The notes under the pieces were generated by a model. The model was not told the origin of the DNA and searched no databases. It saw only the letters and a list, made by a program, of their open reading frames with translations. DNA of 64,000 nucleotides. Source: an uncultured Bizionia sp. (GTDB lineage: Bacteria; Bacteroidota; Bacteroidia; Flavobacteriales; Flavobacteriaceae). The translations under genes and the position numbers were made by a program. The DNA is taken from the NCBI GenBank assembly GCA_947496215.1, contig CANMCF010000015.1, forward strand, positions 45,434-109,433, read 5' to 3'. This document shows, in pieces, positions 1-64,000 of the stretch; within the stretch, counting starts at the first letter, position 1, and every line of letters begins with the position of its first letter.

Positions 1-876
1 TCTAAAGAACTTGCTGTAACAGTCTCGGAAGTGAAAGAAACCGTGGCTTTTTTGGCATCGGATGAATTGCTAGGTAGAAACACTGGATCCCAAGGCATAG
101 ACGAATCTGCTACATACATAGAAGAGCAAATGAAATCGTTTGGATTGAAACCTTACTTTGAAACATATCGAGACTCATTCAAGGCAAAGGAAATGGATGC
201 ATTCAACGTCGTGGGCTATTTGGAAGGCAACGATGAGAAATTAAAGGGAGAAGTAGTGATCATAGGTGCTCATTATGATCATATTGGATACGGTAAGACT
301 GTGGAAAACGATTCGATAGCTAACGGGGCCAATGACAATGCAGCAGGCTCAAGTGCGGTTTTGGCAATGGCTAGGCATTTTTCAGCAAAGAAAAACAACA
401 AGCGTAGCTTGATGTTTGTACTGTTTTCAGCGGAGGAAATGGGGCTGTTGGGATCCAAGCATTTGGCAAAGCGATTGAAATCGGAAGATATGGATCTGTA
501 TACGGTATTCAACATTGAAATGTTGGGAACACCAATGAAGGATAAGGAGTTCGATGCTTATATTACTGGACACAAGTTTTCGAATATGTCGGAGAAGATT
601 AATGAATACACAAACGATTCAAAATTCATTGGGTTTTATGAAATGGCAGAAACGTATAATCTGTTTAAGAGATCGGACAATTATCCTTTCTATGAGGAAT
701 TCAATGTGCCAGCGCAAACCATTTCTACATCAGACGATTATGTGTATTATCATCATGTTGATGATGAGGTGGACAAATTGGATTATGACCATATGGCGAG
801 AATAATCAATAAGATCATTCCTGCAATTGAAAAAATGAGTAATACACCAACTCGTGAAATTAAAATGTATGACTAA
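1..876 (+). CDS. M28 family zinc peptidase, 5' end outside window
   Basis: The frame is open from base 1, so the gene is cut by the left edge; 291 codons are visible and the missing part is probably a signal peptide plus a few dozen residues. M28 aminopeptidase features seen are GAHYDHIG (first zinc ligand), ANGANDNAAGSS (bridging Asp), FSAEEMGLLGS (catalytic and ligand Glu pair), NIEMLG, and a late His in YYHHVDDEVD. Members of this family are usually exported and remove N-terminal residues from peptides. The stop overlaps the ATG of the following short-chain dehydrogenase (ATGACTAA), so the two are probably co-transcribed. The family call is firm; the substrate is unknown. Confidence 0.9.
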   Translation, partial: SKELAVTVSEVKETVAFLASDELLGRNTGSQGIDESATYIEEQMKSFGLKPYFETYRDSFKAKEMDAFNVVGYLEGNDEKLKGEVVIIGAHYDHIGYGKTVENDSIANGANDNAAGSSAVLAMARHFSAKKNNKRSLMFVLFSAEEMGLLGSKHLAKRLKSEDMDLYTVFNIEMLGTPMKDKEFDAYITGHKFSNMSEKINEYTNDSKFIGFYEMAETYNLFKRSDNYPFYEEFNVPAQTISTSDDYVYYHHVDDEVDKLDYDHMARIINKIIPAIEKMSNTPTREIKMYD

Positions 877-1552
877 AAATATTATAATAACAGGTACTAG
901 TAGAGGGATTGGTTTTGAATTGGTACATTTATTTGCCAATATGGGGCATAACGTATTGGCCTTGTCAAGGAATGCCCAACCAGTAAATAACTTGAATTTT
1001 GACAATATAACCTCCCTTGCATTTGATTTATGCAATGAAGAGGGCTATAAAAAAGTAGAGACGTTTGTAAAGGAAGAGTGGGAACAAGTAGATATATTGG
1101 TCAATAATGCAGGAACCCTGTTAAACAAACCTTTTTCAGATACGACAATGCAAGATTTTGAAAATGTTTATAGAACGAATGTTTTTGGAGTAGCAGAAAT
1201 GACAAGAATATTGTTGCCATTTATGAAGGACGGAAGCCATGTCGTAACGGTCAGTTCAATGGGAGGAGTTCAAGGGAGTATGAAATTCCCAGGATTATCT
1301 TCCTATAGTTCAAGCAAAGGAGCCGTAATTACCTTGACAGAGTTATTGGCAGAAGAATATAAGGAATCAGGAATAGCGTTTAACGTATTGGCATTGGGTG
1401 CTGTGCAAACTGAAATGTTGGGAGAAGCATTTCCTGGATATGAAGCACCAACTACAGCATTGGAGATGGCACGTTATATTGCCGATTTTTCCTTGAGTGG
1501 GAATAAGTATTATAACGGAAAGCTATTGCAAGTTTCCAGTTCCACTCCATAA
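869..1552 (+). CDS. SDR family NAD(P)-dependent oxidoreductase
   Basis: A 227-residue classical short-chain dehydrogenase/reductase. The start is placed at ATG 869, because the glycine motif TGTSRGIG then lies at residues 8-15 as usual; an upstream GTG at 854 would add only five residues inside the previous gene. Other family marks are NNAG near residue 79, the catalytic Ser in VTVSS, and the YxxxK pair Tyr146/Lys150. The C-terminal part is short, as in carbonyl-reductase-like SDRs. It overlaps the M28 gene by 8 bases and is followed after 3 bases by a HAD hydrolase, so the three look like one transcript. The substrate cannot be read from the sequence. Confidence 0.93.
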   Translation: MTKNIIITGTSRGIGFELVHLFANMGHNVLALSRNAQPVNNLNFDNITSLAFDLCNEEGYKKVETFVKEEWEQVDILVNNAGTLLNKPFSDTTMQDFENVYRTNVFGVAEMTRILLPFMKDGSHVVTVSSMGGVQGSMKFPGLSSYSSSKGAVITLTELLAEEYKESGIAFNVLALGAVQTEMLGEAFPGYEAPTTALEMARYIADFSLSGNKYYNGKLLQVSSSTP

Positions 1553-1555
1553 AAC

Positions 1556-2197
1556 ATGCGTAAATACAAGTGTGTTATTTTTGATTGTGATGGTGTTTTG
1601 GTAGATAGCGAAACATTGGGGAATACTGTTTTGGTAGATATGGCAAATCAACTAGGAGCAAACATAGACCTGGAGTATGCTCTAAGGAATTTTAAGGGAG
1701 GAACCATAAGAGGTTGCATAGATCAAATTGCTGCTTTGGCCAAAGTGATGGTCCCAGACAATTTTGAACAAGAGTTTAGGCGAAGGAGCTTTGAGGTTTT
1801 CGAAAAGGAGGTTAGACCTATCGAAGGCATAGCCGAAGTACTCGATAATTTAAAAATACCATATTGTGTCGCATCAAGTGGTCCAGAAGAAAAAATAAGA
1901 TTCAATTTGTCGCATACGAGGTTGCTAGACAAATTTGAAGGGAAAATATTTAGTTGCTATACGATAGAGAAATGGAAACCAGATCCTTCTGTTTTTATTT
2001 GGGCAGCAGAGACGATGGGTTTCCTCCCAAGTGAATGCGTTGTGATTGAGGATAGTTTAACAGGAGTCAGGGCGGCTAGAAAAGGAGGGTTCGATGTGTT
2101 TGGTTTTACAGCACATGACTATGGGAATGAATTGAAAAAAGAAGCGACTTTGGTTTTCAATAAGATGAGCATGTTATATGACATGATAGAGAATTAA
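1556..2197 (+). CDS. HAD family hydrolase, beta-phosphoglucomutase-like
   Basis: A 213-residue haloacid-dehalogenase-superfamily phosphatase. Motif I is FDCDGVLVDSE with the nucleophile and acid Asp10/Asp12; motif II is the Ser in VASSGPEE; motif III is the Lys in EKWKPDPSVF; motif IV is the acidic pair in VIEDSLTG. The helical cap inserted after motif I and the GVRAARKGG ending resemble the beta-phosphoglucomutase and sugar-phosphatase subgroup (E. coli YieH type). It acts on a small phosphorylated metabolite in the cytoplasm, identity unknown. Starting 3 bases after the SDR stop suggests translational coupling. Confidence 0.92.
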   Translation: MRKYKCVIFDCDGVLVDSETLGNTVLVDMANQLGANIDLEYALRNFKGGTIRGCIDQIAALAKVMVPDNFEQEFRRRSFEVFEKEVRPIEGIAEVLDNLKIPYCVASSGPEEKIRFNLSHTRLLDKFEGKIFSCYTIEKWKPDPSVFIWAAETMGFLPSECVVIEDSLTGVRAARKGGFDVFGFTAHDYGNELKKEATLVFNKMSMLYDMIEN

Positions 2198-2232
2198 AGT
2201 ATTTTTACATTAATATATTTATACCGTAGACT

Positions 2233-2787
2233 ATGTCATTAACTCCATCCAACCCTTTTCCAGTAGGTACCATAGCTCCATGTTTTAATTTGATTGATGT
2301 CGTTTCCAACAAAAAGATGTCACTTCAAGAATTAAAGGGAGAAAAAGGAACTGTAATCATGTTTATATGTAACCATTGTCCTTTTGTGGTACACGTAAAT
2401 TCCGAGTTGGTAAAGTTGGCGAACCAGTATATTGAAAAAGGAATAGGCTTTATTGCAATTAGTAGCAATGATGTAAAAAAGTATCCACAAGACAGTCCTG
2501 AATTAATGCAACAATTGGCCAAACGTCTACAATATCCATTTCCATATCTATATGACGAGACTCAAGAAGTTGCAAGATCCTACGATGCTGCATGTACTCC
2601 AGATTTTTATGTGTTCGATGAAGGTTTAAAAACAACATATCATGGTCAATTGGATAATTCAAGACCAGGTAATGGCATATCATTGACAGGCCAGGATATT
2701 CGAGAAGCATTGGATGCCGTTTTGGATGAGAAGGCTCCTTTGAAGACTCAAAAACCCAGTATGGGCTGTAATATCAAGTGGAAATGA
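2233..2787 (+). CDS. thioredoxin-like redoxin (AhpC/TSA type)
   Basis: A 184-residue thioredoxin-fold protein. Residues 9-25 resemble the peroxiredoxin/redoxin entry strand (VGTIAPCFNLIDV), and the redox motif is CNHCPF with Cys46 and Cys49. A conserved Pro loop appears as ACTPDFYVFD. There is no export signal, so it should be cytoplasmic. It belongs to the small family of single-domain redoxins with C-x-x-C-P common in Bacteroidota and cyanobacteria, whose physiological partner is not established. It lies 35 bases after the HAD gene on the same strand and may be the last gene of that cluster. Confidence 0.88.
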   Translation: MSLTPSNPFPVGTIAPCFNLIDVVSNKKMSLQELKGEKGTVIMFICNHCPFVVHVNSELVKLANQYIEKGIGFIAISSNDVKKYPQDSPELMQQLAKRLQYPFPYLYDETQEVARSYDAACTPDFYVFDEGLKTTYHGQLDNSRPGNGISLTGQDIREALDAVLDEKAPLKTQKPSMGCNIKWK

Positions 2788-2808
2788 CGAATTGGGATTT
2801 TATGCTTT

Positions 2809-3330
2809 TTAGTGTTTGAATTCGGATTTGGAGAATCGAATCTTGCTGGTGATCATATTTTTATCTTCTAAGGTTATTGTTTTGGAAATGATCTTGACGT
2901 AAATGGAATCTGCAGTGATTGTACCGTTTGAAACTATATTAAAATAGAGTTTCATTTCTTGTACGGAATCAGAAACTCGTGTCAATGGACCATCTTGATG
3001 TATGTTTTGAATGGAAACCTTATCTCGGTAATTGTTTACAACAATGGAGTCGGCTGTTAATTCTTTCAATTGTGCATTGATGTCCTCTTTGAATTCAGGA
3101 TGCCTTTTTTGCAACAGTGACAAATCATATAGATCCAGTAGTTTTTGAGAGGCTATATTTTCATATAGAAACTCTTTAGTTCCATTATCTGCCTTTAAAT
3201 ATGTTTTGTCATCTGCAATTTCGTAATTGACTTCCGCTGCTTCAACAGTAATAGCCTCCATGTTTTTGGATTTGTCTTTTGCGCATGAAACAATTGCCAA
3301 GCTTATGAGTATGTAGCATATTTTTTTCAT
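2809..3330 (-). CDS. hypothetical lipoprotein
   Basis: A 173-residue protein with a lipoprotein signal: charged MKK, a hydrophobic stretch, and the lipobox IVSC with Cys16, followed by a polar AKDKSK segment. The rest is soluble and mixed alpha/beta with no family I recognise. Its ATG overlaps the stop of the upstream minus-strand gene (ATGA, 3327-3330), so translation of the two is probably coupled and the products may work together at the inner face of the outer membrane. No function is assigned. Confidence 0.75.
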   Translation of the reverse strand: MKKICYILISLAIVSCAKDKSKNMEAITVEAAEVNYEIADDKTYLKADNGTKEFLYENIASQKLLDLYDLSLLQKRHPEFKEDINAQLKELTADSIVVNNYRDKVSIQNIHQDGPLTRVSDSVQEMKLYFNIVSNGTITADSIYVKIISKTITLEDKNMITSKIRFSKSEFKH

Positions 3331-4220
3331 TTCATCATAAATTTTAGAGTTATGATTTTTTCGTTTTCCAGTGTCTTGTCTAGTATTTCAATGCGTTTTA
3401 AAGCTTTTGTAGGAATGGTAAGCGTTCTGATGAATTCCCTTTTCGAGTAGATTTCTACTCCTATGTTATTTTCAAACAATCTATAAATTGTTGCATCGTC
3501 AGCAAAGAGGTCGCTTAATTGTTGCTTGTGTTTTTTCCATTCTTTAATGTTGCCATTGGTATAATAATGTAACATCAATGCATAGTCGTCTGGTTTTAAT
3601 TTGACGATTTGATTGCCATTGGAATTTATATGTCTTACAATGGTGTCTGTTTTATGATATGGGGATTGCACGACAAACTTGATGATGTCTTTAGTTGTCT
3701 CATAGGAAAAGCACCCAGAGTCATTTGTTTTCAAATGTATGGGAGATTCATTGTCGTGTACTATTTTAATGTCTATTGTGGTTTTGGTAATGGCTTCGTT
3801 TTTGATATCGTCGATAAAACAAAACTCGAAGGTGTTTTTTGCAATGAGCCTATTGAATGCAAATAAGACAATGGGAAGCAGCAGCAATAACCAATACAGT
3901 TTCTTGGAATGTTTCTTGGGTCGCGACTCTTCTTTGCTATGAACCATCTTAAAAGCATTCCAACTGTCATGACCAACATAATTGCTCAATAGGTTGAGGA
4001 TGTCTATTCGCGGTAACTTTTCAGGAGTATTTTTTATATAGGTATAAAACCATTTTTCACTGACTTTGGCTTTCAGTTTTTCAAATAAATCCTCTTGGAA
4101 GGCAACAATGGTTTCACCCTTCCAATCTTCGATGACTTCTGTAGTAGGGTAACTCACGGAAAACGTACTGAAAATACTTTGTTTTAAAAGCTCGAAAAGA
4201 TATTTTTCCTTAGAAGTCAA
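3327..4220 (-). CDS. hypothetical single-pass membrane protein
   Basis: A 297-residue protein starting at TTG 4220; an in-frame TAA lies two codons further upstream and the next in-frame Met is residue 92, so TTG is the only sensible start. Residues 1-95 form a soluble N-terminal region with the pattern ILNLLSNYVGHDSWNAF, which I have seen described only in uncharacterised Bacteroidota proteins. A basic stretch and one membrane helix (about 107-124) follow, then about 170 periplasmic residues that look beta-rich. The layout of cytoplasmic head, helix and periplasmic domain would fit a signalling or envelope-sensing role, but that is inference. Confidence 0.7.
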   Translation of the reverse strand: MTSKEKYLFELLKQSIFSTFSVSYPTTEVIEDWKGETIVAFQEDLFEKLKAKVSEKWFYTYIKNTPEKLPRIDILNLLSNYVGHDSWNAFKMVHSKEESRPKKHSKKLYWLLLLLPIVLFAFNRLIAKNTFEFCFIDDIKNEAITKTTIDIKIVHDNESPIHLKTNDSGCFSYETTKDIIKFVVQSPYHKTDTIVRHINSNGNQIVKLKPDDYALMLHYYTNGNIKEWKKHKQQLSDLFADDATIYRLFENNIGVEIYSKREFIRTLTIPTKALKRIEILDKTLENEKIITLKFMMK

Positions 4221-4354
4221 TTGGGTTTAAGTGTTTTAAAATATGTGATCTATGAAATTGTAAAATGATTTACAAAAGCTTTTCAAGCGTTTTTCAATAG
4301 TAAAAAAAGAAATCCGAATAGGTTTGCTCAAGTAATTCTTAAAAATATAAAAAT

Positions 4355-5221
4355 ATGAAAGTAAAAGCATTAAAAAACGGATTTAAAATTTTTGTTGCAA
4401 GTATGGTATTGACAACGTTATTGTCATGTAACAATAATAGTTACAAGGAAGCTGTAAATGTTGAGTCTGTAGATATAAATGAAGAGTTCGAAGTTATGGC
4501 AGACGATAAGTTCATGAAGTTGGATTTGATTCCAGAAATATCCAATAGAACTCAAATGCCTAAAGATTTGAAGATAATAAAATCTGCATCTGCACGATAT
4601 AAGGTGAAAAATGTAAAGGAAGCTACAAATGCCATCAAGAGAATGGTCAATGGTTATGAAGCCTACATATCCGATTTGAGATTTCAAAACAACTTGCATA
4701 TAAAGGAAAATCGGTTTACCATTAAAGTTCCGAACAAGTTTTTCGATAAGGTGATGGATTCCATAAATACCGTAGCAGAGTTTGTGGAATACGAAAACAT
4801 AACGACGAAAGACGTTACGGAAGAGTATGTGGATTTACAAGCACGTTTAAAGACAAAGCTGGAAGTAAAGGAACGTTATGAGTCTATTTTGAGAAAGAAT
4901 GCTAAAACGGTGGAAGACATTTTGGTGACAGAAGATAAGTTAAGAATAATTCAGGAGGAAATAGAATCTGCACAAGGGAGGCTGAAGTATTTGACAAACA
5001 AGGTGTCTTTTAGTACCATTCAAATCGATTTGTATGAATCTGTAGATTATAAAAAAGAACCAGTTGCCTACAACAAGACTTTTTGGACCAAGATGAAATC
5101 CAGTCTTGCCAACGGATTATACGCAATAGAGGTCGTGTTTTTGGGAGTTATGAATATTTGGCCAATTTTACTTGTTGGGACAGTATTGTTTCTATTTGTG
5201 AAAAACCGATTGAGAAAGTAG
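4355..5221 (+). CDS. DUF4349 domain lipoprotein
   Basis: A 288-residue protein with lipobox LLSC (Cys25). The middle region, about residues 75-245, matches the DUF4349 pattern: an SARYKVKNV strand, a YISDL segment, FTIKVPNKFFD, then a VTEEYVDLQARLKTK coiled-coil and a TIQIDLYE strand. The C-terminus has a membrane helix (about 256-283) ending in basic residues. DUF4349 proteins are envelope proteins of unknown function with a coiled-coil next to the membrane. A perfect inverted repeat starts 22 bases after the stop and may end the transcript. Confidence 0.85.
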   Translation: MKVKALKNGFKIFVASMVLTTLLSCNNNSYKEAVNVESVDINEEFEVMADDKFMKLDLIPEISNRTQMPKDLKIIKSASARYKVKNVKEATNAIKRMVNGYEAYISDLRFQNNLHIKENRFTIKVPNKFFDKVMDSINTVAEFVEYENITTKDVTEEYVDLQARLKTKLEVKERYESILRKNAKTVEDILVTEDKLRIIQEEIESAQGRLKYLTNKVSFSTIQIDLYESVDYKKEPVAYNKTFWTKMKSSLANGLYAIEVVFLGVMNIWPILLVGTVLFLFVKNRLRK

Positions 5222-5243
5222 AAAATACTCGTAATATTGAAAG

Positions 5244-5280
5244 AAAAATAGAAAATATGAGATCCATATTTTCTATTTTT
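5244..5280 (+). terminator. perfect 16-bp inverted repeat, terminator overlapping a -7 box
   Basis: Arms at 5244-5259 and 5265-5280 are exact reverse complements around a 5-base loop (AGATC). The left arm starts 22 bases after the DUF4349 stop and the right arm ends in five Ts, so it can act as a weak AT-rich intrinsic terminator. The right arm also contains TATTTTTG (5274-5281), the Bacteroidota -7 consensus, 19 bases before the ctlX ATG. One element may therefore serve both the end of one transcript and the start of the next. Confidence 0.55.
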
Positions 5281-5300
5281 GCATTCTAAAATTAGTAATA

Positions 5301-6236
5301 ATGCAACAAACGACAAATACGATATTAATGATTCGTCCAATAGGCTTTAGGATGAATGAGCAAACTGCAGTAAATAACTATTATCAAAAAGTAATAGACA
5401 ATTTATTGCCGGAAACTGTAAATACAAAGGCACAACAAGAGTTTGATGCCTATGTGGAAAAGTTGAGGGCTGTGGGAATAAATGTTGTAGTTGTAGACGA
5501 TACCGAGGAGTTTGATACACCAGATTCCATCTTTCCTAACAATTGGATTTCTTTTCATGAAAATGGAAATGTAGGCTTGTATCCCATGTTTGCAGAAAAT
5601 CGCCGATTGGAACGACGTGAAGACGTTTTGTTAAAACTGGAAGAGGAAGGTTTTAAAATTGAAAGCATAGTAGACTATACCTCGGCAGAGGAAGAAGAAG
5701 TATTCTTGGAAGGAACAGGAAGTCTATTGTTGGATCGAAAGAACAGAAAGGCATATTGTGCCTTGTCTCCTCGCGCAGACGAAGATCTATTCATAGAGTT
5801 TTGTGAAGATTTCGAATATACACCAGTTGTCTTCACGGCAAACCAAACTGTAGAAGGGAAGCGAAAGGCCATTTACCATACCAACGTAATGATGTGTTTG
5901 GCAGAAACCTTTGCTGTGATATGCATAGATTGCATTGATGATAAGAAAGAACGCAAGAACGTTGTTAAAAATCTAACGGATGATGGCAAGGAAGTGATAA
6001 GAATTACAGAAGAGCAAGTAAACAACTTTGCAGGTAACATGCTTCAAGTAAAAGGGAAGGATGATGAGTTATATTTGATAATGAGTCAAGCTGCTTGCGA
6101 TTCGTTGTCTCAAGCTCAAATAAGCATCATAGAGAAGCACTGCAAGATACTTCCTAGTTCTTTGGATACCATTGAAGCATGTGGAGGAGGAAGTGCACGT
6201 TGTATGATGGCAGAAGTGTTTTTGCCGAAAGCATGA
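5301..6236 (+). CDS. ctlX: citrulline-type hydrolase of the arginine deiminase superfamily (CtlX-like)
   Basis: A 311-residue member of the guanidino-modifying (arginine deiminase/DDAH) superfamily. Active-site landmarks in order are PDSIFPNNW with Asp75, LEGTGSLLLD with Glu137, YHTNVMM with His193, and the GGGSARCM segment with Cys301 as likely nucleophile. Length and spacing match proteins annotated as citrulline utilisation hydrolase CtlX, which hydrolyse the ureido or guanidino group of citrulline or arginine derivatives. There is no signal peptide, so it is cytoplasmic. No other arginine-degradation gene is adjacent; the nearby argS is most likely coincidence. The superfamily is certain; citrulline as substrate is by analogy. 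Confidence 0.88.
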   Translation: MQQTTNTILMIRPIGFRMNEQTAVNNYYQKVIDNLLPETVNTKAQQEFDAYVEKLRAVGINVVVVDDTEEFDTPDSIFPNNWISFHENGNVGLYPMFAENRRLERREDVLLKLEEEGFKIESIVDYTSAEEEEVFLEGTGSLLLDRKNRKAYCALSPRADEDLFIEFCEDFEYTPVVFTANQTVEGKRKAIYHTNVMMCLAETFAVICIDCIDDKKERKNVVKNLTDDGKEVIRITEEQVNNFAGNMLQVKGKDDELYLIMSQAACDSLSQAQISIIEKHCKILPSSLDTIEACGGGSARCMMAEVFLPKA

Positions 6237-6249
6237 CATATATAGGATT

Positions 6250-8328
6250 CTAATTTAGAATAGGATATCCTACTTTGTTCTTGGGCAGCTCTATGTAAAA
6301 AGTGCTGCCTTTGTCAATTTCGCTATCTACCCATATACGGCCTTTGTTGAGTTCCACGAGTTCTTTGCAAATGGTTAAACCCAAGCCGGTTCCTTTCTCA
6401 TTGTTGGTGCCTACGGTACTAAATGTGTTGTTGTTAAATAATTTTCTTTGGTTTTCTTTGGAGATGCCAATGCCGGAGTCTGAAACGCTAATTATGGTTT
6501 TGCCATCATCATTTATACTATTGGAAACGGTAATCGAGTCTTCGGTTCTACAAAATTTAACGGCATTAGCCAACAAGTTCTGAATTATGATTTCTACCAT
6601 ACTTCTATCGGCATATACAAAGTCCCGCGTCGTATTGTCTACAAGCGATACCTTTTTTGCTTGTATTTTTTGTTCAACCAGCTTCAACTTCTCTTGAAAT
6701 ACTTCTTGAATGTCAAACAAAGAAGGTTTGGGTTCCAAGGATTGCATTTGCGATTTGGACCAATTCAATAAATTGAATAGAAGCAAAGAGGCATTGTTGG
6801 CATTCTCGCTTAGTTCTGGGAGCAAGCTCTGAAACTCGGCTTGGGATAAAGACCCCTCCTTCAATAAGTCTATGAATCCTTTTGTAGAGGTCAATGAATC
6901 TTTTAAGTCATGGGAAACGATGGAAAACAATTTGTCCTTTACATTGTTTATGTTTTCAAGATGCTTGCTCTGTTCCAAAATAGCTTCGTTTTGCAATTTT
7001 ATTTGTTGATTCTTTGCTTCTAATTCTTGAGTGTATTTTAATTGGTTGTTACGTTTCAAGTAAATGGGGACAAAGAATAAAAGAGCTACGGCAAAGGCTG
7101 CCAAAAGTGTGTAAAATACCAGTTTCAACCGACTTAACTTCTCCTTGTTTGCTAAAGCTATGGCAGATTTTTGAGTAGAACTGTCGTAGATGGCTGAATG
7201 ATCAGTAACGTTGTCCGTAGGTGTGTCAAAAGCTTTTATAGGTGTCATCACTTCTTTTAACTTGGAAGCTTCGATCTTGGCCTTTAGCTTATGATATTCC
7301 CTTTGCATGGCATAGGCACGTTTAAAATCTCCTGTTATGGAATCTAAGGTCTTTGTCAGTAGGTATGTTTTTAGTTCTTCTTCTTTGTTGTTTATTATCC
7401 GTGCTATGTTACCGGCTTCCGATAGTTGATCGTTTGCAAGTTCATATTTAGAGTTTTGTATGTTTAGAGAAGCTAAGTTGTTTAAGGAAAGGACAATGCC
7501 TTCATCGATTTTCAGTTCCCTATTTAGTGTAATGGCTTCAGTTAAATAATCTTCGGCAATGGAGTATTCTCCTGTTTCCAAATGTATTCCCCCAAGTTTG
7601 GGTAATATTTCTGCTCGTAATGCCTCATCTTCACCTTTTGGGGAGTCTAGTATGTGTTTGTAATGCTTTATGGCTTTGTAGTATTCTTTTTTTCTGAGGT
7701 ATAGTTTAGCCAAGTGCTTATTGGATGTTATTGTACCTTCAATGTCATTCAAATTGGTTTCAATGTCCAAACTCTTCAAGTAGAAATGAATGGATTTATC
7801 CAATACATCTATCGTTTGGTAGGCCTTTGCAATGTTTTTATAGGCTTTTGCAAGTTCTCCACTAGGTTGTTGTTTTTCTAATTCCCTTACACCAGAGAGC
7901 GCATCCTTTATTCCGCTTTTGTAATTGCCATGTTTTATTTTTATGATGCCCAACCTACTATCTATCTTGGCTATGGACAAAGTGTCTTTCAAAGAGATAA
8001 ACAATGCTTTGGATTTGCTATATTCATTTATGGCATTGTTATAATTTTCCTTTTCGTTATAGATCAATCCTTTGAAATATAAAGTTTCTGCCAAACCACG
8101 ATCGTACCCCAATTCAGAAGATAGTTTTTCACTCTGCTCTATATATTTGAGAGCTTTGTTGAAGTCCTTGGCATCATAAAGCAACTGTATGATTTTTAGG
8201 CAAGTATTAACTTTGGTGGTGTCCGTTTTTTCAAAAGCCAACTCAATGTTAAGATGCTCTAATTCTTCAGTCTGGGAAAAACCAACAGATGTAAATAATA
8301 AGCAAAAAAGAATGAGTACTTTTTTCAT
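6250..8328 (-). CDS. TPR-containing sensor histidine kinase
   Basis: A 692-residue membrane kinase. A signal peptide (residues 1-18) is followed by about nine tetratricopeptide units (about 40-350, periplasmic), one membrane helix (403-424), a coiled-coil linker (430-462), the dimerisation box FSIVSHDLKDSLTS with His473, and an HATPase domain. The N box is LLANAVKF, the G1 box VSDSGIGI and the G2 box GTGLGLTI. There is no receiver domain, unlike the four kinases at 34-44 kb, so it should pass phosphate to a separate response regulator not present here. It converges on ctlX with a 13-base gap. Confidence 0.93.
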   Translation of the reverse strand: MKKVLILFCLLFTSVGFSQTEELEHLNIELAFEKTDTTKVNTCLKIIQLLYDAKDFNKALKYIEQSEKLSSELGYDRGLAETLYFKGLIYNEKENYNNAINEYSKSKALFISLKDTLSIAKIDSRLGIIKIKHGNYKSGIKDALSGVRELEKQQPSGELAKAYKNIAKAYQTIDVLDKSIHFYLKSLDIETNLNDIEGTITSNKHLAKLYLRKKEYYKAIKHYKHILDSPKGEDEALRAEILPKLGGIHLETGEYSIAEDYLTEAITLNRELKIDEGIVLSLNNLASLNIQNSKYELANDQLSEAGNIARIINNKEEELKTYLLTKTLDSITGDFKRAYAMQREYHKLKAKIEASKLKEVMTPIKAFDTPTDNVTDHSAIYDSSTQKSAIALANKEKLSRLKLVFYTLLAAFAVALLFFVPIYLKRNNQLKYTQELEAKNQQIKLQNEAILEQSKHLENINNVKDKLFSIVSHDLKDSLTSTKGFIDLLKEGSLSQAEFQSLLPELSENANNASLLLFNLLNWSKSQMQSLEPKPSLFDIQEVFQEKLKLVEQKIQAKKVSLVDNTTRDFVYADRSMVEIIIQNLLANAVKFCRTEDSITVSNSINDDGKTIISVSDSGIGISKENQRKLFNNNTFSTVGTNNEKGTGLGLTICKELVELNKGRIWVDSEIDKGSTFYIELPKNKVGYPILN

Positions 8329-8802
8329 ACCACACTTTAAAAGTATAAAATAAGAGTTAGTAAAATTACTTGGATAAATTATATAATCGATCAGAAATCG
8401 AGAGAAATAACATAAGCGAGCGTTACAATTTTTATAGGTTAATAGCTTTGCAAAAATTCAAAAAAACAAGCAAAAAAGCTAATTTTTGGGTTTTAATGAC
8501 AAAATATTAGTTTAAGTGAATTTTGGTTAAAATCCTAGTACAATATATCGATTAAATATAAGGGGGTTGAGAAAATATTCGGTTTTTCGATGAAAAGCAT
8601 TTGAAGTGTTTTTGGAGGTTAACGGGTTTCTATGCAAATAGTTAATGTAAATCAAGAGGCGCTTTGTGAAAAGAGCAAAAATGAATCTATGTTGTTCGTC
8701 TATTGATGGATCAGATATTTTTACCTTAATTATTTCAATGAGAAACCTAGGATTTTCAAACAATAAAAATACTATCTTTGTCGGTCTAAAAAATAAATAT
8801 AA
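8329..8802. other. 474-base divergent intergenic region
   Basis: AT-rich DNA between the divergent TPR kinase (minus) and argS (plus). I found no frame with protein-like character on either strand: the longest plus-strand frame starting with ATG is 24 codons, and a 95-codon minus frame that runs into the argS start has no recognisable features. It must hold the promoters of both genes; the only box I can point to is the argS -7 element at 8773-8780. Confidence 0.6.
8773..8780 (+). promoter_or_regulatory. -7 promoter element of argS
   Basis: TATCTTTG fits the Bacteroidota -7 consensus TAnnTTTG and lies 22 bases before the argS ATG. No TTTG appears at the ideal 19-base spacing upstream; the corresponding bases are GGAT. 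Confidence 0.5.
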
Positions 8803-10593
8803 ATGAGCCTTCAAGCTATCTTATCAAATCACGTACAGCAAGCAGTAAAAGCAATTTTCAATGCAGAATTATCCAGTGTGGAATTTCAAGCGACTCGAAA
8901 GGAGTTTGCTGGAGACATCACAATTGTGGTATTTCCAATGTTACGGGTGGTAAAAGGAAATCCGGTACAGATTGGGGAGGCCATTGGGCAATACCTGTTG
9001 GACAATGTGGAGGAAGTAGTTGGCTTCAATGTTGTTAAGGGATTTTTAAACATCGAAATCAATGATGCATTTTACATTGGTTTTTTCAATGAGGTGAAAA
9101 ATGATGACACTTATGGATTTGTTGATGTGGAAGAAGGGGACAACGCAGTCATGGTTGAATATTCTTCGCCTAACACCAACAAACCATTGCACCTTGGGCA
9201 CGTTAGAAACAACTTGTTGGGATATAGTGTAGCAGAAATCATAAAGGCTTCTGGTAAGAAAGTATACAAGACCCAAATCATTAACGATCGTGGAATCCAT
9301 ATATGCAAAAGTATGTTGGCTTGGAAACGATTCGGTAATGATGAAACACCGGAAAGTACAGGTTTGAAAGGCGACAAGTTGGTTGGGAGCTACTATGTGA
9401 AATTCGATCAAGAATACAAAAAGGAAATTGAAATACTGATGGCCGATGGTAAAACGAACGAAGAGGCCAAGAAGCAAGCTCCTATTTTGGTAGAAGCTCA
9501 AAATATGTTGCAAAAATGGGAAGCAGGAGATAAGGAAGTCGTTGCGCTTTGGGAAATGATGAACCAATGGGTCTATGATGGTTTCGATGTGACCTATAAA
9601 AACTTGGGAGTAGATTTCGATTGTCTTTATCATGAAAGCAAAACCTATCTTCTAGGAAAGGAATTTGTAGATCAGGGATTGAAAACGGGAGTTTTCATTA
9701 AAAAAGAAGATGGATCGGTTTGGTGCGACCTGACTAGTGATGGATTGGATGAGAAAATAGTATTGCGTAGTGATGGTACTGCGGTATACATGACGCAAGA
9801 CATAGGTACGGCGATACAGCGTATCAAAGATTTTCCGGATGTAGGTGGGATGGTCTACACTGTTGGAAACGAACAAGATTATCACTTCAAGGTGTTGTTT
9901 CTAATTCTGAAAAAATTAGGATTCGACTGGGCAAAGAATCTATACCACTTAAGTTATGGAATGGTAGATTTACCATCGGGAAAAATGAAGAGTAGAGAAG
10001 GCACGGTGGTCGATGCCGACGATTTGTTGGTGGAAATGTCCCAAACCGCAGGTGAAATATCTGAAGACTTGGGGAAGTTGGATGGTTATAGAGATGAAGA
10101 AAAGGAAGAGCTTTACAAGACGATTGGGTTAGGGGCCTTGAAATATTTCGTATTGAAAGTAGATCCAAAAAAACGCATTCTATTTGATCCAAAGGAATCC
10201 ATAGATTTTAATGGGAATTCTGCACCATATATACAAATGGCTTATGCAAGAATACAGTCCATATTGCGTAAAGCTAATCTAAGTGAAATAGATCTGTCTC
10301 GTGAAATACAAAGTACATTACAATTACACGAAAAGGAAAAAGCGTTGTTGAAGCAGGTACAGTTGTTTCCTGAAGCAGTACAAAATGCAGCAGCACAATA
10401 CAGCCCAGCATTGATCGCAAACTATACTTATGATCTAGTAAAAGACTTCAGTTCTTTCTATCAAAACTTACAAATCCTTGGAACTGGTAACGAGGTAGAA
10501 AAGGTGTTTAGAGTACAACTATCCAAACTGGTATCCAATATCATTAAAAATGCATTTGGCCTATTGGGAATAAATGTGCCAGAACGTATGTAG
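8803..10593 (+). CDS. argS: arginyl-tRNA synthetase
   Basis: A 596-residue class I aminoacyl-tRNA synthetase charging tRNA-Arg. Residues 1-100 form the N-terminal Add-1 domain that recognises the tRNA D-loop. The HIGH-type motif is PLHLGHVRNN (HLGH at 130-133), and the KMSKS-type loop is KMKSREGT at 394-401. The C-terminal helical anticodon-binding (DALR) domain ends in the typical LLGINVPERM. Length and order are normal for bacterial ArgRS. It is monocistronic: its own -7 box lies upstream and a strong terminator lies 36 bases after the stop. Confidence 0.98.
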   Translation: MSLQAILSNHVQQAVKAIFNAELSSVEFQATRKEFAGDITIVVFPMLRVVKGNPVQIGEAIGQYLLDNVEEVVGFNVVKGFLNIEINDAFYIGFFNEVKNDDTYGFVDVEEGDNAVMVEYSSPNTNKPLHLGHVRNNLLGYSVAEIIKASGKKVYKTQIINDRGIHICKSMLAWKRFGNDETPESTGLKGDKLVGSYYVKFDQEYKKEIEILMADGKTNEEAKKQAPILVEAQNMLQKWEAGDKEVVALWEMMNQWVYDGFDVTYKNLGVDFDCLYHESKTYLLGKEFVDQGLKTGVFIKKEDGSVWCDLTSDGLDEKIVLRSDGTAVYMTQDIGTAIQRIKDFPDVGGMVYTVGNEQDYHFKVLFLILKKLGFDWAKNLYHLSYGMVDLPSGKMKSREGTVVDADDLLVEMSQTAGEISEDLGKLDGYRDEEKEELYKTIGLGALKYFVLKVDPKKRILFDPKESIDFNGNSAPYIQMAYARIQSILRKANLSEIDLSREIQSTLQLHEKEKALLKQVQLFPEAVQNAAAQYSPALIANYTYDLVKDFSSFYQNLQILGTGNEVEKVFRVQLSKLVSNIIKNAFGLLGINVPERM

Positions 10594-10628
10594 ATTAAAA
10601 GAGACTATAGTTTCTAGAACTTTATTTT

Positions 10629-10666
10629 AAAAGATGCCTTTGGTTAACCGAAGGCATCTTTTTTTT
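10629..10666 (+). terminator. rho-independent terminator of argS
   Basis: The stem AAAAGATGCCTT (10629-10640) pairs with its complement ending at 10662, around a small self-complementary GGTTAACC core, and six Ts follow the GC-rich part. It starts 36 bases after the argS stop. Confidence 0.85.
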
Positions 10667-10832
10667 ATGACGTTGTCTTCACTTTATTCTTTCAAGTCCA
10701 TTTGTGCAATATTTTAAAAGCAAAAACTGGTAGCTACTGGTTGGTTTGTTTGGGTTTATAACAGTAGTTTAGCGAAAAAAATTAACTAACACTTAATATT
10801 TATTTAACCCCTAACTTAAATTAAAATATTGC

Positions 10833-11975
10833 ATGAAAAAAAATTACTTATTATTACTGTTTTTTGCCCCCTTTATTACTTTTGCAGAACCTTCAAACTC
10901 GGCTTTTGTCCCTCCAGTAGCTGAGTTCTCTGCGAATACGAATACAGTATGCGTAGATCAAACAGTTACATTTACAGATCAATCTACAGAATCACCTACA
11001 AGTTGGGCTTGGAGTTTTTTACCTACGACGATAACATTCCAAAATGGGACAGATGCGACTTCTCAAAATCCACAAGTGAGTTTTGACGCTATTGGTGAAT
11101 ACACGGTCACGCTAATGGCCACAAATAGCGACGGCACACATTCCGTTTCAAAATCACAGTATGTGGTTGGGACTTCTGTAGTACCATTATTAGAGGATTT
11201 TACAGCATCTGCACCTCCGTCTGGTTGGCCAATTGTAAATCATGACGGCAACAAAACATGGGAAGCCATTACGACCAAAGGTAGTAACGGAAATGACACT
11301 CAAGTCATCTACATCAATAATTACAACTATAGTGCATCAGGTCAATTGGATGAGCTTGTCATACCAAGTATGGACTTGTCTGGAGTGGTGAATCCAACAT
11401 TGTATTTTGATATAGCCTATGCGCAATATAACAATGGAAATGCTGAACGCTTGTACATAGAGTATTCAACAGATTGTGGTGAGACTTTCAATATTACCAG
11501 CTATGACAAGTCTAGTACGGTATTGGCTACGGTGGCGGATCAAACATCTTACTGGTCTCCTGCTACAGCCGCAGACTGGAGAACCGAAAGTCTTGATTTG
11601 TCGGGTTATGTTAGTTCACAGACCATCTTGAGATTTGTACAGGTCAACGATTACGGAAATAACTTGTTTATAGACAACATAAGAATTGGAGAATCAGGAA
11701 CGCTTAGTATAGAAGAGGTTTCAAAAGCTAATGATATCAAGGTATATCCAAACCCGTCCAATGGTAAGTTTCAAATTAAAATTTCTGAAGCCTTCAATGA
11801 TGCAACAGTAAAGGTTATGGATATACATGGGAGATTATTGTTAAGTAAAACTCTAAACGATTTAAATGGATATGAGCAACAAGAATTAGATTTAACAGCA
11901 TTTTCTGCTGGAAACTACTTTTTAAATTTCACTTCTGGGAAAAAGAGCTATGTAAAGAAAGTAGTTATCGAATAA
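10833..11975 (+). CDS. T9SS type A sorted protein with PKD and choice-of-anchor J domains
   Basis: A 380-residue secreted protein. Signal peptide 1-18 (LLLLFFAPFITFA) is followed by a PKD domain at about 28-112 (FTDQSTESPTSWAWSF, then GEYTVTLMATNSDG). A region at about 118-285 starts LLEDFTASAPPSGWPIVN and ends LFIDNIRIGE, the pattern of choice-of-anchor J (cleaved-adhesin-like) domains. The C-terminal 75 residues begin VYPNPSNGKF and end in SYVKKVVIE, a type A sorting signal for the type IX secretion system. It is likely exported across the outer membrane and attached or released; ligand unknown. A hairpin terminator follows. Confidence 0.92.
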   Translation: MKKNYLLLLFFAPFITFAEPSNSAFVPPVAEFSANTNTVCVDQTVTFTDQSTESPTSWAWSFLPTTITFQNGTDATSQNPQVSFDAIGEYTVTLMATNSDGTHSVSKSQYVVGTSVVPLLEDFTASAPPSGWPIVNHDGNKTWEAITTKGSNGNDTQVIYINNYNYSASGQLDELVIPSMDLSGVVNPTLYFDIAYAQYNNGNAERLYIEYSTDCGETFNITSYDKSSTVLATVADQTSYWSPATAADWRTESLDLSGYVSSQTILRFVQVNDYGNNLFIDNIRIGESGTLSIEEVSKANDIKVYPNPSNGKFQIKISEAFNDATVKVMDIHGRLLLSKTLNDLNGYEQQELDLTAFSAGNYFLNFTSGKKSYVKKVVIE

Positions 11976-12000
11976 GAAGATTGTTAGATCCATTTTGCCG

Positions 12001-12051
12001 TCACCCTTTCGTAATGCATTTTCATAGCATTTGAGAGGGTGATTTGTTTTT
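12001..12051 (+). terminator. probable terminator after the PKD/T9SS gene
   Basis: TCACCCT (12001-12007) pairs with AGGGTGA (12036-12042), with a nested AATGC/GCATT helix inside the loop, and a T-rich TTTGTTTTT run follows. It lies 25 bases after the upstream stop. Confidence 0.65.
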
Positions 12052-12095
12052 ACCTCACCAAAAGCACACAAGACAAATCCAATATGTAAAAGCTG

Positions 12096-12126
12096 TCTGT
12101 TTTTCCAAAATAATATTCTATTTTTG
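12096..12126 (+). promoter_or_regulatory. promoter of the SprT-like gene
   Basis: TATTTTTG at 12119-12126 matches TAnnTTTG exactly, with TCTG at 12096-12099 (one mismatch to TTTG) at exactly 19 bases. The ATG at 12132 is only 5 bases after the -7 box, so the transcript should start at or next to the start codon, giving a leaderless or nearly leaderless mRNA. Confidence 0.6.
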
Positions 12127-12131
12127 TAATA

Positions 12132-12746
12132 ATGCAAGACATATTACAAAAGCACATTGTAACGGAGGCCATACCACAGGTTCTAAGGCTTTTAGAGTAC
12201 GATAATTTAACGGTTCTAGTTAAAAAAGAACGTAAGACCCGACATGGGGATTATAGAAAATTGCCTAACGGGAAACACCAAATAACCGTTAATGGGAATT
12301 TAAACGAGTATCGTTTTTTAATAACACTTATTCATGAAATAGCACATTTCGAGGCTTACAAAGCTTTTGGGAGAGCCATAAAACCTCATGGAATAGAGTG
12401 GAAAAGAACGTTTCAACATTTAATGTTGCCATTTTTAAATCCAAATATATTTCCATCGAAGATATTGCCGTTGTTGGCTAATCACTTTAAAAATCCCAAA
12501 GCATCAAGTGATACAGATGTGGCACTGGCTTTGGCATTGAAACAATTTGATGAGCCCAATGACAAGACCTATGTTTTCGAAGTTCCCATTGGGAGCACAT
12601 TTCAATTATATAATGGTAGACTTTTCAAAAAAGGGGGAAAACGTACAAAACGGTTTGAATGTGTTGAGATTAATTCAGGAAAAGTGTATCTTTTTAACCC
12701 CAATGCTGAAGTTGAATTGATGCCATCAGAAGAGGGGATATCATAG
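12132..12746 (+). CDS. SprT-like zinc metalloprotein
   Basis: A 204-residue cytoplasmic protein with the SprT-like core: LIHEIAHFEA gives the HExxH motif (His68, Glu69, His72), with a third ligand candidate His86 in KPHGIEWK. C-terminal residues 150-180 form a small beta segment (GSTFQLYNGRLFKKGGKRTKRF) that in other family members carries zinc-binding cysteines; here only one Cys remains, so a zinc ribbon is absent or degenerate. SprT-like domains are related to the DNA-protein crosslink protease SPRTN, but the bacterial role is not established. The start is supported by the tightly placed promoter. Confidence 0.85.
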   Translation: MQDILQKHIVTEAIPQVLRLLEYDNLTVLVKKERKTRHGDYRKLPNGKHQITVNGNLNEYRFLITLIHEIAHFEAYKAFGRAIKPHGIEWKRTFQHLMLPFLNPNIFPSKILPLLANHFKNPKASSDTDVALALALKQFDEPNDKTYVFEVPIGSTFQLYNGRLFKKGGKRTKRFECVEINSGKVYLFNPNAEVELMPSEEGIS

Positions 12747-12867
12747 ACTAATTAGTGACTATAGGGAGGGGGTGTAATGTGCTGGTTGTAAGTGGAAAAG
12801 CAAAATGAGTTTAAAGGATTTCTCTTGAGTTTATTTCAAGAAGGATCAAAAAAGTAGGAATAGTAAG

Positions 12868-13947
12868 ATGAATAAAGATTATTACGCAATATTAATGGCA
12901 GGAGGTGTCGGTTCTCGATTCTGGCCAGTAAGTACGCAGGAATTTCCAAAACAGTTTCACGATATGTTGGGAACTGGGGATACACTTATTCAAAAAACAT
13001 TCAATCGCTTGAAAGAAATCATTCCAAAGGAAAATATTTTCATTCTTACCAACGAGTGTTATAACGATTTAGTCTTGGAACAATTGCCGGGGGTCACCAA
13101 AAGACAAGTGGTTTTGGAGCCAGCAATGCGTAATACGGCACCTTGTATCCTATATGCATCATTGAAAATTCAAAAAGAAAACCCCGATGCCGTGATGATT
13201 GTGGCTCCAAGTGATCATTGGATAGAAGATGAGAATGCATTTACTCTAAATGTAAAAGAGGCATTCCGCTTTTGTGCCAATAACGATGCCTTGATGACTT
13301 TGGGGATTACTCCCACTTTTCCAAACACTGGCTACGGTTATATTGAATATGATACAGATTCGAAAGAAAGCATAAAACCAGTAAGTCAATTCAGGGAAAA
13401 GCCGGATTATGATACAGCTAAGGATTTCATAGAAAAAGGCAATTTTTTATGGAATGCTGGTATTTTTATGTGGAATGTAAAGACCGTTGTGAATGCATTT
13501 AAAGCCAACCAACCACAATTGTACGAATTGTTTGAAAGCGGAGTCTCAGTTTACAACACTGATTTCGAAGATGATTTCATAAGAGATAATTATGGAAAGG
13601 CAGAAAACATATCGGTAGATTATGCCATAATGGAAAAGTCGGACAATGTATATGTATTACCAGCAATTTTCGACTGGAATGATTTGGGGACTTGGGGTAG
13701 TTTATACGATAAGTTGGATAAAGACAATAATGACAATGCCATCGTAAATGCGCGAACATTGACCGAAGACGCAAGAGGTAACATGATTCGGACAAAGGAC
13801 AACAAAGTCGTCGTGATTGATGGTCTGCAAGATTACATAATAGTGGATAAAGATGAAGTATTGCTTATTTATCCGAAGACAAAGGAACAAGACATAAAGA
13901 AAGTACTTCAAAGTGTAAAAAAGAACTTTGGAGATCATTTAGGATAA
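12868..13947 (+). CDS. mannose-1-phosphate guanylyltransferase
   Basis: A 359-residue nucleotidyltransferase making GDP-mannose from mannose-1-phosphate and GTP for surface polysaccharides. Motifs are LMAGGVGSRFWP (nucleotide-binding loop, residues 9-20), KQFHDML, APSDHWI (metal site), NTGYGYIEY, FREKPD (sugar-phosphate site) and NAGIFMW. The length matches single-domain enzymes without the C-terminal isomerase of the bifunctional ManC/AlgA type. It stands without other polysaccharide genes next to it; it follows the SprT-like gene on the same strand after 121 bases. Confidence 0.95.
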   Translation: MNKDYYAILMAGGVGSRFWPVSTQEFPKQFHDMLGTGDTLIQKTFNRLKEIIPKENIFILTNECYNDLVLEQLPGVTKRQVVLEPAMRNTAPCILYASLKIQKENPDAVMIVAPSDHWIEDENAFTLNVKEAFRFCANNDALMTLGITPTFPNTGYGYIEYDTDSKESIKPVSQFREKPDYDTAKDFIEKGNFLWNAGIFMWNVKTVVNAFKANQPQLYELFESGVSVYNTDFEDDFIRDNYGKAENISVDYAIMEKSDNVYVLPAIFDWNDLGTWGSLYDKLDKDNNDNAIVNARTLTEDARGNMIRTKDNKVVVIDGLQDYIIVDKDEVLLIYPKTKEQDIKKVLQSVKKNFGDHLG

Positions 13948-14055
13948 ATTATTACGAGACATTTCGAATGATTTGGATATGTGGAAATTGCATCTGTAAA
14001 CCTTTGATGCAATTTTTCAAGAAGAATTCGAACTGGAGATACCAAGTATAAGATT

Positions 14056-15501
14056 ATGGAAGAAAATAAATTCAACTTTTCTGATGAAGAAGGAAAAAAG
14101 GAGGATGCTGTAAAACAATCCAAGGAAGCAGTAAAGCAAGATGCCAAGGGGCTTTTTGAAAGTGGTAAACATTTTGTGAAAGAAATTTTCGATTTCAGGG
14201 ATGACACGGATCGGGATGCTACCATTACAGCTATCAAAAATGACATTCCTTTAAAGGGAGCCACAGTCTGGATTTTAATTTTTGCGATTTTCGTTGCATC
14301 GATTGGTCTGAATCTGAGTTCGACGGCAGTGGTGATAGGTGCGATGTTGATTTCCCCATTGATGGGACCCATTTTAGGAGTGGGAATGTCGTTGGCCATC
14401 AATGATATCGATACCCTGAAAAGTTCTTTTGTAAACCTGTTCGTAATGGTTTTCCTAAGTGTGTTGACAGCCTACCTGTATTTTAGAATATCTCCTTTGA
14501 CTGAACTGACCCCTGAATTGGAAGCTAGAACATCACCTAACATCTTAGATGTATTCATTGCCATTTTTGGTGGGTTGGCACTCATTGTGGCACGAACAAA
14601 AAAAGGTACGATTGCCTCTGTTATATTTGGTGTTGCTATCGCTACGGCATTGATGCCTCCATTATGTACTGCCGGTTATGGATTAGCAGTATGGAACATT
14701 GATTACTTCTTGGGTGCAATGTACCTATTTACCATTAATACCATATTTATAGCATTGGCCACCTTTGTGGTGTTGAAGGTATTGCGTTTTCCCATGCTTA
14801 AATATGCAAATTCGAAAAAGCGCAAGCGCATAGCCCAAATAGCAACATTTTTTGGGGTTATAGCCATGATACCGGCAATAATGACATTCATAACCCTATT
14901 GAAGGAGACGGGAATAAATAGCGATTATAAAAACTTTGTAAAAAACGAGATAGAGGTCAATGATAACCTATGGCTGCAAAAAGAAAAAATTGACATAGCC
15001 GAAAACAAGATAACGTTACGATTCAATGGGGAAATCAATAAAGTAACAAGGACAGATCTGACAAATGAGCTCAAGGGCTATGAAAACATAAAGGGATTTA
15101 GTCTAGATATATATGATAATGGACGTAGTGCAGAAAAGTTGTCTAATTCTCTAGACAGAGCCTATGAAGATTTGGATAGAAAGGAAAATGTCATTTCCGG
15201 GCTGCAAAAGGAAATTGAAGGTTTGAAGACGGAGATTGAAAACATTCAGAATAAAAGAGGTAACATCGATTTTCCAGCGATAGCAAAAGATGCAAAAATC
15301 AGATACAAGGAGTTGGAATACTTTGGTTATGCTCGAATGTTGGAGTCCAAGGATTTCATAAAGATAGATACTATTCCCGTGGTGCATTTAAAATGGAATA
15401 CAACGATTAACGATAGTATTAAAACCGTTAAGGAAAAAGAATTGAATGGTTGGTTGAAACAGGAATTGAAACTCAAAAACATTATTATAAAACGAGATTA
15501 G
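14056..15501 (+). CDS. DUF389 family membrane protein with C-terminal coiled coil
   Basis: A 481-residue protein. About 60 charged residues precede a core of six or seven membrane helices (about 68-283) with DUF389 hallmarks: STAVVIGAMLISPLMGPI, a GGLALIVARTKKGT loop and ATALMPPLCTAGYGLA. The C-terminal 200 residues are soluble, with a predicted coiled coil at about 360-395 (ENVISGLQKEIEGLKTEIEN). DUF389 proteins are widespread but their transport or signalling role is not established. The soluble tail is longer than in minimal family members. It converges with the ABC gene after a 94-base gap. Confidence 0.88.
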   Translation: MEENKFNFSDEEGKKEDAVKQSKEAVKQDAKGLFESGKHFVKEIFDFRDDTDRDATITAIKNDIPLKGATVWILIFAIFVASIGLNLSSTAVVIGAMLISPLMGPILGVGMSLAINDIDTLKSSFVNLFVMVFLSVLTAYLYFRISPLTELTPELEARTSPNILDVFIAIFGGLALIVARTKKGTIASVIFGVAIATALMPPLCTAGYGLAVWNIDYFLGAMYLFTINTIFIALATFVVLKVLRFPMLKYANSKKRKRIAQIATFFGVIAMIPAIMTFITLLKETGINSDYKNFVKNEIEVNDNLWLQKEKIDIAENKITLRFNGEINKVTRTDLTNELKGYENIKGFSLDIYDNGRSAEKLSNSLDRAYEDLDRKENVISGLQKEIEGLKTEIENIQNKRGNIDFPAIAKDAKIRYKELEYFGYARMLESKDFIKIDTIPVVHLKWNTTINDSIKTVKEKELNGWLKQELKLKNIIIKRD

Positions 15502-15595
15502 TTCGAAACTCTAAATTTCAGATTAAGAAATATAAATATTACTATTTGAATAGAAAGGTTTGCCTATGCCTGTAACTTATGCTATAGATTGAAAA

Positions 15596-16363
15596 CTATT
15601 GGCTCTCCTCCAAATACATCTTGCGTACTTTCTTAAATAGATTTGAAGAATAAACAAAATCCGTAACGACTTCATTGTCAGTTTTGAAAATGGTTTCTTT
15701 AGAGCCTTCCCAAGCTTTAAGCCCTTCTTTCAAGAACACGATCTTTTCTCCAATTTCCATTACAGAATTCATATCATGAGAGTTGATTACGGTTGTGATG
15801 CCATATTCATCTGTGATTTCTTGGATTAGATTATCTATGACGATTGCGGTTTTTGGATCCAAACCAGAGTTTGGCTCGTCGCAAAACAAGTATTTGGGGT
15901 TATTTACAATGGCTCTCGCAATTGCAACACGTTTCTGCATACCCCCGGAAGCTTCACTTGGCATTTTGTTATGAGCATTTGGTAAATTAACACGCTTCAA
16001 TACAAAATCTGCTCTATCCATCATTTCACTTTTGCTTTGTTTGGTAAACATTTGCAATGGAAACATTACGTTTTCGACAATGGTCAAGGAATCGAAAAGA
16101 GCACTGCCTTGAAATACCATTCCAATGTCTGCTCTTAAATCTCGTTTCTTATCTTCTGTAAGTTGGGCAAATATTTTACCATCGTATGCAATGCTACCTT
16201 GTTCATAATCAAACAAACCCAACAGGCATTTTAAAAACACCGTTTTTCCAGAGCCACTTTGCCCAATGATGAGATTGGTTTTGCCTTTTTCGAAAGTAGT
16301 CGTAATCCCTTTTAATATATGGGCATCTCCAAACGACTTCTGTAAATCTTTAACTTCAATCAT
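15596..16363 (-). CDS. ABC transporter ATP-binding protein, MlaF-like
   Basis: A 255-residue ATPase. The start is placed at ATG 16363 (MIEVKDLQKS), which overlaps the permease stop in TAATG; an upstream start at 16423 would add 20 residues inside the permease. Walker A is GQSGSGKT (34-41), the signature SGGMQKRVAIARA, Walker B YLFCDEPNSGLDP and the switch His in INSHDMN. The SGGM signature and pairing with an MlaE permease indicate the Mla/MCE class that moves phospholipids or other lipids between membranes. The substrate-binding MCE protein (MlaD) is not in the window. Confidence 0.92.
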   Translation of the reverse strand: MIEVKDLQKSFGDAHILKGITTTFEKGKTNLIIGQSGSGKTVFLKCLLGLFDYEQGSIAYDGKIFAQLTEDKKRDLRADIGMVFQGSALFDSLTIVENVMFPLQMFTKQSKSEMMDRADFVLKRVNLPNAHNKMPSEASGGMQKRVAIARAIVNNPKYLFCDEPNSGLDPKTAIVIDNLIQEITDEYGITTVINSHDMNSVMEIGEKIVFLKEGLKAWEGSKETIFKTDNEVVTDFVYSSNLFKKVRKMYLEESQ

Positions 16364-17100
16364 TAGCTCAACAACATTTGGGTTAGTATATAGTTTAAAA
16401 GAATTATGATGACACTTGTCCAAACAAAGGATGTCGTACTGGCTTTTCCAACTTCCAGAGCACCTCCTTTCATATAATAACCATGAAAAGAAGGAACAGT
16501 TGCCAATATAAAAGCAAATAAGAATGTCTTTATAAAAGCATAGACAATATGAAATGGGGTGAATTCAGTTTGTATCCCCATGATATAATCATCCAAAGTG
16601 GCATAGCCACCAAAGACACATGCAGCCAATCCTCCCATAATGCCTAAAAACATGGCGATGGAAATAATGAAAGGATACAATGTCAAAGAAATAAACTTGG
16701 GAAATACCAAATAGTTCAAAGAATTGATTCCCATGACCTCCAAAGCATCGATTTGCTCGGTAACTCGCATTGTTCCGATACTTGATGTAATGAAGGAACC
16801 TACTTTTCCTGCCATGATAATGGACATGAAAGTAGGAGCAAATTCTAAAATGATGGATTGCCTAGTGGCAAAGCCAACTAGGTATTTGGGTATGAGGGGG
16901 TTGTCTATGTTTAAAGCAGTTTGTATTGTAACGACGCCACCAACAAAAAAGGAAATGAAAGATACGATACCCAAAGAACCAATGATGAGGTCATCTACGT
17001 CCTTTAAAATAAGTTGCTTCATAACGGACCATTTGGTTGGCTTGCGAAACATCTCGACAATCATTAAGAAATAAACACCAATATTATGTAGGTACTGCAT
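16363..17100 (-). CDS. MlaE-type ABC transporter permease
   Basis: A 245-residue integral membrane protein of the MlaE/YrbE family with five or so hydrophobic segments. Typical family stretches are FVGGVVTIQTALN, EFAPTFMSIIMAGKVGSFITSS, IDALEVMGINSLNYLVFPK and a glycine-rich GIMGGLAACVFGGY. It is the membrane part of a lipid ABC transporter with the ATPase encoded immediately downstream; stop and start overlap by one base. It is transcribed divergently from the phosphatase gene at 17215. Confidence 0.93.
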   Translation of the reverse strand: MQYLHNIGVYFLMIVEMFRKPTKWSVMKQLILKDVDDLIIGSLGIVSFISFFVGGVVTIQTALNIDNPLIPKYLVGFATRQSIILEFAPTFMSIIMAGKVGSFITSSIGTMRVTEQIDALEVMGINSLNYLVFPKFISLTLYPFIISIAMFLGIMGGLAACVFGGYATLDDYIMGIQTEFTPFHIVYAFIKTFLFAFILATVPSFHGYYMKGGALEVGKASTTSFVWTSVIIILLNYILTQMLLS

Positions 17101-17181
17101 AAGTCAATTTGTTGTTGCTAAAGTATTAAAAATATAAGAGGTATTTAAGATAAATTTTAAATTAAGATGGTCTAAAAAATG

Positions 17182-17189
17182 TATTTTTG
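17182..17189 (+). promoter_or_regulatory. -7 promoter element of the PafA-like gene
   Basis: TATTTTTG matches TAnnTTTG 25 bases before the ATG at 17215. The position expected for the -33 box (17159-17162) reads TAAT rather than TTTG, so the upstream element is weak. Confidence 0.45.
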
Positions 17190-17214
17190 CAATCTGTAAT
17201 AAAACCGATATGAT

Positions 17215-18879
17215 ATGAGAATTTTTTTGAGCGCGATATCTATGTTGTTACTCCTTAACTGCAAAGCACAAAATAGGACGTTGGAAGCCAATGGGAAAGT
17301 GACCGAGAAGACAACAAGTGAAAAAACGAAGTTGGTAGTTGGTATTGTGGTGGATCAAATGAGATACGATTACCTGACACGTTTTTACGACAAGTATTCG
17401 GAAGGAGGGTTTAAGAGGATGATCAAGGAAGGATTCAATTGCAAAAACAACCATTATAATTACATTCCGACTTATACTGGGCCGGGGCATGCTTCCATTT
17501 ATACAGGGACAACTCCCAAGTATCATGGAGTAATAGCTAATGATTGGTATGACAAGACAACAAAATCGTCTGTGTATTGTGCTGGTGATTCCTCTGTACA
17601 GTCTGTAGGAACAACATCGAGTGCCGGACAGATGTCTCCCCATAGAATGCAAACGACGACTTTTGGTGATGAGAATAGGTTGTTTACACAATTAAAAGGT
17701 AAGACGATTGGAATTTCCATCAAGGATAGAGGAGCCATATTGCCAGCGGGGCATACTGCCAATGGAGCATATTGGTTCAACGGGAAAAGTGAAGGACATT
17801 TCATTACGAGTACGTTTTATATGGACAAATTGCCTAATTGGGTTCGTGATTTCAATGCTTCGGAAACTGCAGAAAACTATTTGAAGGTATGGAATACGTT
17901 GTATGATATTAATGCATATACTGAAAGTGGGAGTGATCTCAATGCTTACGAAGGCGGATTCAACGGAAAGCAAACTGCAACGTTTCCTTATGATTTGGGA
18001 GCATTGAAATCTCAAAATGGAGGCTTTGACATCTTAAAGGGGACACCTTATGGAAACAGCATCGTTACAGATTTTGCCGTTGCAGCAATAGATGGGGAAC
18101 AATTGGGGAAGGACAGCATAACAGATGTCTTGACTGTTAGTTTTTCAAGTACGGACTATGTAGGTCATAATTTTGGAGTAAACTCAAAGGAGGTACAAGA
18201 TACCTATTTGCGTTTGGATAAGGATTTGGAGCGTTTGTTCAAAGCCCTAGATGAAAAGGTAGGTAAAGGAGAATATACGGTATTCTTAACATCCGATCAT
18301 GGAGCAGTAGAAGTACCTGCATATCTACAAAGTGTGAATATCCCATCTGGTTATTTCGATTCACAGGGTTTTAAAACAAAATTGAATGCGTTCATGTCAA
18401 AACGATTTAAGGCTTCGGACCTAATTGAAAATGTAAGCAACAATCAAATCTTTTTGAACAAGGAGCGTTTGGCCTCGTTGGACTTGGATTTGGATGATGT
18501 GCAAAGAACCTTGGTTAATGAGTTGATAAGTTATGAGAACATAGATAAGGTGTACTCTTCGGAAACAATGCAAAAATCTTCATTTGTTAATGGAATAGAG
18601 GTGTTATTGCAAAATGGTTACAACCAAAAGAGATCGGGAGATGTTATAACCGTCAAGTCTCCAGCTGTTATTAGTTATAGTCGAACAGGATCTACACATG
18701 GTTCCGGTTTAAATTATGATACGCATGTGCCGTTGTTGTTTTTTGGGAAAGGAATAACCAAGGGAAGTACGCTTTCCAAAACTGAAATTACCGATATAGC
18801 ACCAACGATGTCTGCTCTTTTGGAAATTGGTTTTCCTAATGGAGCAACAGGAAGACCTTTGGAGTTCATATTGGATTAA
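17215..18879 (+). CDS. pafA: PafA-type alkaline phosphatase, exported
   Basis: A 554-residue phosphatase. The N-terminus has a signal with a possible lipobox LLNC (Cys16). The catalytic core fits Elizabethkingia PafA: zinc-ligand Asp47 in VVDQMR, nucleophile Thr88 in PTYTGPGHASIYTG, Asn109 in IANDWY, the Lys170/Arg172 pair in ISIKDRG, Asp and His in SSTDYVGHNFG, and TSDHGAVEVP for the second metal site. The Asn/Lys/Arg set is the one that makes PafA a phosphate monoesterase rather than a diesterase. It should release phosphate from organic esters in the periplasm or at the surface. The family is certain; lipidation is likely but not certain. Confidence 0.93.
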   Translation: MRIFLSAISMLLLLNCKAQNRTLEANGKVTEKTTSEKTKLVVGIVVDQMRYDYLTRFYDKYSEGGFKRMIKEGFNCKNNHYNYIPTYTGPGHASIYTGTTPKYHGVIANDWYDKTTKSSVYCAGDSSVQSVGTTSSAGQMSPHRMQTTTFGDENRLFTQLKGKTIGISIKDRGAILPAGHTANGAYWFNGKSEGHFITSTFYMDKLPNWVRDFNASETAENYLKVWNTLYDINAYTESGSDLNAYEGGFNGKQTATFPYDLGALKSQNGGFDILKGTPYGNSIVTDFAVAAIDGEQLGKDSITDVLTVSFSSTDYVGHNFGVNSKEVQDTYLRLDKDLERLFKALDEKVGKGEYTVFLTSDHGAVEVPAYLQSVNIPSGYFDSQGFKTKLNAFMSKRFKASDLIENVSNNQIFLNKERLASLDLDLDDVQRTLVNELISYENIDKVYSSETMQKSSFVNGIEVLLQNGYNQKRSGDVITVKSPAVISYSRTGSTHGSGLNYDTHVPLLFFGKGITKGSTLSKTEITDIAPTMSALLEIGFPNGATGRPLEFILD

Positions 18880-19134
18880 TTATATGGTCAAACGGGTTCT
18901 ATAGGGACCTTCTTGATACGCCTTTTTTATCTTATATGGGATGGAGAAGACAAAGACTATTGTTTCCATTTGATGCCTAAGCATATTGATTTATATAGCC
19001 TAAAAGAGCGGTTCTATGTCTGTTAGTTAGTCGCCCTAACTCTACTATGGATATTCGAACATATGGTTATTTGGAACCTTGAAAACCTAATATAGGGTTA
19101 CGTTTTTTTTTTCACTTCTCTATTTAGAGAGATT

Positions 19135-19644
19135 TTATTCCTTCAATCTGTTTAATGTTATTTTTCCATTTTCTATTTGTAGTCTCAAACTTTTGTCTTT
19201 TTGATCTCCTTTTATATTGTAGGCTCCAGTAAGGTGAATTCGGTCTGGGAAATCGGGTTTTGGGAATTTATAAAAGGCGATTGTCAACCAATTTGCTAAA
19301 ATCATTCCATCTTTTTCTTCGTATTCGATTCCATTCTGATCAAATAATTCTTTGATGTCTTGCTCTGTAGTTTTTCTATCATAATTGCAACGAATTATTT
19401 TTTCAAGGTATAATTTATTGTCTATTATTCTCCAAACTGCACGATAGCCCCTCCTGCAAGAAGTACTAGGAGGATATCCATGAGTATTTCCATATGGTCG
19501 AGTTGTCAATTTTAAATTCTCCAAAGGAAACGTTTTTAAGTAGATGGTATCTTTTTCGACGATTAATAAATCTGCTTGTTGTCGAGTAGCAAAAGCTCCA
19601 GAAGTTCACGTTAAAAAAAATAGTACTGTTATGGTCTTTTTCAT
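19135..19644 (-). pseudogene. secreted hypothetical protein broken by in-frame TGA
   Basis: Reading from ATG 19644, the frame gives MKKTITVLFFLT, then TGA at 19608-19606, then TSGAFATRQQADLL and an uninterrupted frame to 19135 (170 codons in all). The N-terminus is a clear signal peptide cut in half by the stop; after it the protein continues normally (DTIYLKTFPLE, then GYRAVWRIIDNKLYL). A single change from TGG would explain the stop. A fragment could start at TTG 19524 but would lack export. I believe similar small exported proteins of unknown function occur in other Flavobacteriaceae. No coding gene surrounds it closely. Confidence 0.75.
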
Positions 19645-19922
19645 TGTTAACATATTATTTGAATTAGTTTTATTGAGAGAAATGGATCAAAGGTTACTTT
19701 TGTTAAAATTTGTGCTTCTATTTCGTTTTTCGAAAATAATTCATTTCTTTTATCTAAATAGTCAAAATGAGTGAGCTGTATTTATGATTGAGTTAACTAG
19801 TTTTCTCAGTTATGAATAAATTGAGGTAGTCTTGCTGTTTTATCTATTAGAAAATATGATAAGATACTATGTGTTTATAAAAGACCACGACATTGATTAA
19901 CATAGTTTAACACTCATTAACT

Positions 19923-20027
19923 TTAATCGAGTACGACATCACCTATTTTTGTTTCTAGGTTGTATATGATGAAATCGTATTTTATGATCGATTTTTTTAA
20001 GTAGTTGGTTCGTTTAATATATTCCAT
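19923..20027 (-). other. 34-codon orphan frame, possible gene remnant
   Basis: From ATG 20027 the frame reads MEYIKRTNYLKKSI..., ends in GDVVLD and closes with TAA at 19925-19923. Its composition is protein-like (alternating charged and hydrophobic residues, KYDFIIYNLE), but the frame is closed by a TGA four codons upstream of the ATG. It may be the C-terminal relic of a larger gene or chance; I do not recognise it. Confidence 0.2.
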
Positions 20028-20051
20028 TTCAATACAACTTCTTCATATTCT

Positions 20052-20083
20052 AAAAGACTGTTTGAGGGACAGTCTTTTTTTTT
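20052..20083 (-). terminator. terminator after the lipid operon
   Basis: AAAAGACTG (20052-20060) pairs with CAGTCTTTT (20070-20078) around a 9-base loop. It lies 31 bases beyond the stop of the acyl-CoA-binding protein gene, the last gene of the minus-strand operon. On the plus strand the stem is followed by nine Ts, so it could work in both directions. Confidence 0.7.
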
Positions 20084-20113
20084 GAAAATCAATTTTTAGC
20101 TTTAAAGCACTTG

Positions 20114-20380
20114 TTATTTCCTATATAGAAAATAATTGTTCACCAATTCGATGTAGGTTTCTTTGGCTTCATCTTCGGAGATATGTTGTATTTGAAATAA
20201 AGCATTGGTTTTGAATGCGTTGATTATTGGTGTCCTACTACTTGGCCTTTCGTAATTGTTCGTGGCTTTCTTGTAATAGGCGTAAAGTCTAAGTAGAAAA
20301 TCGGCAGGAAAGAGCTCAGTGTGATCGTTGATACGTTCTACTGCTTCATTGAATGCTATTTCTAATTTTTCTGGAGTCAT
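20114..20380 (-). CDS. acyl-CoA-binding protein
   Basis: An 88-residue four-helix acyl-CoA-binding domain protein. Family marks are the start FNEAVERINDHTELFPADFLLRLYAYYKKATNN, a basic AFKTNALF segment and the final helix EAKETYIELVNNYF. It should bind long-chain acyl-CoA in the cytoplasm. It is the last gene after psd, whose stop it touches (shared base 20380), so it belongs to the phospholipid block, presumably supplying or buffering acyl-CoA. Small ACBPs are unusual in most bacteria but common in Flavobacteriia. Confidence 0.9.
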   Translation of the reverse strand: MTPEKLEIAFNEAVERINDHTELFPADFLLRLYAYYKKATNNYERPSSRTPIINAFKTNALFQIQHISEDEAKETYIELVNNYFLYRK

Positions 20381-21033
20381 TATTGTTTTTGAACGATAAT
20401 GCTTTCACCTCCGCGTACCTTATCGTTCAGCTTTACTTTAATATTGCTACCTAAAGGTAAATATAAATCTACTCTCGAACCAAATTTAATGAACCCAGAA
20501 TCACTACCCTGTATTACGTCTTGATCTGCTTCTGCGTAGTTGACGATACGTTTGGCCAAAGCACCGGCAATTTGCCTGAACAATACCTTTCCAAAGCTAT
20601 CATTTTCCACGACTACTGTAGTGCGTTCGTTTTCCGTACTGGCTTTTGGGTGCCAAGCCACAAGATATTTACCGGGATGATATTTGCTGTATGCAACCTT
20701 ACCTCCAATGGGGTATCGCGTTACGTGCACATTTATCGGAGACATGAATACACTCACTTGCAGTCTCTTTTCCTTGAAGAATTCAGGTTCGTATACCTCT
20801 TCAATGACAACGACTTTTCCATCTACTGGAGAAACAACTGTATTTTCATCTAAGGTTGTATTTCTCTTTGGATTTCTAAAAAATTGTAGAATGAGTATTA
20901 AGAATACTGCCAAAGTGGTAAACAACAAATATTGCAGCCAAGCTATGCCTACAAAGTTATCAACTATTATAAATAAAGCGATGATAACTATAAATGTTAT
21001 TGTAATTATTTTATAACCTTCTTTATGAAACAT
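20380..21033 (-). CDS. psd: phosphatidylserine decarboxylase (proenzyme, short type)
   Basis: A 217-residue proenzyme converting phosphatidylserine to phosphatidylethanolamine. Two N-terminal membrane helices (about 7-48) anchor it. The conserved VVSPVDGKVV, the MSPINVHVTRYPIGG segment and the self-cleavage site KFGSRVD (Gly185/Ser186, the Ser becoming the pyruvoyl group) are present. The size matches the short type 2 family common in Bacteroidota. Its start overlaps the end of cdsA by 11 bases, giving a CDP-diacylglycerol to PE order in the operon. Confidence 0.95.
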   Translation of the reverse strand: MFHKEGYKIITITFIVIIALFIIVDNFVGIAWLQYLLFTTLAVFLILILQFFRNPKRNTTLDENTVVSPVDGKVVVIEEVYEPEFFKEKRLQVSVFMSPINVHVTRYPIGGKVAYSKYHPGKYLVAWHPKASTENERTTVVVENDSFGKVLFRQIAGALAKRIVNYAEADQDVIQGSDSGFIKFGSRVDLYLPLGSNIKVKLNDKVRGGESIIVQKQ

Positions 21034-21844
21034 ATTGTAAAATTCTTAAGAATAAATAAATAAATGGTGCTGCAAAAATAATACTATCAAAACGGTCCAA
21101 CAAACCTCCATGGCCAGGCATTATGTCTCCACTATCCTTAACGTTGGCTTGACGTTTGAATTTGGATTCTATCAAATCTCCAATGGTGCCAATCACACTC
21201 ACTATGACACTTAGGATGAGCCAATTGTTAAAGTCTAGCGTTTTTGTAAAGTTAGCAATAAAATAACTAGCAATGCATGCGAAAAGCAAACCGCCGAGGA
21301 AGCCCTCAACTGTTTTCTTAGGTGAAATGCGAGGGAACAACTTTTGTTTTCCAAAAGATTTTCCAACCAAGTAGGCAAAAGTGTCGTTAACCCAAACCAA
21401 GATAAAAGAACCCAATAGTATTTTGGGGCTAAAGGTATTTTTATAGTTTGCTATGAGTATTAAAAATACGAAGGCACTGGATAGGTAAAATGTGGTGAGT
21501 ATGAAACGCTTGGATTGAAACAAGGGAATCGTCTTTTCGGAAAAGAGATCCTTTATTAGGAAGAGTTGAACAAATATGGTGATGACTTCGAGTATTCTTG
21601 TGGCTTCATCCAAGCCAACAGTAGAATTCATCAATGTTTGCCAATATCCAAATATGAAATACAATATGGTGAAAATTATATATGGAATCGGGCTTTTTAA
21701 TTCAATGAGTTTCATAAACTCCTTAAGGCAGATAACTCCAAACAAGAAAAAAAGAATTAAAAAAGCATGCTCATTGTATAATGATCCAATAAGTAATGCA
21801 ATATAAAGTAAACCTGAAAGTGCTCTGGTAAGTGTTTCCTTCAT
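21023..21844 (-). CDS. cdsA: phosphatidate cytidylyltransferase
   Basis: A 273-residue integral membrane enzyme with about eight helices that makes CDP-diacylglycerol from phosphatidate and CTP. The CdsA signature is complete at the C-terminus: SKFKRQANVKDSGDIMPGHGG followed by LLDRFDS, and the upstream ISPKKTVEGFLGGL motif is present. Length is normal. It is translationally overlapped with psd downstream and separated from the LUD gene upstream by 7 bases. Confidence 0.96.
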   Translation of the reverse strand: MKETLTRALSGLLYIALLIGSLYNEHAFLILFFLFGVICLKEFMKLIELKSPIPYIIFTILYFIFGYWQTLMNSTVGLDEATRILEVITIFVQLFLIKDLFSEKTIPLFQSKRFILTTFYLSSAFVFLILIANYKNTFSPKILLGSFILVWVNDTFAYLVGKSFGKQKLFPRISPKKTVEGFLGGLLFACIASYFIANFTKTLDFNNWLILSVIVSVIGTIGDLIESKFKRQANVKDSGDIMPGHGGLLDRFDSIIFAAPFIYLFLRILQYVS

Positions 21845-21851
21845 TTATTTG

Positions 21852-22457
21852 TTATAAGTCTTCTAAAAGCAACAAATATAAGTTTTTTGAAGGACTACCA
21901 TAACTTAAAAAGTCTTTTTCATCAGCCTGTTTAAAGTGTTTGATGGTTGTTATGTTGGTAGGTATTTTTTGCGTATTCTTAGATTTTATTTCACGCAAAC
22001 CTTCTCCTATGTTCGTAACAATTTGACTGGTAGTGGCAAAGACAATCAGGTGATTCGGAAATTCGTTTAACTTTTTCTCTGCTATTTGATTGGATGAAAT
22101 TAATAGAGAGCCATCATCAGCAATGAGGTTCTCACAAGTAGTTATGAAATAGGTGGCCTCATTTAAGCTTCCTGTTTTTAGTTTGCAGGGTTTGAAACGT
22201 TCCTTTAAATTGTCGTCATAGAAAAAAACAGATTTTTTCCCCCAATCGTTTTCTTTTAGAATATGGGATAGATTGTCAAAGACTTCATCTAAATTTTCGC
22301 AATATAAAAACTTACCACCATTAGCTTTGAAGTTTATCGTGAAACTTTCATCTATTGGCAATTTAATTTGAGGCATATACTTACCTCGCTCATTAGATTT
22401 TATTTCCTCTTTTTCTTTTTCAGATTTAGAGCGAAAAATATTCCTAAACAGGCTCAT
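21852..22457 (-). CDS. LUD domain protein
   Basis: A 201-residue protein matching the LUD (lactate utilisation, LutC/YkgG-like) fold. The ITTCENLIADDGSLLISSNQ segment and the HLIVFATTSQIVTNIGEGL segment are typical, and the end is the usual NLYLLLLEDL. The N-terminus has a charged extension (FRSKSEKEKEEIKSNERG). Classical LutC works with LutA and LutB in lactate oxidation, but neither gene is here. This version, placed between ftsH and cdsA, is conserved in Flavobacteriaceae as I remember it, with unknown function. Confidence 0.82.
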   Translation of the reverse strand: MSLFRNIFRSKSEKEKEEIKSNERGKYMPQIKLPIDESFTINFKANGGKFLYCENLDEVFDNLSHILKENDWGKKSVFFYDDNLKERFKPCKLKTGSLNEATYFITTCENLIADDGSLLISSNQIAEKKLNEFPNHLIVFATTSQIVTNIGEGLREIKSKNTQKIPTNITTIKHFKQADEKDFLSYGSPSKNLYLLLLEDL

Positions 22458-22505
22458 TTAAATTATTGCTATTATCAACTAAATTATTAAGGATTACATC
22501 AAATA

Positions 22506-22546
22506 TAAAAAATCTTAAACGAACTAAAGAGTTAATTTAAGATTTT
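22506..22546 (-). terminator. hairpin after ftsH
   Basis: The arms (22507-22518 and 22535-22546) are complementary, with an AT-rich 12-bp stem and a run of Ts on the minus strand. It lies 32 bases past the ftsH stop and 49 bases before the LUD gene start, so it could reduce read-through from ftsH into the lipid genes. Confidence 0.6.
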
Positions 22547-22577
22547 TAAGATTTGCTTAACTATTTGAAGCGTATTT

Positions 22578-24521
22578 CTACTCTTCTTCTTCTGCAGCGA
22601 GAAGGTCTTTCTTAAAGGCTCTCTTTCCAAAGATCTTTTCTAGATTGTCTTTGAAAATCACTTCTTTTTCTAAGAGTACTTCTGCTAATTCGGTTAATTT
22701 GTCTTTGTTGTTTTCCAGAAGGCTTAAAGCGCGTTGATATTGCTTTTCTATAATGTCCGATATTTCGTTGTCTATGAGTTCTGCAGTTTTCTCACTGTAA
22801 GGTTTGGAGAAGCCATACTCATTTTGTCCAGAAGAATCATAATAGGTCAAGTTTCCTACCTTGTCACTCAATCCATAGACGGTAACCATTGCTCTGGCTT
22901 GTTTTGTTACTTTTTCCAAATCACTTAAGGCACCTGTGGAAATCTTGTCGAATATTACTTTCTCGGCAGCACGTCCACCAAGTGCAGCACACATTTCGTC
23001 CAACATTTGTTCCGGTCTAACGATTAAACGTTCCTCAGGAAGATACCAAGCAGCTCCAAGAGATTGGCCACGTGGCACGATGGTAACCTTTACCAAGGGG
23101 GCAGCGTGTTCCAACATCCAACTTACGGTAGCATGACCAGCTTCGTGGAAAGCGACTGCTTTTTTCTCGTCTGGTGTAATGATTTTGTTTTTCTTTTCAA
23201 GTCCACCAACAATTCTGTCTACTGCATCCAAGAAATCTTGCTTGTCTACTGCTTTTTTTCCATTTCTGGCAGCTATCAAAGCAGCTTCGTTACAAACGTT
23301 GGCTATATCTGCTCCAGAGAAACCTGGAGTTTGTTTGGATAGGAAATCTATGTCTAGGCCATCTGCTTTTTTTAGAGGTCTCAAGTGTACTTCAAAAATC
23401 TCTTTACGTTCTCTTACATCTGGAAGGTCAACGAATATCTGCCTATCAAAACGTCCAGCACGCATAAGTGCCTTGTCCAAGATGTCCGCTCTGTTCGTCG
23501 CAGCCAATACGATTACATTGGTATTCGTACCAAAACCATCCATTTCCGTAAGTAATTGATTTAACGTGTTTTCTCGTTCGTCATTACTTCCAGACATTGC
23601 ATTTTTGCCTCTTGCACGTCCAATGGCATCAATTTCATCAATAAAAATTATGGAAGGCGATTTTTCTTTGGCTTGCTTGAACAAATCCCTAACACGAGAA
23701 GCTCCAACACCAACGAACATCTCCACGAAATCTGAACCAGATAAAGAAAAGAAAGGTACTTTGGCTTCGCCAGCAACGGCTTTGGCCAACAATGTCTTTC
23801 CTGTTCCCGGAGAACCAACCAAAAGGGCTCCCTTAGGTATTTTTCCTCCTAGTGAAGTGTATTTTTCAGGGTTTTTCAAGAAGTCTACAATTTCCTGCAC
23901 TTCTTCTTTGGCGCCTTCTAAACCAGCAACGTCTTTGAATGTCGTTTTTACTTCCGTGTTTTGATCGAAAAGCTTGGCTTTGGATTTACCTATGTTGAAA
24001 ATCTGACCGCCACCGCCGCCTCCAGCACCACCAGACATACGGCGCATTATGAAAATCCAAACACCGATGATGAGTACAAATGGTAGAATACCAATTATGG
24101 TTGCCCAAGGGTTTTCTTCGGTGTCATAGTCCTTTAGAGTCGAAAGGCCTTTGTCTGAAACGGTTTTTTCAAACTTGTTTTCAAAATTTTGCAAATCTCC
24201 AAACTCAAAAGTGTAATTAGGTGATTTTTCAGAAGAAAATGGAAAAGATTTGGATTTGGACTTCTCATGTATTTTCAGTTCCTGAGCTTCTGGTGTCAAG
24301 TATACTTTTACTTGATGCGTATTTCGAATGATCTTGATGTTGCTTACCTCGTTCTTTGCCAAATAGTCAAAGAATTTTGAGGAAGTAATCTTATTGCTGT
24401 CATCTATGCTACCACTATTGAAAAATTGAATAGCGATTAATGCTAAAATAATACCTCCATAAATCCAATAAGAATTAAACTTAGGCTTTTTTGGGGTTGT
24501 ATTTTTTTTGTTGTCTGCCAT
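22578..24521 (-). CDS. ftsH: ATP-dependent zinc metalloprotease FtsH
   Basis: A 647-residue membrane AAA+ protease that degrades damaged and short-lived membrane and cytoplasmic proteins. Helix 1 is at about 17-34, a periplasmic domain follows to about 140, helix 2 is at 141-159, then a glycine-rich linker ([10 protein letters not shown]). Walker A is GSPGTGKT (236-243), Walker B FIDEID (293-298), the second region of homology includes [20 protein letters not shown], and the zinc site is HEAGH (459-463). The C-terminus is acidic. It lies 9 bases after rsfS. Confidence 0.98.
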
Positions 24522-24530
24522 GTAATACGT

Positions 24531-24902
24531 TTAAAATTTTGATTCTATTAATGTAGTCTTTGCATCTCCCCAAAGGCTTTCAATATCATAATATTCTCTA
24601 ATGTGCTTTTGAAATACATGTACTACTACATTGACGTAATCCATCAATACCCATTCAGCATTATCTTCACCTTCAATGTGCCAAGGTTTGTCCTTAAGTT
24701 CCTTGCTTACTTTTTTCTGAACTGCATTTACAATGGCATTTACTTGTGTGTTCGAAGTTCCTTCACAAATAATAAAGTAGTCGCAAACTGTATTTTCAAT
24801 TTCTCTTAGATCGAGAAGATTTATGTCTTTTCCTTTTACATCTTCAATTCCACTTATAATTGTCGTTATGAGTGAGTCTGCATTCGTTTCTTTTTTAACC
24901 AT
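24531..24902 (-). CDS. rsfS: ribosome silencing factor RsfS
   Basis: A 123-residue RsfS/Iojap-family protein that binds ribosomal protein uL14 and blocks subunit joining when nutrients are low. Typical parts are KGKDINLLDLREI, CDYFIICEGTSNTQV, HIEGEDNAEWVLMDYVNVVVHVF and REYYDIESLWGDA. It is the first gene of the minus-strand rsfS-ftsH-LUD-cdsA-psd-ACBP series, with a -7 promoter box 20 bases ahead. Confidence 0.96.
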   Translation of the reverse strand: MVKKETNADSLITTIISGIEDVKGKDINLLDLREIENTVCDYFIICEGTSNTQVNAIVNAVQKKVSKELKDKPWHIEGEDNAEWVLMDYVNVVVHVFQKHIREYYDIESLWGDAKTTLIESKF

Positions 24903-24921
24903 TAACTTGATTTAATTTGTG

Positions 24922-24929
24922 CAAAGTTA
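24922..24929 (-). promoter_or_regulatory. -7 promoter element of rsfS-ftsH
   Basis: On the minus strand the sequence is TAACTTTG, an exact TAnnTTTG match, 19 bases before the rsfS ATG. No TTTG is present at the ideal -33 spacing. Confidence 0.5.
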
Positions 24930-25009
24930 TTATTTTTTGGTTCTTTATACTTTAAAAAAATCATAAGATTTCTTTTGTTCAAATTATAGTACGAAGATAA
25001 CCAATTATT

Positions 25010-25741
25010 ATGCGTATAATCAAACTTGATGCCATCGATTCCACAAATACTTTTTTAAAGGGAATAAGTAGTGAGGGCACCTTGTCTGATTACACGGTTG
25101 TAGTAGCTAAAAATCAGACTGACGGAAGAGGGCAAATGGGAACCGTTTGGAATTCGGAAGCATCCAAAAGCCTTACTTTTAGTGTGCTCAAAGATGTTTC
25201 ATTTCTGCAGTCCAATCAACAATTTTACATTAGCATCGTCACGGCTTTGGCCTTGATAAAAACATTGAAGACCTTTCATATCGAAAAGTTAAGCATAAAG
25301 TGGCCTAACGACATTTTGTCAGCTAATGAAAAGATCAGTGGGGTTTTAATTGAAAATGTCATAAAACATAGCACATTGACATCCTCGATTATTGGAGTTG
25401 GCCTAAATGTAAATCAAAGATCTTTCGATGGTTTGCCGAAAGCATCCTCAATGAGCATCTTGAGAGGAAGAGCCTTTGATTTAGATGAGATATTACAGAC
25501 GTTTCTAAAGCATTTGAAGTTTTACTTCTTGCTTTTGGAACAAGGAGAAAAAAACGTGCTGAGAAAAGAGTATGAATCTTTGTTGTTTAGAAAAAACAAA
25601 CCTTCAACATTTAAAGGCATTGAAGGCGATTTGTTTTCGGGTTTTATAAGAGGTGTTTCTCTTTCTGGAAAACTCATCGTTGAATTGGAAGATGAGATTA
25701 AACGAGAATACGACCTTAAAGAGATTACTTTACTATATTAA
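25010..25741 (+). CDS. birA: biotin--[acetyl-CoA-carboxylase] ligase
   Basis: A 243-residue class I biotin protein ligase, lacking the N-terminal DNA-binding domain of E. coli BirA, so it is an enzyme only and not a repressor. Motifs are the start DAIDSTNTFLK, the biotinyl-AMP loop DGRGQMGTVW, SIKWPNDIL with the catalytic Lys, and ISGVLIENV. The C-terminal beta domain (about 200-243) is short but present. Its stop shares the palindrome TTAA with the stop of the convergent SRPBCC gene. Confidence 0.95.
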   Translation: MRIIKLDAIDSTNTFLKGISSEGTLSDYTVVVAKNQTDGRGQMGTVWNSEASKSLTFSVLKDVSFLQSNQQFYISIVTALALIKTLKTFHIEKLSIKWPNDILSANEKISGVLIENVIKHSTLTSSIIGVGLNVNQRSFDGLPKASSMSILRGRAFDLDEILQTFLKHLKFYFLLLEQGEKNVLRKEYESLLFRKNKPSTFKGIEGDLFSGFIRGVSLSGKLIVELEDEIKREYDLKEITLLY

Positions 25742-26133
25742 ACGGCAGCTTTCATATTTGTAGCCAAGGTTTCGATGAATTTGCTGATAGGTTTTTTTAT
25801 CATCATGGCCATCATGGCGTTGAATTCACCATCGAAAGTCAATTGGACCTCACAGGAGGAATCATCGATTTCAGTTATGTTACCTGTTAATGAAAAATCC
25901 AATTTCCCACCAGCTGCTCCCAAAACGATTTTATTTGGGGGTATGGCTTCTTTCTTTTTCAAAACGATTTCTGGCATTCCTTTTAAGGCAAATAAGAATT
26001 TGTCATTATCCAAAACCTCAAATTTGCTGATGTTTTCCGGCATCAACGTTTCGAAATTCTTGATGTCACTCAAAAAGTCGAAAGTGTCTTGAGCCGATTT
26101 TTGTATTGTTACCCTTGGGGATTCTAAATTCAT
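25738..26133 (-). CDS. SRPBCC family (START-like) protein
   Basis: A 131-residue single-domain protein of the SRPBCC/polyketide-cyclase-like fold: the opening VTIQKSAQDTFDFLSDIKNFETLMPENISKFE is the typical first strand and helices, followed by alternating strands (KLDFSLTGNITEID, CEVQLTFDGEFNAMMAMMIKKP) and a long final helix. Such proteins bind a hydrophobic ligand in a deep cavity; the ligand here is unknown. It lies 34 bases downstream of pyrE on the same strand. Confidence 0.85.
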   Translation of the reverse strand: MNLESPRVTIQKSAQDTFDFLSDIKNFETLMPENISKFEVLDNDKFLFALKGMPEIVLKKKEAIPPNKIVLGAAGGKLDFSLTGNITEIDDSSCEVQLTFDGEFNAMMAMMIKKPISKFIETLATNMKAAV

Positions 26134-26167
26134 GTGTTTATTTTTAATTGTTCTTTAAAAGAATATA

Positions 26168-26812
26168 TCAATTAGTGTTCCATTCACTGGGATTCGCGTT
26201 CCATTCGGATAGAGGTTGCAATTGTTCTTCTGTGATGTAACTGCTGTCCAATGCTTCCTTTAACAAGTTTTCATAATTGCCAAGCGTGTGCAGTGTTATG
26301 TTTTCTGTCTCAAAATTCTTGTCTGCAACATCAAAGCCATAAGAAAAGATGGCGACCATGCCTTTAACGTTTACTTTAGCCTCTTTTAAAGCCTTGACAG
26401 CATTCAAGCTACTTTTACCTGTGCTTATCAGGTCTTCTACCACGACTACATTTTGGCCACTTTCAATAAAGCCTTCTATTTGGTTTTGGCGACCATGCTT
26501 CTTAGCTTCCGGTCTTACATATACAAAAGGCAATCCCAAGTATTCGGCAACCAACATTCCAATGCCTATGGCACCAGTGGCAACTCCAGCAATAACATCT
26601 GGTTTGCCGTAATGTTGTTCTATGAACTTTGCCATTTCCTCTCTTATGTAATTTCTAATGGGAGGAAAGGACAGTATGATGCGATTGTCACAATAAATTG
26701 GTGATTTCCAGCCAGAAGCCCAAGTGAAGGGATCTTTAGGTTGTAGTTTTATCGCATTGATTTGTAATAAAACTTTTGCGGTTTGTCTAGCGATGTGTTT
26801 GTCAAAAATCAT
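26168..26812 (-). CDS. pyrE: orotate phosphoribosyltransferase
   Basis: Converts orotate and PRPP to orotidine 5'-monophosphate in pyrimidine synthesis. The start is placed at ATG 26812 (MIFDKHIARQ), giving 214 residues, the usual size; a start at 26887 would add a 25-residue hydrophobic stretch not found in the family and would put the promoter inside the gene. The PRPP motif is VVVVEDLISTGKSSLNA, and the flexible-loop region RPEAKKHGRQNQIEG carries the catalytic Lys. The -7 box sits just 5 bases before this ATG, which supports both the start and a nearly leaderless mRNA. Confidence 0.96.
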   Translation of the reverse strand: MIFDKHIARQTAKVLLQINAIKLQPKDPFTWASGWKSPIYCDNRIILSFPPIRNYIREEMAKFIEQHYGKPDVIAGVATGAIGIGMLVAEYLGLPFVYVRPEAKKHGRQNQIEGFIESGQNVVVVEDLISTGKSSLNAVKALKEAKVNVKGMVAIFSYGFDVADKNFETENITLHTLGNYENLLKEALDSSYITEEQLQPLSEWNANPSEWNTN

Positions 26813-26817
26813 AGATG

Positions 26818-26825
26818 CAAAAATA
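26818..26825 (-). promoter_or_regulatory. -7 promoter element of pyrE, adjacent to the start codon
   Basis: On the minus strand the sequence is TATTTTTG (exact TAnnTTTG), then 5 bases, then the ATG at 26812. Transcription would begin at or within a base or two of the start codon. The -33 position reads TTAC, a weak match. Confidence 0.5.
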
Positions 26826-26942
26826 AGCATTAATTTATTTTTAAAGTAATACTTGATAAATGAAAAAATATTTTTTTTTGGAGACATCTCTCTTTGGGAT
26901 TTTTTGTTAGATTTACCGACCTTTAATACTTTAATCTAATCT

Positions 26943-27524
26943 ATGCAGCGCATTTTTGTAAATGACAAGCCTATTATTTTAACCTCCCAGGTTGAAAAGG
27001 AAACCGATTTTAAAAACTTCCTCCTCAAGGATGTCGATATGGATACAGTGGTCAGGACTTTATCCAACAAAAAGGTGAAATCTGTAAGGTTGATTCACCA
27101 TAGCGAAAAAAAAATGCTTAAGAAATTTCTTAAGAAATTGCCTAATGTGATTGCTGGAGGTGGGAAGGTTTACAATAACGACAATGATATCCTTTTTATT
27201 TACAGAAACAATAAATGGGACTTGCCAAAAGGGAAGGTCGAAGGAAATGAATCTATTGAATCTACTGCTATTAGAGAGGTTGAAGAGGAAACAGGGGTAA
27301 AAGGAGTTAGTATTACCAAGCCATTGGAAACAACTTATCACCTTTTTAAGCGAAATGGCAAGCTAAAGATTAAAATCACCCATTGGTTTGAAATGAAAAC
27401 CAGTTTTAATGGTGACTTGTGGCCTCAGGAGAATGAAGGGATTACGAGAGTGGAATGGTTGAATGCAGAGCAAACGGCCAAAGCACTTAAAAACTCCTAT
27501 GCAAATATCAAGCTACTTGTTTAG
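26943..27524 (+). CDS. Nudix hydrolase
   Basis: A 193-residue protein with an intact Nudix box at residues 97-119: GKVEGNES, then REVEEETGV, with all required Gly, Glu and Arg positions. About 70 residues precede the Nudix domain, including a basic KKMLKKFLKKLP stretch. The enzyme should cleave a nucleoside diphosphate linked to another moiety, in the cytoplasm; the substrate is unknown. It is transcribed divergently from pyrE, and the two are neighbours in other Flavobacteriaceae as I recall. Confidence 0.92.
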   Translation: MQRIFVNDKPIILTSQVEKETDFKNFLLKDVDMDTVVRTLSNKKVKSVRLIHHSEKKMLKKFLKKLPNVIAGGGKVYNNDNDILFIYRNNKWDLPKGKVEGNESIESTAIREVEEETGVKGVSITKPLETTYHLFKRNGKLKIKITHWFEMKTSFNGDLWPQENEGITRVEWLNAEQTAKALKNSYANIKLLV

Positions 27525-27554
27525 TATTGGTAAGGTTATTGAAGCTTTCTTTTT

Positions 27555-28193
27555 TTAGATGATTTGTCTTCGCCCCATAATGATGGTGTGCACCTCGATG
27601 GCATTGTCTTTTTTAATGTAATTTTTGTGCCCTATGCTTATGACATCAAAATTATTTTTGGAGAATTCTTGTTTTAGGTGCTTTAAATTATGATAGTAAA
27701 AATATGTTCTATCACCGCTACTTCCTTCGATGTAACCTGAAAAATCATAAGTACCTTCTACAAAACTGAGGTAGAGTATCCCATTGTCATCCAATAGGAG
27801 GGTACAGTTTTTTATCAAAGTATCACAATCTGATTGGGATAGGTATGGTATTCCGAAACCACAAATGATCCCATTGAATTTTGTGGTTAACGTGTTGATG
27901 TCCCTTATGTCCATTTGTATGAAATGAGCATTCGGATTGTTTTTTTGGGAAAGTGTTATCATGTTCGAGGCTATGTCTATTCCTTGAACATCACAGTTTG
28001 GTATTTTGGACAATATGTACTTGGTTATATTGCCTGGACCGCAACCGATGTCCAAAACTTTTGGCTTCTCAGTTTTTAAATGTTCACAAAACAAATCGTA
28101 AGTGTCGTTATATAGATTCAAGTTCATAAACTTGTCTTCATATAACGACGCTAGGTTATTCCATGTTTCAAAGGTCTCTTTATAACGGTCCAT
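27555..28193 (-). CDS. class I SAM-dependent methyltransferase
   Basis: A 212-residue Rossmann-fold methyltransferase. Motif I is VLDIGCGPGN (residues 46-55), the acidic loop is DVQGIDIASNMI, motif II is HFIQMDIRDIN, and post-motif regions are GIICGFGIPYLS and LLLDDNGILYLSFVEG. No membrane or signal sequence is present. The substrate cannot be inferred. It starts 16 bases before the M1 peptidase stop region, and the same orientation suggests they may share transcription. Confidence 0.9.
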   Translation of the reverse strand: MDRYKETFETWNNLASLYEDKFMNLNLYNDTYDLFCEHLKTEKPKVLDIGCGPGNITKYILSKIPNCDVQGIDIASNMITLSQKNNPNAHFIQMDIRDINTLTTKFNGIICGFGIPYLSQSDCDTLIKNCTLLLDDNGILYLSFVEGTYDFSGYIEGSSGDRTYFYYHNLKHLKQEFSKNNFDVISIGHKNYIKKDNAIEVHTIIMGRRQII

Positions 28194-28209
28194 TGCAATA
28201 CAGTATATT

Positions 28210-30069
28210 TTATTCTGCTTTATATCCTAGGATGTCATCGACAGTATTTGCCGTTACAGAGTGATAGTTCGGACGAGCTTTTTTGTATATCGCCATAGCT
28301 TCTGCTACTTTATCACTGTTTTTGTAAGCTTTGAAAATGGTTGAAACATACCAACGTCTGCCTACATTGGTCAAGAATGCTTCAATGTTGTCATCTATGT
28401 TGTTTCCTCTATAATCATATGTTATGGCTTTTTCAAACCAAACCATGGCAATGTATGAGTTGTTGGAATTTGTCAGGTCGAAAGCATTGTCAATTAATGT
28501 TAATTGATCTGTAGTGATTTCTTTGGGAAAGTTACGAACGAAATGAACCCATTCTTGCGTCGTCCAATCTTTTGTCATATCAACGTCAACTTTGTTTTTA
28601 CGAATGAATTCCGATAATGTCTTTTCTACCCCTCTAAATCTGTCGGAAGTTATTTTAGATTGATTCTTTGGAATTCCAGCTTTATAGATCCACTCTTCGG
28701 TGTTGAAAGTGACTTGATGTTTATCCAAAAGGTTTGTGTTTAAGTAGGTAATGAACCTTTCGGTAGTCATTGTAGAGAAAGCATGAGATCTAAAATAGTT
28801 TTTTAAAAAGGTATCAAATCGTTCTCTACCTACGGTTTCTTCCAGAGTTCTCAAAAACAAGTACCCTTTGTCGTAGGCAATGCTATTCATTCCATCATCT
28901 GGGTTGCGTCCTTTTAAGTTGAGTTTTAGTTTTGTATCTTCCGGGCTATCCTTGAAGCCTTCCAATTCCTCCTCCAAGTCTTGTCTTCCTATAAGAGCTA
29001 GCATATTGGCTCTGTCTTTTCCGTATAGAGCTTCCATGATGCGTAATTCAAAGTAAACGGTAAAGCCTTCATTTAACCAGAAATCGTCCCAAGTGGCATT
29101 GGTTACCAAGTTTCCTGACCAAGAATGGGCTAACTCGTGAGCAATTAATGATGTCAAACTCTTATCTCCAGCAATAACCGTTGGTGTGGCAAATGTCAAA
29201 CGTGGATTTTCCATTCCTCCAAAAGGAAAGCTTGGAGGCAATACAATAACGTCGAACTGTTCCCAGTCGTAGGTCCCATAAAGGTTTTCGGCAGCTGAAA
29301 CCATCTTTTCCATATCCGAGAATTCTTGATGTGCCTTTTCTAACAAGGATTTTTCTGCATAAATTCCTGTTCTTTCACTCACAGCCTTGTACTCTATGTT
29401 ACCAACAGACAATGCTATTAGGTAAGGAGAAATGGCTTGTCGCATTTTAAAGTTATAGATGCCATCTGTAGTTTTTTTCTTTGGGTTTTGGGCACTCATT
29501 ACCGCCATTAGAGAATTAGGTACCTTTACAGAAGCATTGTAAGTAACCCTAATCTGCGGACTATCTTGTATGGGTATCCATGTTCGTGTCAAGATTGCCT
29601 GACCTTGGGTAAATAAGAATGGATGTGTCTTATCTGCTGTTTGTTGTGGGGTTAACCATTGTAGGGCTTCTGTTTTTTCAGTGGTATTGTAATGAACGGT
29701 AATGGTTTTTGTGTCTACACCAATTGGAATCTTCAAAGCGCTCCCCAACTGCTCGTTAAAACTCCCAAGTGAGAATTTAACTTCTTTTTCATCAGCAAAT
29801 ACTTTATGGATTTCTAAGAATTTTGTGTCTAGGACAATTACGGAAGCATCATTGTTGTTAATGTCGTAAGTGGCAGTCCCTTTTATTTGTTTCGTTCCAA
29901 AATCAACGGTGATGTCAAGATTCAGGTGTGTGACGACTGCTTCATTGGGTTTGGCAAAAGAGTGTGGTTCTTCCACATATTTTTTTGTCATTGTTTCTTC
30001 TTTTTTGGAGTCGGAGCAACTTGTCAAACAAATTAAGACCAAAAAGCTTAAAAGGTTTATTTTTTTCAT
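28210..30069 (-). CDS. M1 family aminopeptidase lipoprotein
   Basis: A 619-residue zinc aminopeptidase. Lipobox LTSC (Cys18) indicates export and lipid anchoring. The substrate-recognition motif is GGMEN (284-288), the zinc site is HELAH (311-315) with Glu334 in WLNEGF, and the C-terminal helical part (about 480-615) resembles leukotriene A4 hydrolase/aminopeptidase B. It should trim N-terminal residues from peptides in the periplasm or at the cell surface. Together with the M14 and M28 enzymes in this window it fits a peptide-scavenging lifestyle. Confidence 0.94.
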   Translation of the reverse strand: MKKINLLSFLVLICLTSCSDSKKEETMTKKYVEEPHSFAKPNEAVVTHLNLDITVDFGTKQIKGTATYDINNNDASVIVLDTKFLEIHKVFADEKEVKFSLGSFNEQLGSALKIPIGVDTKTITVHYNTTEKTEALQWLTPQQTADKTHPFLFTQGQAILTRTWIPIQDSPQIRVTYNASVKVPNSLMAVMSAQNPKKKTTDGIYNFKMRQAISPYLIALSVGNIEYKAVSERTGIYAEKSLLEKAHQEFSDMEKMVSAAENLYGTYDWEQFDVIVLPPSFPFGGMENPRLTFATPTVIAGDKSLTSLIAHELAHSWSGNLVTNATWDDFWLNEGFTVYFELRIMEALYGKDRANMLALIGRQDLEEELEGFKDSPEDTKLKLNLKGRNPDDGMNSIAYDKGYLFLRTLEETVGRERFDTFLKNYFRSHAFSTMTTERFITYLNTNLLDKHQVTFNTEEWIYKAGIPKNQSKITSDRFRGVEKTLSEFIRKNKVDVDMTKDWTTQEWVHFVRNFPKEITTDQLTLIDNAFDLTNSNNSYIAMVWFEKAITYDYRGNNIDDNIEAFLTNVGRRWYVSTIFKAYKNSDKVAEAMAIYKKARPNYHSVTANTVDDILGYKAE

Positions 30070-30143
30070 GATGTAGTTTTTGTGGGACTAATGTATTATT
30101 TAATTTTATAAATTGAATGTCGTAAATGTGTTTTATTGTAGAG

Positions 30144-30584
30144 TCACTTAGAAGTTGTCTCAACATCTGCCCAAGTATCCCAGATATTCTTCAATAAAAT
30201 TTTGAATTGTGTAGAGTCACTACCAACTTCTATTTGGTCGAATAAGTCATGCATTTCTCCTCGAAGATTCGGATATTTGTTTGTAATGACCATTATGTCG
30301 TTCCAAGCTGCCTCGTGGGTTTTGAAAGCCTTGCTAAATATCTCAGGGCAATTGTTGTAATTGAATTGATTTATTTCGTTGGTGTAATTTGTTAAGCTTT
30401 TGCTCAACGAGACTTGTTTGCAGGATGCGTTTCGAATTTTGCCCAAGGAATCATCTTGTTTTAGAATGTTATCGATGCATTCCTTTTGGGAAACCAAATC
30501 TGAATGTTTTGAACTTTTATCTTTTTTACAAGATGCTACACTAAACATAATTAGTAGGAGTGCCATTTGTGCTCTATGTTTCAT
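30144..30584 (-). CDS. hypothetical lipoprotein
   Basis: A 146-residue protein with lipobox VASC (Cys19) followed by a KKDKSSKH linker. The mature part is helical and contains three Cys residues (ECID, NASCKQ, NNCPEIF) that might form a disulfide. I do not recognise a family. It sits between the M1 and M14 peptidase genes on the same strand, 24 bases downstream of the M14 stop, so it may be co-transcribed with them. Confidence 0.7.
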   Translation of the reverse strand: MKHRAQMALLLIMFSVASCKKDKSSKHSDLVSQKECIDNILKQDDSLGKIRNASCKQVSLSKSLTNYTNEINQFNYNNCPEIFSKAFKTHEAAWNDIMVITNKYPNLRGEMHDLFDQIEVGSDSTQFKILLKNIWDTWADVETTSK

Positions 30585-30608
30585 TTTCAGTATTTAACGA
30601 TTGGTAAA

Positions 30609-32342
30609 TTATTCCACCCTATACACTGGATATTGTAAATGGGCTTTTTCGTAATTGTCGCTCTGTTTGTGAATCCAATCCAATTGGGCATACCAGTTTT
30701 TAGAAAAACTTTCATCTATTTTCTTCTTTTCATCAAAAGCTTGTTTCAATGCTTTGTTTGCATTTAATAGCGCTTTTGCCTTGTCTTCCCATACATAGGG
30801 AGAAAAACCTTCTTTTTGTTGTAGGATGGTGTCGAAGAAATTCCAATTGAAAAAGGAGTCGGGCGCTTGTGGTTCCAAGGTTTCAATAATATAGCGAATT
30901 CCCTTTTGATTAGTATTTACGATGTAATCTCCAGTCTTGAACTTCAATATGATCTTATTTGGGGTTACAACTGTATTATAATGCAGGTAATGACCTTCAT
31001 ATGGTGTTTTTCTACTTTCATAAGAATCTATCTTATAACTTTCAACCTTTAACGTTGAGTCTTTTTCAAGAGAAGTCATCTCAATGTTGTTTAATCGTAA
31101 TAGATCAATGACGTTATGCCATCCCTTAGGAATTATATATGCACTTGGGATGGTGATTGTTTTTTTAGGCTTGAAGTAATTTTTATAGGAAACTTCCTTT
31201 GTGAAAGGCTTGTTGGAGTCAAACTTCAAACGTTGGGCATTTGTAACCTCACTAGGTATCATTTTTCCTTCAAAGCCCTTGAAGTTCAAAGTGGAAGTCT
31301 TGCTTGTGTCCACTTGCCAATTTATTGTATATGTGTATCCTTTTTTTAAGGAAGCAAGGCTTTTTGCCCTTAATGTTTTTATGGTTTCGCTGTCATTGTC
31401 CATTATATCAACCATGGCCCTCATTAATTCATAAGTGCCTTCCACTCTTTGTTTGTAGGGTTTTAACATATGTGTTTCTACCATCATGCCTAACGTGTTG
31501 AACAATGTCGTATAACCAGTGGAATAGCGAGGAGAGTCAAAAAATTGAGTAAAACCTCTTTCTGGCACATTGTTGAAGACATTGACGTAAGGTGTGATGT
31601 CCCAGTTCTTGTCGATTAGTCTTTTTTCAAGATTGGGCATCATCTCGGTATGCAGGTAATGTCCTAGGTCTCCTCCTAATTTGTTATGTTGAGTAAACAA
31701 GTGAGTTAATGTGTATTGGTAGTCTGCACCATTGCTTACATGGTTGTCTATGAATACATCTGGCTTTACCAGATGGAAGATTTTAGCAAAAGCTTTGGCG
31801 TTTTTAGTGTCGGATTTTATAAAATCTCTATTTAGGTCATAATTACGGGCATTACCTCTAAAACCATAGGATTTTGGGCCGTTTTGATTAGTGCGAGTTC
31901 CTGTATTCCTATTTAGACTTCCTCCAACGTTGTAAACAGGTATGGTAACCAAAACGGTATTTTTTGGCATCTCAATTTTCCCTTGGACAATGTCTCTGTA
32001 AAGTAACATAGTCGCATCGATGCCATCACTTTCACCTGGGTGGATACCATTGTTTATAAGCAACAAGCGCTTGTTTTTTCTTATTTCCGGAAAATTGAAG
32101 CTTGCATCTGGATTTAATGTGACGATATGTAGGGGTTCGCCGGAATCTGTTTCACCAATGGCTTGAATCGAAATTTCAGGATATGTCTTCGCTAGGTTTG
32201 AATAATAAGAAATGACTTGCTTGTAAGTAGCAGTTTCCGTGCCTTTGGATATTTCGAATGACGTTGTAAAATCTGTATTTGGTTTATTCGTTTTCGAAGT
32301 GCATGAAACTAAGATTAATGCTATGATGACAAGTTTTTTCAT
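30609..32342 (-). CDS. M14 family metallocarboxypeptidase lipoprotein
   Basis: A 577-residue protein. The start is placed at ATG 32342 (MKKLVIIALILVSC), which gives a clean lipobox with Cys14; the upstream alternative at 32387 would bury it. The M14 zinc site begins HPGESDG (His101, Glu104), and the third ligand is probably the His of FIDNHVSN, followed by YQYTLTHLF. The domain lies at about 35-300; the C-terminal half is a beta-rich extension usual for the large Bacteroidota M14 proteins. It should act on peptide C-termini outside the inner membrane. Confidence 0.9.
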   Translation of the reverse strand: MKKLVIIALILVSCTSKTNKPNTDFTTSFEISKGTETATYKQVISYYSNLAKTYPEISIQAIGETDSGEPLHIVTLNPDASFNFPEIRKNKRLLLINNGIHPGESDGIDATMLLYRDIVQGKIEMPKNTVLVTIPVYNVGGSLNRNTGTRTNQNGPKSYGFRGNARNYDLNRDFIKSDTKNAKAFAKIFHLVKPDVFIDNHVSNGADYQYTLTHLFTQHNKLGGDLGHYLHTEMMPNLEKRLIDKNWDITPYVNVFNNVPERGFTQFFDSPRYSTGYTTLFNTLGMMVETHMLKPYKQRVEGTYELMRAMVDIMDNDSETIKTLRAKSLASLKKGYTYTINWQVDTSKTSTLNFKGFEGKMIPSEVTNAQRLKFDSNKPFTKEVSYKNYFKPKKTITIPSAYIIPKGWHNVIDLLRLNNIEMTSLEKDSTLKVESYKIDSYESRKTPYEGHYLHYNTVVTPNKIILKFKTGDYIVNTNQKGIRYIIETLEPQAPDSFFNWNFFDTILQQKEGFSPYVWEDKAKALLNANKALKQAFDEKKKIDESFSKNWYAQLDWIHKQSDNYEKAHLQYPVYRVE

Positions 32343-32362
32343 TGATCTGTTTTTTTTAAGTT

Positions 32363-32370
32363 CAAACTTA
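32363..32370 (-). promoter_or_regulatory. -7 promoter element of the M14 peptidase gene
   Basis: On the minus strand TAAGTTTG, an exact TAnnTTTG match, lies 20 bases before the ATG at 32342, which supports that start over one at 32387 because the longer frame would run across the promoter. Confidence 0.45.
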
Positions 32371-32594
32371 CTTAAAATACAACACATTTACTAGGCAAAG
32401 TCGATGCCTGTAACTAAAAAGCCTTTTAATTTGACTATTCATTAATTTGGTGTAGGCTTAAACTGTAAAAGAGCATAGGATTGGTATGTGAAATTAACTT
32501 TTGCCATTGCTGCATGTTTGATAATCACCCGATTATATTGGGAGTCAGTCGTAGAATTTAAGAAGGAGTACCTTCATATTATCTCTGATTTAGA
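32371..32594. other. divergent intergenic DNA between M14 peptidase and SulP genes
   Basis: Part of a 303-base gap (32343-32645). Apart from the two promoters at its ends I see no coding frame, hairpin or repeat. Confidence 0.5.
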
Positions 32595-32625
32595 TTTGTA
32601 CATCTCTTAATTAACCGTACTTTTG
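32595..32625 (+). promoter_or_regulatory. complete -33/-7 promoter of the SulP gene
   Basis: TTTG at 32595-32598, exactly 19 bases, then TACTTTTG at 32618-32625: the full Bacteroidota housekeeping consensus. The ATG lies 20 bases after the -7 box. It is the best promoter match in the window. Confidence 0.75.
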
Positions 32626-32645
32626 CAGCTTCAAAAAAGAAACCG

Positions 32646-34268
32646 ATGACAGAGTTTATTAGAAAGCGTACTGCTAACGCTAAAAACGATATTTTAAGTG
32701 GAATAACAGTAGCCTTGGCACTAGTGCCAGAGGCGGTTGCTTTTGCATTTGTAGCAGGAGTAGATCCCTTGGTTGGATTATATGCTGCCTTTATGATAGG
32801 TTTTATAACCTCTATCTTCGGGGGAAGACCAGGTATGATTAGTGGAGCAACGGGAGCCTTGGCTGTCGTTATGGTGGCATTGGTGGCCAAAGGGAACGCA
32901 ATGGGAGCAGATGGAGAGCAATTAGGCTTGTACTATTTGTTCGCTACAGTTATATTAATGGGAATCATACAAATGCTTGCTGGTGTTTTCAAGCTAGGTA
33001 AATTTGTTCGTTTGATACCACATCCAGTAATGATGGGGTTTGTAAATGGTTTGGCCATAGTGATTTTCTTGTCACAATTGGGGATGTTTAAAGAAACCAT
33101 TGGAGGGGAAAAGATATGGATGCAAGGAAATCCTCTTTGGATTATGATTGGACTAGTCGCGCTAACAATGGGAATCATGTTCGGGTTACCCAAGTTGACC
33201 AAAAAACTACCAGAAGCATTAATAGCCATTTTAGTAGTGTCAGCCATTGTGATATTTGGAAACCTTGACGTAGCAACAGTTGGTAGTTTTATCAAAGATG
33301 GAGGAGGAGAAGGTTTAAAAGGAGGCTTGCCTAGCTTTCAATGGGATATATTCAGCAAAGTGCCTTTTAATTTGGATACCTTGATGTTTATTGGACCCTA
33401 TGCATTGATTCTTGCTGCGATAGGTTTGATAGAATCCTTGATGACCTTGAATTTGGTAGATGAGTTGACCGAAACGAGGGGAAACTCAAATAGAGAATGT
33501 TTGGCTCAAGGTGGCGCAAACATCATTACTGGACTTTTTGGAGGAATGGGAGGTTGTGCCATGATAGGGCAATCTCTAATAAACATTAAAGGAGGAGGTC
33601 GAGGTCGTCTTTCTGGGATAGTAGCTGCTTTGGCTTTGTTGGGCTTTATCTTATTTGCATCTGGATTGATAGAGCAAGTGCCAATTGCCGCTTTGGTTGG
33701 AGTCATGTTTATGGTAGTGATAGGAACATTTGCTTGGAGTAGTTTCCGAATTTTAAATAAAATACCTTTTAGCGATGTAATCGTGTTGGTGGCTGTTTCC
33801 GCCTTGACCGTAATCTTCGATTTGGCCATTGCAGTAATTTCGGGTGTAATAATAAGTGCTTTGGTATTCTCTTGGGAAAATGCCAAGCGTATTAGAGCTC
33901 GTAAACGAGTAAAGGAAGATGGAACCAAAGTATACGAAATATGGGGGCCATTGTTTTTTGGAAGCATCATTGCATTCAATGAAAAATTCGATGTCAAGGA
34001 TGACCCTGAAAATGTTGAAATTGATTTCATTGAGTCTAGGGTGAGTGATCATTCGGCTTTGGAAGCCATTTTTAATTTGGTGGAAAAATATGAAGGAGAA
34101 GGAAAGACAATTAAACTCAAGCATTTGAGCGAAGATTGCAAAGCCTTGTTGTATAAAGCTAGTCCCAAGTTCAGGGAAGTCATAGTAGAGGCCGTCGACG
34201 ATCCACGTTATCACTTGGCTGCAAATCCAGAAAAGTTTACAAAACCACTTTCGGAATACAAACTATAA
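32646..34268 (+). CDS. SulP family anion transporter
   Basis: A 540-residue SLC26/SulP transporter with 10-14 membrane helices in the first 400 residues and a cytoplasmic STAS domain at about 430-530. Family stretches are the start DILSGITVALALVPEAVAFAF, GLYAAFMIGFITSIFGGRPGMISGATGA, and FGGMGGCAMIGQSLINIKGG. It may carry sulfate, bicarbonate or another anion with sodium or protons; the ion cannot be read from the sequence, and no sulfate-assimilation or carbonic anhydrase gene is adjacent. It has a full consensus promoter and a terminator directly at its stop codon. Confidence 0.94.
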   Translation: MTEFIRKRTANAKNDILSGITVALALVPEAVAFAFVAGVDPLVGLYAAFMIGFITSIFGGRPGMISGATGALAVVMVALVAKGNAMGADGEQLGLYYLFATVILMGIIQMLAGVFKLGKFVRLIPHPVMMGFVNGLAIVIFLSQLGMFKETIGGEKIWMQGNPLWIMIGLVALTMGIMFGLPKLTKKLPEALIAILVVSAIVIFGNLDVATVGSFIKDGGGEGLKGGLPSFQWDIFSKVPFNLDTLMFIGPYALILAAIGLIESLMTLNLVDELTETRGNSNRECLAQGGANIITGLFGGMGGCAMIGQSLINIKGGGRGRLSGIVAALALLGFILFASGLIEQVPIAALVGVMFMVVIGTFAWSSFRILNKIPFSDVIVLVAVSALTVIFDLAIAVISGVIISALVFSWENAKRIRARKRVKEDGTKVYEIWGPLFFGSIIAFNEKFDVKDDPENVEIDFIESRVSDHSALEAIFNLVEKYEGEGKTIKLKHLSEDCKALLYKASPKFREVIVEAVDDPRYHLAANPEKFTKPLSEYKL

Positions 34269-34307
34269 ACCAAAACAAGCTTCAATTATGAAGCTTGTTT
34301 TGGTTTA
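34266..34307 (+). terminator. terminator beginning in the SulP stop codon
   Basis: An 18-bp perfect stem: 34266-34283 pairs with 34290-34307 around the loop AATTAT. The left arm includes the TAA stop itself. The U-run is folded into the stem (GTTTTGGTTTA), as in several Bacteroidota terminators. Confidence 0.75.
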
Positions 34308-34453
34308 TGAGAATGTTGTTCATTATTTAGAGCAGAGCTTTTTTCAAAGGAGAGTGTACAGTCTTCTAGAAAAAGATAACATTCATCGAATACTTGATTT
34401 GTTTTCAATAGATTGTAAGTAAAGCCATTATATTTTGTTAAATTGTTGTTCAT

Positions 34454-36643
34454 ATGATATTTTCTGCGAGATACTTTTGTTGTATTTTAGTCATCCTGAG
34501 CATACAAAACTCAATGTTTGCTCAAGGTATTTCTGCAAAAGACAAATTGCAATTAGACTCCATAGACAAAGTTGCCAGTAGAGCATTCTCATTATGCCAA
34601 AAAAGTAAATATGGAGAAGCTGTTAAAATGGCAAAAGAGGTTTTGGAGTATGCCAAATCAAAGAATAATGATTCATTGAAGGGTAGGGCATACAGTATTT
34701 TAGGTTGGAGTTACCCTATGTTGGGAGAGCATGCCAAAGGGTTGAATTACTTGTTGATGACAAAAGATATCTATGTGAAATTGAAGGATACCACGAGATT
34801 GATTTTTGCAGACAATGATTTGGGAATCTATTATAGGGACCTCGATAGCATGCGGGTATCAAACACCTATTTTGAAAAGGCGATGCATCTAGCCAAGAAT
34901 TACAAGAACAATGCTATGAGATTGTATCCTGCATATAACTTGGGCCTTAATTTCTTGGAGTTTGAAAAAGACAATGAACGGGCTGTTGAATATTTGGAAT
35001 TGGCTGCATCATTGGTAAAGACTTCCAAATGTGCCAAAAACAATCGTATTGTTGCAGACATATATGAAGCTTTGGGGTATGTATATTATAAATTAAAGCG
35101 AAAGGGTGATTCGAAAGCATACTATGAGAAATGCTTGGAGTACTCAAAAAAGCATGGATATTTAGAGGTGATATCCATGGTTTATTGGAGTAAATCAGAA
35201 TTATACAAGGAGGAAGGAGAGTATGAAAAAGCAAATGAGATGCTTTATAAATACATGGATGTCAATGACTCTATAATTAAAGTGACAAACTATGAAAAGG
35301 TCAAGGAGGTCGAGGCAGAATATTTCATAAAAGAAAATAAAAGTAAACTGGAATTCATTAAGAATGAAAAGAAGATGCAGGAAGTCGCTATCAAAAAATC
35401 CAAAGGATATAATTTTATTTTAATCGCGCTTAGCTTGGTTTTGTTTCTAAATATGTGTTGGATATTCAAAAAAAACAAAGCACTCAGATCGGCAAGGGAC
35501 AAAGCAGAAAGTCTATCAAGGGTGAAAAGTGAGTTCTATTCTGAGATTAGCCATGAGTTGCGTACACCTCTTTATGCGGTTATAGAGCTTTCCAGTTTGT
35601 TGCTCAGAGAGAATATAAGTGTAAAGCATAAGGAGTATTTGGAATCCCTCAAATTTTCTGGAAACCATTTGATGTCGTTGATAAACAATGTGCTTCAGTT
35701 GAATAAAGTTGAATCAGGTACTATGAAGGTTCAACGATTGGAATTTGATTTGAAAAACTTGATATCCAATATAATCGATAGCTTGGAATATGCATTGAGA
35801 GATAGTAACAACTCGATTAGTTTGAAGTATGGTGACAATATTCCAAAGTTATTGGTTGGAGATTCCTTAAAGCTCTCACAAGTATTGATTAATTTAATTT
35901 CCAATGCGATAAAGTTTACCAACGATGGACATATAGATGTAGTTATCAATCAAGTGGATGAAACAGAGAGTGTGTCTAAGATTTACTTTAAGGTTTCTGA
36001 TGATGGCTTAGGAATACCCATGGAGAAAAAAGAACAAGTCTTTGAGGATTTCTATCAAGAAAACCATAAAAACACCACATCTTACAAAGGAACAGGTTTA
36101 GGTTTGTCCATCGTAAAACGAATTCTTACAGCAATGGATAGTAGTATTCATATGGTTAGCAAAGAAAACGAAGGAGCAACCTTATTCTTTGAGTTGGCAT
36201 TCGAAAAAAGTACAAAATCCAACCTGCCTGTCACTGTATATCAAAATCAATTGGAGCAAATAAAAGATTGTCACATTTTAATTGTAGATGACAATAAGAT
36301 AAATCAATTGGTAACTCGCAAAATTCTGGATCAATTAGGGATCAAATCCAAAACGGTAGACTCTGGTCTTAAAGCCATAAATATGGTGCAAGAAGAAGAT
36401 TTCGATTGCATTTTAATGGATTTGCACATGCCAGAATTGGATGGATATGAAACAACCAAACTCATTAGAAGTTTTAATCAAAATATAGCTATTGTTGCAT
36501 TGACGGCAGCTACATCGGAAGAAGTGGAAAGTAAGATACACTTCTATGATATTAATGGCTATGTATTGAAACCATTTATGATCGATGAGTTTGTCGAAAC
36601 CCTAAATAAGGCCATTCATAGATCAGAAGGCCATTTATTTTAA
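34454..36643 (+). CDS. TPR hybrid sensor histidine kinase, array copy 1
   Basis: A 729-residue protein. Signal peptide 1-23 (ending MFAQ), periplasmic TPR array about 38-275, juxtamembrane coiled coil 280-317, one membrane helix 319-338, HisKA with His367 in EISHELRTP, HATPase with Asn484 (NLISNAIKF), Asp517 (SDDGLGI) and GTGLGLSI (546-553). The C-terminal receiver (607-729) has acidic pocket VDDNK, phospho-acceptor Asp656, Thr684 and Lys706. All catalytic residues are intact. There is no output domain after the receiver, so phosphate must leave through another protein. The 5' leader (34308-34453) shows no exact consensus -7 box. Confidence 0.93.
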   Translation: MIFSARYFCCILVILSIQNSMFAQGISAKDKLQLDSIDKVASRAFSLCQKSKYGEAVKMAKEVLEYAKSKNNDSLKGRAYSILGWSYPMLGEHAKGLNYLLMTKDIYVKLKDTTRLIFADNDLGIYYRDLDSMRVSNTYFEKAMHLAKNYKNNAMRLYPAYNLGLNFLEFEKDNERAVEYLELAASLVKTSKCAKNNRIVADIYEALGYVYYKLKRKGDSKAYYEKCLEYSKKHGYLEVISMVYWSKSELYKEEGEYEKANEMLYKYMDVNDSIIKVTNYEKVKEVEAEYFIKENKSKLEFIKNEKKMQEVAIKKSKGYNFILIALSLVLFLNMCWIFKKNKALRSARDKAESLSRVKSEFYSEISHELRTPLYAVIELSSLLLRENISVKHKEYLESLKFSGNHLMSLINNVLQLNKVESGTMKVQRLEFDLKNLISNIIDSLEYALRDSNNSISLKYGDNIPKLLVGDSLKLSQVLINLISNAIKFTNDGHIDVVINQVDETESVSKIYFKVSDDGLGIPMEKKEQVFEDFYQENHKNTTSYKGTGLGLSIVKRILTAMDSSIHMVSKENEGATLFFELAFEKSTKSNLPVTVYQNQLEQIKDCHILIVDDNKINQLVTRKILDQLGIKSKTVDSGLKAINMVQEEDFDCILMDLHMPELDGYETTKLIRSFNQNIAIVALTAATSEEVESKIHFYDINGYVLKPFMIDEFVETLNKAIHRSEGHLF

Positions 36644-36942
36644 CCAACTCGATGCTTATGAGCAAAAAGAACTGCTCTAGTTGTTTTGTTTTTTCTAACA
36701 TAATGTACATTAATTTGATTAATGATGGAAATCAATACAAGTTTTACATAAAATGATCATCCGAGTTCTTCAGTATTCTATAAAATGTAAAGTGCTGACA
36801 ATAAACATCTATAAGTCTACGTGATTATTTTTTTATATATAAAATGTAGTCTTTTTCTTTCTTATTTAATGTGTTTAATCGATGAAAGTTATTTTTTTTA
36901 CGATTAAACGTGTGTTTTTGACAATATTTTTATTAGCTTACA

Positions 36943-39141
36943 ATGGTGAAAATATTACTTATGAAGTATCTCTTATGTGGATTATTATTTTTTTCTTGTA
37001 TGCAAAGCTCGATTTTTGCGCAAGATCAAAAAGAGTTAGATTCTCTTTTTGAGGTGGTTAGGGGTGTTTATGAGTTTAGTCATCAAAATAAATTGGCTGA
37101 AGCCATCAAAATTGGTAGTGAGATACTGGAGTATGAGAAGAAAAACAGAAACGATTCGTTAAGAGCCAGAACTTACAATGCATTGGGAGTGTCTTACACG
37201 ACATTAAAAAGTCCCAAGGGGTTGGAATTTTTTTTGAAATCCAAAGAAGTCTACGAAAAGCTAAAAGATACCTTTCACTTGATATCATCCTATAACAACC
37301 TTGGAGTATACCACAAACTCATGATTATGGATTTTGAAAAATCCAATGATTATTTCAACAAGGCGATAGAAATAGCGAATGCAGCCAAGCACTATAAAGA
37401 AACAATTCATCCAAACTTCAATTTAGCAGATAATCTAATAAACCGAAAGAAGAATCATAACAACATCGAAGATTATGAAAAAGCAATTATATATCTGACA
37501 AGCACATTGAAATTGTTGGATACCACTACGGAAAAAAAGTTCAACAGGGTAAAGGCTGACATCTATGAATCTTTGGGATATGCATATTCCAAGGTTGATA
37601 AATATGAATTGGCCAATAGGTATTTTGAAAAGGCTTTTGAATATTCGAAGTCCAAAGGCTATTTGGAAGTAATAGCATATTTATATGAGGATAGGGCAGT
37701 TCTATTCGGAGAGCAGGGGAAGTATGAGGCGCAAACAAAAATGCTTGAGCATTTGATTGCTACGAAGGATTCTATATATGAAACGGAAAAATTTGATATG
37801 ATTAAAAAATTTGAATCCGAATATTTCATTAAAGAGAATGAAGAAAAACTAAAATTCATAAAAAAGGAAAAGGTAATTCAAGAGGCAACGATAGAAAAGG
37901 CTAAGATATATAACATCATACTTGGGGTTTTTAGTATAGTATTGTTTTTAAGTGTTTGTAGTATTTTCAAGAAGAACAATGAGTTAAAGCAAGCAAAGGA
38001 CAAGGCGGAGAGCCTGTCGAAGGTAAAGAGTGATTTTTATTCAGAAATCAGTCATGAGTTGAGAACACCTTTGTATGCAGTCATAGAGTTGTCAAATTTG
38101 TTGTTGAAGGAAAATATAAATGTGAGACATAAGGAATACTTGGAATCGTTGAGGTTTTCTGGAAACCATTTGATGGCATTGATAAACAATGTTTTGCAAC
38201 TCAATAAGATGGAATCTGGAAAAATGAAGATTCAAAAAATGGATTTCGATTTGGAATATTTGATTAATAGCATCATAGAAAGTTTGGAGTATGCTATAAA
38301 TGACAGCAACAATAAAATTAATTTGGAATACGATAGGAGTCTTCCAAAAGTTGTGGTAGGAGATTCTTTGAAGCTATCCCAGGTCTTAATCAACTTAATA
38401 TCCAATGCCATAAAGTTCACTAATAATGGTCATATAGATATTCTTATAAAGAAGATGGCAGAAACCAAGGAATCCATTACAGTTTATTTTAAGGTGAAGG
38501 ATGATGGTTTGGGGATTTCCAAAGAAAAGCAAACTCGGATATTTGAGGATTTTTATCAAGAACATGCTAAAAATGACAAGTCATATAAAGGAACTGGCCT
38601 AGGGCTGTCCATCGTAAGGCGAATTCTGATAGCAATGAATAGTATGATAAGAGTCAAAAGCAAAGAAAATGAAGGGACAGCCTTTTCTTTTGAATTGATT
38701 CTTTGGAAAAGCCAAAAAATCGATATGCCAGTTGCTTCATATGCATACCAAATTGAGCATATAAGAGGCAGCAACATTTTAATAGTGGATGACAACAAAA
38801 TCAATCAATTGGTCACCAAAAAGGTCTTGGATGGATTAGGGGTGAAGTCCAAAGCAATCGATTCTGGAAAAAAAGCCATCGAAATTATAAAAAATGAAAC
38901 TTTCGATTGTATTTTAATGGATTTGCATATGCCGGAATTGGATGGATATGAAACCACGAAAATAATAAGAAGGTTTAATAAGGATATTGCCATAGTGGCT
39001 TTGACAGCGGCTTCCTCGGATGAGGTAGAAGCTAAAATAATAAATTATGACATAGATGGTTATGTGCTAAAACCTTTTAGGATTGCAGAGTTTGTTGAGG
39101 TGGTAAACAATGCAATCTACAAAACAGTGGAAATTGTTTAA
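36943..39141 (+). CDS. TPR hybrid sensor histidine kinase, array copy 2
   Basis: A 732-residue protein; ATG 36961 (MKYLLCGLL) is an alternative start 6 residues in and gives a more typical signal peptide, which ends near SIFAQ. TPRs span about 33-285, the membrane helix 322-342. His371 is in EISHELRTP, the N box is NLISNAIKF, the G boxes DDGLGI and GTGLGLSI. The receiver has Asp660 and Lys710. Before this gene is a 299-base AT-rich gap with no recognisable coding frame. The sensor part differs from copy 1 mainly in the TPR surface residues (for example an NRKKNHNNIEDY insertion near 167-178), suggesting a different ligand or partner. Confidence 0.93.
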   Translation: MVKILLMKYLLCGLLFFSCMQSSIFAQDQKELDSLFEVVRGVYEFSHQNKLAEAIKIGSEILEYEKKNRNDSLRARTYNALGVSYTTLKSPKGLEFFLKSKEVYEKLKDTFHLISSYNNLGVYHKLMIMDFEKSNDYFNKAIEIANAAKHYKETIHPNFNLADNLINRKKNHNNIEDYEKAIIYLTSTLKLLDTTTEKKFNRVKADIYESLGYAYSKVDKYELANRYFEKAFEYSKSKGYLEVIAYLYEDRAVLFGEQGKYEAQTKMLEHLIATKDSIYETEKFDMIKKFESEYFIKENEEKLKFIKKEKVIQEATIEKAKIYNIILGVFSIVLFLSVCSIFKKNNELKQAKDKAESLSKVKSDFYSEISHELRTPLYAVIELSNLLLKENINVRHKEYLESLRFSGNHLMALINNVLQLNKMESGKMKIQKMDFDLEYLINSIIESLEYAINDSNNKINLEYDRSLPKVVVGDSLKLSQVLINLISNAIKFTNNGHIDILIKKMAETKESITVYFKVKDDGLGISKEKQTRIFEDFYQEHAKNDKSYKGTGLGLSIVRRILIAMNSMIRVKSKENEGTAFSFELILWKSQKIDMPVASYAYQIEHIRGSNILIVDDNKINQLVTKKVLDGLGVKSKAIDSGKKAIEIIKNETFDCILMDLHMPELDGYETTKIIRRFNKDIAIVALTAASSDEVEAKIINYDIDGYVLKPFRIAEFVEVVNNAIYKTVEIV

Positions 39142-39249
39142 TGACCTACCTTGTATACAATGGGATTTTGTTTTAATGAACAGTTTTGATGGTCTGTGAC
39201 ATAGGTTGTAAAAAAATTATTACATTGTTGTAAATAAAAAAGTGAATGT

Positions 39250-41415
39250 ATGAAGCTCCCCTTTTATAGTTTTATGGTTTTTCTATATATGCATTGTATT
39301 GCATATGCTCAAGAGAACAATGAAATCCAATTGGATTCTGCCATCGCAGTGATCAAGGAAGCTTACGATTTGAGCCAGCAAAGCAAATATGGTGAAGCCA
39401 TAAAAGTAAGCAATGAGGTATTTGAGTATGCCAAACATCATAAAAGTGATTTCCTAAAGGCTAAAGCATTGAATGTTTTGGGGATTTCCTATAATGCCTT
39501 GGGGGAGGCAGACAAATCCATGGGCTTCTTTATCTCAGCAAAAAAGCTTTATGAAAAAATAAAGGATACCTCAAGAATCATTGTAGTAAATAACAATTTG
39601 GGAGTGCTATATCAAACCAAAGGTGATTATAAAGAATCAAATGCCTATTATGAAAAAGCATTGAAGATTGCAGAGAAATCCAAAAAATACGATTCGGCAA
39701 TATATCCAGCTTTTAATATTGGACATAATTTAATCTACGAAAAAGAAGATTATGCTCAAGGGATTCTATATTTGGATAGAACACTTCAATTAGTCGAAAA
39801 GGCAGATGGTGTAAAGGTGGAACGCATAAAGGTAGACACATACGAAGCATTGGGCTACGCCTATCATAAGGTCAAGAAGAAGGGGAAGTCTATTCTTTAC
39901 TATGACAAAGCTCTTCAGCTTTCTGAAGCAGATGGGTATTTGGAGTCCTTGCAAAGTATCTACGAGAACAGGGCGCAACTGTACGCGGAAGATAGACAGT
40001 TTGAGAAAGCCAACGAATTGTTATACAAATTGATTGAGGTCAATGACTCCATAAAGAAAGTGACGAATTACGAACAGGTAAAGCTAATAGAGGCAGAGTA
40101 TTTCGTAAAAGAAAATAAGAACAAGTTGAAGCTAATAGAGAGTGAGAAATCCTCTCAAGAGGCAGTTATTGCCAAATCTAGAATATATAATCTTGTTTTG
40201 ATAGTCTTTAGTTGCATTCTGCTTTTAAATGTGTATTGGATATTCAAAAAGAACAAGCAACTCAGTCTTGCAAAGGAAAAAGCAGAGAACCTGTCCAAGA
40301 TAAAGAGTGATTTCTATTCGGAAATTAGCCACGAGCTCCGTACTCCACTCTATGCGGTGATAGAGCTGACAGGTTTGTTGCTGAGGGAGGAGGTAAGTGT
40401 AAAGCATAAGGAGTATTTGGAGTCTCTTAAGTTTTCCGGAAGCCATTTAATGTCATTGATAAACAATGTCTTGGAGTTGAATAAGGTGGAGTCTGGTAAA
40501 ATGAAGATTCAATTACTGGATTTCGATTTGAAGAATTTGTTGTCCAATATCATAGATAGTCTTGAATATGCACTTAGAGATAGCAACAACACAATCAACT
40601 TGAAATATGATGATGACATTCCAAGCCTTTTGGTGGGAGATTCCTTGAAGTTGTCTCAAATTTTCATAAACTTGATATCAAATGCAATTAAGTTTACGAA
40701 CAACGGGCACATAAAGATTTTAGTCAATCAAATATCGGAAACAGACAAAGAAGTGAGGATTTATTTTGAGGTTTCGGATAATGGATTGGGAATCTCAAAA
40801 GAAAAGCAAGCAAAAATCTTTGAAGACTTCTATCAAGAACATATTAAAACAAAGAACTCGTATAATGGGACAGGATTGGGGCTGTCGATTGTAAAACGAA
40901 TTCTCCTGGCAATGGATAGTGACATCAGCATAGAGAGTGAAGAACAAAAGGGAACTTCTTTCTTCTTCGAGTTGACATTTGAGAAAAGGAGCAAATCCAA
41001 TGAGCCTGTAGCTCTTTATTCCAATCAGTTGGAGGCCATTAAAGGGAGCTATATATTGATAGTGGACGATAATAAGATTAATCAATTGGTTACTAAAAAA
41101 GTTCTGGACTCATTGGAAATGAAATCAAAGACTGTCGATTCTGGAGCCAAAGCGATCGAAGCTGTTAAAACTGAAAAATTCGATTGTATACTGATGGATT
41201 TACATATGCCGGAATTGGATGGCTATGAAACGACTAGGTTGATTAGAGAGTTTAATGAAGAACTGCCTATAGTGGCATTGACAGCAGCTTCAACAGATGA
41301 GGTAGAAGCAAATATAAAGAACTATGATATGAATGGCTATGTACTTAAGCCATTTATAACTACCGAGTTTGTTCAGGTGATGAACAAGGCAATTCATAGA
41401 AATGAAAGCCAGTGA
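39250..41415 (+). CDS. TPR hybrid sensor histidine kinase, array copy 3
   Basis: A 721-residue protein, the shortest of the four. Signal peptide 1-20 (ending AYAQ), TPRs about 28-270, membrane helix 312-332, His361, N box NLISNAIKF, G1 SDNGLGI, G2 GTGLGLSI, receiver Asp650 and Lys700. It resembles copy 1 closely over TPR and kinase (for example the shared QSKYGEA and NDSIxKVTNYE segments and DLKNLLSNIIDSLEYALRDS versus DLKNLISNIIDSLEYALRDS), which suggests that copies 1 and 3 descend from a later duplication than the others. It starts 108 bases after copy 2, the shortest gap in the array. Confidence 0.93.
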   Translation: MKLPFYSFMVFLYMHCIAYAQENNEIQLDSAIAVIKEAYDLSQQSKYGEAIKVSNEVFEYAKHHKSDFLKAKALNVLGISYNALGEADKSMGFFISAKKLYEKIKDTSRIIVVNNNLGVLYQTKGDYKESNAYYEKALKIAEKSKKYDSAIYPAFNIGHNLIYEKEDYAQGILYLDRTLQLVEKADGVKVERIKVDTYEALGYAYHKVKKKGKSILYYDKALQLSEADGYLESLQSIYENRAQLYAEDRQFEKANELLYKLIEVNDSIKKVTNYEQVKLIEAEYFVKENKNKLKLIESEKSSQEAVIAKSRIYNLVLIVFSCILLLNVYWIFKKNKQLSLAKEKAENLSKIKSDFYSEISHELRTPLYAVIELTGLLLREEVSVKHKEYLESLKFSGSHLMSLINNVLELNKVESGKMKIQLLDFDLKNLLSNIIDSLEYALRDSNNTINLKYDDDIPSLLVGDSLKLSQIFINLISNAIKFTNNGHIKILVNQISETDKEVRIYFEVSDNGLGISKEKQAKIFEDFYQEHIKTKNSYNGTGLGLSIVKRILLAMDSDISIESEEQKGTSFFFELTFEKRSKSNEPVALYSNQLEAIKGSYILIVDDNKINQLVTKKVLDSLEMKSKTVDSGAKAIEAVKTEKFDCILMDLHMPELDGYETTRLIREFNEELPIVALTAASTDEVEANIKNYDMNGYVLKPFITTEFVQVMNKAIHRNESQ

Positions 41416-41604
41416 GAGGGTTGTTTGTTAATGTGCTTTGCCAATTGTTTAAATTGGTTTTTGCTAGATTGTTTTTTTTGGGTAAGCTTTATCGTTTTAT
41501 ATGATTGTTTATCGTTGTTTTTTTGTGATTTGCTTTGTTATTGTTAATGTTGTATAAATGTAGTAAATTACGGATGAGTCTGATTTCTATTTTAGTGTAA
41601 ACAA

Positions 41605-43803
41605 ATGCGTTGTGCTCCCTACATCACAGTAATACTCTTAATGCTGACTACGTCAAGTTTGGCACAGGTGAATAATGATTCTTCTCAAATAAATGACACT
41701 GCACTTGTCAATTCCAGTTACTTGAAATTAAAGAAGGCTTTCGACTTGACGCATGATGTTAAAAATAGTGAAGCCTTCATAATGGCCCAAGAAGTCTTGG
41801 AGGTAGCAAATGAAATACAGAATGATTCTCTAAAGGCTAAAACTTATAATATATTGGGGATTTCTTCCCTAATGAGAGATTCCAATGATGACAAAGCCCT
41901 TGAGTATTTAAATAAATCCTTTGCCATATATGAAAAACTATTGGATACAGCCAGAATGGCTATGGTGTACAACAATATGGCTTTGTATCATAAGTATAGG
42001 GATGAATATGATGTAGCCGATGTTTATTATGAAAAAGGGCTCAAGCTAATAGAGAATTCCGAAGACCGTAAGAGCCTTGCAAGAAAAGTAGTATTGTATT
42101 ACAACATCGCCTATGCCAGCTATAAAAACGAACACTATCAAAAAACCATATCGTATTTGAATAAATCTCTCGAGATAAAAGACAAAACAGAAAATAAAAT
42201 ATTGGAGGGGAATGTTTATTGGGTATTTGGATGGACATATTTGAAGCTGAAAGATTATGAAAAAGCTCACCATTATTTTGATAAAACCATAGATTTTTCG
42301 AGAAGAATGGAAAACTTGGATTTGAGGATAGATGCATACGACGGGAAGATAGAAGTCTTTACAGCTCAAAATAATTATAAGAGGGCCAATGAGTATTTGC
42401 TGAAAATGCGAGTAATCAATGATTCTCTGGACAAAGTTTTGGAAGATGACAGAATAAGGGAAATTGAATACGAATATGCTCTTAAAGATCGCGAGAAGAA
42501 GGTTGCATTAATTGAGAAAGAGGCGGAATTACAAAGAGAATCATTGAAGATTAGCAACATATTCAATTTTGTCTTAGTTGCTTTAAGTGGAATATTATTG
42601 ATATTCGGAGCCATGTTGTTGAAGAAAAACAAGGAGGTAAAAAAGGAAAGAGACAGGGCAAATAAGCTTTCCAAGGCTAAATCCAACTTTTATTCAGAGA
42701 TAAGCCATGAATTGAGAACTCCATTGTATGCGGTCATAGAGTTATCCGGTATCTTGCTTAAAGGCGGAAGTAATTTTTCCAACAATGCGAAGTATTTGAA
42801 ATGTTTGAAGTTTTCTGGAAACCACTTGTTGTCTTTGATAAACAATGTTTTGGAGTTCAACAAAAAGGATAAAGAAGGAATTCGCATAGATTTAATGGAG
42901 TTCAATTTAAAAGAGCTCATTAAAAATATTATAGATTCTCTTGAGTATGCCTTGAGGGAAAATGAGAACACCATACAGCTAAGCTATGATGAATCCATAC
43001 CCCAAATTATCATTGGAGACTCCTTGAAGCTCACTCAAATAATGATGAACTTGATAACGAATGCCATCAAGTATACAAATAATGGACATATAGACGTTGA
43101 GGTGAAGACTCTCAAAGAAGAAGGAAACTCAGTACAGCTTTATTTTTGTGTTTCAGACGATGGTCTAGGAATTTTAAAGGAAGAACAAGAAAAGATATTT
43201 AAAACGTTTTATCGTGAGAAAGCAAAAAGCAATAGCTCGTACAAAGGAACAGGCCTAGGCTTATCCATAGTCAAACAGCTTTTAAATGTATTGAATAGTG
43301 ACATCAACATAGAAAGTGAGGCGAATAAAGGGGCCAAGTTTTATTTTGAGCTGGATTTCACTAAAGGAATAGAAAAGGGAAACAAAGAAAGTGAACAAGA
43401 TTTTTTTGTCAAAAAGTTGGAAAACAAGTTGTTTTTAATCGTAGATGATAATAAAATAAATCAAATAGTGACGAAAAAAGTACTGGATCAACTTGGTTTG
43501 ACTTGTAATGTGGTTGGCTCAGGCAAAAAAGCAATAAAAGCGATAAAAGAAAAGCAGTACGATTGTATTTTAATGGATTTGCATATGCCGGAAATAGATG
43601 GTTATGAAACGTCAAATCAAATACGGTTGTTTGATAAAGGTGTTGGAATTGTTGCTTTGACAGCTGCATCTGGAGAGGAGGTCGCAGCTAAAATAAATGA
43701 TTATGATATGGATGGCTATGTCTTAAAACCATATTACACGTTCAACCTTTTGAAAGCAATGGTAGACGCACTGGCAAAAAGGAAGCAACTGTCATTGGAC
43801 TAA
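41605..43803 (+). CDS. TPR hybrid sensor histidine kinase, array copy 4
   Basis: A 732-residue protein, the most diverged copy. Signal peptide 1-20 (ending SLAQ), TPRs about 38-275, membrane helix 319-339, His368, N box NLITNAIKY, G1 SDDGLGI, G2 GTGLGLSI, receiver Asp658 and Lys708. Distinguishing features are a KGGSNFSNNA insert after the H box, EFNKKDKEG in place of the NKVESGKM segment of the other copies, and a receiver ending in KPYYTFNLLKAM rather than KPFxxxEFV. All catalytic residues remain, so it should be active. It ends 14 bases before the convergent coaD stop, with no visible terminator between. Confidence 0.93.
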   Translation: MRCAPYITVILLMLTTSSLAQVNNDSSQINDTALVNSSYLKLKKAFDLTHDVKNSEAFIMAQEVLEVANEIQNDSLKAKTYNILGISSLMRDSNDDKALEYLNKSFAIYEKLLDTARMAMVYNNMALYHKYRDEYDVADVYYEKGLKLIENSEDRKSLARKVVLYYNIAYASYKNEHYQKTISYLNKSLEIKDKTENKILEGNVYWVFGWTYLKLKDYEKAHHYFDKTIDFSRRMENLDLRIDAYDGKIEVFTAQNNYKRANEYLLKMRVINDSLDKVLEDDRIREIEYEYALKDREKKVALIEKEAELQRESLKISNIFNFVLVALSGILLIFGAMLLKKNKEVKKERDRANKLSKAKSNFYSEISHELRTPLYAVIELSGILLKGGSNFSNNAKYLKCLKFSGNHLLSLINNVLEFNKKDKEGIRIDLMEFNLKELIKNIIDSLEYALRENENTIQLSYDESIPQIIIGDSLKLTQIMMNLITNAIKYTNNGHIDVEVKTLKEEGNSVQLYFCVSDDGLGILKEEQEKIFKTFYREKAKSNSSYKGTGLGLSIVKQLLNVLNSDINIESEANKGAKFYFELDFTKGIEKGNKESEQDFFVKKLENKLFLIVDDNKINQIVTKKVLDQLGLTCNVVGSGKKAIKAIKEKQYDCILMDLHMPEIDGYETSNQIRLFDKGVGIVALTAASGEEVAAKINDYDMDGYVLKPYYTFNLLKAMVDALAKRKQLSLD

Positions 43804-43817
43804 AGACTGTTCTTTTG

Positions 43818-44276
43818 TTATTTGATTATCCTAACACTATCTGGTACCAATTTTGTGTAGTCCCCATCATTTCTGATAACATCTCTTACAATGGAAGAGG
43901 CTATGTATGAGGTTTTTGCAGCTGTCAATAGAAAGACGGTTTCAATGGGAGCCAGATCTCTATTGGTATGAGCAATGGCTTTTTCAAACTCGAAATCTGC
44001 TGGATTTCGCAAACCACGAAGAATGAATTCCACATCGATTTCCTTACAGAAGTCTACGGTTAACCCTTTGTAACTGACAACCTTTACTTTTGGCTCATCT
44101 TTAAAGGCTTCTCTTATGAATTGCATGCGCTCTTCCAAGGAAAACATATATTTCTTGGATGCATTTACGCCTATGGCAACAATGATTTCATCAAATAAGG
44201 TAACACCACGTTCGATAATGTCGTAATGACCTAAGGTAACAGGATCGAAAGACCCCGGGAATATTGCACGTTTCAT
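43818..44276 (-). CDS. coaD: pantetheine-phosphate adenylyltransferase
   Basis: A 152-residue enzyme of coenzyme A synthesis, joining 4'-phosphopantetheine and ATP to dephospho-CoA. Motifs are PGSFDPVTLGHYDII (residues 7-21, with the T/HxGH nucleotide site), RGLRNPADFEFE and ASSIVRDVI. The length is normal for bacterial CoaD. It lies downstream of ddl and a small frame on the minus strand. Confidence 0.97.
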   Translation of the reverse strand: MKRAIFPGSFDPVTLGHYDIIERGVTLFDEIIVAIGVNASKKYMFSLEERMQFIREAFKDEPKVKVVSYKGLTVDFCKEIDVEFILRGLRNPADFEFEKAIAHTNRDLAPIETVFLLTAAKTSYIASSIVRDVIRNDGDYTKLVPDSVRIIK

Positions 44277-44340
44277 ATCAGTTTTTTTTAATTCTTCTTC
44301 AAAATAGGTTATGCATTTAAGGTATTGAGGGGATTTGTCT

Positions 44341-44457
44341 TCATACTGTCTTGTGATTTTTGCCCTTTTTTAAAATTTCGTCTTGTTTTTGCTCTTGTGA
44401 AAAAGACAGAGTACTCAATGTCAAAGATAATATGAGTATTAGTTGCGTTTTTATCAT
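44341..44457 (-). CDS. possible 38-residue secreted peptide or truncated secreted protein
   Basis: Starting at ATG 44457, 14 bases after the ddl stop, the frame opens MIKTQLILILSLTLSTLSFS, a convincing signal peptide, then QEQKQDEILKKGKNHKTV and a TGA at 44343-44341. Only about 18 residues would remain after cleavage. A +1 change of frame near the AAAAAAGGGCAAAAA run would extend it 14 codons further, so it may be the stump of a longer secreted protein. It sits between ddl and coaD on the same strand. I do not recognise it. Confidence 0.35.
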   Translation of the reverse strand: MIKTQLILILSLTLSTLSFSQEQKQDEILKKGKNHKTV

Positions 44458-44471
44458 TTCAAGTGATGGTA

Positions 44472-45449
44472 TCATTTTTTTAGGGCTTCTTCTATTGCGC
44501 TACCAAATAAATCTGCTAGGGAGATCCCTGCAACGGCTGCTTGTTGGGGAAGTATGCTCTCCTTTGTCAATCCTGGAACGGTATTCATTTCCAATAGATG
44601 GGGTTCTCCATCTTTGAAAATAAATTCACTGCGAGAGTAACCTCTCATTTTTAGGACATCATACACTTTTTTTGCTACGATGTTTACTTTTTCTTCATCG
44701 GATTTGGTTAATCTTGCAGGAGTTATTTCTTGAGATTTCCCAAGGTATTTGGCTTCATAGTCAAAAAAGTCGTTTTCACTCACAATCTCTGTAATAGGCA
44801 ATACGGTAGTTTCTCCATTGAAGGTAATAACACCAACGGAGACCTCTGTGCCATCCAAAAAGGATTCTATGATAATTTCATCGTCTTCTTTGAAAGCCAC
44901 ATCGATGGCATGTTTAAGGTCTTCTTTTTTATGGACTTTGGTTATTCCAAAACTACTGCCTGCCTTGTTGGCCTTGACAAAGCAAGGTAAACCTACCTTT
45001 TCGACAATGCGATCTTCGTCGATAAAATCACCAAGATTCACATAATAGCTCTCAGCGGTTAAAATGCCATAAGGCTTCAAGACGCTTAAACAATCTCGTT
45101 TGTTGAAGGTCAAGGCGGATTGATATATGTCACAGCTCGTTTGCGGCATGTCTATAAGTTCAAAATAGGCTTGCATGTGTCCATCTTCCCCAGGAGAACC
45201 ATGAATAGCATTGAAAACACAATCGAAAGAGATTCGTGCATCATCTGCAATTACGGAGAAATCATTCCTATCTATTGGGAATTCATTGTCATTGGCATCT
45301 ACGTATACCCATTTGTCTTTAAAGATGTGTATGCGATAGGCTTTGTATTTAGATGCATCCAATGTTTCATAGACAACATTTCCGCTTTTTAAAGAAATCT
45401 GATACTCACTGGAGTAACCACCCATGATAATGGCAATATTTTTCATCAT
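44472..45449 (-). CDS. ddl: D-alanine--D-alanine ligase
   Basis: A 325-residue ATP-grasp ligase making the D-Ala-D-Ala dipeptide of peptidoglycan. Motifs are IAIIMGGYSSEYQISL at the N-terminus, the HGSPGEDGHMQAYFEL segment, GLPCFVKANKAGSSFGI (ATP-binding strand) and EMNTVPGLTKES at the C-terminus. Two Met codons begin the gene; either is possible. It is divergent from the PASTA protein gene, another peptidoglycan-linked function. Confidence 0.96.
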   Translation of the reverse strand: MMKNIAIIMGGYSSEYQISLKSGNVVYETLDASKYKAYRIHIFKDKWVYVDANDNEFPIDRNDFSVIADDARISFDCVFNAIHGSPGEDGHMQAYFELIDMPQTSCDIYQSALTFNKRDCLSVLKPYGILTAESYYVNLGDFIDEDRIVEKVGLPCFVKANKAGSSFGITKVHKKEDLKHAIDVAFKEDDEIIIESFLDGTEVSVGVITFNGETTVLPITEIVSENDFFDYEAKYLGKSQEITPARLTKSDEEKVNIVAKKVYDVLKMRGYSRSEFIFKDGEPHLLEMNTVPGLTKESILPQQAAVAGISLADLFGSAIEEALKK

Positions 45450-45546
45450 TTAATTTTAAATTGAAAGACATTCAATAAATAACGACAATAATCGTTTTGT
45501 AAAAATATCATTTATTTATTCCAAAAGGAAAACCTTTTTGTTTTTA

Positions 45547-45554
45547 TATATTTG
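45547..45554 (+). promoter_or_regulatory. -7 promoter element of the PASTA/rluD genes
   Basis: TATATTTG is an exact TAnnTTTG match, 29 bases before the ATG at 45584. No TTTG lies 19 bases upstream of it. Confidence 0.45.
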
Positions 45555-45583
45555 CCACACTGTTATTAACTAGATTTTGTTAA

Positions 45584-46147
45584 ATGAATATTATTAAATT
45601 TCTTACCAGTAAAGTTTTTTTCAAACAGATAGCACTAGCAATAGTAGCTTTGGTAGTGTTGTGTTTTATTATATTGAAATGGTTGAATGTTTCAACCAAT
45701 CACGGAGACTTTAAGACAGTACCGGATTTAAAAGGTAAATCGATAGATGTCGCAAGGATAGAGCTTGAAGACAACAGTTTGGTGATGGAGATACAGGATT
45801 CGGCGAATTACAATCCCAACTATCCAAAATTCTCTGTAATAGAACAAGACCCAATCGCTGGAAAAGGGGTAAAGGAAAATCGTAAGATATACTTGACATT
45901 GAACCCATCTGGTTACAGAAAAATAGAAGTTCCTAATTTGGTGGGACGTACTTTCAGACAAGCAAAGCCTACATTGGAATCATTAGGGTTTAAAATCGGA
46001 AAGAAAACGTATGTGGATTATTTGGGAGAAGAAGAAGTAGTAAAGATGCTATATAAGAACAAAAGCATAAAGAAAGGAGATAAACTTCCTAAAACAGCAA
46101 AGATAGATGTAGTCTTGGGTAATGGGAAACGTCCAGGAGGAAAATAA
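45584..46147 (+). CDS. PASTA domain membrane protein
   Basis: A 187-residue protein: a short cytoplasmic start, one membrane helix (about 14-33), then two PASTA repeats in the periplasm at about 42-108 (VPDLKGKSIDVARIELEDN ... VIEQDPIAGKGVKENRKIYLTLN) and about 112-183 (VPNLVGRTFRQAKPTLESLGF ...). PASTA domains bind uncrosslinked peptidoglycan or muropeptides. Unlike Ser/Thr kinases and penicillin-binding proteins with PASTA repeats, no catalytic domain is attached. It is followed after 23 bases by rluD and lies divergent from ddl. Confidence 0.92.
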   Translation: MNIIKFLTSKVFFKQIALAIVALVVLCFIILKWLNVSTNHGDFKTVPDLKGKSIDVARIELEDNSLVMEIQDSANYNPNYPKFSVIEQDPIAGKGVKENRKIYLTLNPSGYRKIEVPNLVGRTFRQAKPTLESLGFKIGKKTYVDYLGEEEVVKMLYKNKSIKKGDKLPKTAKIDVVLGNGKRPGGK

Positions 46148-46170
46148 TTTACTGAATATATTCAGAACAA

Positions 46171-47211
46171 ATGGACGATCATACACCGCAAATGACAGAA
46201 CAAAATGAAGACGGTCTCTACGAGCATCACGCTTTTGATGTAGACAAGGGGCAAGCACCACTTCGTATAGATAAGTACTTGGTGAACTTTATTGAAAATG
46301 CTACACGTAACAAAGTACAGGCAGCTGCAAAAGAAGGGAACATCTATGTGAATGATGTGCCAGTAAAATCGAATTACAAAGTAAAGCCACTTGATCGAAT
46401 AAGAGTGCTTTTTGAGCATCCACCATTTGAAAACCTATTGGTAGGGGAGAATATGCCATTGGATATCGTATATGAAGACGAGGTGCTTTTGGTTGTCAAC
46501 AAACCAGCAGGATTGGTGGTCCACCCTGGCCATGGAAATTACTCTGGAACACTTATAAATGGATTGATTTATCACTTTGACAATTTGCCGAAAAACTCCA
46601 GTGATAGACCTGGATTGGTACACCGTATAGATAAGGATACCAGCGGATTGTTGGTAGTTGCAAAAACGGAGCAGGCTATGGCGCACTTGTCCAAGCAATT
46701 CAAAGACAAGACCAGCGAGCGAGAATATGTGGCCATTGTTTGGGGTAATATGGATGATGATGAAGGAACGATTGAAGGAAACATAGGACGTCACCCAAAG
46801 AATAGACTTCAAAATACCGTTTACTTCGGAGATGATGAAGATAAAGGGAAACCAGCCGTCACACATTATAAGGTTTTAGAACGTTTAACTTATGTGACAT
46901 TGGTGTCATGCAAGTTGGAAACCGGACGAACACATCAAATACGTGTACATATGAAGCATATAGGGCACACGCTTTTCAATGATGAACGTTATGGGGGAGA
47001 ACGTATCTTGAAAGGGACGACGTTTACAAAATACAAGCAGTTTGTGGAGAATTGCTTTAAAGTATTGCCTCGCCAGGCCTTGCATGCCAAAACATTGGGT
47101 TTTGTACACCCGACAACAGGTAAAGCCATGAGTTTTGATACCACTATCCCAGACGATATGCAACAATGCATAGAAAAGTGGAGAGGATACTCCAAACACT
47201 TGGACGAATAG
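46171..47211 (+). CDS. rluD: RluA family pseudouridine synthase
   Basis: A 346-residue RNA-modifying enzyme. Residues about 27-75 form the S4 RNA-binding domain (RIDKYLVNFIENATRNKVQAA). The catalytic motif is HRIDKDTSGLLVV with the essential Asp, followed by KTSEREYVAIVWG and the C-terminal GRTHQIRVHMKHIGHTLF motif. Size and S4 domain suit RluD, which modifies helix 69 of 23S rRNA, but RluC cannot be excluded, so the symbol is a best guess. It is the second gene after the PASTA protein. Confidence 0.93.
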   Translation: MDDHTPQMTEQNEDGLYEHHAFDVDKGQAPLRIDKYLVNFIENATRNKVQAAAKEGNIYVNDVPVKSNYKVKPLDRIRVLFEHPPFENLLVGENMPLDIVYEDEVLLVVNKPAGLVVHPGHGNYSGTLINGLIYHFDNLPKNSSDRPGLVHRIDKDTSGLLVVAKTEQAMAHLSKQFKDKTSEREYVAIVWGNMDDDEGTIEGNIGRHPKNRLQNTVYFGDDEDKGKPAVTHYKVLERLTYVTLVSCKLETGRTHQIRVHMKHIGHTLFNDERYGGERILKGTTFTKYKQFVENCFKVLPRQALHAKTLGFVHPTTGKAMSFDTTIPDDMQQCIEKWRGYSKHLDE

Positions 47212-47349
47212 GAGGAGGGAGTTAGTTGAAAACAAGTCTTCAATTCGTAATAGTACTATAATAACCTTCTATTTCAAAATAAAATATAACTGTTTTAATT
47301 TATGGTGTAACTCCGTATTCTAAGTTAAATTTACTTCAAATTCAAACTT

Positions 47350-48003
47350 ATGATCATAAAGGAGGTAACATTGTTTACAAGCAATATTCAAAAACAAAGG
47401 CAGTTTTATAAAACAACATTGGGACTGGAAATCATAGAGGATACCCCAGAGAAGATCGCGTTCAAAACAGGGAGTAGCATTTTGAAATTTCAATACAAAA
47501 CCAAGATGCAACCTTCCCATCTAGCTTTTAATATACCTTATAATGCTATTTACGACGCACTTAAATGGTTAAAAGGGAGGACAGAGGCCATTCCTTACAA
47601 AGATGAATATGTAACGGATTTTTCAAGATGGAAAGCCAAAGCCGTTTATTTTCATGATGCAGATCGCAATATAATGGAGTTTATAGCCAGGGAAGACATC
47701 GAAAAGGAAAGTGATGTGGCCTTTTCACCAAGATCCATCTTGTCGATAAGCGAAATGGCAATTGTAACAGATGACATTGAAAACGTTTACGAAACGATAG
47801 GCAAGTTAAGACCAATTCCAATTTACGATGGGAGTTTCGAACGATTTTGCGCATTGGGAAGTCATGAAGGATTATTCATTTTAATCGATAAAACCAAGAA
47901 AAAATGGTATCCTACCAATGCCATTGCGGAAACATCGGACTTTATCATAAAAGGGGATTACAACTTCTCCTTTTTGAATGGCAAAATAGAAGAAATGTCG
48001 TAA
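47350..48003 (+). CDS. VOC family (glyoxalase-like) protein
   Basis: A 217-residue protein built of vicinal-oxygen-chelate modules. The N-terminal module begins VTLFTSNIQKQRQFYKTTLGLEII and continues to PSHLAFNIP and YFHDADRNIMEFIAR; a second, more diverged half starts ISEMAIVTDDIENVYETI. The first module keeps the metal-ligand pattern of dioxygenase or glyoxalase relatives in part (His in PSHLAF, Glu in IMEF). The reaction is unknown. It stands 138 bases after rluD. Confidence 0.88.
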   Translation: MIIKEVTLFTSNIQKQRQFYKTTLGLEIIEDTPEKIAFKTGSSILKFQYKTKMQPSHLAFNIPYNAIYDALKWLKGRTEAIPYKDEYVTDFSRWKAKAVYFHDADRNIMEFIAREDIEKESDVAFSPRSILSISEMAIVTDDIENVYETIGKLRPIPIYDGSFERFCALGSHEGLFILIDKTKKKWYPTNAIAETSDFIIKGDYNFSFLNGKIEEMS

Positions 48004-48062
48004 TTTAGTAAAGAGAAAGATTAATAATTAAAGCAGTATTCTAGACTGTGTAGGAAATAAAT

Positions 48063-48821
48063 ATGAAGTTAGTAATATCTCCAGCAAAATCCTTGGATTT
48101 TGAACGCGAATTGCCAACAGGCAAAACAACGGAAGCTCGATTTTTAAAACAATCGGAACGATTAAATAAACTACTAAAAAAGAAGTCGGCCAGAAACTTG
48201 TCCAAATTAATGCATATAAGTGATGCTTTGGGATACTTGAACTACGAACGTAACCAAGCGTGGGAACTACCATTTACAAAGGACAATGCAAGACAAGCAG
48301 TATATGCTTTCAATGGAGATGTATATAGAGGTTTGGATGCATACACGATTCCAGAGGAGAAAATGGAAACATTGGAAAACACAGTGCGCATAATATCTGG
48401 ATTGTATGGTGTTTTGAAACCATTGGATCTAATTCAGGCCTATCGTCTGGAAATGGGGACGAAATTTCCTGTAGGAAAGAATAAGAACCTATATGAGTTT
48501 TGGAAAAAAGAGATTACCAAATCCTTAAACGAAGAATTGGAGGATGACGAATTGTTCTTGAACTTGGCAAGTGTGGAATATTTTAAGGCCATCGATGTCA
48601 AAACATTGAAAGTGCCTGTGATTTCTGCTAGCTTCAAAGAGTTCAAGAATGGAGAGTACAAGAACATAGCCATTTTTGCAAAACTAGCACGGGGTTTGAT
48701 GTCCCGTTATGTAATAGATACAAATGCCAATACGATAGACGATGTAAAAGGTTTTAATTATGAAGGTTATGGTTTTAGTGAAGAATTGTCATCAGAAAAA
48801 GAACTTGTTTTTACACGTTGA
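48063..48821 (+). CDS. yaaA: peroxide stress protein YaaA
   Basis: A 252-residue UPF0246/YaaA family protein, recognised by the start MKLVISPAKSLDFE, the middle RQAVYAFNGDVYRGLDA and ISGLYGVLKPLDLIQAYRLEMG, and the final KGFNYEGYGFS. In E. coli YaaA limits free iron and DNA damage under hydrogen peroxide stress. Cytoplasmic, single domain, normal length. It is followed after 48 bases by a TPR membrane protein gene on the same strand. Confidence 0.95.
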   Translation: MKLVISPAKSLDFERELPTGKTTEARFLKQSERLNKLLKKKSARNLSKLMHISDALGYLNYERNQAWELPFTKDNARQAVYAFNGDVYRGLDAYTIPEEKMETLENTVRIISGLYGVLKPLDLIQAYRLEMGTKFPVGKNKNLYEFWKKEITKSLNEELEDDELFLNLASVEYFKAIDVKTLKVPVISASFKEFKNGEYKNIAIFAKLARGLMSRYVIDTNANTIDDVKGFNYEGYGFSEELSSEKELVFTR

Positions 48822-48869
48822 TTTTTATTCACTTAACTTAGTTTAGATTTGGAAATTAATTAAATATCT

Positions 48870-49592
48870 ATGCATTACTACCTTATTCTTGCATTGAATG
48901 GTTTTTGTATCTATCATTCGATAAAGAACAAAAACAACTATTATTGGATTTACCTAATACTGTTCATACCAGTTGTAGGAGCCATCATATATTTGATTAC
49001 CCAAGTCTATAACAAGAACGATGTAGATAAGATCCAAGAAGGGTTGACGGCTATTTTGGTTCCATCTAAAAAAGTAAGAGATTTAGAAAAGCAATTACAG
49101 TTCTCGGATACCTATCGAAACAGAGTCAATCTAGCAGATGCCTATCTGGAAATGGAAGATTACAACAATGCCATTAATCATTATGAAATAGCATTGAAGG
49201 ATAGAAGCCAAAATAAGGTATACATCATAAAGCAACTCATAAGATGTTTCTATCAAATTGAAGATTTTGAAGAAGCGATTGGTAATTCCGAAAAAATAAA
49301 AGATCACCCTGATTTTAAAGGCTCCAAGGCACAATTCATCTATGGATTGTCATTGAAGGAAAATGGAGAGATAAAGCTAGCAGAGAAGGAACTGAGGGAA
49401 ATAGATCAACGTTATTCCAATTACGAGGAACGTTTGATATTGGCGAAGTTTTTATTGGAGAACAATAAAAATGGGGATGCTAAGTCCATTTTGAATGAGG
49501 TATATGCAGAATCCCAACATATGACCAAACCAAATAGGCGGCAACATAGAACAACAATACTTGAAGTCGAAAAGCTATTGAAAGGGATGTAA
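48870..49592 (+). CDS. TPR protein with N-terminal membrane segments
   Basis: A 240-residue protein. Residues 1-45 contain two hydrophobic stretches (YYLILALNGFCIYHSI and YWIYLILFIPVVGAIIYLI) resembling the phospholipase-D-nuclease-like N-terminal hairpin used as a membrane anchor. The cytoplasmic remainder (about 70-235) carries four or five TPR-like helices, best seen in NLADAYLEMEDYNNAINHYEIAL and the AKFLLENNKNGDAKSILNE unit. It probably scaffolds a membrane-bound complex; the partner is unknown. Confidence 0.82.
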   Translation: MHYYLILALNGFCIYHSIKNKNNYYWIYLILFIPVVGAIIYLITQVYNKNDVDKIQEGLTAILVPSKKVRDLEKQLQFSDTYRNRVNLADAYLEMEDYNNAINHYEIALKDRSQNKVYIIKQLIRCFYQIEDFEEAIGNSEKIKDHPDFKGSKAQFIYGLSLKENGEIKLAEKELREIDQRYSNYEERLILAKFLLENNKNGDAKSILNEVYAESQHMTKPNRRQHRTTILEVEKLLKGM

Positions 49593-49628
49593 AACAAGAA
49601 ATGAAGTAAGTTAGCCTAAAAATATATT

Positions 49629-50309
49629 ATGTTCCTACATAGACACCCATACGAACCATTCATAAAGGACGATACTAAAAAGCTGATAGTGGGGACATTG
49701 CCACCACCTCGTTTTTCAACCGGAAACCTATTGGAAAAAGATGTTGATTTCTGTTATGGAAGCTACTATAATAGTCTATGGCTGTTTATAGATGAAATTC
49801 ACAGTTTAAACTTGAGGTACGATAATTCCCTTGAGGCAATAGAAGAACGGAAAACATTTCTAATAGCCAATAAAATAGGTGTATGCGATATCGTAGGAAG
49901 TTGTGAACGTGAAAAGGTCGATGCCTCGGATTTAGGAATGACCAATATAGAATTAAGAAATGTCGTTGGTTATTTAAAGCAATACCCAAGTATAGAAACT
50001 TTGTTGTTTACAGGAGGAAACAGTAAAAACGGCCCAGAATATTTCTTTAGAAGACATTTGAGGGATTACGATTTAAAGTTGGAATTGGTTTCCAATGAAA
50101 TTCCCAGAATGCATCAATTTATAATGCCAAATCAAGGAGAGAATGAAGGTGGGAAAGAAAGAATAATAAAAACGGTCTCATTGACATCGGCTTCGGGAGC
50201 TGCAAATAGGGCAGTTGGCAGTATGCCTTTATACCAGCAACTCAAGGCAAAAGATCCTAAGTTCAATACATTCGATTTTAGAGTGATGCAGTATCGAGAA
50301 TTTTTTTAA
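49629..50309 (+). CDS. uracil-DNA glycosylase-like family protein
   Basis: A 226-residue cytoplasmic protein. The N-terminal HPYEPFIKDDTKKLIVGTLPPPRFS and the ETLLFTGGNSKNGPEYFFRR segment correspond to the substrate-pocket and core strand of the UDG superfamily as annotated in Flavobacteriaceae. The catalytic Asp/Asn-His pair of classical UDG is not obvious, so DNA glycosylase activity is uncertain. It follows the TPR gene after 36 bases, and an RDD protein gene starts 29 bases further on. Confidence 0.75.
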   Translation: MFLHRHPYEPFIKDDTKKLIVGTLPPPRFSTGNLLEKDVDFCYGSYYNSLWLFIDEIHSLNLRYDNSLEAIEERKTFLIANKIGVCDIVGSCEREKVDASDLGMTNIELRNVVGYLKQYPSIETLLFTGGNSKNGPEYFFRRHLRDYDLKLELVSNEIPRMHQFIMPNQGENEGGKERIIKTVSLTSASGAANRAVGSMPLYQQLKAKDPKFNTFDFRVMQYREFF

Positions 50310-50338
50310 AAAGCATTCAATACCAAATAAATTTAAAA

Positions 50339-50821
50339 GTGGATCAAGAAAACACGAAATCTCCTTTCGAAGGAATCTTTAAAGACAAACCAACAATAGC
50401 CAAAAAGAGATATAGGGTAATAGCCTTCATGGTGGATATGTTCATCTTTTGGCTGTTAGGAATGGTATTGGGAATCTTTTTTGGAGAACAAATAGAAGGA
50501 GAGTTTGGGTATAGTTTGAATGGTTTGCCGGCATTGATACTAGTTTTTTTTGGCTTTTTTCTTTGGCCTATCAGTGAAGGCTTATTTGGACAAACCATAG
50601 GGAAACGTTCTTTTGATTTGAAAGTAGTCAAGGACAATTACGAACCAATAGATATGAAACAAGCCTGGGGACGTTTTTTTCTTGGCTTCATAGATTATAT
50701 TTTCCTCATAGGAATAATTATTGCAGCCACCAACAAGCAAAATAAGCGAATAGGAGATATGGTGGCTAAAACAATAGTTATAAAATCAAATTATAAGGGA
50801 AAGCAAAATTATATACACTAG
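50339..50821 (+). CDS. RDD family membrane protein
   Basis: A 160-residue protein starting at GTG 50339 (read as Met-Asp-Gln-Glu); the next in-frame ATG would remove part of the first RDD helix, so GTG is preferred. The RDD pattern is present: YRVIAFMVDMFIFWLLG (the Arg and Asp of helix 1), a second helix pair LPALILVFFGFFLWPIS, GQTIGKRSFDLKVV and RIGDMVAKTIVI. Three hydrophobic segments are visible. RDD proteins are membrane proteins of poorly known role, some proposed as sodium/proton antiporters. Confidence 0.87.
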   Translation: MDQENTKSPFEGIFKDKPTIAKKRYRVIAFMVDMFIFWLLGMVLGIFFGEQIEGEFGYSLNGLPALILVFFGFFLWPISEGLFGQTIGKRSFDLKVVKDNYEPIDMKQAWGRFFLGFIDYIFLIGIIIAATNKQNKRIGDMVAKTIVIKSNYKGKQNYIH

Positions 50822-50899
50822 TTGGAAAATGGCCTTACTTTGATATTGCCACCGATTATGTGTACCATAACGAATTCAATAATATATAAAACATAAGAC

Positions 50900-51472
50900 A
50901 TGAAACAATTAACTTTAATCTTGACTCTATTTATGACAACGACAATGATAACTCAAGAATCGAATGAAAAAGTACCATATTATGAAGTACCAGAATATTC
51001 CGAAACATACACTGCAGGAACAGTAGCAGCAAGGCTGGTAGATGGATTGGGTTTTCGCTTTTATTGGGCGACCGAAGAACTTACTGAAAAAGATCTGGAA
51101 TACAAGCCAAATGAAGAAGCAAGAACAGTTGGTGAAACGGTTCAGCATATTTATGATTTATCTGTGATAGTCTTGAATTCGACATTGAACAAAGCAAATA
51201 CAAGAGAAGAAAAACCAGAAATGTCTTTTGACGAATTGCGTAATCAAACCTTGCTAAATTTAAAACAAGCGGCAGACATATTGAGAGGAAGTGAGGATAT
51301 CTCTAAATTCAAAATAGTTTTCGGAGCTAAGGAAATTCCGTTTTGGAATAATATAAATGGGCCAATAGCCGATGCCATATGGCACTCGGGACAAATAGCT
51401 TCATTTAGGCGAACGACAGGAAATGCCATCAATCCCAAAGTGAATCACTTTTCCGGTACCGTAAAGAAATAA
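50900..51472 (+). CDS. exported DinB-like protein
   Basis: A 190-residue protein with a likely signal peptide (1-18) and a DinB/YfiT four-helix bundle. Metal-ligand candidates are His83 in QHIYDLS and His162 in IWHSGQIASFRR. Most DinB proteins are cytoplasmic, metal-dependent thiol or transfer enzymes; exported versions are frequent in Bacteroidota. Function here is unknown. A clean GAAA-loop terminator begins one base after the stop. Confidence 0.87.
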   Translation: MKQLTLILTLFMTTTMITQESNEKVPYYEVPEYSETYTAGTVAARLVDGLGFRFYWATEELTEKDLEYKPNEEARTVGETVQHIYDLSVIVLNSTLNKANTREEKPEMSFDELRNQTLLNLKQAADILRGSEDISKFKIVFGAKEIPFWNNINGPIADAIWHSGQIASFRRTTGNAINPKVNHFSGTVKK

Positions 51473-51502
51473 AAGAATCCTGCGAAAGCAGGATTCTTTT
51501 TT
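51473..51502 (+). terminator. terminator with GAAA tetraloop
   Basis: AAGAATCCTGC (51473-51483), loop GAAA, then the exact complement (51488-51498) and a T run to 51502. It directly follows the DinB-like gene stop at 51470-51472. Confidence 0.9.
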
Positions 51503-51549
51503 GATAGGTTGAGTATGAAGGGGAGTTCCTTTTTTAGTAAATTTAACAA

Positions 51550-51930
51550 ATGAAGACAGCTCACTTACATCAAATTCATCCAATTTTACCAGTACAAAAC
51601 GTAGTGGAGGCTTTATCTTTTTACGTAAATAGGCTGGGATTTAAAATCGCTTTTGCAGATAATCCCAAAAAGCCTATTTACGCAGGGGTAAGAAGAGATG
51701 AAATAGAAATTCATTTACAATGGCACGATGTCAAAGAATGGGAATCAGGTTTTAACACACCCATGTTGAGAATTGTGACACAAAATGTAGATGACTTATA
51801 TGAAGAGTTTAAGGATAAAGAGGTATACCACGAACAGACCAAAGTAAGAAATACGGCTTGGGGAACAAGAGAGTTTGCATTCTTTGATCTCTATAAGAAC
51901 GGATTGACCTTTTATCAAGACTTGGAATAG
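51550..51930 (+). CDS. glyoxalase superfamily (VOC) protein, bleomycin-resistance-like
   Basis: A 126-residue single-module VOC protein. It opens HQIHPILPVQNVVEALSFYVNRLGFKIAF, continues GVRRDEIEIHLQWHD and MLRIVTQNVDDLYEEF, and closes REFAFFDLYKNGLTFYQDL, the layout of bleomycin-resistance-type ligand-binding proteins that work as domain-swapped dimers. Whether it binds an antibiotic or another metabolite is unknown. It ends one base before the convergent lipoprotein gene. Confidence 0.88.
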   Translation: MKTAHLHQIHPILPVQNVVEALSFYVNRLGFKIAFADNPKKPIYAGVRRDEIEIHLQWHDVKEWESGFNTPMLRIVTQNVDDLYEEFKDKEVYHEQTKVRNTAWGTREFAFFDLYKNGLTFYQDLE

Positions 51931-51931
51931 C

Positions 51932-52495
51932 TTAATCTATTTCTACGACATCTATATCCAAATCCAAGTCATTTATATCGATTTCCAACGTATCTTCTTT
52001 TGGGTCTCCCTCCTGTTCTAATTTCTGAAGTTCCAAGATGAGCTCTCCTGAATTCCAATAACCATATTCGGTGACTATCTTACCTTCTTTAAATTCATAG
52101 GTGATATGTACTGGAACTACTATTTCTTTGTTGTTGGCTGCCAAATGCCCTTTCCATAGCCCCCAAAAATTAACCCAGATCTTTCCTTTGTTGTCTTCAA
52201 TCATTTCATATTCTCTGTATTCATCTTCAAAAGCTCTCGTAGAGAAACTAGAGTCATTTTTTATGTGGTATGCTTGTAGATCCTTTGGGTTTAATATTTT
52301 TACTCTGGAGTTGTAGTAGATTTTTGCCGTATCAGCATAGCGCTCACGTTGACTGTCCCATTTATGGTAGTCATAATCGTTAATGGTTGCCTTTACGATT
52401 TCTATTTCCTTGGAATCTTGAGTGTATCTGGTTTTATCATTTTTGCAAGCAAGAAATGATATAATCACTAAAGTTAATACGTAGAATTTTTTCAT
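51932..52495 (-). CDS. NTF2-like lipoprotein
   Basis: A 187-residue protein with lipobox FLAC (Cys17). The mature part resembles the nuclear-transport-factor-2/SnoaL-like fold: a first helix (IVKATINDYDYHKWDSQRERYAD), then curved strands (KIWVNFWGLWKGHLAANNKEI, VPVHITYEFKEGKIVTEYGYW). The tail (from about 165) is very acidic (DTLEIDINDLDLDIDVVEID) and may bind cations. Function unknown. Confidence 0.78.
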   Translation of the reverse strand: MKKFYVLTLVIISFLACKNDKTRYTQDSKEIEIVKATINDYDYHKWDSQRERYADTAKIYYNSRVKILNPKDLQAYHIKNDSSFSTRAFEDEYREYEMIEDNKGKIWVNFWGLWKGHLAANNKEIVVPVHITYEFKEGKIVTEYGYWNSGELILELQKLEQEGDPKEDTLEIDINDLDLDIDVVEID

Positions 52496-52665
52496 AATGC
52501 TTTAATTAATTTAGGGTGAATAAAATTGCGAATATATGGAGCCTTATAAGGCGAAAATTATTCAAATGAAAACCGATTTAACTAAGGGATGGGCTTAAGT
52601 GTTTAAACTTTAGCTTATTAAAGTTACAAAAATATTCACGCATTAGCAAAAAATAAGAAGCAAAC

Positions 52666-52699
52666 AAAAAAGCGTTTCAATTGTGAAACGCTTTTTTTT
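52666..52699 (-). terminator. terminator of lysA
   Basis: A 14-bp perfect stem (52666-52679 with 52684-52697) around the loop ATTG, with T runs on both strands. It lies 23 bases past the lysA stop on the minus strand. Confidence 0.85.
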
Positions 52700-52722
52700 G
52701 ATGCTATTTGGTTTTTTTGATA

Positions 52723-53958
52723 CTATTTGGATGCAGCTTTAACTTTCTTGGGCTTTAAATCAATTTCGACCTGATTTCTCAATATGTCATCGAAGGTTTC
52801 ACGTTTTCTAATTAAATGAGCTTCACCATTATGCCATAAAACTTCAGCTGGGCGGTAGCGAGAATTGTAGTTGCTGGCCATGGAGTAACAATAAGCACCA
52901 GCATTTTTAAAGGCAATAATGTCTCCTTCATTGATTTCTGCAATGCGTCTATTGTTGGCAAAAGTGTCTGTTTCACATATATAACCAACAACAGAATAAA
53001 AGCGTTCACGCCCATTGGGATTGGATATGTTCTCTATTTCATGTTGCGAACCATAGAGCATGGGACGAATTAAATGATTGAAGCCAGAATCTATTTGAGC
53101 GAAGACGGTGGAAGTTGTCTGCTTCACGACATTTACCTTGGCCAAAAACCGTCCGGCCTCACTAACCAAGAACTTTCCAGGTTCAAAGGCGAGAGTCAAT
53201 TCTCTACCGTAATTCTTGCAGAAGGTATTGAAGCGTTCTGTTAGTTTGTCGCCAAACTCTTCAATGTTGGTTTCGATGTCTCCTGTTTTGTAAGGAACTT
53301 TGAAACCAGATCCAAAATCTATGAATTCCAAGTTTTTAAAGTTTTTTGCTGTATCAAAGAGAATTTCGCTGGCATACAAAAAAACATCAATGTCCAAGAT
53401 GTCACTTCCAGTATGCATGTGTATGCCGTTTATGTTCATCCCAGTATTCTCTACAATGCGAAGTATGTGGGGAATTTGATGTATCGAAATGCCAAACTTG
53501 CTGTCTATGTGACCAACCGAGATGTTCGTGTTGCCTCCAGCCATAACATGTGGGTTTATACGAATACAAACAGGAATGTCTGGGTTTCTTGTTCCAAATT
53601 GCTCCAATATGGATAAGTTGTCAATGTTTATTTGGGCACCTAGCTTTGCGACAGTTTCAATTTCTTCCAAGGAAACACCGTTAGGAGTGAAAATTATCTT
53701 TTCAGCAGGAAATCCAGCAGTCAAACCCAATTGAACCTCTTGTATGGAAACAGTATCCAAACCAGCGCCAAGAGAATGCATTAGCTTTAAAATGGATATA
53801 TTGGACAAAGCTTTGGCTGCGTAATTGATATTTACTTGTTTGACCTTGTTGAATGCAGCAGACAAACGTTTGTATTGGTTGGTAATCGTTTCGGAGTCAT
53901 ACACGTAAACAGGACTTCCAAAGTCCTTCGCTATTTTGAGTAATTGATTGTTTCGCAT
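52723..53958 (-). CDS. lysA: diaminopimelate decarboxylase
   Basis: A 411-residue PLP enzyme, fold type III, giving lysine from meso-diaminopimelate. PLP-binding Lys49 is in NYAAKALSN; HMHTGSDI (glycine/His ring contact), EPGKFLVSEAG and the GYICETDTF segment with the substrate-side Cys are present, and the end has the GAYCYSMASNYNSR motif. The C-terminus is basic (KPKKVKAASK). It is monocistronic with its own terminator and divergent from sucC. Confidence 0.96.
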   Translation of the reverse strand: MRNNQLLKIAKDFGSPVYVYDSETITNQYKRLSAAFNKVKQVNINYAAKALSNISILKLMHSLGAGLDTVSIQEVQLGLTAGFPAEKIIFTPNGVSLEEIETVAKLGAQINIDNLSILEQFGTRNPDIPVCIRINPHVMAGGNTNISVGHIDSKFGISIHQIPHILRIVENTGMNINGIHMHTGSDILDIDVFLYASEILFDTAKNFKNLEFIDFGSGFKVPYKTGDIETNIEEFGDKLTERFNTFCKNYGRELTLAFEPGKFLVSEAGRFLAKVNVVKQTTSTVFAQIDSGFNHLIRPMLYGSQHEIENISNPNGRERFYSVVGYICETDTFANNRRIAEINEGDIIAFKNAGAYCYSMASNYNSRYRPAEVLWHNGEAHLIRKRETFDDILRNQVEIDLKPKKVKAASK

Positions 53959-54124
53959 TGGTAATTTTTTTCCAAAGATATTTTATTGAAACAACATAAA
54001 AAGTAATAATGCATAATATTACACATTTTAAACATTGTGTTAATTATTTAACAACAGTGAAAAGGGTAAAACAAAAGATGCTTTTTTTAATAATTAAATA
54101 TTAGGGTAAGTTATTGTGATTATT

Positions 54125-54132
54125 TACTTTTG
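54125..54132 (+). promoter_or_regulatory. -7 promoter element of sucC
   Basis: TACTTTTG is an exact TAnnTTTG match 27 bases before the sucC ATG. The ideal -33 position reads TAGG, so that element is weak. Confidence 0.5.
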
Positions 54133-54159
54133 TGGCTCTAAAATTTTACTTTTAATAAG

Positions 54160-55353
54160 ATGAATTTACACGAATATCAAGGAAAAGAATTATTGAGCAG
54201 CTTTGGCGTACGTATTCAACGTGGTATTGTTGCACAAAATGCTGACGAAGCAGTTGAGGCAGCTAAGAAGTTAACAGAAGATACCGGAACAGGTTGGCAC
54301 GTTATAAAAGCACAAGTTCACGCAGGTGGTCGTGGAAAAGGTGGAGGAGTGAAGCTAGCTAAGAGTTTGGACGAGGTAAAGTCTATAGCTGGTCAAATCA
54401 TAGGAATGGATTTGGTCACACCACAAACTTCTGCAGAAGGTAAACGTGTACATCAAATATTGGTTGCTGAAGATGTTTATTATCCAGGAGATAGTGAACC
54501 AAGTGAGTTTTATATGTCTGTCTTGTTAAACCGTGGAACTGGTCGTAATATGATCATGTATTCTACCGAAGGAGGTATGGACATTGAAACTGTAGCAGAG
54601 GAAACACCACATTTGATCTTTACTGAAGAAATTGATCCTGCCACGGGAATTTTACCTTTTCAAGCAAGAAAAGTGGCCTTTAACTTGGGGTTGTCTGGAG
54701 CTGCATTTAAAGAAATGACAAAGTTTGTAACATCATTGTATACGGCTTATGTAAAATCAGATTCTTCTTTATTCGAAATCAATCCGGTTTTAAAAACGAG
54801 TGATGATAAAATAATGGCTGTAGATGCCAAGGTTACCATAGATGACAATGCATTGTACAGACGTAAGAATTTGGCTGAATTGCGTGATTTGCGTGAGGAA
54901 AGCCCGATCGAAGTGGAAGCAGGAGCTCTAGGGTTGAACTATGTTGATCTAGATGGAAACGTAGGTTGTATGGTTAATGGTGCAGGTTTGGCCATGGCTA
55001 CCATGGATTTGATCAAACAAGCAGGAGGTGAGCCAGCAAACTTTTTGGATGTTGGAGGAACAGCAGATGCAGCACGTGTGGAAGCTGCTTTCAGAATTAT
55101 CTTGAAGGATCCAGCAGTAAAAGCAATTTTGATAAATATCTTTGGAGGTATCGTGCGTTGTGATCGTGTGGCACAAGGTGTAGTGGATGCATACAAGAAC
55201 ATGGGAGATGCAATAAATGTACCAATCATCGTTCGCTTGCAAGGAACCAATGCAGACATCGCAAAAGAATTGATAGATAGCTCAGGTTTGGACGTAATGA
55301 GTGCTACTGAATTCCAGGAAGCAGCAGATAAAGTACAAGCAGTATTGGCTTAA
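54160..55353 (+). CDS. sucC: succinyl-CoA synthetase beta subunit (ADP-forming)
   Basis: A 397-residue ATP-grasp subunit of the citric-acid-cycle enzyme that makes ATP (or GTP) and succinate from succinyl-CoA. The start MNLHEYQGKELLSSFGV, the loop HAGGRGKGGGVKLAK, EINPVLKTSD, GNVGCMVNGAGLAMATMD and NIFGGIVRCDRVAQG are all present at normal spacing. The alpha subunit gene sucD is not adjacent; in many Bacteroidota the two are apart. It has its own -7 box and a strong terminator. Confidence 0.98.
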   Translation: MNLHEYQGKELLSSFGVRIQRGIVAQNADEAVEAAKKLTEDTGTGWHVIKAQVHAGGRGKGGGVKLAKSLDEVKSIAGQIIGMDLVTPQTSAEGKRVHQILVAEDVYYPGDSEPSEFYMSVLLNRGTGRNMIMYSTEGGMDIETVAEETPHLIFTEEIDPATGILPFQARKVAFNLGLSGAAFKEMTKFVTSLYTAYVKSDSSLFEINPVLKTSDDKIMAVDAKVTIDDNALYRRKNLAELRDLREESPIEVEAGALGLNYVDLDGNVGCMVNGAGLAMATMDLIKQAGGEPANFLDVGGTADAARVEAAFRIILKDPAVKAILINIFGGIVRCDRVAQGVVDAYKNMGDAINVPIIVRLQGTNADIAKELIDSSGLDVMSATEFQEAADKVQAVLA

Positions 55354-55399
55354 ATTTGAAAATACGATTATAATGGATTAATTGAATTAATCTAGTTTG

Positions 55400-55437
55400 A
55401 AAAAAGAGAGCAACGTGTACACGTTGCTCTCTTTTTT
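55400..55437 (+). terminator. strong terminator of sucC
   Basis: An 18-bp perfect stem (55400-55417 with 55420-55437) with GC-rich middle GAGAGCAACGTG, and the T6 run included in the right arm. It begins 47 bases after the sucC stop. Confidence 0.9.
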
Positions 55438-55565
55438 ATTTTCATATAAATTGATGTAGATATTGTTAACAGGAGTTAAGGAGTGTTAAGTATCGTTAAT
55501 TTATGTAACGATTGTTTGATAATCATGGTCTTATGGGTGTAATTAATAATTTAAAAAGTAATATC

Positions 55566-55910
55566 ATGAAAACAACAATTAAAAAAGTATTATTGGTTTT
55601 GGCAGTTGCATTTACTGGTTTGGTCTCGGCAAGTAGCTATGTCAATCAAGGAGATGTCGACCCTCAAGCCTTGGCTCAGGAAATTGGGGCTTTATTAAAG
55701 AAGCCAGAATTTAAAATCGCTGATGATGTATTGACTGAGGTGACATTTGTCTTTAACAAGGAAAATGAGATGGTTGTTTTAACTGTGGATACTGATAGTG
55801 AACAGTTGAGAAATTATATAAAGAGCAGGCTCAATTATAAGAAGTTATTTTCAAAGGAAATAAAGAGCAATCAAATATACAAGGTACCTGTGCGTTTAAT
55901 TGCCAAATAA
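55566..55910 (+). CDS. small secreted protein, copy A of a tandem pair
   Basis: A 114-residue protein with a signal peptide (MKTTIKKVLLVLAVAFTGLVSA). The start is placed at ATG 55566 because a longer frame from 55512 would put 18 hydrophilic residues before the signal. The mature part is short and probably one small alpha/beta domain: ALAQEIGALLKKPEF, FVFNKENEMVVLTVDTDS, LRNYIKSRLNYKKLF, QIYKVPVRLIAK. I do not recognise a named family. A close, broken copy follows at 56158. Each has its own hairpin terminator, so they are expressed separately. Confidence 0.8.
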   Translation: MKTTIKKVLLVLAVAFTGLVSASSYVNQGDVDPQALAQEIGALLKKPEFKIADDVLTEVTFVFNKENEMVVLTVDTDSEQLRNYIKSRLNYKKLFSKEIKSNQIYKVPVRLIAK

Positions 55911-56004
55911 TCAGTTGAAATAGGTTTGTTCTCCAAGCTTGGCTTTCAATTAACATTAGTTACTTTAAGATTACCTTTAAGTAACCATAAGATTTACATT
56001 TATT

Positions 56005-56034
56005 AAGGGTAGTGTAATATACTACTCTTTTTTT
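56005..56034 (+). terminator. terminator after small secreted protein copy A
   Basis: AAGGGTAGT (56005-56013) pairs with ACTACTCTT (56021-56029; one G-T pair), loop GTAATAT, followed by T5 and ATTT. Confidence 0.75.
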
Positions 56035-56157
56035 ATTTCTAATTTTGAGGTATTGATAATTAGGGTGTTATTGAGTTAGCATTAAGATTGATCGACTAGA
56101 CAACAAGAATGACATTAAAAGCAAATTAAATATAAAAACAGCAAAATTAAAGTAATC

Positions 56158-56496
56158 ATGAAAAAAGTAAAAACGTTATTATTGGTATTGGCATTGGTCC
56201 TTACTAATGTTTTAACAGCAAATACAAATCCAAAGAAAGATTCGGAACCTTCTCTAGTGGCTAAGGAAATTTATGCATTATTGAATAATCCTAACTTTCA
56301 AATCAATAAGGAGTTATTGGCAAGTGTGACTTTTACACTTAATGAGGAAAATTAAATTGTAGTATTAACTGTAGATACTGATAGTTCTGTATTGGAAAAC
56401 TATATTAAAGGCAGGTTGAATTACAATAAATTGTCTTTAAAATTGGAAAACCGAAAAATTTATAAAGTGCCAGTGAGAATGATTTCCGAAAAGTAG
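56158..56496 (+). pseudogene. small secreted protein copy B, broken by in-frame TAA
   Basis: The frame from ATG 56158 gives a signal peptide (MKKVKTLLLVLALVLTNVLTA) and a mature part parallel to copy A up to FTLNEEN, then TAA at 56353-56355, and then continues in the same frame IVVLTVDTDSSVLENYIKGRLNYNKL to KVPVRMISEK and TAG at 56494-56496. The post-stop part aligns with copy A (MVVLTVDTDSEQLRNYIKSRLNYKKL), so the stop is a recent substitution, probably GAA or AAA to TAA. A 65-residue truncated product would lack the second half of the domain. Confidence 0.85.
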
Positions 56497-56513
56497 GCGG
56501 AAATTCATCGAAT

Positions 56514-56552
56514 AAAAAATGAGGCTGCCTTTCAAGGAGCCTCTTTTTTTTT
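56514..56552 (+). terminator. terminator after copy B
   Basis: GAGGCT (56521-56526) pairs with AGCCTC (56538-56543), extended by CCTT/AAGG after a one-base bulge; flanking As and a T9 run complete it. Confidence 0.85.
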
Positions 56553-56646
56553 GTCTAAATGAAAAGTACAATCAAAAGTAGGAATCATGACTTTTGCCTA
56601 CACACCACTTTTTATAGAAACTTATAAAACTATTTGGTTTAGTAGG

Positions 56647-56671
56647 GTAAAACAATTTAAAATTGTTTTAC
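56647..56671 (+). promoter_or_regulatory. 25-bp palindrome, possible operator of the T9SS gene
   Basis: GTAAAACAATTT, a single central A, then the exact complement AAATTGTTTTAC: 12-bp arms around one base. The perfect symmetry with almost no loop favours a dimeric DNA-binding protein site over an RNA hairpin. It lies 118 bases before the ATG of the T9SS protein at 56790. No second copy was noticed in the window. Confidence 0.4.
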
Positions 56672-56789
56672 TTTTAAAGTGGGGTATTTAATCTGTTGTA
56701 TATTTAAAAGGGCTGATCGGATGTTCTTTCTTCGGGGAGCCTTTTTGAGAAGAACAAGAGAACGCTTCACAATTAAATCTTACTATAAT

Positions 56790-57797
56790 ATGAAAGCAAA
56801 ATTACTTTTATTTTTTTGTGTTTTAACTACGGTTACGTATGGTCAAGAACCAGTCAATAATTATTTTAGTTCACCAATGTCTAACTATTTTATTGTATCT
56901 GGGACAATAGATCAAAGCTCAACTGGAGCAAATGCGGTTTGGAATTTTAATACATTAACACAAACGGCCAACAATACAGATACTTTTGCAGCTCCTACCG
57001 CAGCTGAACTTGTTGATTACCCAGGTACAACGCAAGTTCTAACAATAACAGACAATGCTATGAATACCAATGTAGTGTTTTACAAGCTAGATGGGGTAAC
57101 ATTGTCATTGACAGGAGCTAATAATTCAGATTTCAATATAAATTATAATGCGGATAATGCTTTAATTGGTGCGTATCCATTGACTTATGGAAACCCATCA
57201 ACAACAGATGCTATTGCAGGTACGATAACAACTCAAGGGCAGACAGCAACATTTACAGGGACTTTTACAACTGAGGTAGACGCATACGGCATACTGGGTT
57301 TTGATGTAGTGGGGGAAGGCTCTTTTAGTGGGGGGGTGACACGAGTAAAAACAGAGCAAATGATTTCTTTTACTGCTTTGGGAATATATCCTGGTACGGC
57401 AGAAATTACTTCTTATAATTATTATAAAGATTCGGATGGAGCTTTGGTTTTTAGAACTTCGGATGCTATAATAAATATCGCAGGTCTAGGTATTAATCAA
57501 ACTACATCCTCAAGTGAAGCTTTAATAACAAATACGTTATCTGTTACTAATAATGGGCTAGCCATAAATAGTGTTAAAATTTATCCAAATCCTGTAGAAG
57601 ACTTTTTGAATATTAAGTTGGATGATGAAGTCTCTGTCAGATCTGTAGAAATTAAGGACATCAATGGAAGAACAGTGTTATTTTCTCAACGAAAAATTGA
57701 TAATATGGATGTTAGTCATTTACAAACTGGATTTTATTTGGTAATAATATTTACAAAAAACAGTTCAATCACTAGAAGAAAGTTTGTTAAAAAATAG
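56790..57797 (+). CDS. T9SS type A sorted secreted protein
   Basis: A 335-residue protein; ATG 56790 gives the signal peptide MKAKLLLFFCVLTTVTYGQ, whereas a start at 56679 would add 37 basic residues unlike a secretion signal. The central 230 residues are rich in Thr, Asn and aromatic residues and look beta-rich, with no domain I recognise. The last 75 residues start SVKIYPNPVEDFLNIKL and end SITRRKFVKK, the type A sorting signal for type IX secretion. It likely ends up on the surface or outside the cell. A palindrome upstream suggests specific control. Confidence 0.88.
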   Translation: MKAKLLLFFCVLTTVTYGQEPVNNYFSSPMSNYFIVSGTIDQSSTGANAVWNFNTLTQTANNTDTFAAPTAAELVDYPGTTQVLTITDNAMNTNVVFYKLDGVTLSLTGANNSDFNINYNADNALIGAYPLTYGNPSTTDAIAGTITTQGQTATFTGTFTTEVDAYGILGFDVVGEGSFSGGVTRVKTEQMISFTALGIYPGTAEITSYNYYKDSDGALVFRTSDAIINIAGLGINQTTSSSEALITNTLSVTNNGLAINSVKIYPNPVEDFLNIKLDDEVSVRSVEIKDINGRTVLFSQRKIDNMDVSHLQTGFYLVIIFTKNSSITRRKFVKK

Positions 57798-57963
57798 AAG
57801 CTAGTCCATAATCGCATTATTCAACATCAAATAGGTGGTTAATTTTCGTGGTGTTGTGGATTTTGTATGATACATCATTGAACCTATGTGCGGGGTTACT
57901 TGTTTGTCACTCCAAGTAACAAGGAACCAATGGAATTTAGATATTTGGATAAAGGGCAACGAT

Positions 57964-58227
57964 TTAATCGTTGTCCTTTTTCTTTGATGTATTTTTTGAA
58001 ACCTTTGGAGGCATCGGTCCACGTAAGTGAATAACTAGTCCATTCAAAAAATTTCGAAGAATTTGATCTCCACATTCCATATATTTCGGATGATCTTCTT
58101 TTCTAAAAAATGCACCCAATTCACTTTTTGATATTCTAAAATCCACAAGGCTTAAAATTTTGATAATGTCATCATCACGAAGCTGATGAGCTACTCTTAG
58201 CTTTTTGAAAATATCGTTGTTAGTCAT
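57964..58227 (-). CDS. DUF1456 family protein (YehS-like)
   Basis: An 87-residue cytoplasmic protein made of DUF1456 units: MTNNDIFKKLRVAHQLRDDDIIKIL, SKSELGAFFRKEDHPKYMECGDQILRNFLNGLVIHLRG. Members typically have about 70 residues per unit and some have two; this one has a single unit plus a basic tail (KVSKNTSKKKDND). The role of the family is not known. It is transcribed divergently from the TerB-like gene. Confidence 0.9.
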   Translation of the reverse strand: MTNNDIFKKLRVAHQLRDDDIIKILSLVDFRISKSELGAFFRKEDHPKYMECGDQILRNFLNGLVIHLRGPMPPKVSKNTSKKKDND

Positions 58228-58413
58228 TTGTAATTATTTGAAAATTAAGTTATTGTGATTTTGTTTTTGTGTTTAAAAATGAGTTTATTGATAAAAAGCA
58301 GTGAAAATACGATGTAAAGTTACCGTTTTTTCGACAAGATACGTGCTTTATACGATTATTACATACGGATTGTTCGTAATTTTATATTGTGCAAAAAAAA
58401 TGTTGAAATTGTT

Positions 58414-58812
58414 ATGAATAGAGTAGAGAAACTAAGTCTATTATCTGAAATGATAGCTTTTGCCAAAAGCGATGATGCAATAAAAAAGGTGGAATACAAT
58501 TTCCTCAAAGCTGTAGCTTTGCAATTGAGTGTTTCCATCGAAGACTTTAATTATTTGGTAGAACATCCGGTTAATTATACACACTTGAAATCCCATAGTG
58601 AACGCATTGTGCAATTTCATAGGCTTGTGTTGTTAATGAACATTGGTAATGGAAAAACCCAAAAGGAAATAGTCAAGCTTTATAATTTTGGTCTGAGGAT
58701 GGGATTGAGCCATGAGTCAATAGCCAGAGTATTACAATTAATGGAAGGTTTTCCTGATAATATCGTGCCAGTGGATTTGCTTATTGATATTTTCAAAGTA
58801 CAATACAATTAA
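58414..58812 (+). CDS. TerB-like helical protein
   Basis: A 132-residue all-helical protein when started at ATG 58414 (MNRVEKLSLLSEMIAFAKSDD); a start at 58387 would add nine residues (MCKKNVEIV). The first half (EMIAFAKSDDAIKKVEYNFLKAVALQLSVS) has the helix pattern of TerB/tellurite-resistance-like domains, and the second half continues with helices (SERIVQFHRLVLLMNIGNGKTQKE). TerB-like domains are tied to stress and metal-related membrane complexes, but no other ter gene is nearby. Confidence 0.7.
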   Translation: MNRVEKLSLLSEMIAFAKSDDAIKKVEYNFLKAVALQLSVSIEDFNYLVEHPVNYTHLKSHSERIVQFHRLVLLMNIGNGKTQKEIVKLYNFGLRMGLSHESIARVLQLMEGFPDNIVPVDLLIDIFKVQYN

Positions 58813-58860
58813 ACGCTCTATGGAGAAATGATATCTTGTCGTATGACTAGATTAATACAA

Positions 58861-60864
58861 CTACATCTTTAAAGCCTCTAACTTATCCTGATAGCCTTTT
58901 ATTTCATCACGAAGCTGTGCAGCAATAATAAAATCCAAAGCTTTTGCAGCTTGCTCCATTAATTTCCGTTTCTCTCTTATTTTTTTCTCCAATTCAGGTT
59001 TGCTAAGGTATTCATTTTCTGGTTCAGCTGCTTTCAGAGCCTCTAATTCGTAGCTGTAAGTACTTACTGAGTTTTTGGTGAGGGCATTGTCCAAGCTTTT
59101 GTTAAGCGCTTTTGGAGATATGTTGTGTTTTGTGTTGTATGCAATTTGTTTTTCCCTTCTGTACTCGGTCTCATCAATTGTTTTTTGCATGCTTTTAGTA
59201 ATCTTGTCAGCATACATTATGGCCTTGCCGTTAAGGTTTCTTGCTGCTCTACCTACAGTTTGGGTCAAAGAACGAGCTGACCTTAAAAAACCTTCTTTAT
59301 CTGCGTCTAAAATGGCAACAAGTGAGACTTCAGGTAGATCTAAACCTTCACGGAGCAAGTTTACACCCACTAGGATGTCAAATAGACCTTTACGTAGATC
59401 CTGCATGATTTCTACGCGTTCCAAAGTATCTACATCACTATGTATGTAACGCACACGCATATTTATGCGAGTCAAGTATTTTGTGAGTTCTTCGGCCATA
59501 CGTTTGGTTAGGGTAGTAACCAATGTGCGTTCGTCCTTTTCAACTCGTAGTTGAATCTCTTCAATTAGGTCGTCAATTTGATTTAAGCTAGGACGTACCT
59601 CAATAATTGGGTCTAATAGCCCGGTGGGCCTGATAACTTGTTCAACATAGACCCCATCAGTTTTTTGCATCTCATAATCCGCGGGTGTGGCACTTACATA
59701 TAGAACTTGATTCTGTAGTGCTTCAAACTCTTCAAACTTCAATGGACGGTTATCCATAGCGGCAGGCAGCCTGAAACCATACTCCACTAAATTTTCTTTT
59801 CGACTTCTATCCCCGCCATACATGGCATGTACTTGTGATATGGTGACATGACTTTCATCCACAACCATTAGAAAATCATCTGGAAAATAATCCAACAGAC
59901 AAAAAGGGCGCGTGCCAGGTTGTCTACCATCAAGATAGCGAGAATAGTTTTCAATACCCGAGCAATACCCCAGTTCTCTAATCATTTCAAGGTCGAATTC
60001 TGTTCTCTCCTTAAGTCGTTTTGCCTCTAAATGCTTTCCTATCTCTTTGAAATAATCGTGTTGTATAACTAAATCGTCTTGAATGTCTTTTATTGCATTT
60101 TGCAATACATCAGGTGACGTCACAAACATGTTTGCAGGATAAATGGTCAGTCTATCATATTTTTCGACAACCTCATTGGTTTGAATGTTAAAAGCTTCGA
60201 TCTCTTCGATTTCATCTCCAAAAAAGTGAATTCTGAAGGCGTCATCAGCATAACTGGGAAATACATCGACAGTATCTCCTTTTATTCTGAAATTTCCATG
60301 TCTGAAATCAGCTTCTGTTCTGGAATATAGACTTTGAACCAAATTATGAAGCAGCTTGGTTCTAGATATTTCTTGATCTCTTTTTAGAGTAATTACGTTT
60401 TTTTGAAACTCTACTGGATTCCCTATGCCATACAAACAAGAAACGGAAGCTACGACTATGACATCACGACGTCCAGACAAAAGGGAAGAAGTCGTACTTA
60501 AACGCATTTTCTCTATTTCTTCATTTATGGATAGATCTTTTTCTATATAGACACCGGAAGTAGGGATGTAGGCTTCTGGCTGATAATAATCATAATAGGA
60601 TACGAAATATTCAACAGCATTGTTTGGGAAAAACTGCTTGAATTCAGAATACAATTGGGCAGCCAATGTTTTGTTGTGCGCCAAGACTAGGGTAGGACGT
60701 TGTACGGTCTCGATTACATTGGCGACGGTAAATGTTTTACCTGAACCCGTAACCCCCAACAATGTTTGGTGTTTTTCATTGGAATTAACACCGTCTACCA
60801 ATTGTTTGATGGCATTGGGTTGATCTCCTGTCGGACTAAATTCGGATTCAATTTTAAAACGCAT
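58861..60864 (-). CDS. uvrB: excinuclease ABC subunit B
   Basis: A 667-residue helicase-like subunit of nucleotide excision repair. Walker A is GVTGSGKT (37-44), the damage-sensing beta hairpin is YYDYYQPEAYIP, Walker B is DESH, later motifs include LVTTLTKRMAEELT and TVGRAARNLNGKAI, and the C-terminal UVR domain (KLMEQAAKALDFIIAAQLRDEI) that binds UvrC is present. Length is standard. It follows the T9SS type B gene on the minus strand after 17 bases. Confidence 0.98.
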   Translation of the reverse strand: MRFKIESEFSPTGDQPNAIKQLVDGVNSNEKHQTLLGVTGSGKTFTVANVIETVQRPTLVLAHNKTLAAQLYSEFKQFFPNNAVEYFVSYYDYYQPEAYIPTSGVYIEKDLSINEEIEKMRLSTTSSLLSGRRDVIVVASVSCLYGIGNPVEFQKNVITLKRDQEISRTKLLHNLVQSLYSRTEADFRHGNFRIKGDTVDVFPSYADDAFRIHFFGDEIEEIEAFNIQTNEVVEKYDRLTIYPANMFVTSPDVLQNAIKDIQDDLVIQHDYFKEIGKHLEAKRLKERTEFDLEMIRELGYCSGIENYSRYLDGRQPGTRPFCLLDYFPDDFLMVVDESHVTISQVHAMYGGDRSRKENLVEYGFRLPAAMDNRPLKFEEFEALQNQVLYVSATPADYEMQKTDGVYVEQVIRPTGLLDPIIEVRPSLNQIDDLIEEIQLRVEKDERTLVTTLTKRMAEELTKYLTRINMRVRYIHSDVDTLERVEIMQDLRKGLFDILVGVNLLREGLDLPEVSLVAILDADKEGFLRSARSLTQTVGRAARNLNGKAIMYADKITKSMQKTIDETEYRREKQIAYNTKHNISPKALNKSLDNALTKNSVSTYSYELEALKAAEPENEYLSKPELEKKIREKRKLMEQAAKALDFIIAAQLRDEIKGYQDKLEALKM

Positions 60865-60881
60865 TCTGTAAATTTAAAGCA

Positions 60882-63218
60882 TTACCTTATGAGAGCAAAA
60901 TGCCCACGGTATTCTTTTCCGTTTGTCTGTGTTATGAGGAACCAATAATCATCACTTGGCAATGTTTTTCCATTCAAGGTTCCGTTCCAGCCAAGTAAAG
61001 GATTGACAGAGCGAATTAATTTGCCGTAACGATTGAAGATTTGAATTTTTAGTTGGGAATTGAATTGTTGGTTCACTCCATAAGGCTTCCAAGTATCGTG
61101 TACATTATCCCCATTTGGAGTAAAATACTGAGGGAAGCCTAAAATTGAAAAGCTAATGAAAGTACTACCACATCCCATTTTGTCCCTAATATAGATGGTG
61201 TGAAAACCTGGAGCTAGACCGCTAAAGGTGTTTTCATCTTGATACGAACCATTCTCATTGTCTATGGCATATTCATAATTGCCAACTTCAGAAACCGTTA
61301 TTGTAGCCGTATTGTTTGAAGTAAGTTCTGTGTAATCCAAGTTTTCAACTGTAGGAGCTTCAGAAGCAGAAACCGTTATCTCTCTTATGTTCGAACAGCC
61401 ATTTGCCGATGTTACGACCACTATATAGGTACCTATTTCATTGATGTCAATGAAACTGGATGTAACACTGGTGTCTACCCCATTAAATAACCATTGGTAA
61501 CTATAATTGGTTGGAGAGTCGTTTAGTACTCCAGCCAGTATTGTTTGTGTTTCAGGAAAGGTATTTAAACAATATAATATGGACTCGTCCTCTAATAATT
61601 CAGGACTAGGTAAGACATTCAAAGTCAATGGAGATATAGCATAACATTGATTTGTTTCTGTGGTTACCTTTACGAAAATGTCTTCAGAGTCCGGTAATGT
61701 ATTCGTGTAATCCCCAGCAAGGATATTGGTATTTGAAAAGGCATCATCCAATGTTTGAAAAAAGGAGATGTTCGAGTTGGTTGGAACCAAGGGAATGATT
61801 TGAGTGCTTATGTCGTTTAAATCGAAAGAAGCAAATCCATCTACAATCTCTCCATCGCAAGAGTCGACATCTTGAAGGGGCAATATGTTTGTTGAAATGG
61901 CCAAAGTAATTTCAGCTACGGATGAGCAACCAGACAATTGATTGATTACATTGGCGTAAACGATTTCCGAAATGTTGGTGTTGTCATATGAATTGGGTTG
62001 TGAGATTGCATTGTTGCCCATTTCGGCATCAGCTAGGGTGTTGTAAAAGTTAGAAACATCTAAATTGTTGTCATTGTTGATGATATCTTGTGTGGCATCA
62101 AACAGATTGTATGTAGTAAATCCATCTAAATCAATATCACAAGAGATTAAAGTTGTATTGAATACTATGGGGGTTTGTGCATATTCGACAATGATTTCAC
62201 CAAAGGAAATACAACCGTTGTCCAATGTGACTTCTACGTTGTAAGTACCAGCTTGGGTAACGAACAATGTGGCATTGGTTTCAGTTGTTAGTTCGATGCC
62301 GTCTTTAAACCATTTGTAAGTCGTCATTCCAGACTGAAAAGCATTTAAAGTTATGGTATCATTTTCGCAAACGGGATTTTGGTTAGCCAATAATCTATCG
62401 GGGCCTAGATTTGTATTGAGCTGAAAACTGCCTGCTTCAAGAAAAACAGCGGAGTCAAAACGAAAATTCTGTTCATCTGCGATAACCAGTTTTACATGGT
62501 ACGTTTCATTAGGTATTATATTGGCAGTAGCTGTTAATATTTTGGTTTGCCCATTGAAATTTATGGGTGACACATTGCCATTGAAGCTTTCGAAATAGAT
62601 TTCATTTTCTGCTTCACAAGCATTGGGTATTTCTGGGTGTACTGTAGTTACTTTTACAGGAGTCGAAGTATTGGGAACCAAAGCTATGTTCTCATAATTC
62701 GTATCACTAGCAGGGCGAATTAAAAAACCAAATAAATCTGAAAACTGACAGGTATTCGGATTACCCTCTTGGTATTCTTCTGATGCAAAAATATATCTAA
62801 AACTAACTTGATCGGCAATGGATGTAAAGTCGAATTCTAAAATAGTCGCATTGAGTGTATTGTTTTCTTGAAGGACATTTTCTAAATCTGGATCTCCAGA
62901 CCAATTGGGAGCATCGTCATCACTTAAAGTCGTATTGGGACCTTGAACATTTTCTAACCTTCCAGTACTTAATACGATACCGCTTTGAAAAGGGAAGATA
63001 GTTCCCGAAGCATCGAAAAAACCATAACTTTGATCTGCACCATTAAAATCTCCTCCAACGGCATTGGTGACTTGAACATTGGTGATGCAGTTACTGTCTA
63101 TTAAAACATCTTCGATAAGTTGTTGTGGAGTATGACTTTGACTATCAACAGAAATGTTCTGTGAAGTAGCAGTTAAAAAGCATAAGAACATTAAAAAGAA
63201 TACTGAACCCCTCATCAA
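60882..63218 (-). CDS. T9SS type B sorted surface protein with choice-of-anchor L domain
   Basis: A 778-residue secreted protein. Signal peptide 1-19 is followed by a choice-of-anchor L domain at about 25-265 (VLIDSNCITNVQVTNAVGGD, GIVLSTGR, FRYIFASEEYQEG, FGFLIRP), Ig/PKD-like segments (for example CENDTITLNAFQSGMTTYKWFKDG and NGCSNIREITVSA), repeated disulfide-prone LISCDIDLDGF and DVDSCDGEIVDGF units, and a C-terminal type B sorting domain from about 694 (YFTPNGDNVHDTW to GHFALIR). Type B sorted proteins, such as SprB-like adhesins, stay attached to the surface. Codon use is AT-rich, unlike the similar protein just upstream. Confidence 0.93.
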   Translation of the reverse strand: MMRGSVFFLMFLCFLTATSQNISVDSQSHTPQQLIEDVLIDSNCITNVQVTNAVGGDFNGADQSYGFFDASGTIFPFQSGIVLSTGRLENVQGPNTTLSDDDAPNWSGDPDLENVLQENNTLNATILEFDFTSIADQVSFRYIFASEEYQEGNPNTCQFSDLFGFLIRPASDTNYENIALVPNTSTPVKVTTVHPEIPNACEAENEIYFESFNGNVSPINFNGQTKILTATANIIPNETYHVKLVIADEQNFRFDSAVFLEAGSFQLNTNLGPDRLLANQNPVCENDTITLNAFQSGMTTYKWFKDGIELTTETNATLFVTQAGTYNVEVTLDNGCISFGEIIVEYAQTPIVFNTTLISCDIDLDGFTTYNLFDATQDIINNDNNLDVSNFYNTLADAEMGNNAISQPNSYDNTNISEIVYANVINQLSGCSSVAEITLAISTNILPLQDVDSCDGEIVDGFASFDLNDISTQIIPLVPTNSNISFFQTLDDAFSNTNILAGDYTNTLPDSEDIFVKVTTETNQCYAISPLTLNVLPSPELLEDESILYCLNTFPETQTILAGVLNDSPTNYSYQWLFNGVDTSVTSSFIDINEIGTYIVVVTSANGCSNIREITVSASEAPTVENLDYTELTSNNTATITVSEVGNYEYAIDNENGSYQDENTFSGLAPGFHTIYIRDKMGCGSTFISFSILGFPQYFTPNGDNVHDTWKPYGVNQQFNSQLKIQIFNRYGKLIRSVNPLLGWNGTLNGKTLPSDDYWFLITQTNGKEYRGHFALIR

Positions 63219-63286
63219 TCACAATTAGATTGCAAATATAAGTAAGGATTCAGTATTTTATTGTTCAAAAAATGTTAAAGTCGGTG

Positions 63287-64000
63287 CTATCTCTTCAAAG
63301 CAAAATGCGCCTTGAAGGTCTTCTTCTGGTCCGTGTTTGGTTCCCTGTAGTCCACGGTGAACCAATAGGTGCTGTTCGGCATCGGGTTCCCGTTGTAGGT
63401 CCCGTTCCATCCCTCACCAGTCGGGCTGAGCTGCTTCAAGAGCTTACCATAGCGGTCGAAGATGTAGATCACCGCATCGGGTTGGTCCTTTATCCCATAG
63501 ATGTTCCAGGTGTCGTGGTAGCCATCGTCGTTTGGCGTGAAGTAATGCGGGTAGTCCATCACCGTCATGGTGATCGAGGCCTCCCCACATCCGTTGACGT
63601 CCCTCACGGTGATAATGTGCTCGCCAGCGGCCACGTCGGTGAATGTGTACGTCCCGTCGTTCGGTGTGTTGGATTCCCAAGGGCCGCCATCCAGGCTGAA
63701 CTCGTATTGTGCAATGGTGTTGGTGGCCGTCGTGGTGGCCGTCACCAGTATGTCGTGTTGGTCTGCAAAGGCCAAGGTGGTCACCTCCGCACTTAGTACC
63801 GGTGGTTCGCTCACCTCCACCACGGTCACCGTGTTGGGGTCTCCCACGATCGTGGAACAGCCTTGCGCACTGGTCACCACCACGGAGTAGGTCCCACCCT
63901 CGGTTGGGGTGATGCTGCCCATGTCCGCATATTGTGGTTGCTCCACGCCATCGAGGTACCACACGAAGGTGTAACCGTCGGCAGCACTCAAGCCCGTGTC
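63287..64000 (-). CDS. T9SS type B sorted protein, GC-rich, 5' end outside window
   Basis: The last 237 codons of a large exported protein that runs off the right edge. It contains an Ig/PKD-like repeat (GYTFVWYLDGVEQ ... GTYSVVVTSAQGCSTIVGD), a second strand-rich unit (AQYEFSLDGGPWES ... GTYTFTDVAAGEHIITVRDVNGCGEA), and a C-terminal type B sorting domain (YFTPNDDGYHDTWNIYGI ... FKAHFALKR) very like that of the next gene. Its DNA is about 57% G+C by eye, with G or C at most third codon positions, against about 30% nearby. The AT-rich 3' flank begins right at the stop. Confidence 0.9.
   Translation of the reverse strand, partial: DTGLSAADGYTFVWYLDGVEQPQYADMGSITPTEGGTYSVVVTSAQGCSTIVGDPNTVTVVEVSEPPVLSAEVTTLAFADQHDILVTATTTATNTIAQYEFSLDGGPWESNTPNDGTYTFTDVAAGEHIITVRDVNGCGEASITMTVMDYPHYFTPNDDGYHDTWNIYGIKDQPDAVIYIFDRYGKLLKQLSPTGEGWNGTYNGNPMPNSTYWFTVDYREPNTDQKKTFKAHFALKR

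What the first reader, a model, noticed from the sequence alone, without database searches (positions are those of the whole stretch)
34454..43803. Four consecutive paralogous TPR hybrid histidine kinases with no output gene
Seen directly: four adjacent genes of nearly equal length and identical domain order (signal peptide, periplasmic TPRs, one membrane helix, HisKA, HATPase, receiver), all with intact His, Asp, Thr and Lys catalytic residues. Family knowledge: hybrid kinases normally pass phosphate through an Hpt protein to a response regulator. Inference: an expanded sensor battery in which divergent periplasmic TPRs read different signals and feed one shared downstream regulator encoded elsewhere. 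No Hpt, HTH or LytTR regulator lies within the flanking genes (SulP on one side, coaD on the other).
Basis: partly seen in the sequence, partly recalled or inferred. Interest (0 to 1): 0.72.

Follow-up and report, generated by a model that had tools for sequence, protein, structure and literature searches.

The report
Four sensor kinases, one distant relay
Four neighbouring genes in a flavobacterium encode related sensor kinases whose predicted outward-facing sensing halves differ far more than their inner signalling halves; a relay-type protein that seemed to be missing lies elsewhere in the genome, and all four likely pass their phosphate to it, which would make the array a set of exchangeable sensors on one shared circuit.

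Summary
In detail: four intact TPR-TM-HisKA-HATPase-receiver hybrid kinases lie between SulP and coaD, with no Hpt or regulator nearby. The genome holds ten such kinases. The "missing" step exists: an orphan 113-aa Hpt between a fumarylacetoacetate-hydrolase-like gene (FAH) and cinA, which Pfam's Hpt model scores below its cut-off. In 120 Flavobacteriaceae genera the TPR hybrid kinase occurs in 92 and this Hpt in 88, always with the kinase. The four exceptions are assemblies under 90% complete whose Hpt locus is cut or not found. One control regulator showed no association, another a weaker one, and only two changes of Hpt state are firmly supported on the tree, so the link is strong but partly confounded. 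The array is syntenic and varies from one to four copies. Two close Lacinutrix genomes share 95-97% of kinase and receiver residues at this locus but only 40% of the TPR half, between flanks 85-100% identical: a sensor-cassette replacement. Best reading: exchangeable periplasmic TPR sensors on a conserved core that likely feed one shared Hpt. Phosphotransfer is untested and the final response regulator was not identified.

The parts
34454..36643 (+). K1, TPR hybrid histidine kinase, 729 aa
34454..35401 (+). K1 signal-peptide-like N-terminus and TPR sensing half (residues 1-316), predicted periplasmic
   Evidence: TPR_12; helices 27-294 in the model; hydrophobic segment 317-340 follows
35525..36202 (+). 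K1 HisKA-HATPase (residues 358-583), His367
36275..36604 (+). K1 receiver (608-717), acceptor Asp656
36943..39141 (+). K2, TPR hybrid histidine kinase, 732 aa
36943..37896 (+). K2 N-terminus and TPR sensing half (1-318), predicted periplasmic
38026..38697 (+). K2 HisKA-HATPase (362-585), His371
38776..39105 (+). K2 receiver (612-721), acceptor Asp660
39250..41415 (+). K3, TPR hybrid histidine kinase, 721 aa
39250..40161 (+). K3 N-terminus and TPR sensing half (1-304), predicted periplasmic
40303..40980 (+). K3 HisKA-HATPase (352-577), His361
41053..41379 (+). K3 receiver (602-710), acceptor Asp650
41605..43803 (+). K4, TPR hybrid histidine kinase, 732 aa, most diverged copy
41605..42540 (+). 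K4 N-terminus and TPR sensing half (1-312), predicted periplasmic
42676..43362 (+). K4 HisKA-HATPase (358-586), His368
43435..43758 (+). K4 receiver (611-718), acceptor Asp658

Best explanation
The four genes encode hybrid histidine kinases with divergent TPR halves, predicted to lie in the periplasm, on a conserved kinase-receiver core, and they likely pass phosphate from their receivers to one shared orphan Hpt protein encoded elsewhere in the genome (between FAH and cinA), which would hand it to a response regulator not yet identified. Shown here: domain order and intact catalytic residues; the orphan Hpt, by sequence profile and predicted fold; its joint presence and absence with this kinase family; variable copy number at one syntenic locus; and a sensor-half replacement over a nearly unchanged core in two relatives. 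Inferred: ligand binding by the TPRs (perhaps peptides or proteins), autophosphorylation, His-to-Asp transfer within each kinase, Asp-to-His transfer to the Hpt, and Hpt-to-regulator transfer. The window array would be a lineage-specific extension of a family-wide core pair: the single-copy kinase at lpxK-gap-lipA and the Hpt at FAH-cinA.
For: No Hpt in or beside the four kinases. The genome shows only two Hpt proteins by three searches; the orphan one is at G000:C13:127388-127726 (113 aa), has the invariant HxxK motif of its family, its profile matches 18 PDB entries at E<0.02, all Hpt-type by name or entry, first of all 3myf, and the model of a 95% identical relative (pLDDT 90) matches Hpt crystal structures best (TM 0.8, prob 1.00; best E 4.6e-3, none at E<=0.001). 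Over 120 genera: kinase and Hpt both in 88, kinase only 4, Hpt only 0, neither 28; FAH-Hpt-cinA order in 88 of 88; of 22 Hpt-negative genomes with cinA found, none has the Hpt there, and in 14 FAH and cinA are joined within 65 bp. The four exceptions are 84-88% complete, with cinA cut by a contig end (G017) or not found (G079, G100, G105). An NtrC-like RR used as control is not associated (88 of 92 versus 25 of 28, p 0.35). In 19 genomes the distances of the kinase core track those of the Hpt beyond seven neighbouring genes (partial r HK 0.70, receiver 0.55; those genes -0.32 to 0.46). The core stays while the sensor changes: L093 versus L094 HK 95%, receiver 97%, TPR 40% aa, flanks 85-100% nt.
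Against: No biochemical evidence. The presence/absence link rests on few independent events: 7 changes on the best tree (one due to the contig-edge genome G017), only 2 forced by starred branches, independent-pairs test p=1 for lack of power. 18 of 28 kinase-negative genomes are 2.3 Mb or smaller, and a REC-type RR family with a neighbouring kinase of its own is also associated (73 of 92 versus 2 of 28), so part of the signal is genome complexity or clade. The coupling was seen for the kinase family as a whole, not for K1-K4 themselves; they could have shifted partner. A second Hpt exists in the H-NOX operon. The terminal regulator is unknown.
Confidence: 0.6

Rival explanations
1. The receivers are not relay donors but built-in regulators (autoinhibition or phosphate sinks), and the kinases phosphorylate a separate response regulator directly, without Hpt.
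For: Many stand-alone receivers exist in the genome (69 receiver matches in all), and no transfer to the Hpt was measured.
Against: It does not explain why the orphan Hpt is never found without this kinase family (0 of 120) and never absent where the locus is assembled.
Confidence: 0.15
2. The kinases use the other Hpt, the 105-aa protein of the H-NOX operon, and its LytTR regulator, so that nitric oxide and TPR signals converge there.
For: That Hpt lies next to an H-NOX protein, a kinase and a LytTR regulator, and convergence of H-NOX and other sensors on one Hpt is described for Vibrio (PMC3759921, search listing with the start of the abstract only).
Against: The operon has its own kinase and single-domain receiver. 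In the 40 relatives I saw this operon type only in the own genome, G002 and, by the neighbouring genes, G010, far fewer than carry the kinases; its distribution was not searched for in its own right.
Confidence: 0.1
3. Co-occurrence without contact: kinase family and Hpt are both lost in the same simplified or diverged lineages, but work in different circuits.
For: 18 of 28 negatives have genomes of 2.3 Mb or less; seven Hpt-negative genomes form one clade; a REC-type RR family shows a similar though looser pattern.
Against: Ten negatives are 2.6-4.8 Mb and lack both; an NtrC-like RR is not associated and a REC-type RR family has 21 discordant genomes against none for the Hpt where its locus is assembled; distances covary beyond housekeeping genes.
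Confidence: 0.1
4. The array is redundant duplication: the copies sense the same thing and the TPR differences are mostly relaxed drift.
For: TPR halves evolve faster even between orthologues (K3 versus L089: dN 0.09 versus 0.03 in HK); copy number varies from 1 to 4.
Against: All four copies keep every catalytic residue, and each has an orthologue in the Bizionia MAG at 82-85% TPR identity. The L093/L094 TPR difference has sharp edges and raised synonymous change (dS 1.15 versus 0.5), so it is replacement, not drift.
Confidence: 0.05

Closest known systems
Vibrio quorum-sensing phosphorelay (several hybrid kinases onto LuxU)
   Same: Several hybrid kinases are thought to converge on one stand-alone Hpt; LuxU is among the PDB relatives of the orphan Hpt profile (1y6d, E 0.017). 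Convergence itself is recalled and seen in abstract starts only (PMC3759921, PMC3482212).
   Different: Sensors here are TPR domains, the genes are scattered, the regulator is unknown, and convergence is inferred, not measured.
Pseudomonas aeruginosa HptB with several hybrid kinases
   Same: Stand-alone Hpt without a neighbouring sensor; HptB is a top fold match (7c1i, TM 0.80). That several kinases feed it is recalled.
   Different: Different kinases and phylum; here the array is tandem and its sensor halves get replaced.
Porphyromonas gingivalis FimS/FimR
   Same: TPR repeats in the periplasmic sensor of a histidine kinase of the same phylum (PMC11053733, passages); the FimS model matches all four (161-179 bits).
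   Different: Far below the FimS cut-off of 600 bits. The model ends with the kinase domain, whereas K1-K4 have a receiver, and FimR is described as the cognate regulator of FimS.
Bacteroides one-protein hybrid two-component systems (glycan sensing)
   Same: Hybrid kinases of Bacteroidetes that combine sensing and receiver (one is mentioned in PMC6365647, passages).
   Different: Those carry their own DNA-binding domain (recalled); none is found in K1-K4.

Membership tests
Hybrid sensor histidine kinase | HisKA with phospho-acceptor His, HATPase_c with N and G boxes | tested here: met
   4 of 4
Hybrid sensor histidine kinase | C-terminal receiver with DD, acceptor Asp, Thr and Lys | tested here: met
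   4 of 4
Hybrid sensor histidine kinase | Kinase activity and phosphotransfer to the receiver | not testable with these tools
   needs purified protein
FimS-type TPR sensor kinase (NF053520) | Score above the family cut-off | tested here: not met
   161-179 bits, cut-off 600
Hpt protein (the orphan partner) | Pfam PF01627 gathering score | tested here: not met
   16.0 bits, cut-off 24.6
Hpt protein (the orphan partner) | HxxK phospho-acceptor motif conserved in the family | tested here: met
   H56 and K59 invariant in 16 of 16 aligned Hpts
Hpt protein (the orphan partner) | Helical-bundle Hpt fold | tested here: met
   model pLDDT 90 of a 95% identical relative; best matches are Hpt structures, TM 0.8, though Foldseek E is 4.6e-3 at best; profile-to-PDB hits are Hpts
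Many-to-one hybrid kinase/Hpt phosphorelay | One Hpt serves several hybrid kinases | tested here: inconclusive
   two Hpts found for ten TPR hybrids plus five other hybrids; co-occurrence in 88 of 92; no biochemistry
Many-to-one hybrid kinase/Hpt phosphorelay | Terminal response regulator served by the Hpt | tested here: inconclusive
   two candidates tested over 120 genomes: NtrC-like RR nearly universal and uncoupled; REC-type RR family coupled, but next to a kinase of its own in 19 of 20 stretches read

The most novel reading that the evidence does not exclude
Flavobacteriaceae run a family-wide, chromosomally scattered phosphorelay whose fixed parts are one TPR hybrid kinase (lpxK-gap locus) and one orphan Hpt (FAH-cinA locus). 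Lineages plug extra sensors into it by tandem duplication and by replacing whole periplasmic TPR cassettes on a homogenised kinase core: a recombination-driven, exchangeable sensor array with a fixed output.
Probability: 0.42. Interest if true: 0.72.

Novelty: new variant of a known kind. Interest (0 to 1): 0.55.

Why it matters
Orphan and hybrid kinases are reported to be frequent in marine bacteria and hard to assign a function (PMC6365647, passages). Here a specific, unlinked candidate partner can be named and tested for a whole bacterial family, and the SulP-coaD locus gives a natural experiment in which the sensor half changed while the core stayed. If the relay is real, it predicts that TPR sensors can be exchanged without rewiring the output.

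Tried and rejected
Pfam Hpt search of the genome suggested a single Hpt, in an H-NOX operon; this was incomplete, since a search with a relative's Hpt found the orphan one. NtrC-like RR as output: suggested by order-level relatives whose Hpt lies beside an NtrC-like RR (L102, L104, L106), but it is in 113 of 120 genomes and not associated with the kinases. REC-type RR family (query from C8:92070): associated, but in 19 of 20 fetched stretches (not L296) the RR has a 665-707-aa ORF beside it that looks like a TPR kinase by eye (not domain-scanned), so I keep it as a measure of background, not as the output. nadE-dnaG orphan LuxR-type RR: set aside as a phospho-acceptor because the acceptor Asp reads Glu and DD reads DK, by eye. 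Other orphan-looking RRs (L066, L073, L076, L270, and L271's own locus) were not tested as outputs. GAF-type hybrid at C11 as specificity control: at E<=1e-140 found only in the own genome (1 of 120), uninformative. First distance-correlation test was poorly controlled (CinA itself gave 0.68 given FAH), so it was repeated with seven control genes; one of 20 genomes dropped out because not all neighbours were found. Flavobacterial promoter motif (recalled, TTG-N17-23-TAnnTTTG) in the gaps: no exact match, one relaxed match at 41425 (first part). Sigma-70-type matches in the array (30) are fewer than in shuffles (39.9), so not used. One search scored at most 9 candidates per genome, so copies above 9 cannot appear; the own genome shows 9 there and 10. 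The Hpt orthologue cut (E 1e-25) was set after seeing the gap between 5.9e-28 and 3.5e-20; the synteny check is independent of it. Left out of the identity and tree tables: L095 (fragmented) and L097, L098 (core-only matches).
Full report
OBSERVATION. The four ORFs are present as described. Pfam finds TPR_12, HisKA, HATPase_c and Response_reg above cut-off in each; the catalytic residues are intact in 4 of 4. An AlphaFold2 model of K1 (10-row alignment, mean pLDDT 78, pTM 0.41, so relative domain placement is unsure) shows helices 27-294 in TPR-like pairs, one long helix through the membrane segment into the DHp helix, and a well-modelled receiver. By profile the cores match solved hybrid kinases and Sln1-type receivers, and the sensor halves match TPR proteins (best 60 of 404 shown). 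No copy contains an Hpt or DNA-binding domain, and I see none in the flanking genes (by eye).

GENOME CONTEXT. The genome (G000, 4.95 Mb, 99.96% complete; window at C15:45434-109433) has ten full-length members of this family: the four here, three at C2:406840-418546, and singles at C2:556573, C13:7646 and C10:48961. Five further hybrids match from the kinase through the receiver only. It has 69 receiver matches and 29 LytTR matches.

THE MISSING HPT. Pfam's Hpt model finds one weak match, a 105-aa protein in an operon with a single-domain RR, an H-NOX protein, a histidine kinase and a LytTR regulator. In relatives, however, Hpt matches repeatedly fell on a gene of about 113 aa between FAH and cinA. 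Searching the own genome with the copy of a same-genus relative gave an 81% identical protein at C13:127388-127726 in the same gene order. Pfam scores it 16.0 bits against a cut-off of 24.6. It has the invariant HxxK motif; in the profile search of the PDB the 18 hits at E<0.02 are Hpt-type; the model of a 95% identical relative is a confident helical bundle whose best matches are Hpt crystal structures (TM 0.8, best E 4.6e-3, none at E<=0.001). Public records name some orthologues Hpt domain-containing protein and others hypothetical; none of the 120 listed of 1397 homologues carries a precomputed Pfam domain. The protein as such is therefore not new; its coupling to these kinases is what I add. 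Two Hpts is a lower bound: more diverged ones could be missed.

CO-OCCURRENCE. In 120 Flavobacteriaceae genomes, one per genus, the TPR hybrid kinase (E<=1e-150) is in 92 and the Hpt orthologue in 88; both 88, kinase only 4, Hpt only 0, neither 28 (Fisher p 2e-23, which ignores kinship). Eight more genomes have only weaker, other Hpt matches, six of them without the kinase, so Hpt domains in general are not what tracks the kinase. The Hpt lies with FAH and cinA in 88 of 88. Of 32 Hpt-negative genomes, cinA was found in 22 and none has the Hpt there: FAH and cinA are joined within 65 bp in 14, are separated by about 590-750 bp without an Hpt-like frame in two (G064, G050), and FAH is not within the fetched stretch in six. 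The four kinase-only genomes are 84-88% complete; in G017 cinA is cut by the contig start, and in G079, G100 and G105 cinA was not found.

LIMITS OF THAT LINK. On a CinA+FAH tree of 109 genomes (G133 dropped as a fragment; 104 rows with FAH) the Hpt state needs 7 changes, one due to G017, and only 2 are forced by well supported branches; the independent-pairs test has no power (p 1). 18 of 28 kinase-negative genomes are 2.3 Mb or smaller, ten are 2.6-4.8 Mb, and seven of the 21 Hpt-negative rows form one clade. Two control regulators over the same genomes: an NtrC-like RR is uncoupled (88 of 92 versus 25 of 28, p 0.35), while a REC-type RR family is partly coupled (73 of 92 versus 2 of 28) with 21 discordant genomes. 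So part of the signal is genome complexity or clade, but of the three only the Hpt is free of discordance where its locus is assembled. In 19 genomes kinase-Hpt distances correlate beyond seven neighbouring genes (partial r HK 0.70, receiver 0.55; the seven genes -0.32 to 0.46); an earlier, less controlled version gave higher values.

WHICH KINASE IS THE CORE PARTNER. I fetched 19 stretches around kinases of genomes with one copy at the threshold (the twentieth stretch was around another Hpt). lpxK, gap, lipA and two further neighbours of the own C2:556573 copy were all found in 19 of 20 stretches, the own one included. In the part of the printout that was not cut, the kinase itself is the only receiver protein in these stretches. 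The family-wide copy is thus the lpxK-gap-lipA one, and the window array is an expansion. The own genome has the most copies of the 120 (others at most 4).

THE ARRAY IN RELATIVES. A scan of one genome for each of 84,980 species with K3 gave eight loci from Bizionia, Lacinutrix, Flavivirga and an uncultured Flavobacteriaceae, plus two distant core-only matches (the scan finds close relatives only and may leave out the own genome). All eight have the kinases between SulP and coaD, with 4 copies (L089), 2 (L090), 1 (L091), 3 plus another kinase-like gene (L092), 1 (L093), 1 (L094), 2 fragmented (L095) and 1 (L096); L090 and L091 have one extra ORF before coaD (SulP and coaD recognised by sequence, by eye). 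K1-K4 pair one to one with the four Bizionia copies.

SENSOR REPLACEMENT. L093 and L094 have one kinase each at this locus. Flanking DNA is 85-100% identical in 150-base windows; from about 9750 to 11000 (L093 coordinates), covering the upstream gap and the TPR half, identity is 49-66% apart from a gapped block (19%) at the start and transitional windows (77%, 83%) at the edges; the HK (95% aa) and receiver (97%) are again nearly identical. Synonymous divergence is also raised there (dS 1.15 versus 0.5), so this is replacement, not rapid drift. The L093 TPR half groups with L090_a and L091_a while its core groups with L094. In the own genome C2b and C2c share 89% of HK residues (dS 1.05) but 33% of TPR and 74% of receiver residues, consistent with conversion of the HK segment. 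Among K1-K3 no such recent conversion shows: dS is 2.2 or more, or not computable, in every segment.

MECHANISM. From family knowledge, HisKA hybrids pass phosphate His-Asp-His-Asp. With intact residues, no built-in Hpt, and one orphan Hpt that tracks the family, the likeliest route is TPR sensing in the periplasm, autophosphorylation, receiver, FAH-cinA Hpt, then an unknown regulator. Kinase anatomy, Hpt identity, co-occurrence and sensor replacement are shown; every transfer step is inferred. Sensing of peptides by TPRs is suggested by FimS, where substitutions in TPR motifs changed FimA production and a polypeptide ligand is considered (PMC11053733, passages).

LITERATURE. PMC4558063 (passages) reports HPt domains in 49.79% of 235 Bacteroidetes species; profile insensitivity such as seen here may lower such counts (inference). 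PMC6365647 (passages) stresses orphan and hybrid kinases in marine bacteria. PMC6759604, PMC3759921 and PMC3482212 were seen in the search listing with the start of the abstract only. Searches for 'tetratricopeptide' + 'hybrid histidine kinase' + 'Flavobacter' and for 'Hpt' + 'Flavobacteriaceae' + 'hybrid histidine kinase' gave 0 papers in the held library; the titles listed show none on this system. Absence from that library is not absence from print.

Noticed in passing
L084 (G000:C23:58000-68370), 5609-9702: Operon-like run of single-domain RR, H-NOX protein, histidine kinase, 105-aa Hpt and LytTR regulator: a possible nitric-oxide phosphorelay with its own Hpt.
   Followed up: partly
L263 (G000:C16:29500-34500), 2444-3082: LuxR-type regulator between nadE-like and dnaG-like genes whose receiver reads Glu at the acceptor position and DK for DD by eye: a possible pseudo-receiver in a core locus.
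   Followed up: partly
L081 (G000:C2:402000-421500), 4829-16571: Second cluster of three TPR hybrid kinases; two of them (12055-14229 and 14409-16571) have 89% identical HK segments but 33% identical TPR halves.
   Followed up: partly
L095 (Lacinutrix neustonica HL-RS19), 6488-13005: SulP and both array kinases appear as fragments, as do other genes nearby; sequencing error or decay, not decided.
   Followed up: no
L092, 5639-7681: A 680-aa kinase-like gene without the array's receiver ending lies between SulP and the three array kinases.
   Followed up: no
L102, L104, L106 (order-level relatives): In other families of the order a related Hpt lies beside an NtrC-like RR; in L102 and L106 a single-domain RR and a sugar-transferase-like gene follow, hinting at an exopolysaccharide-linked phosphorelay.
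   Followed up: partly
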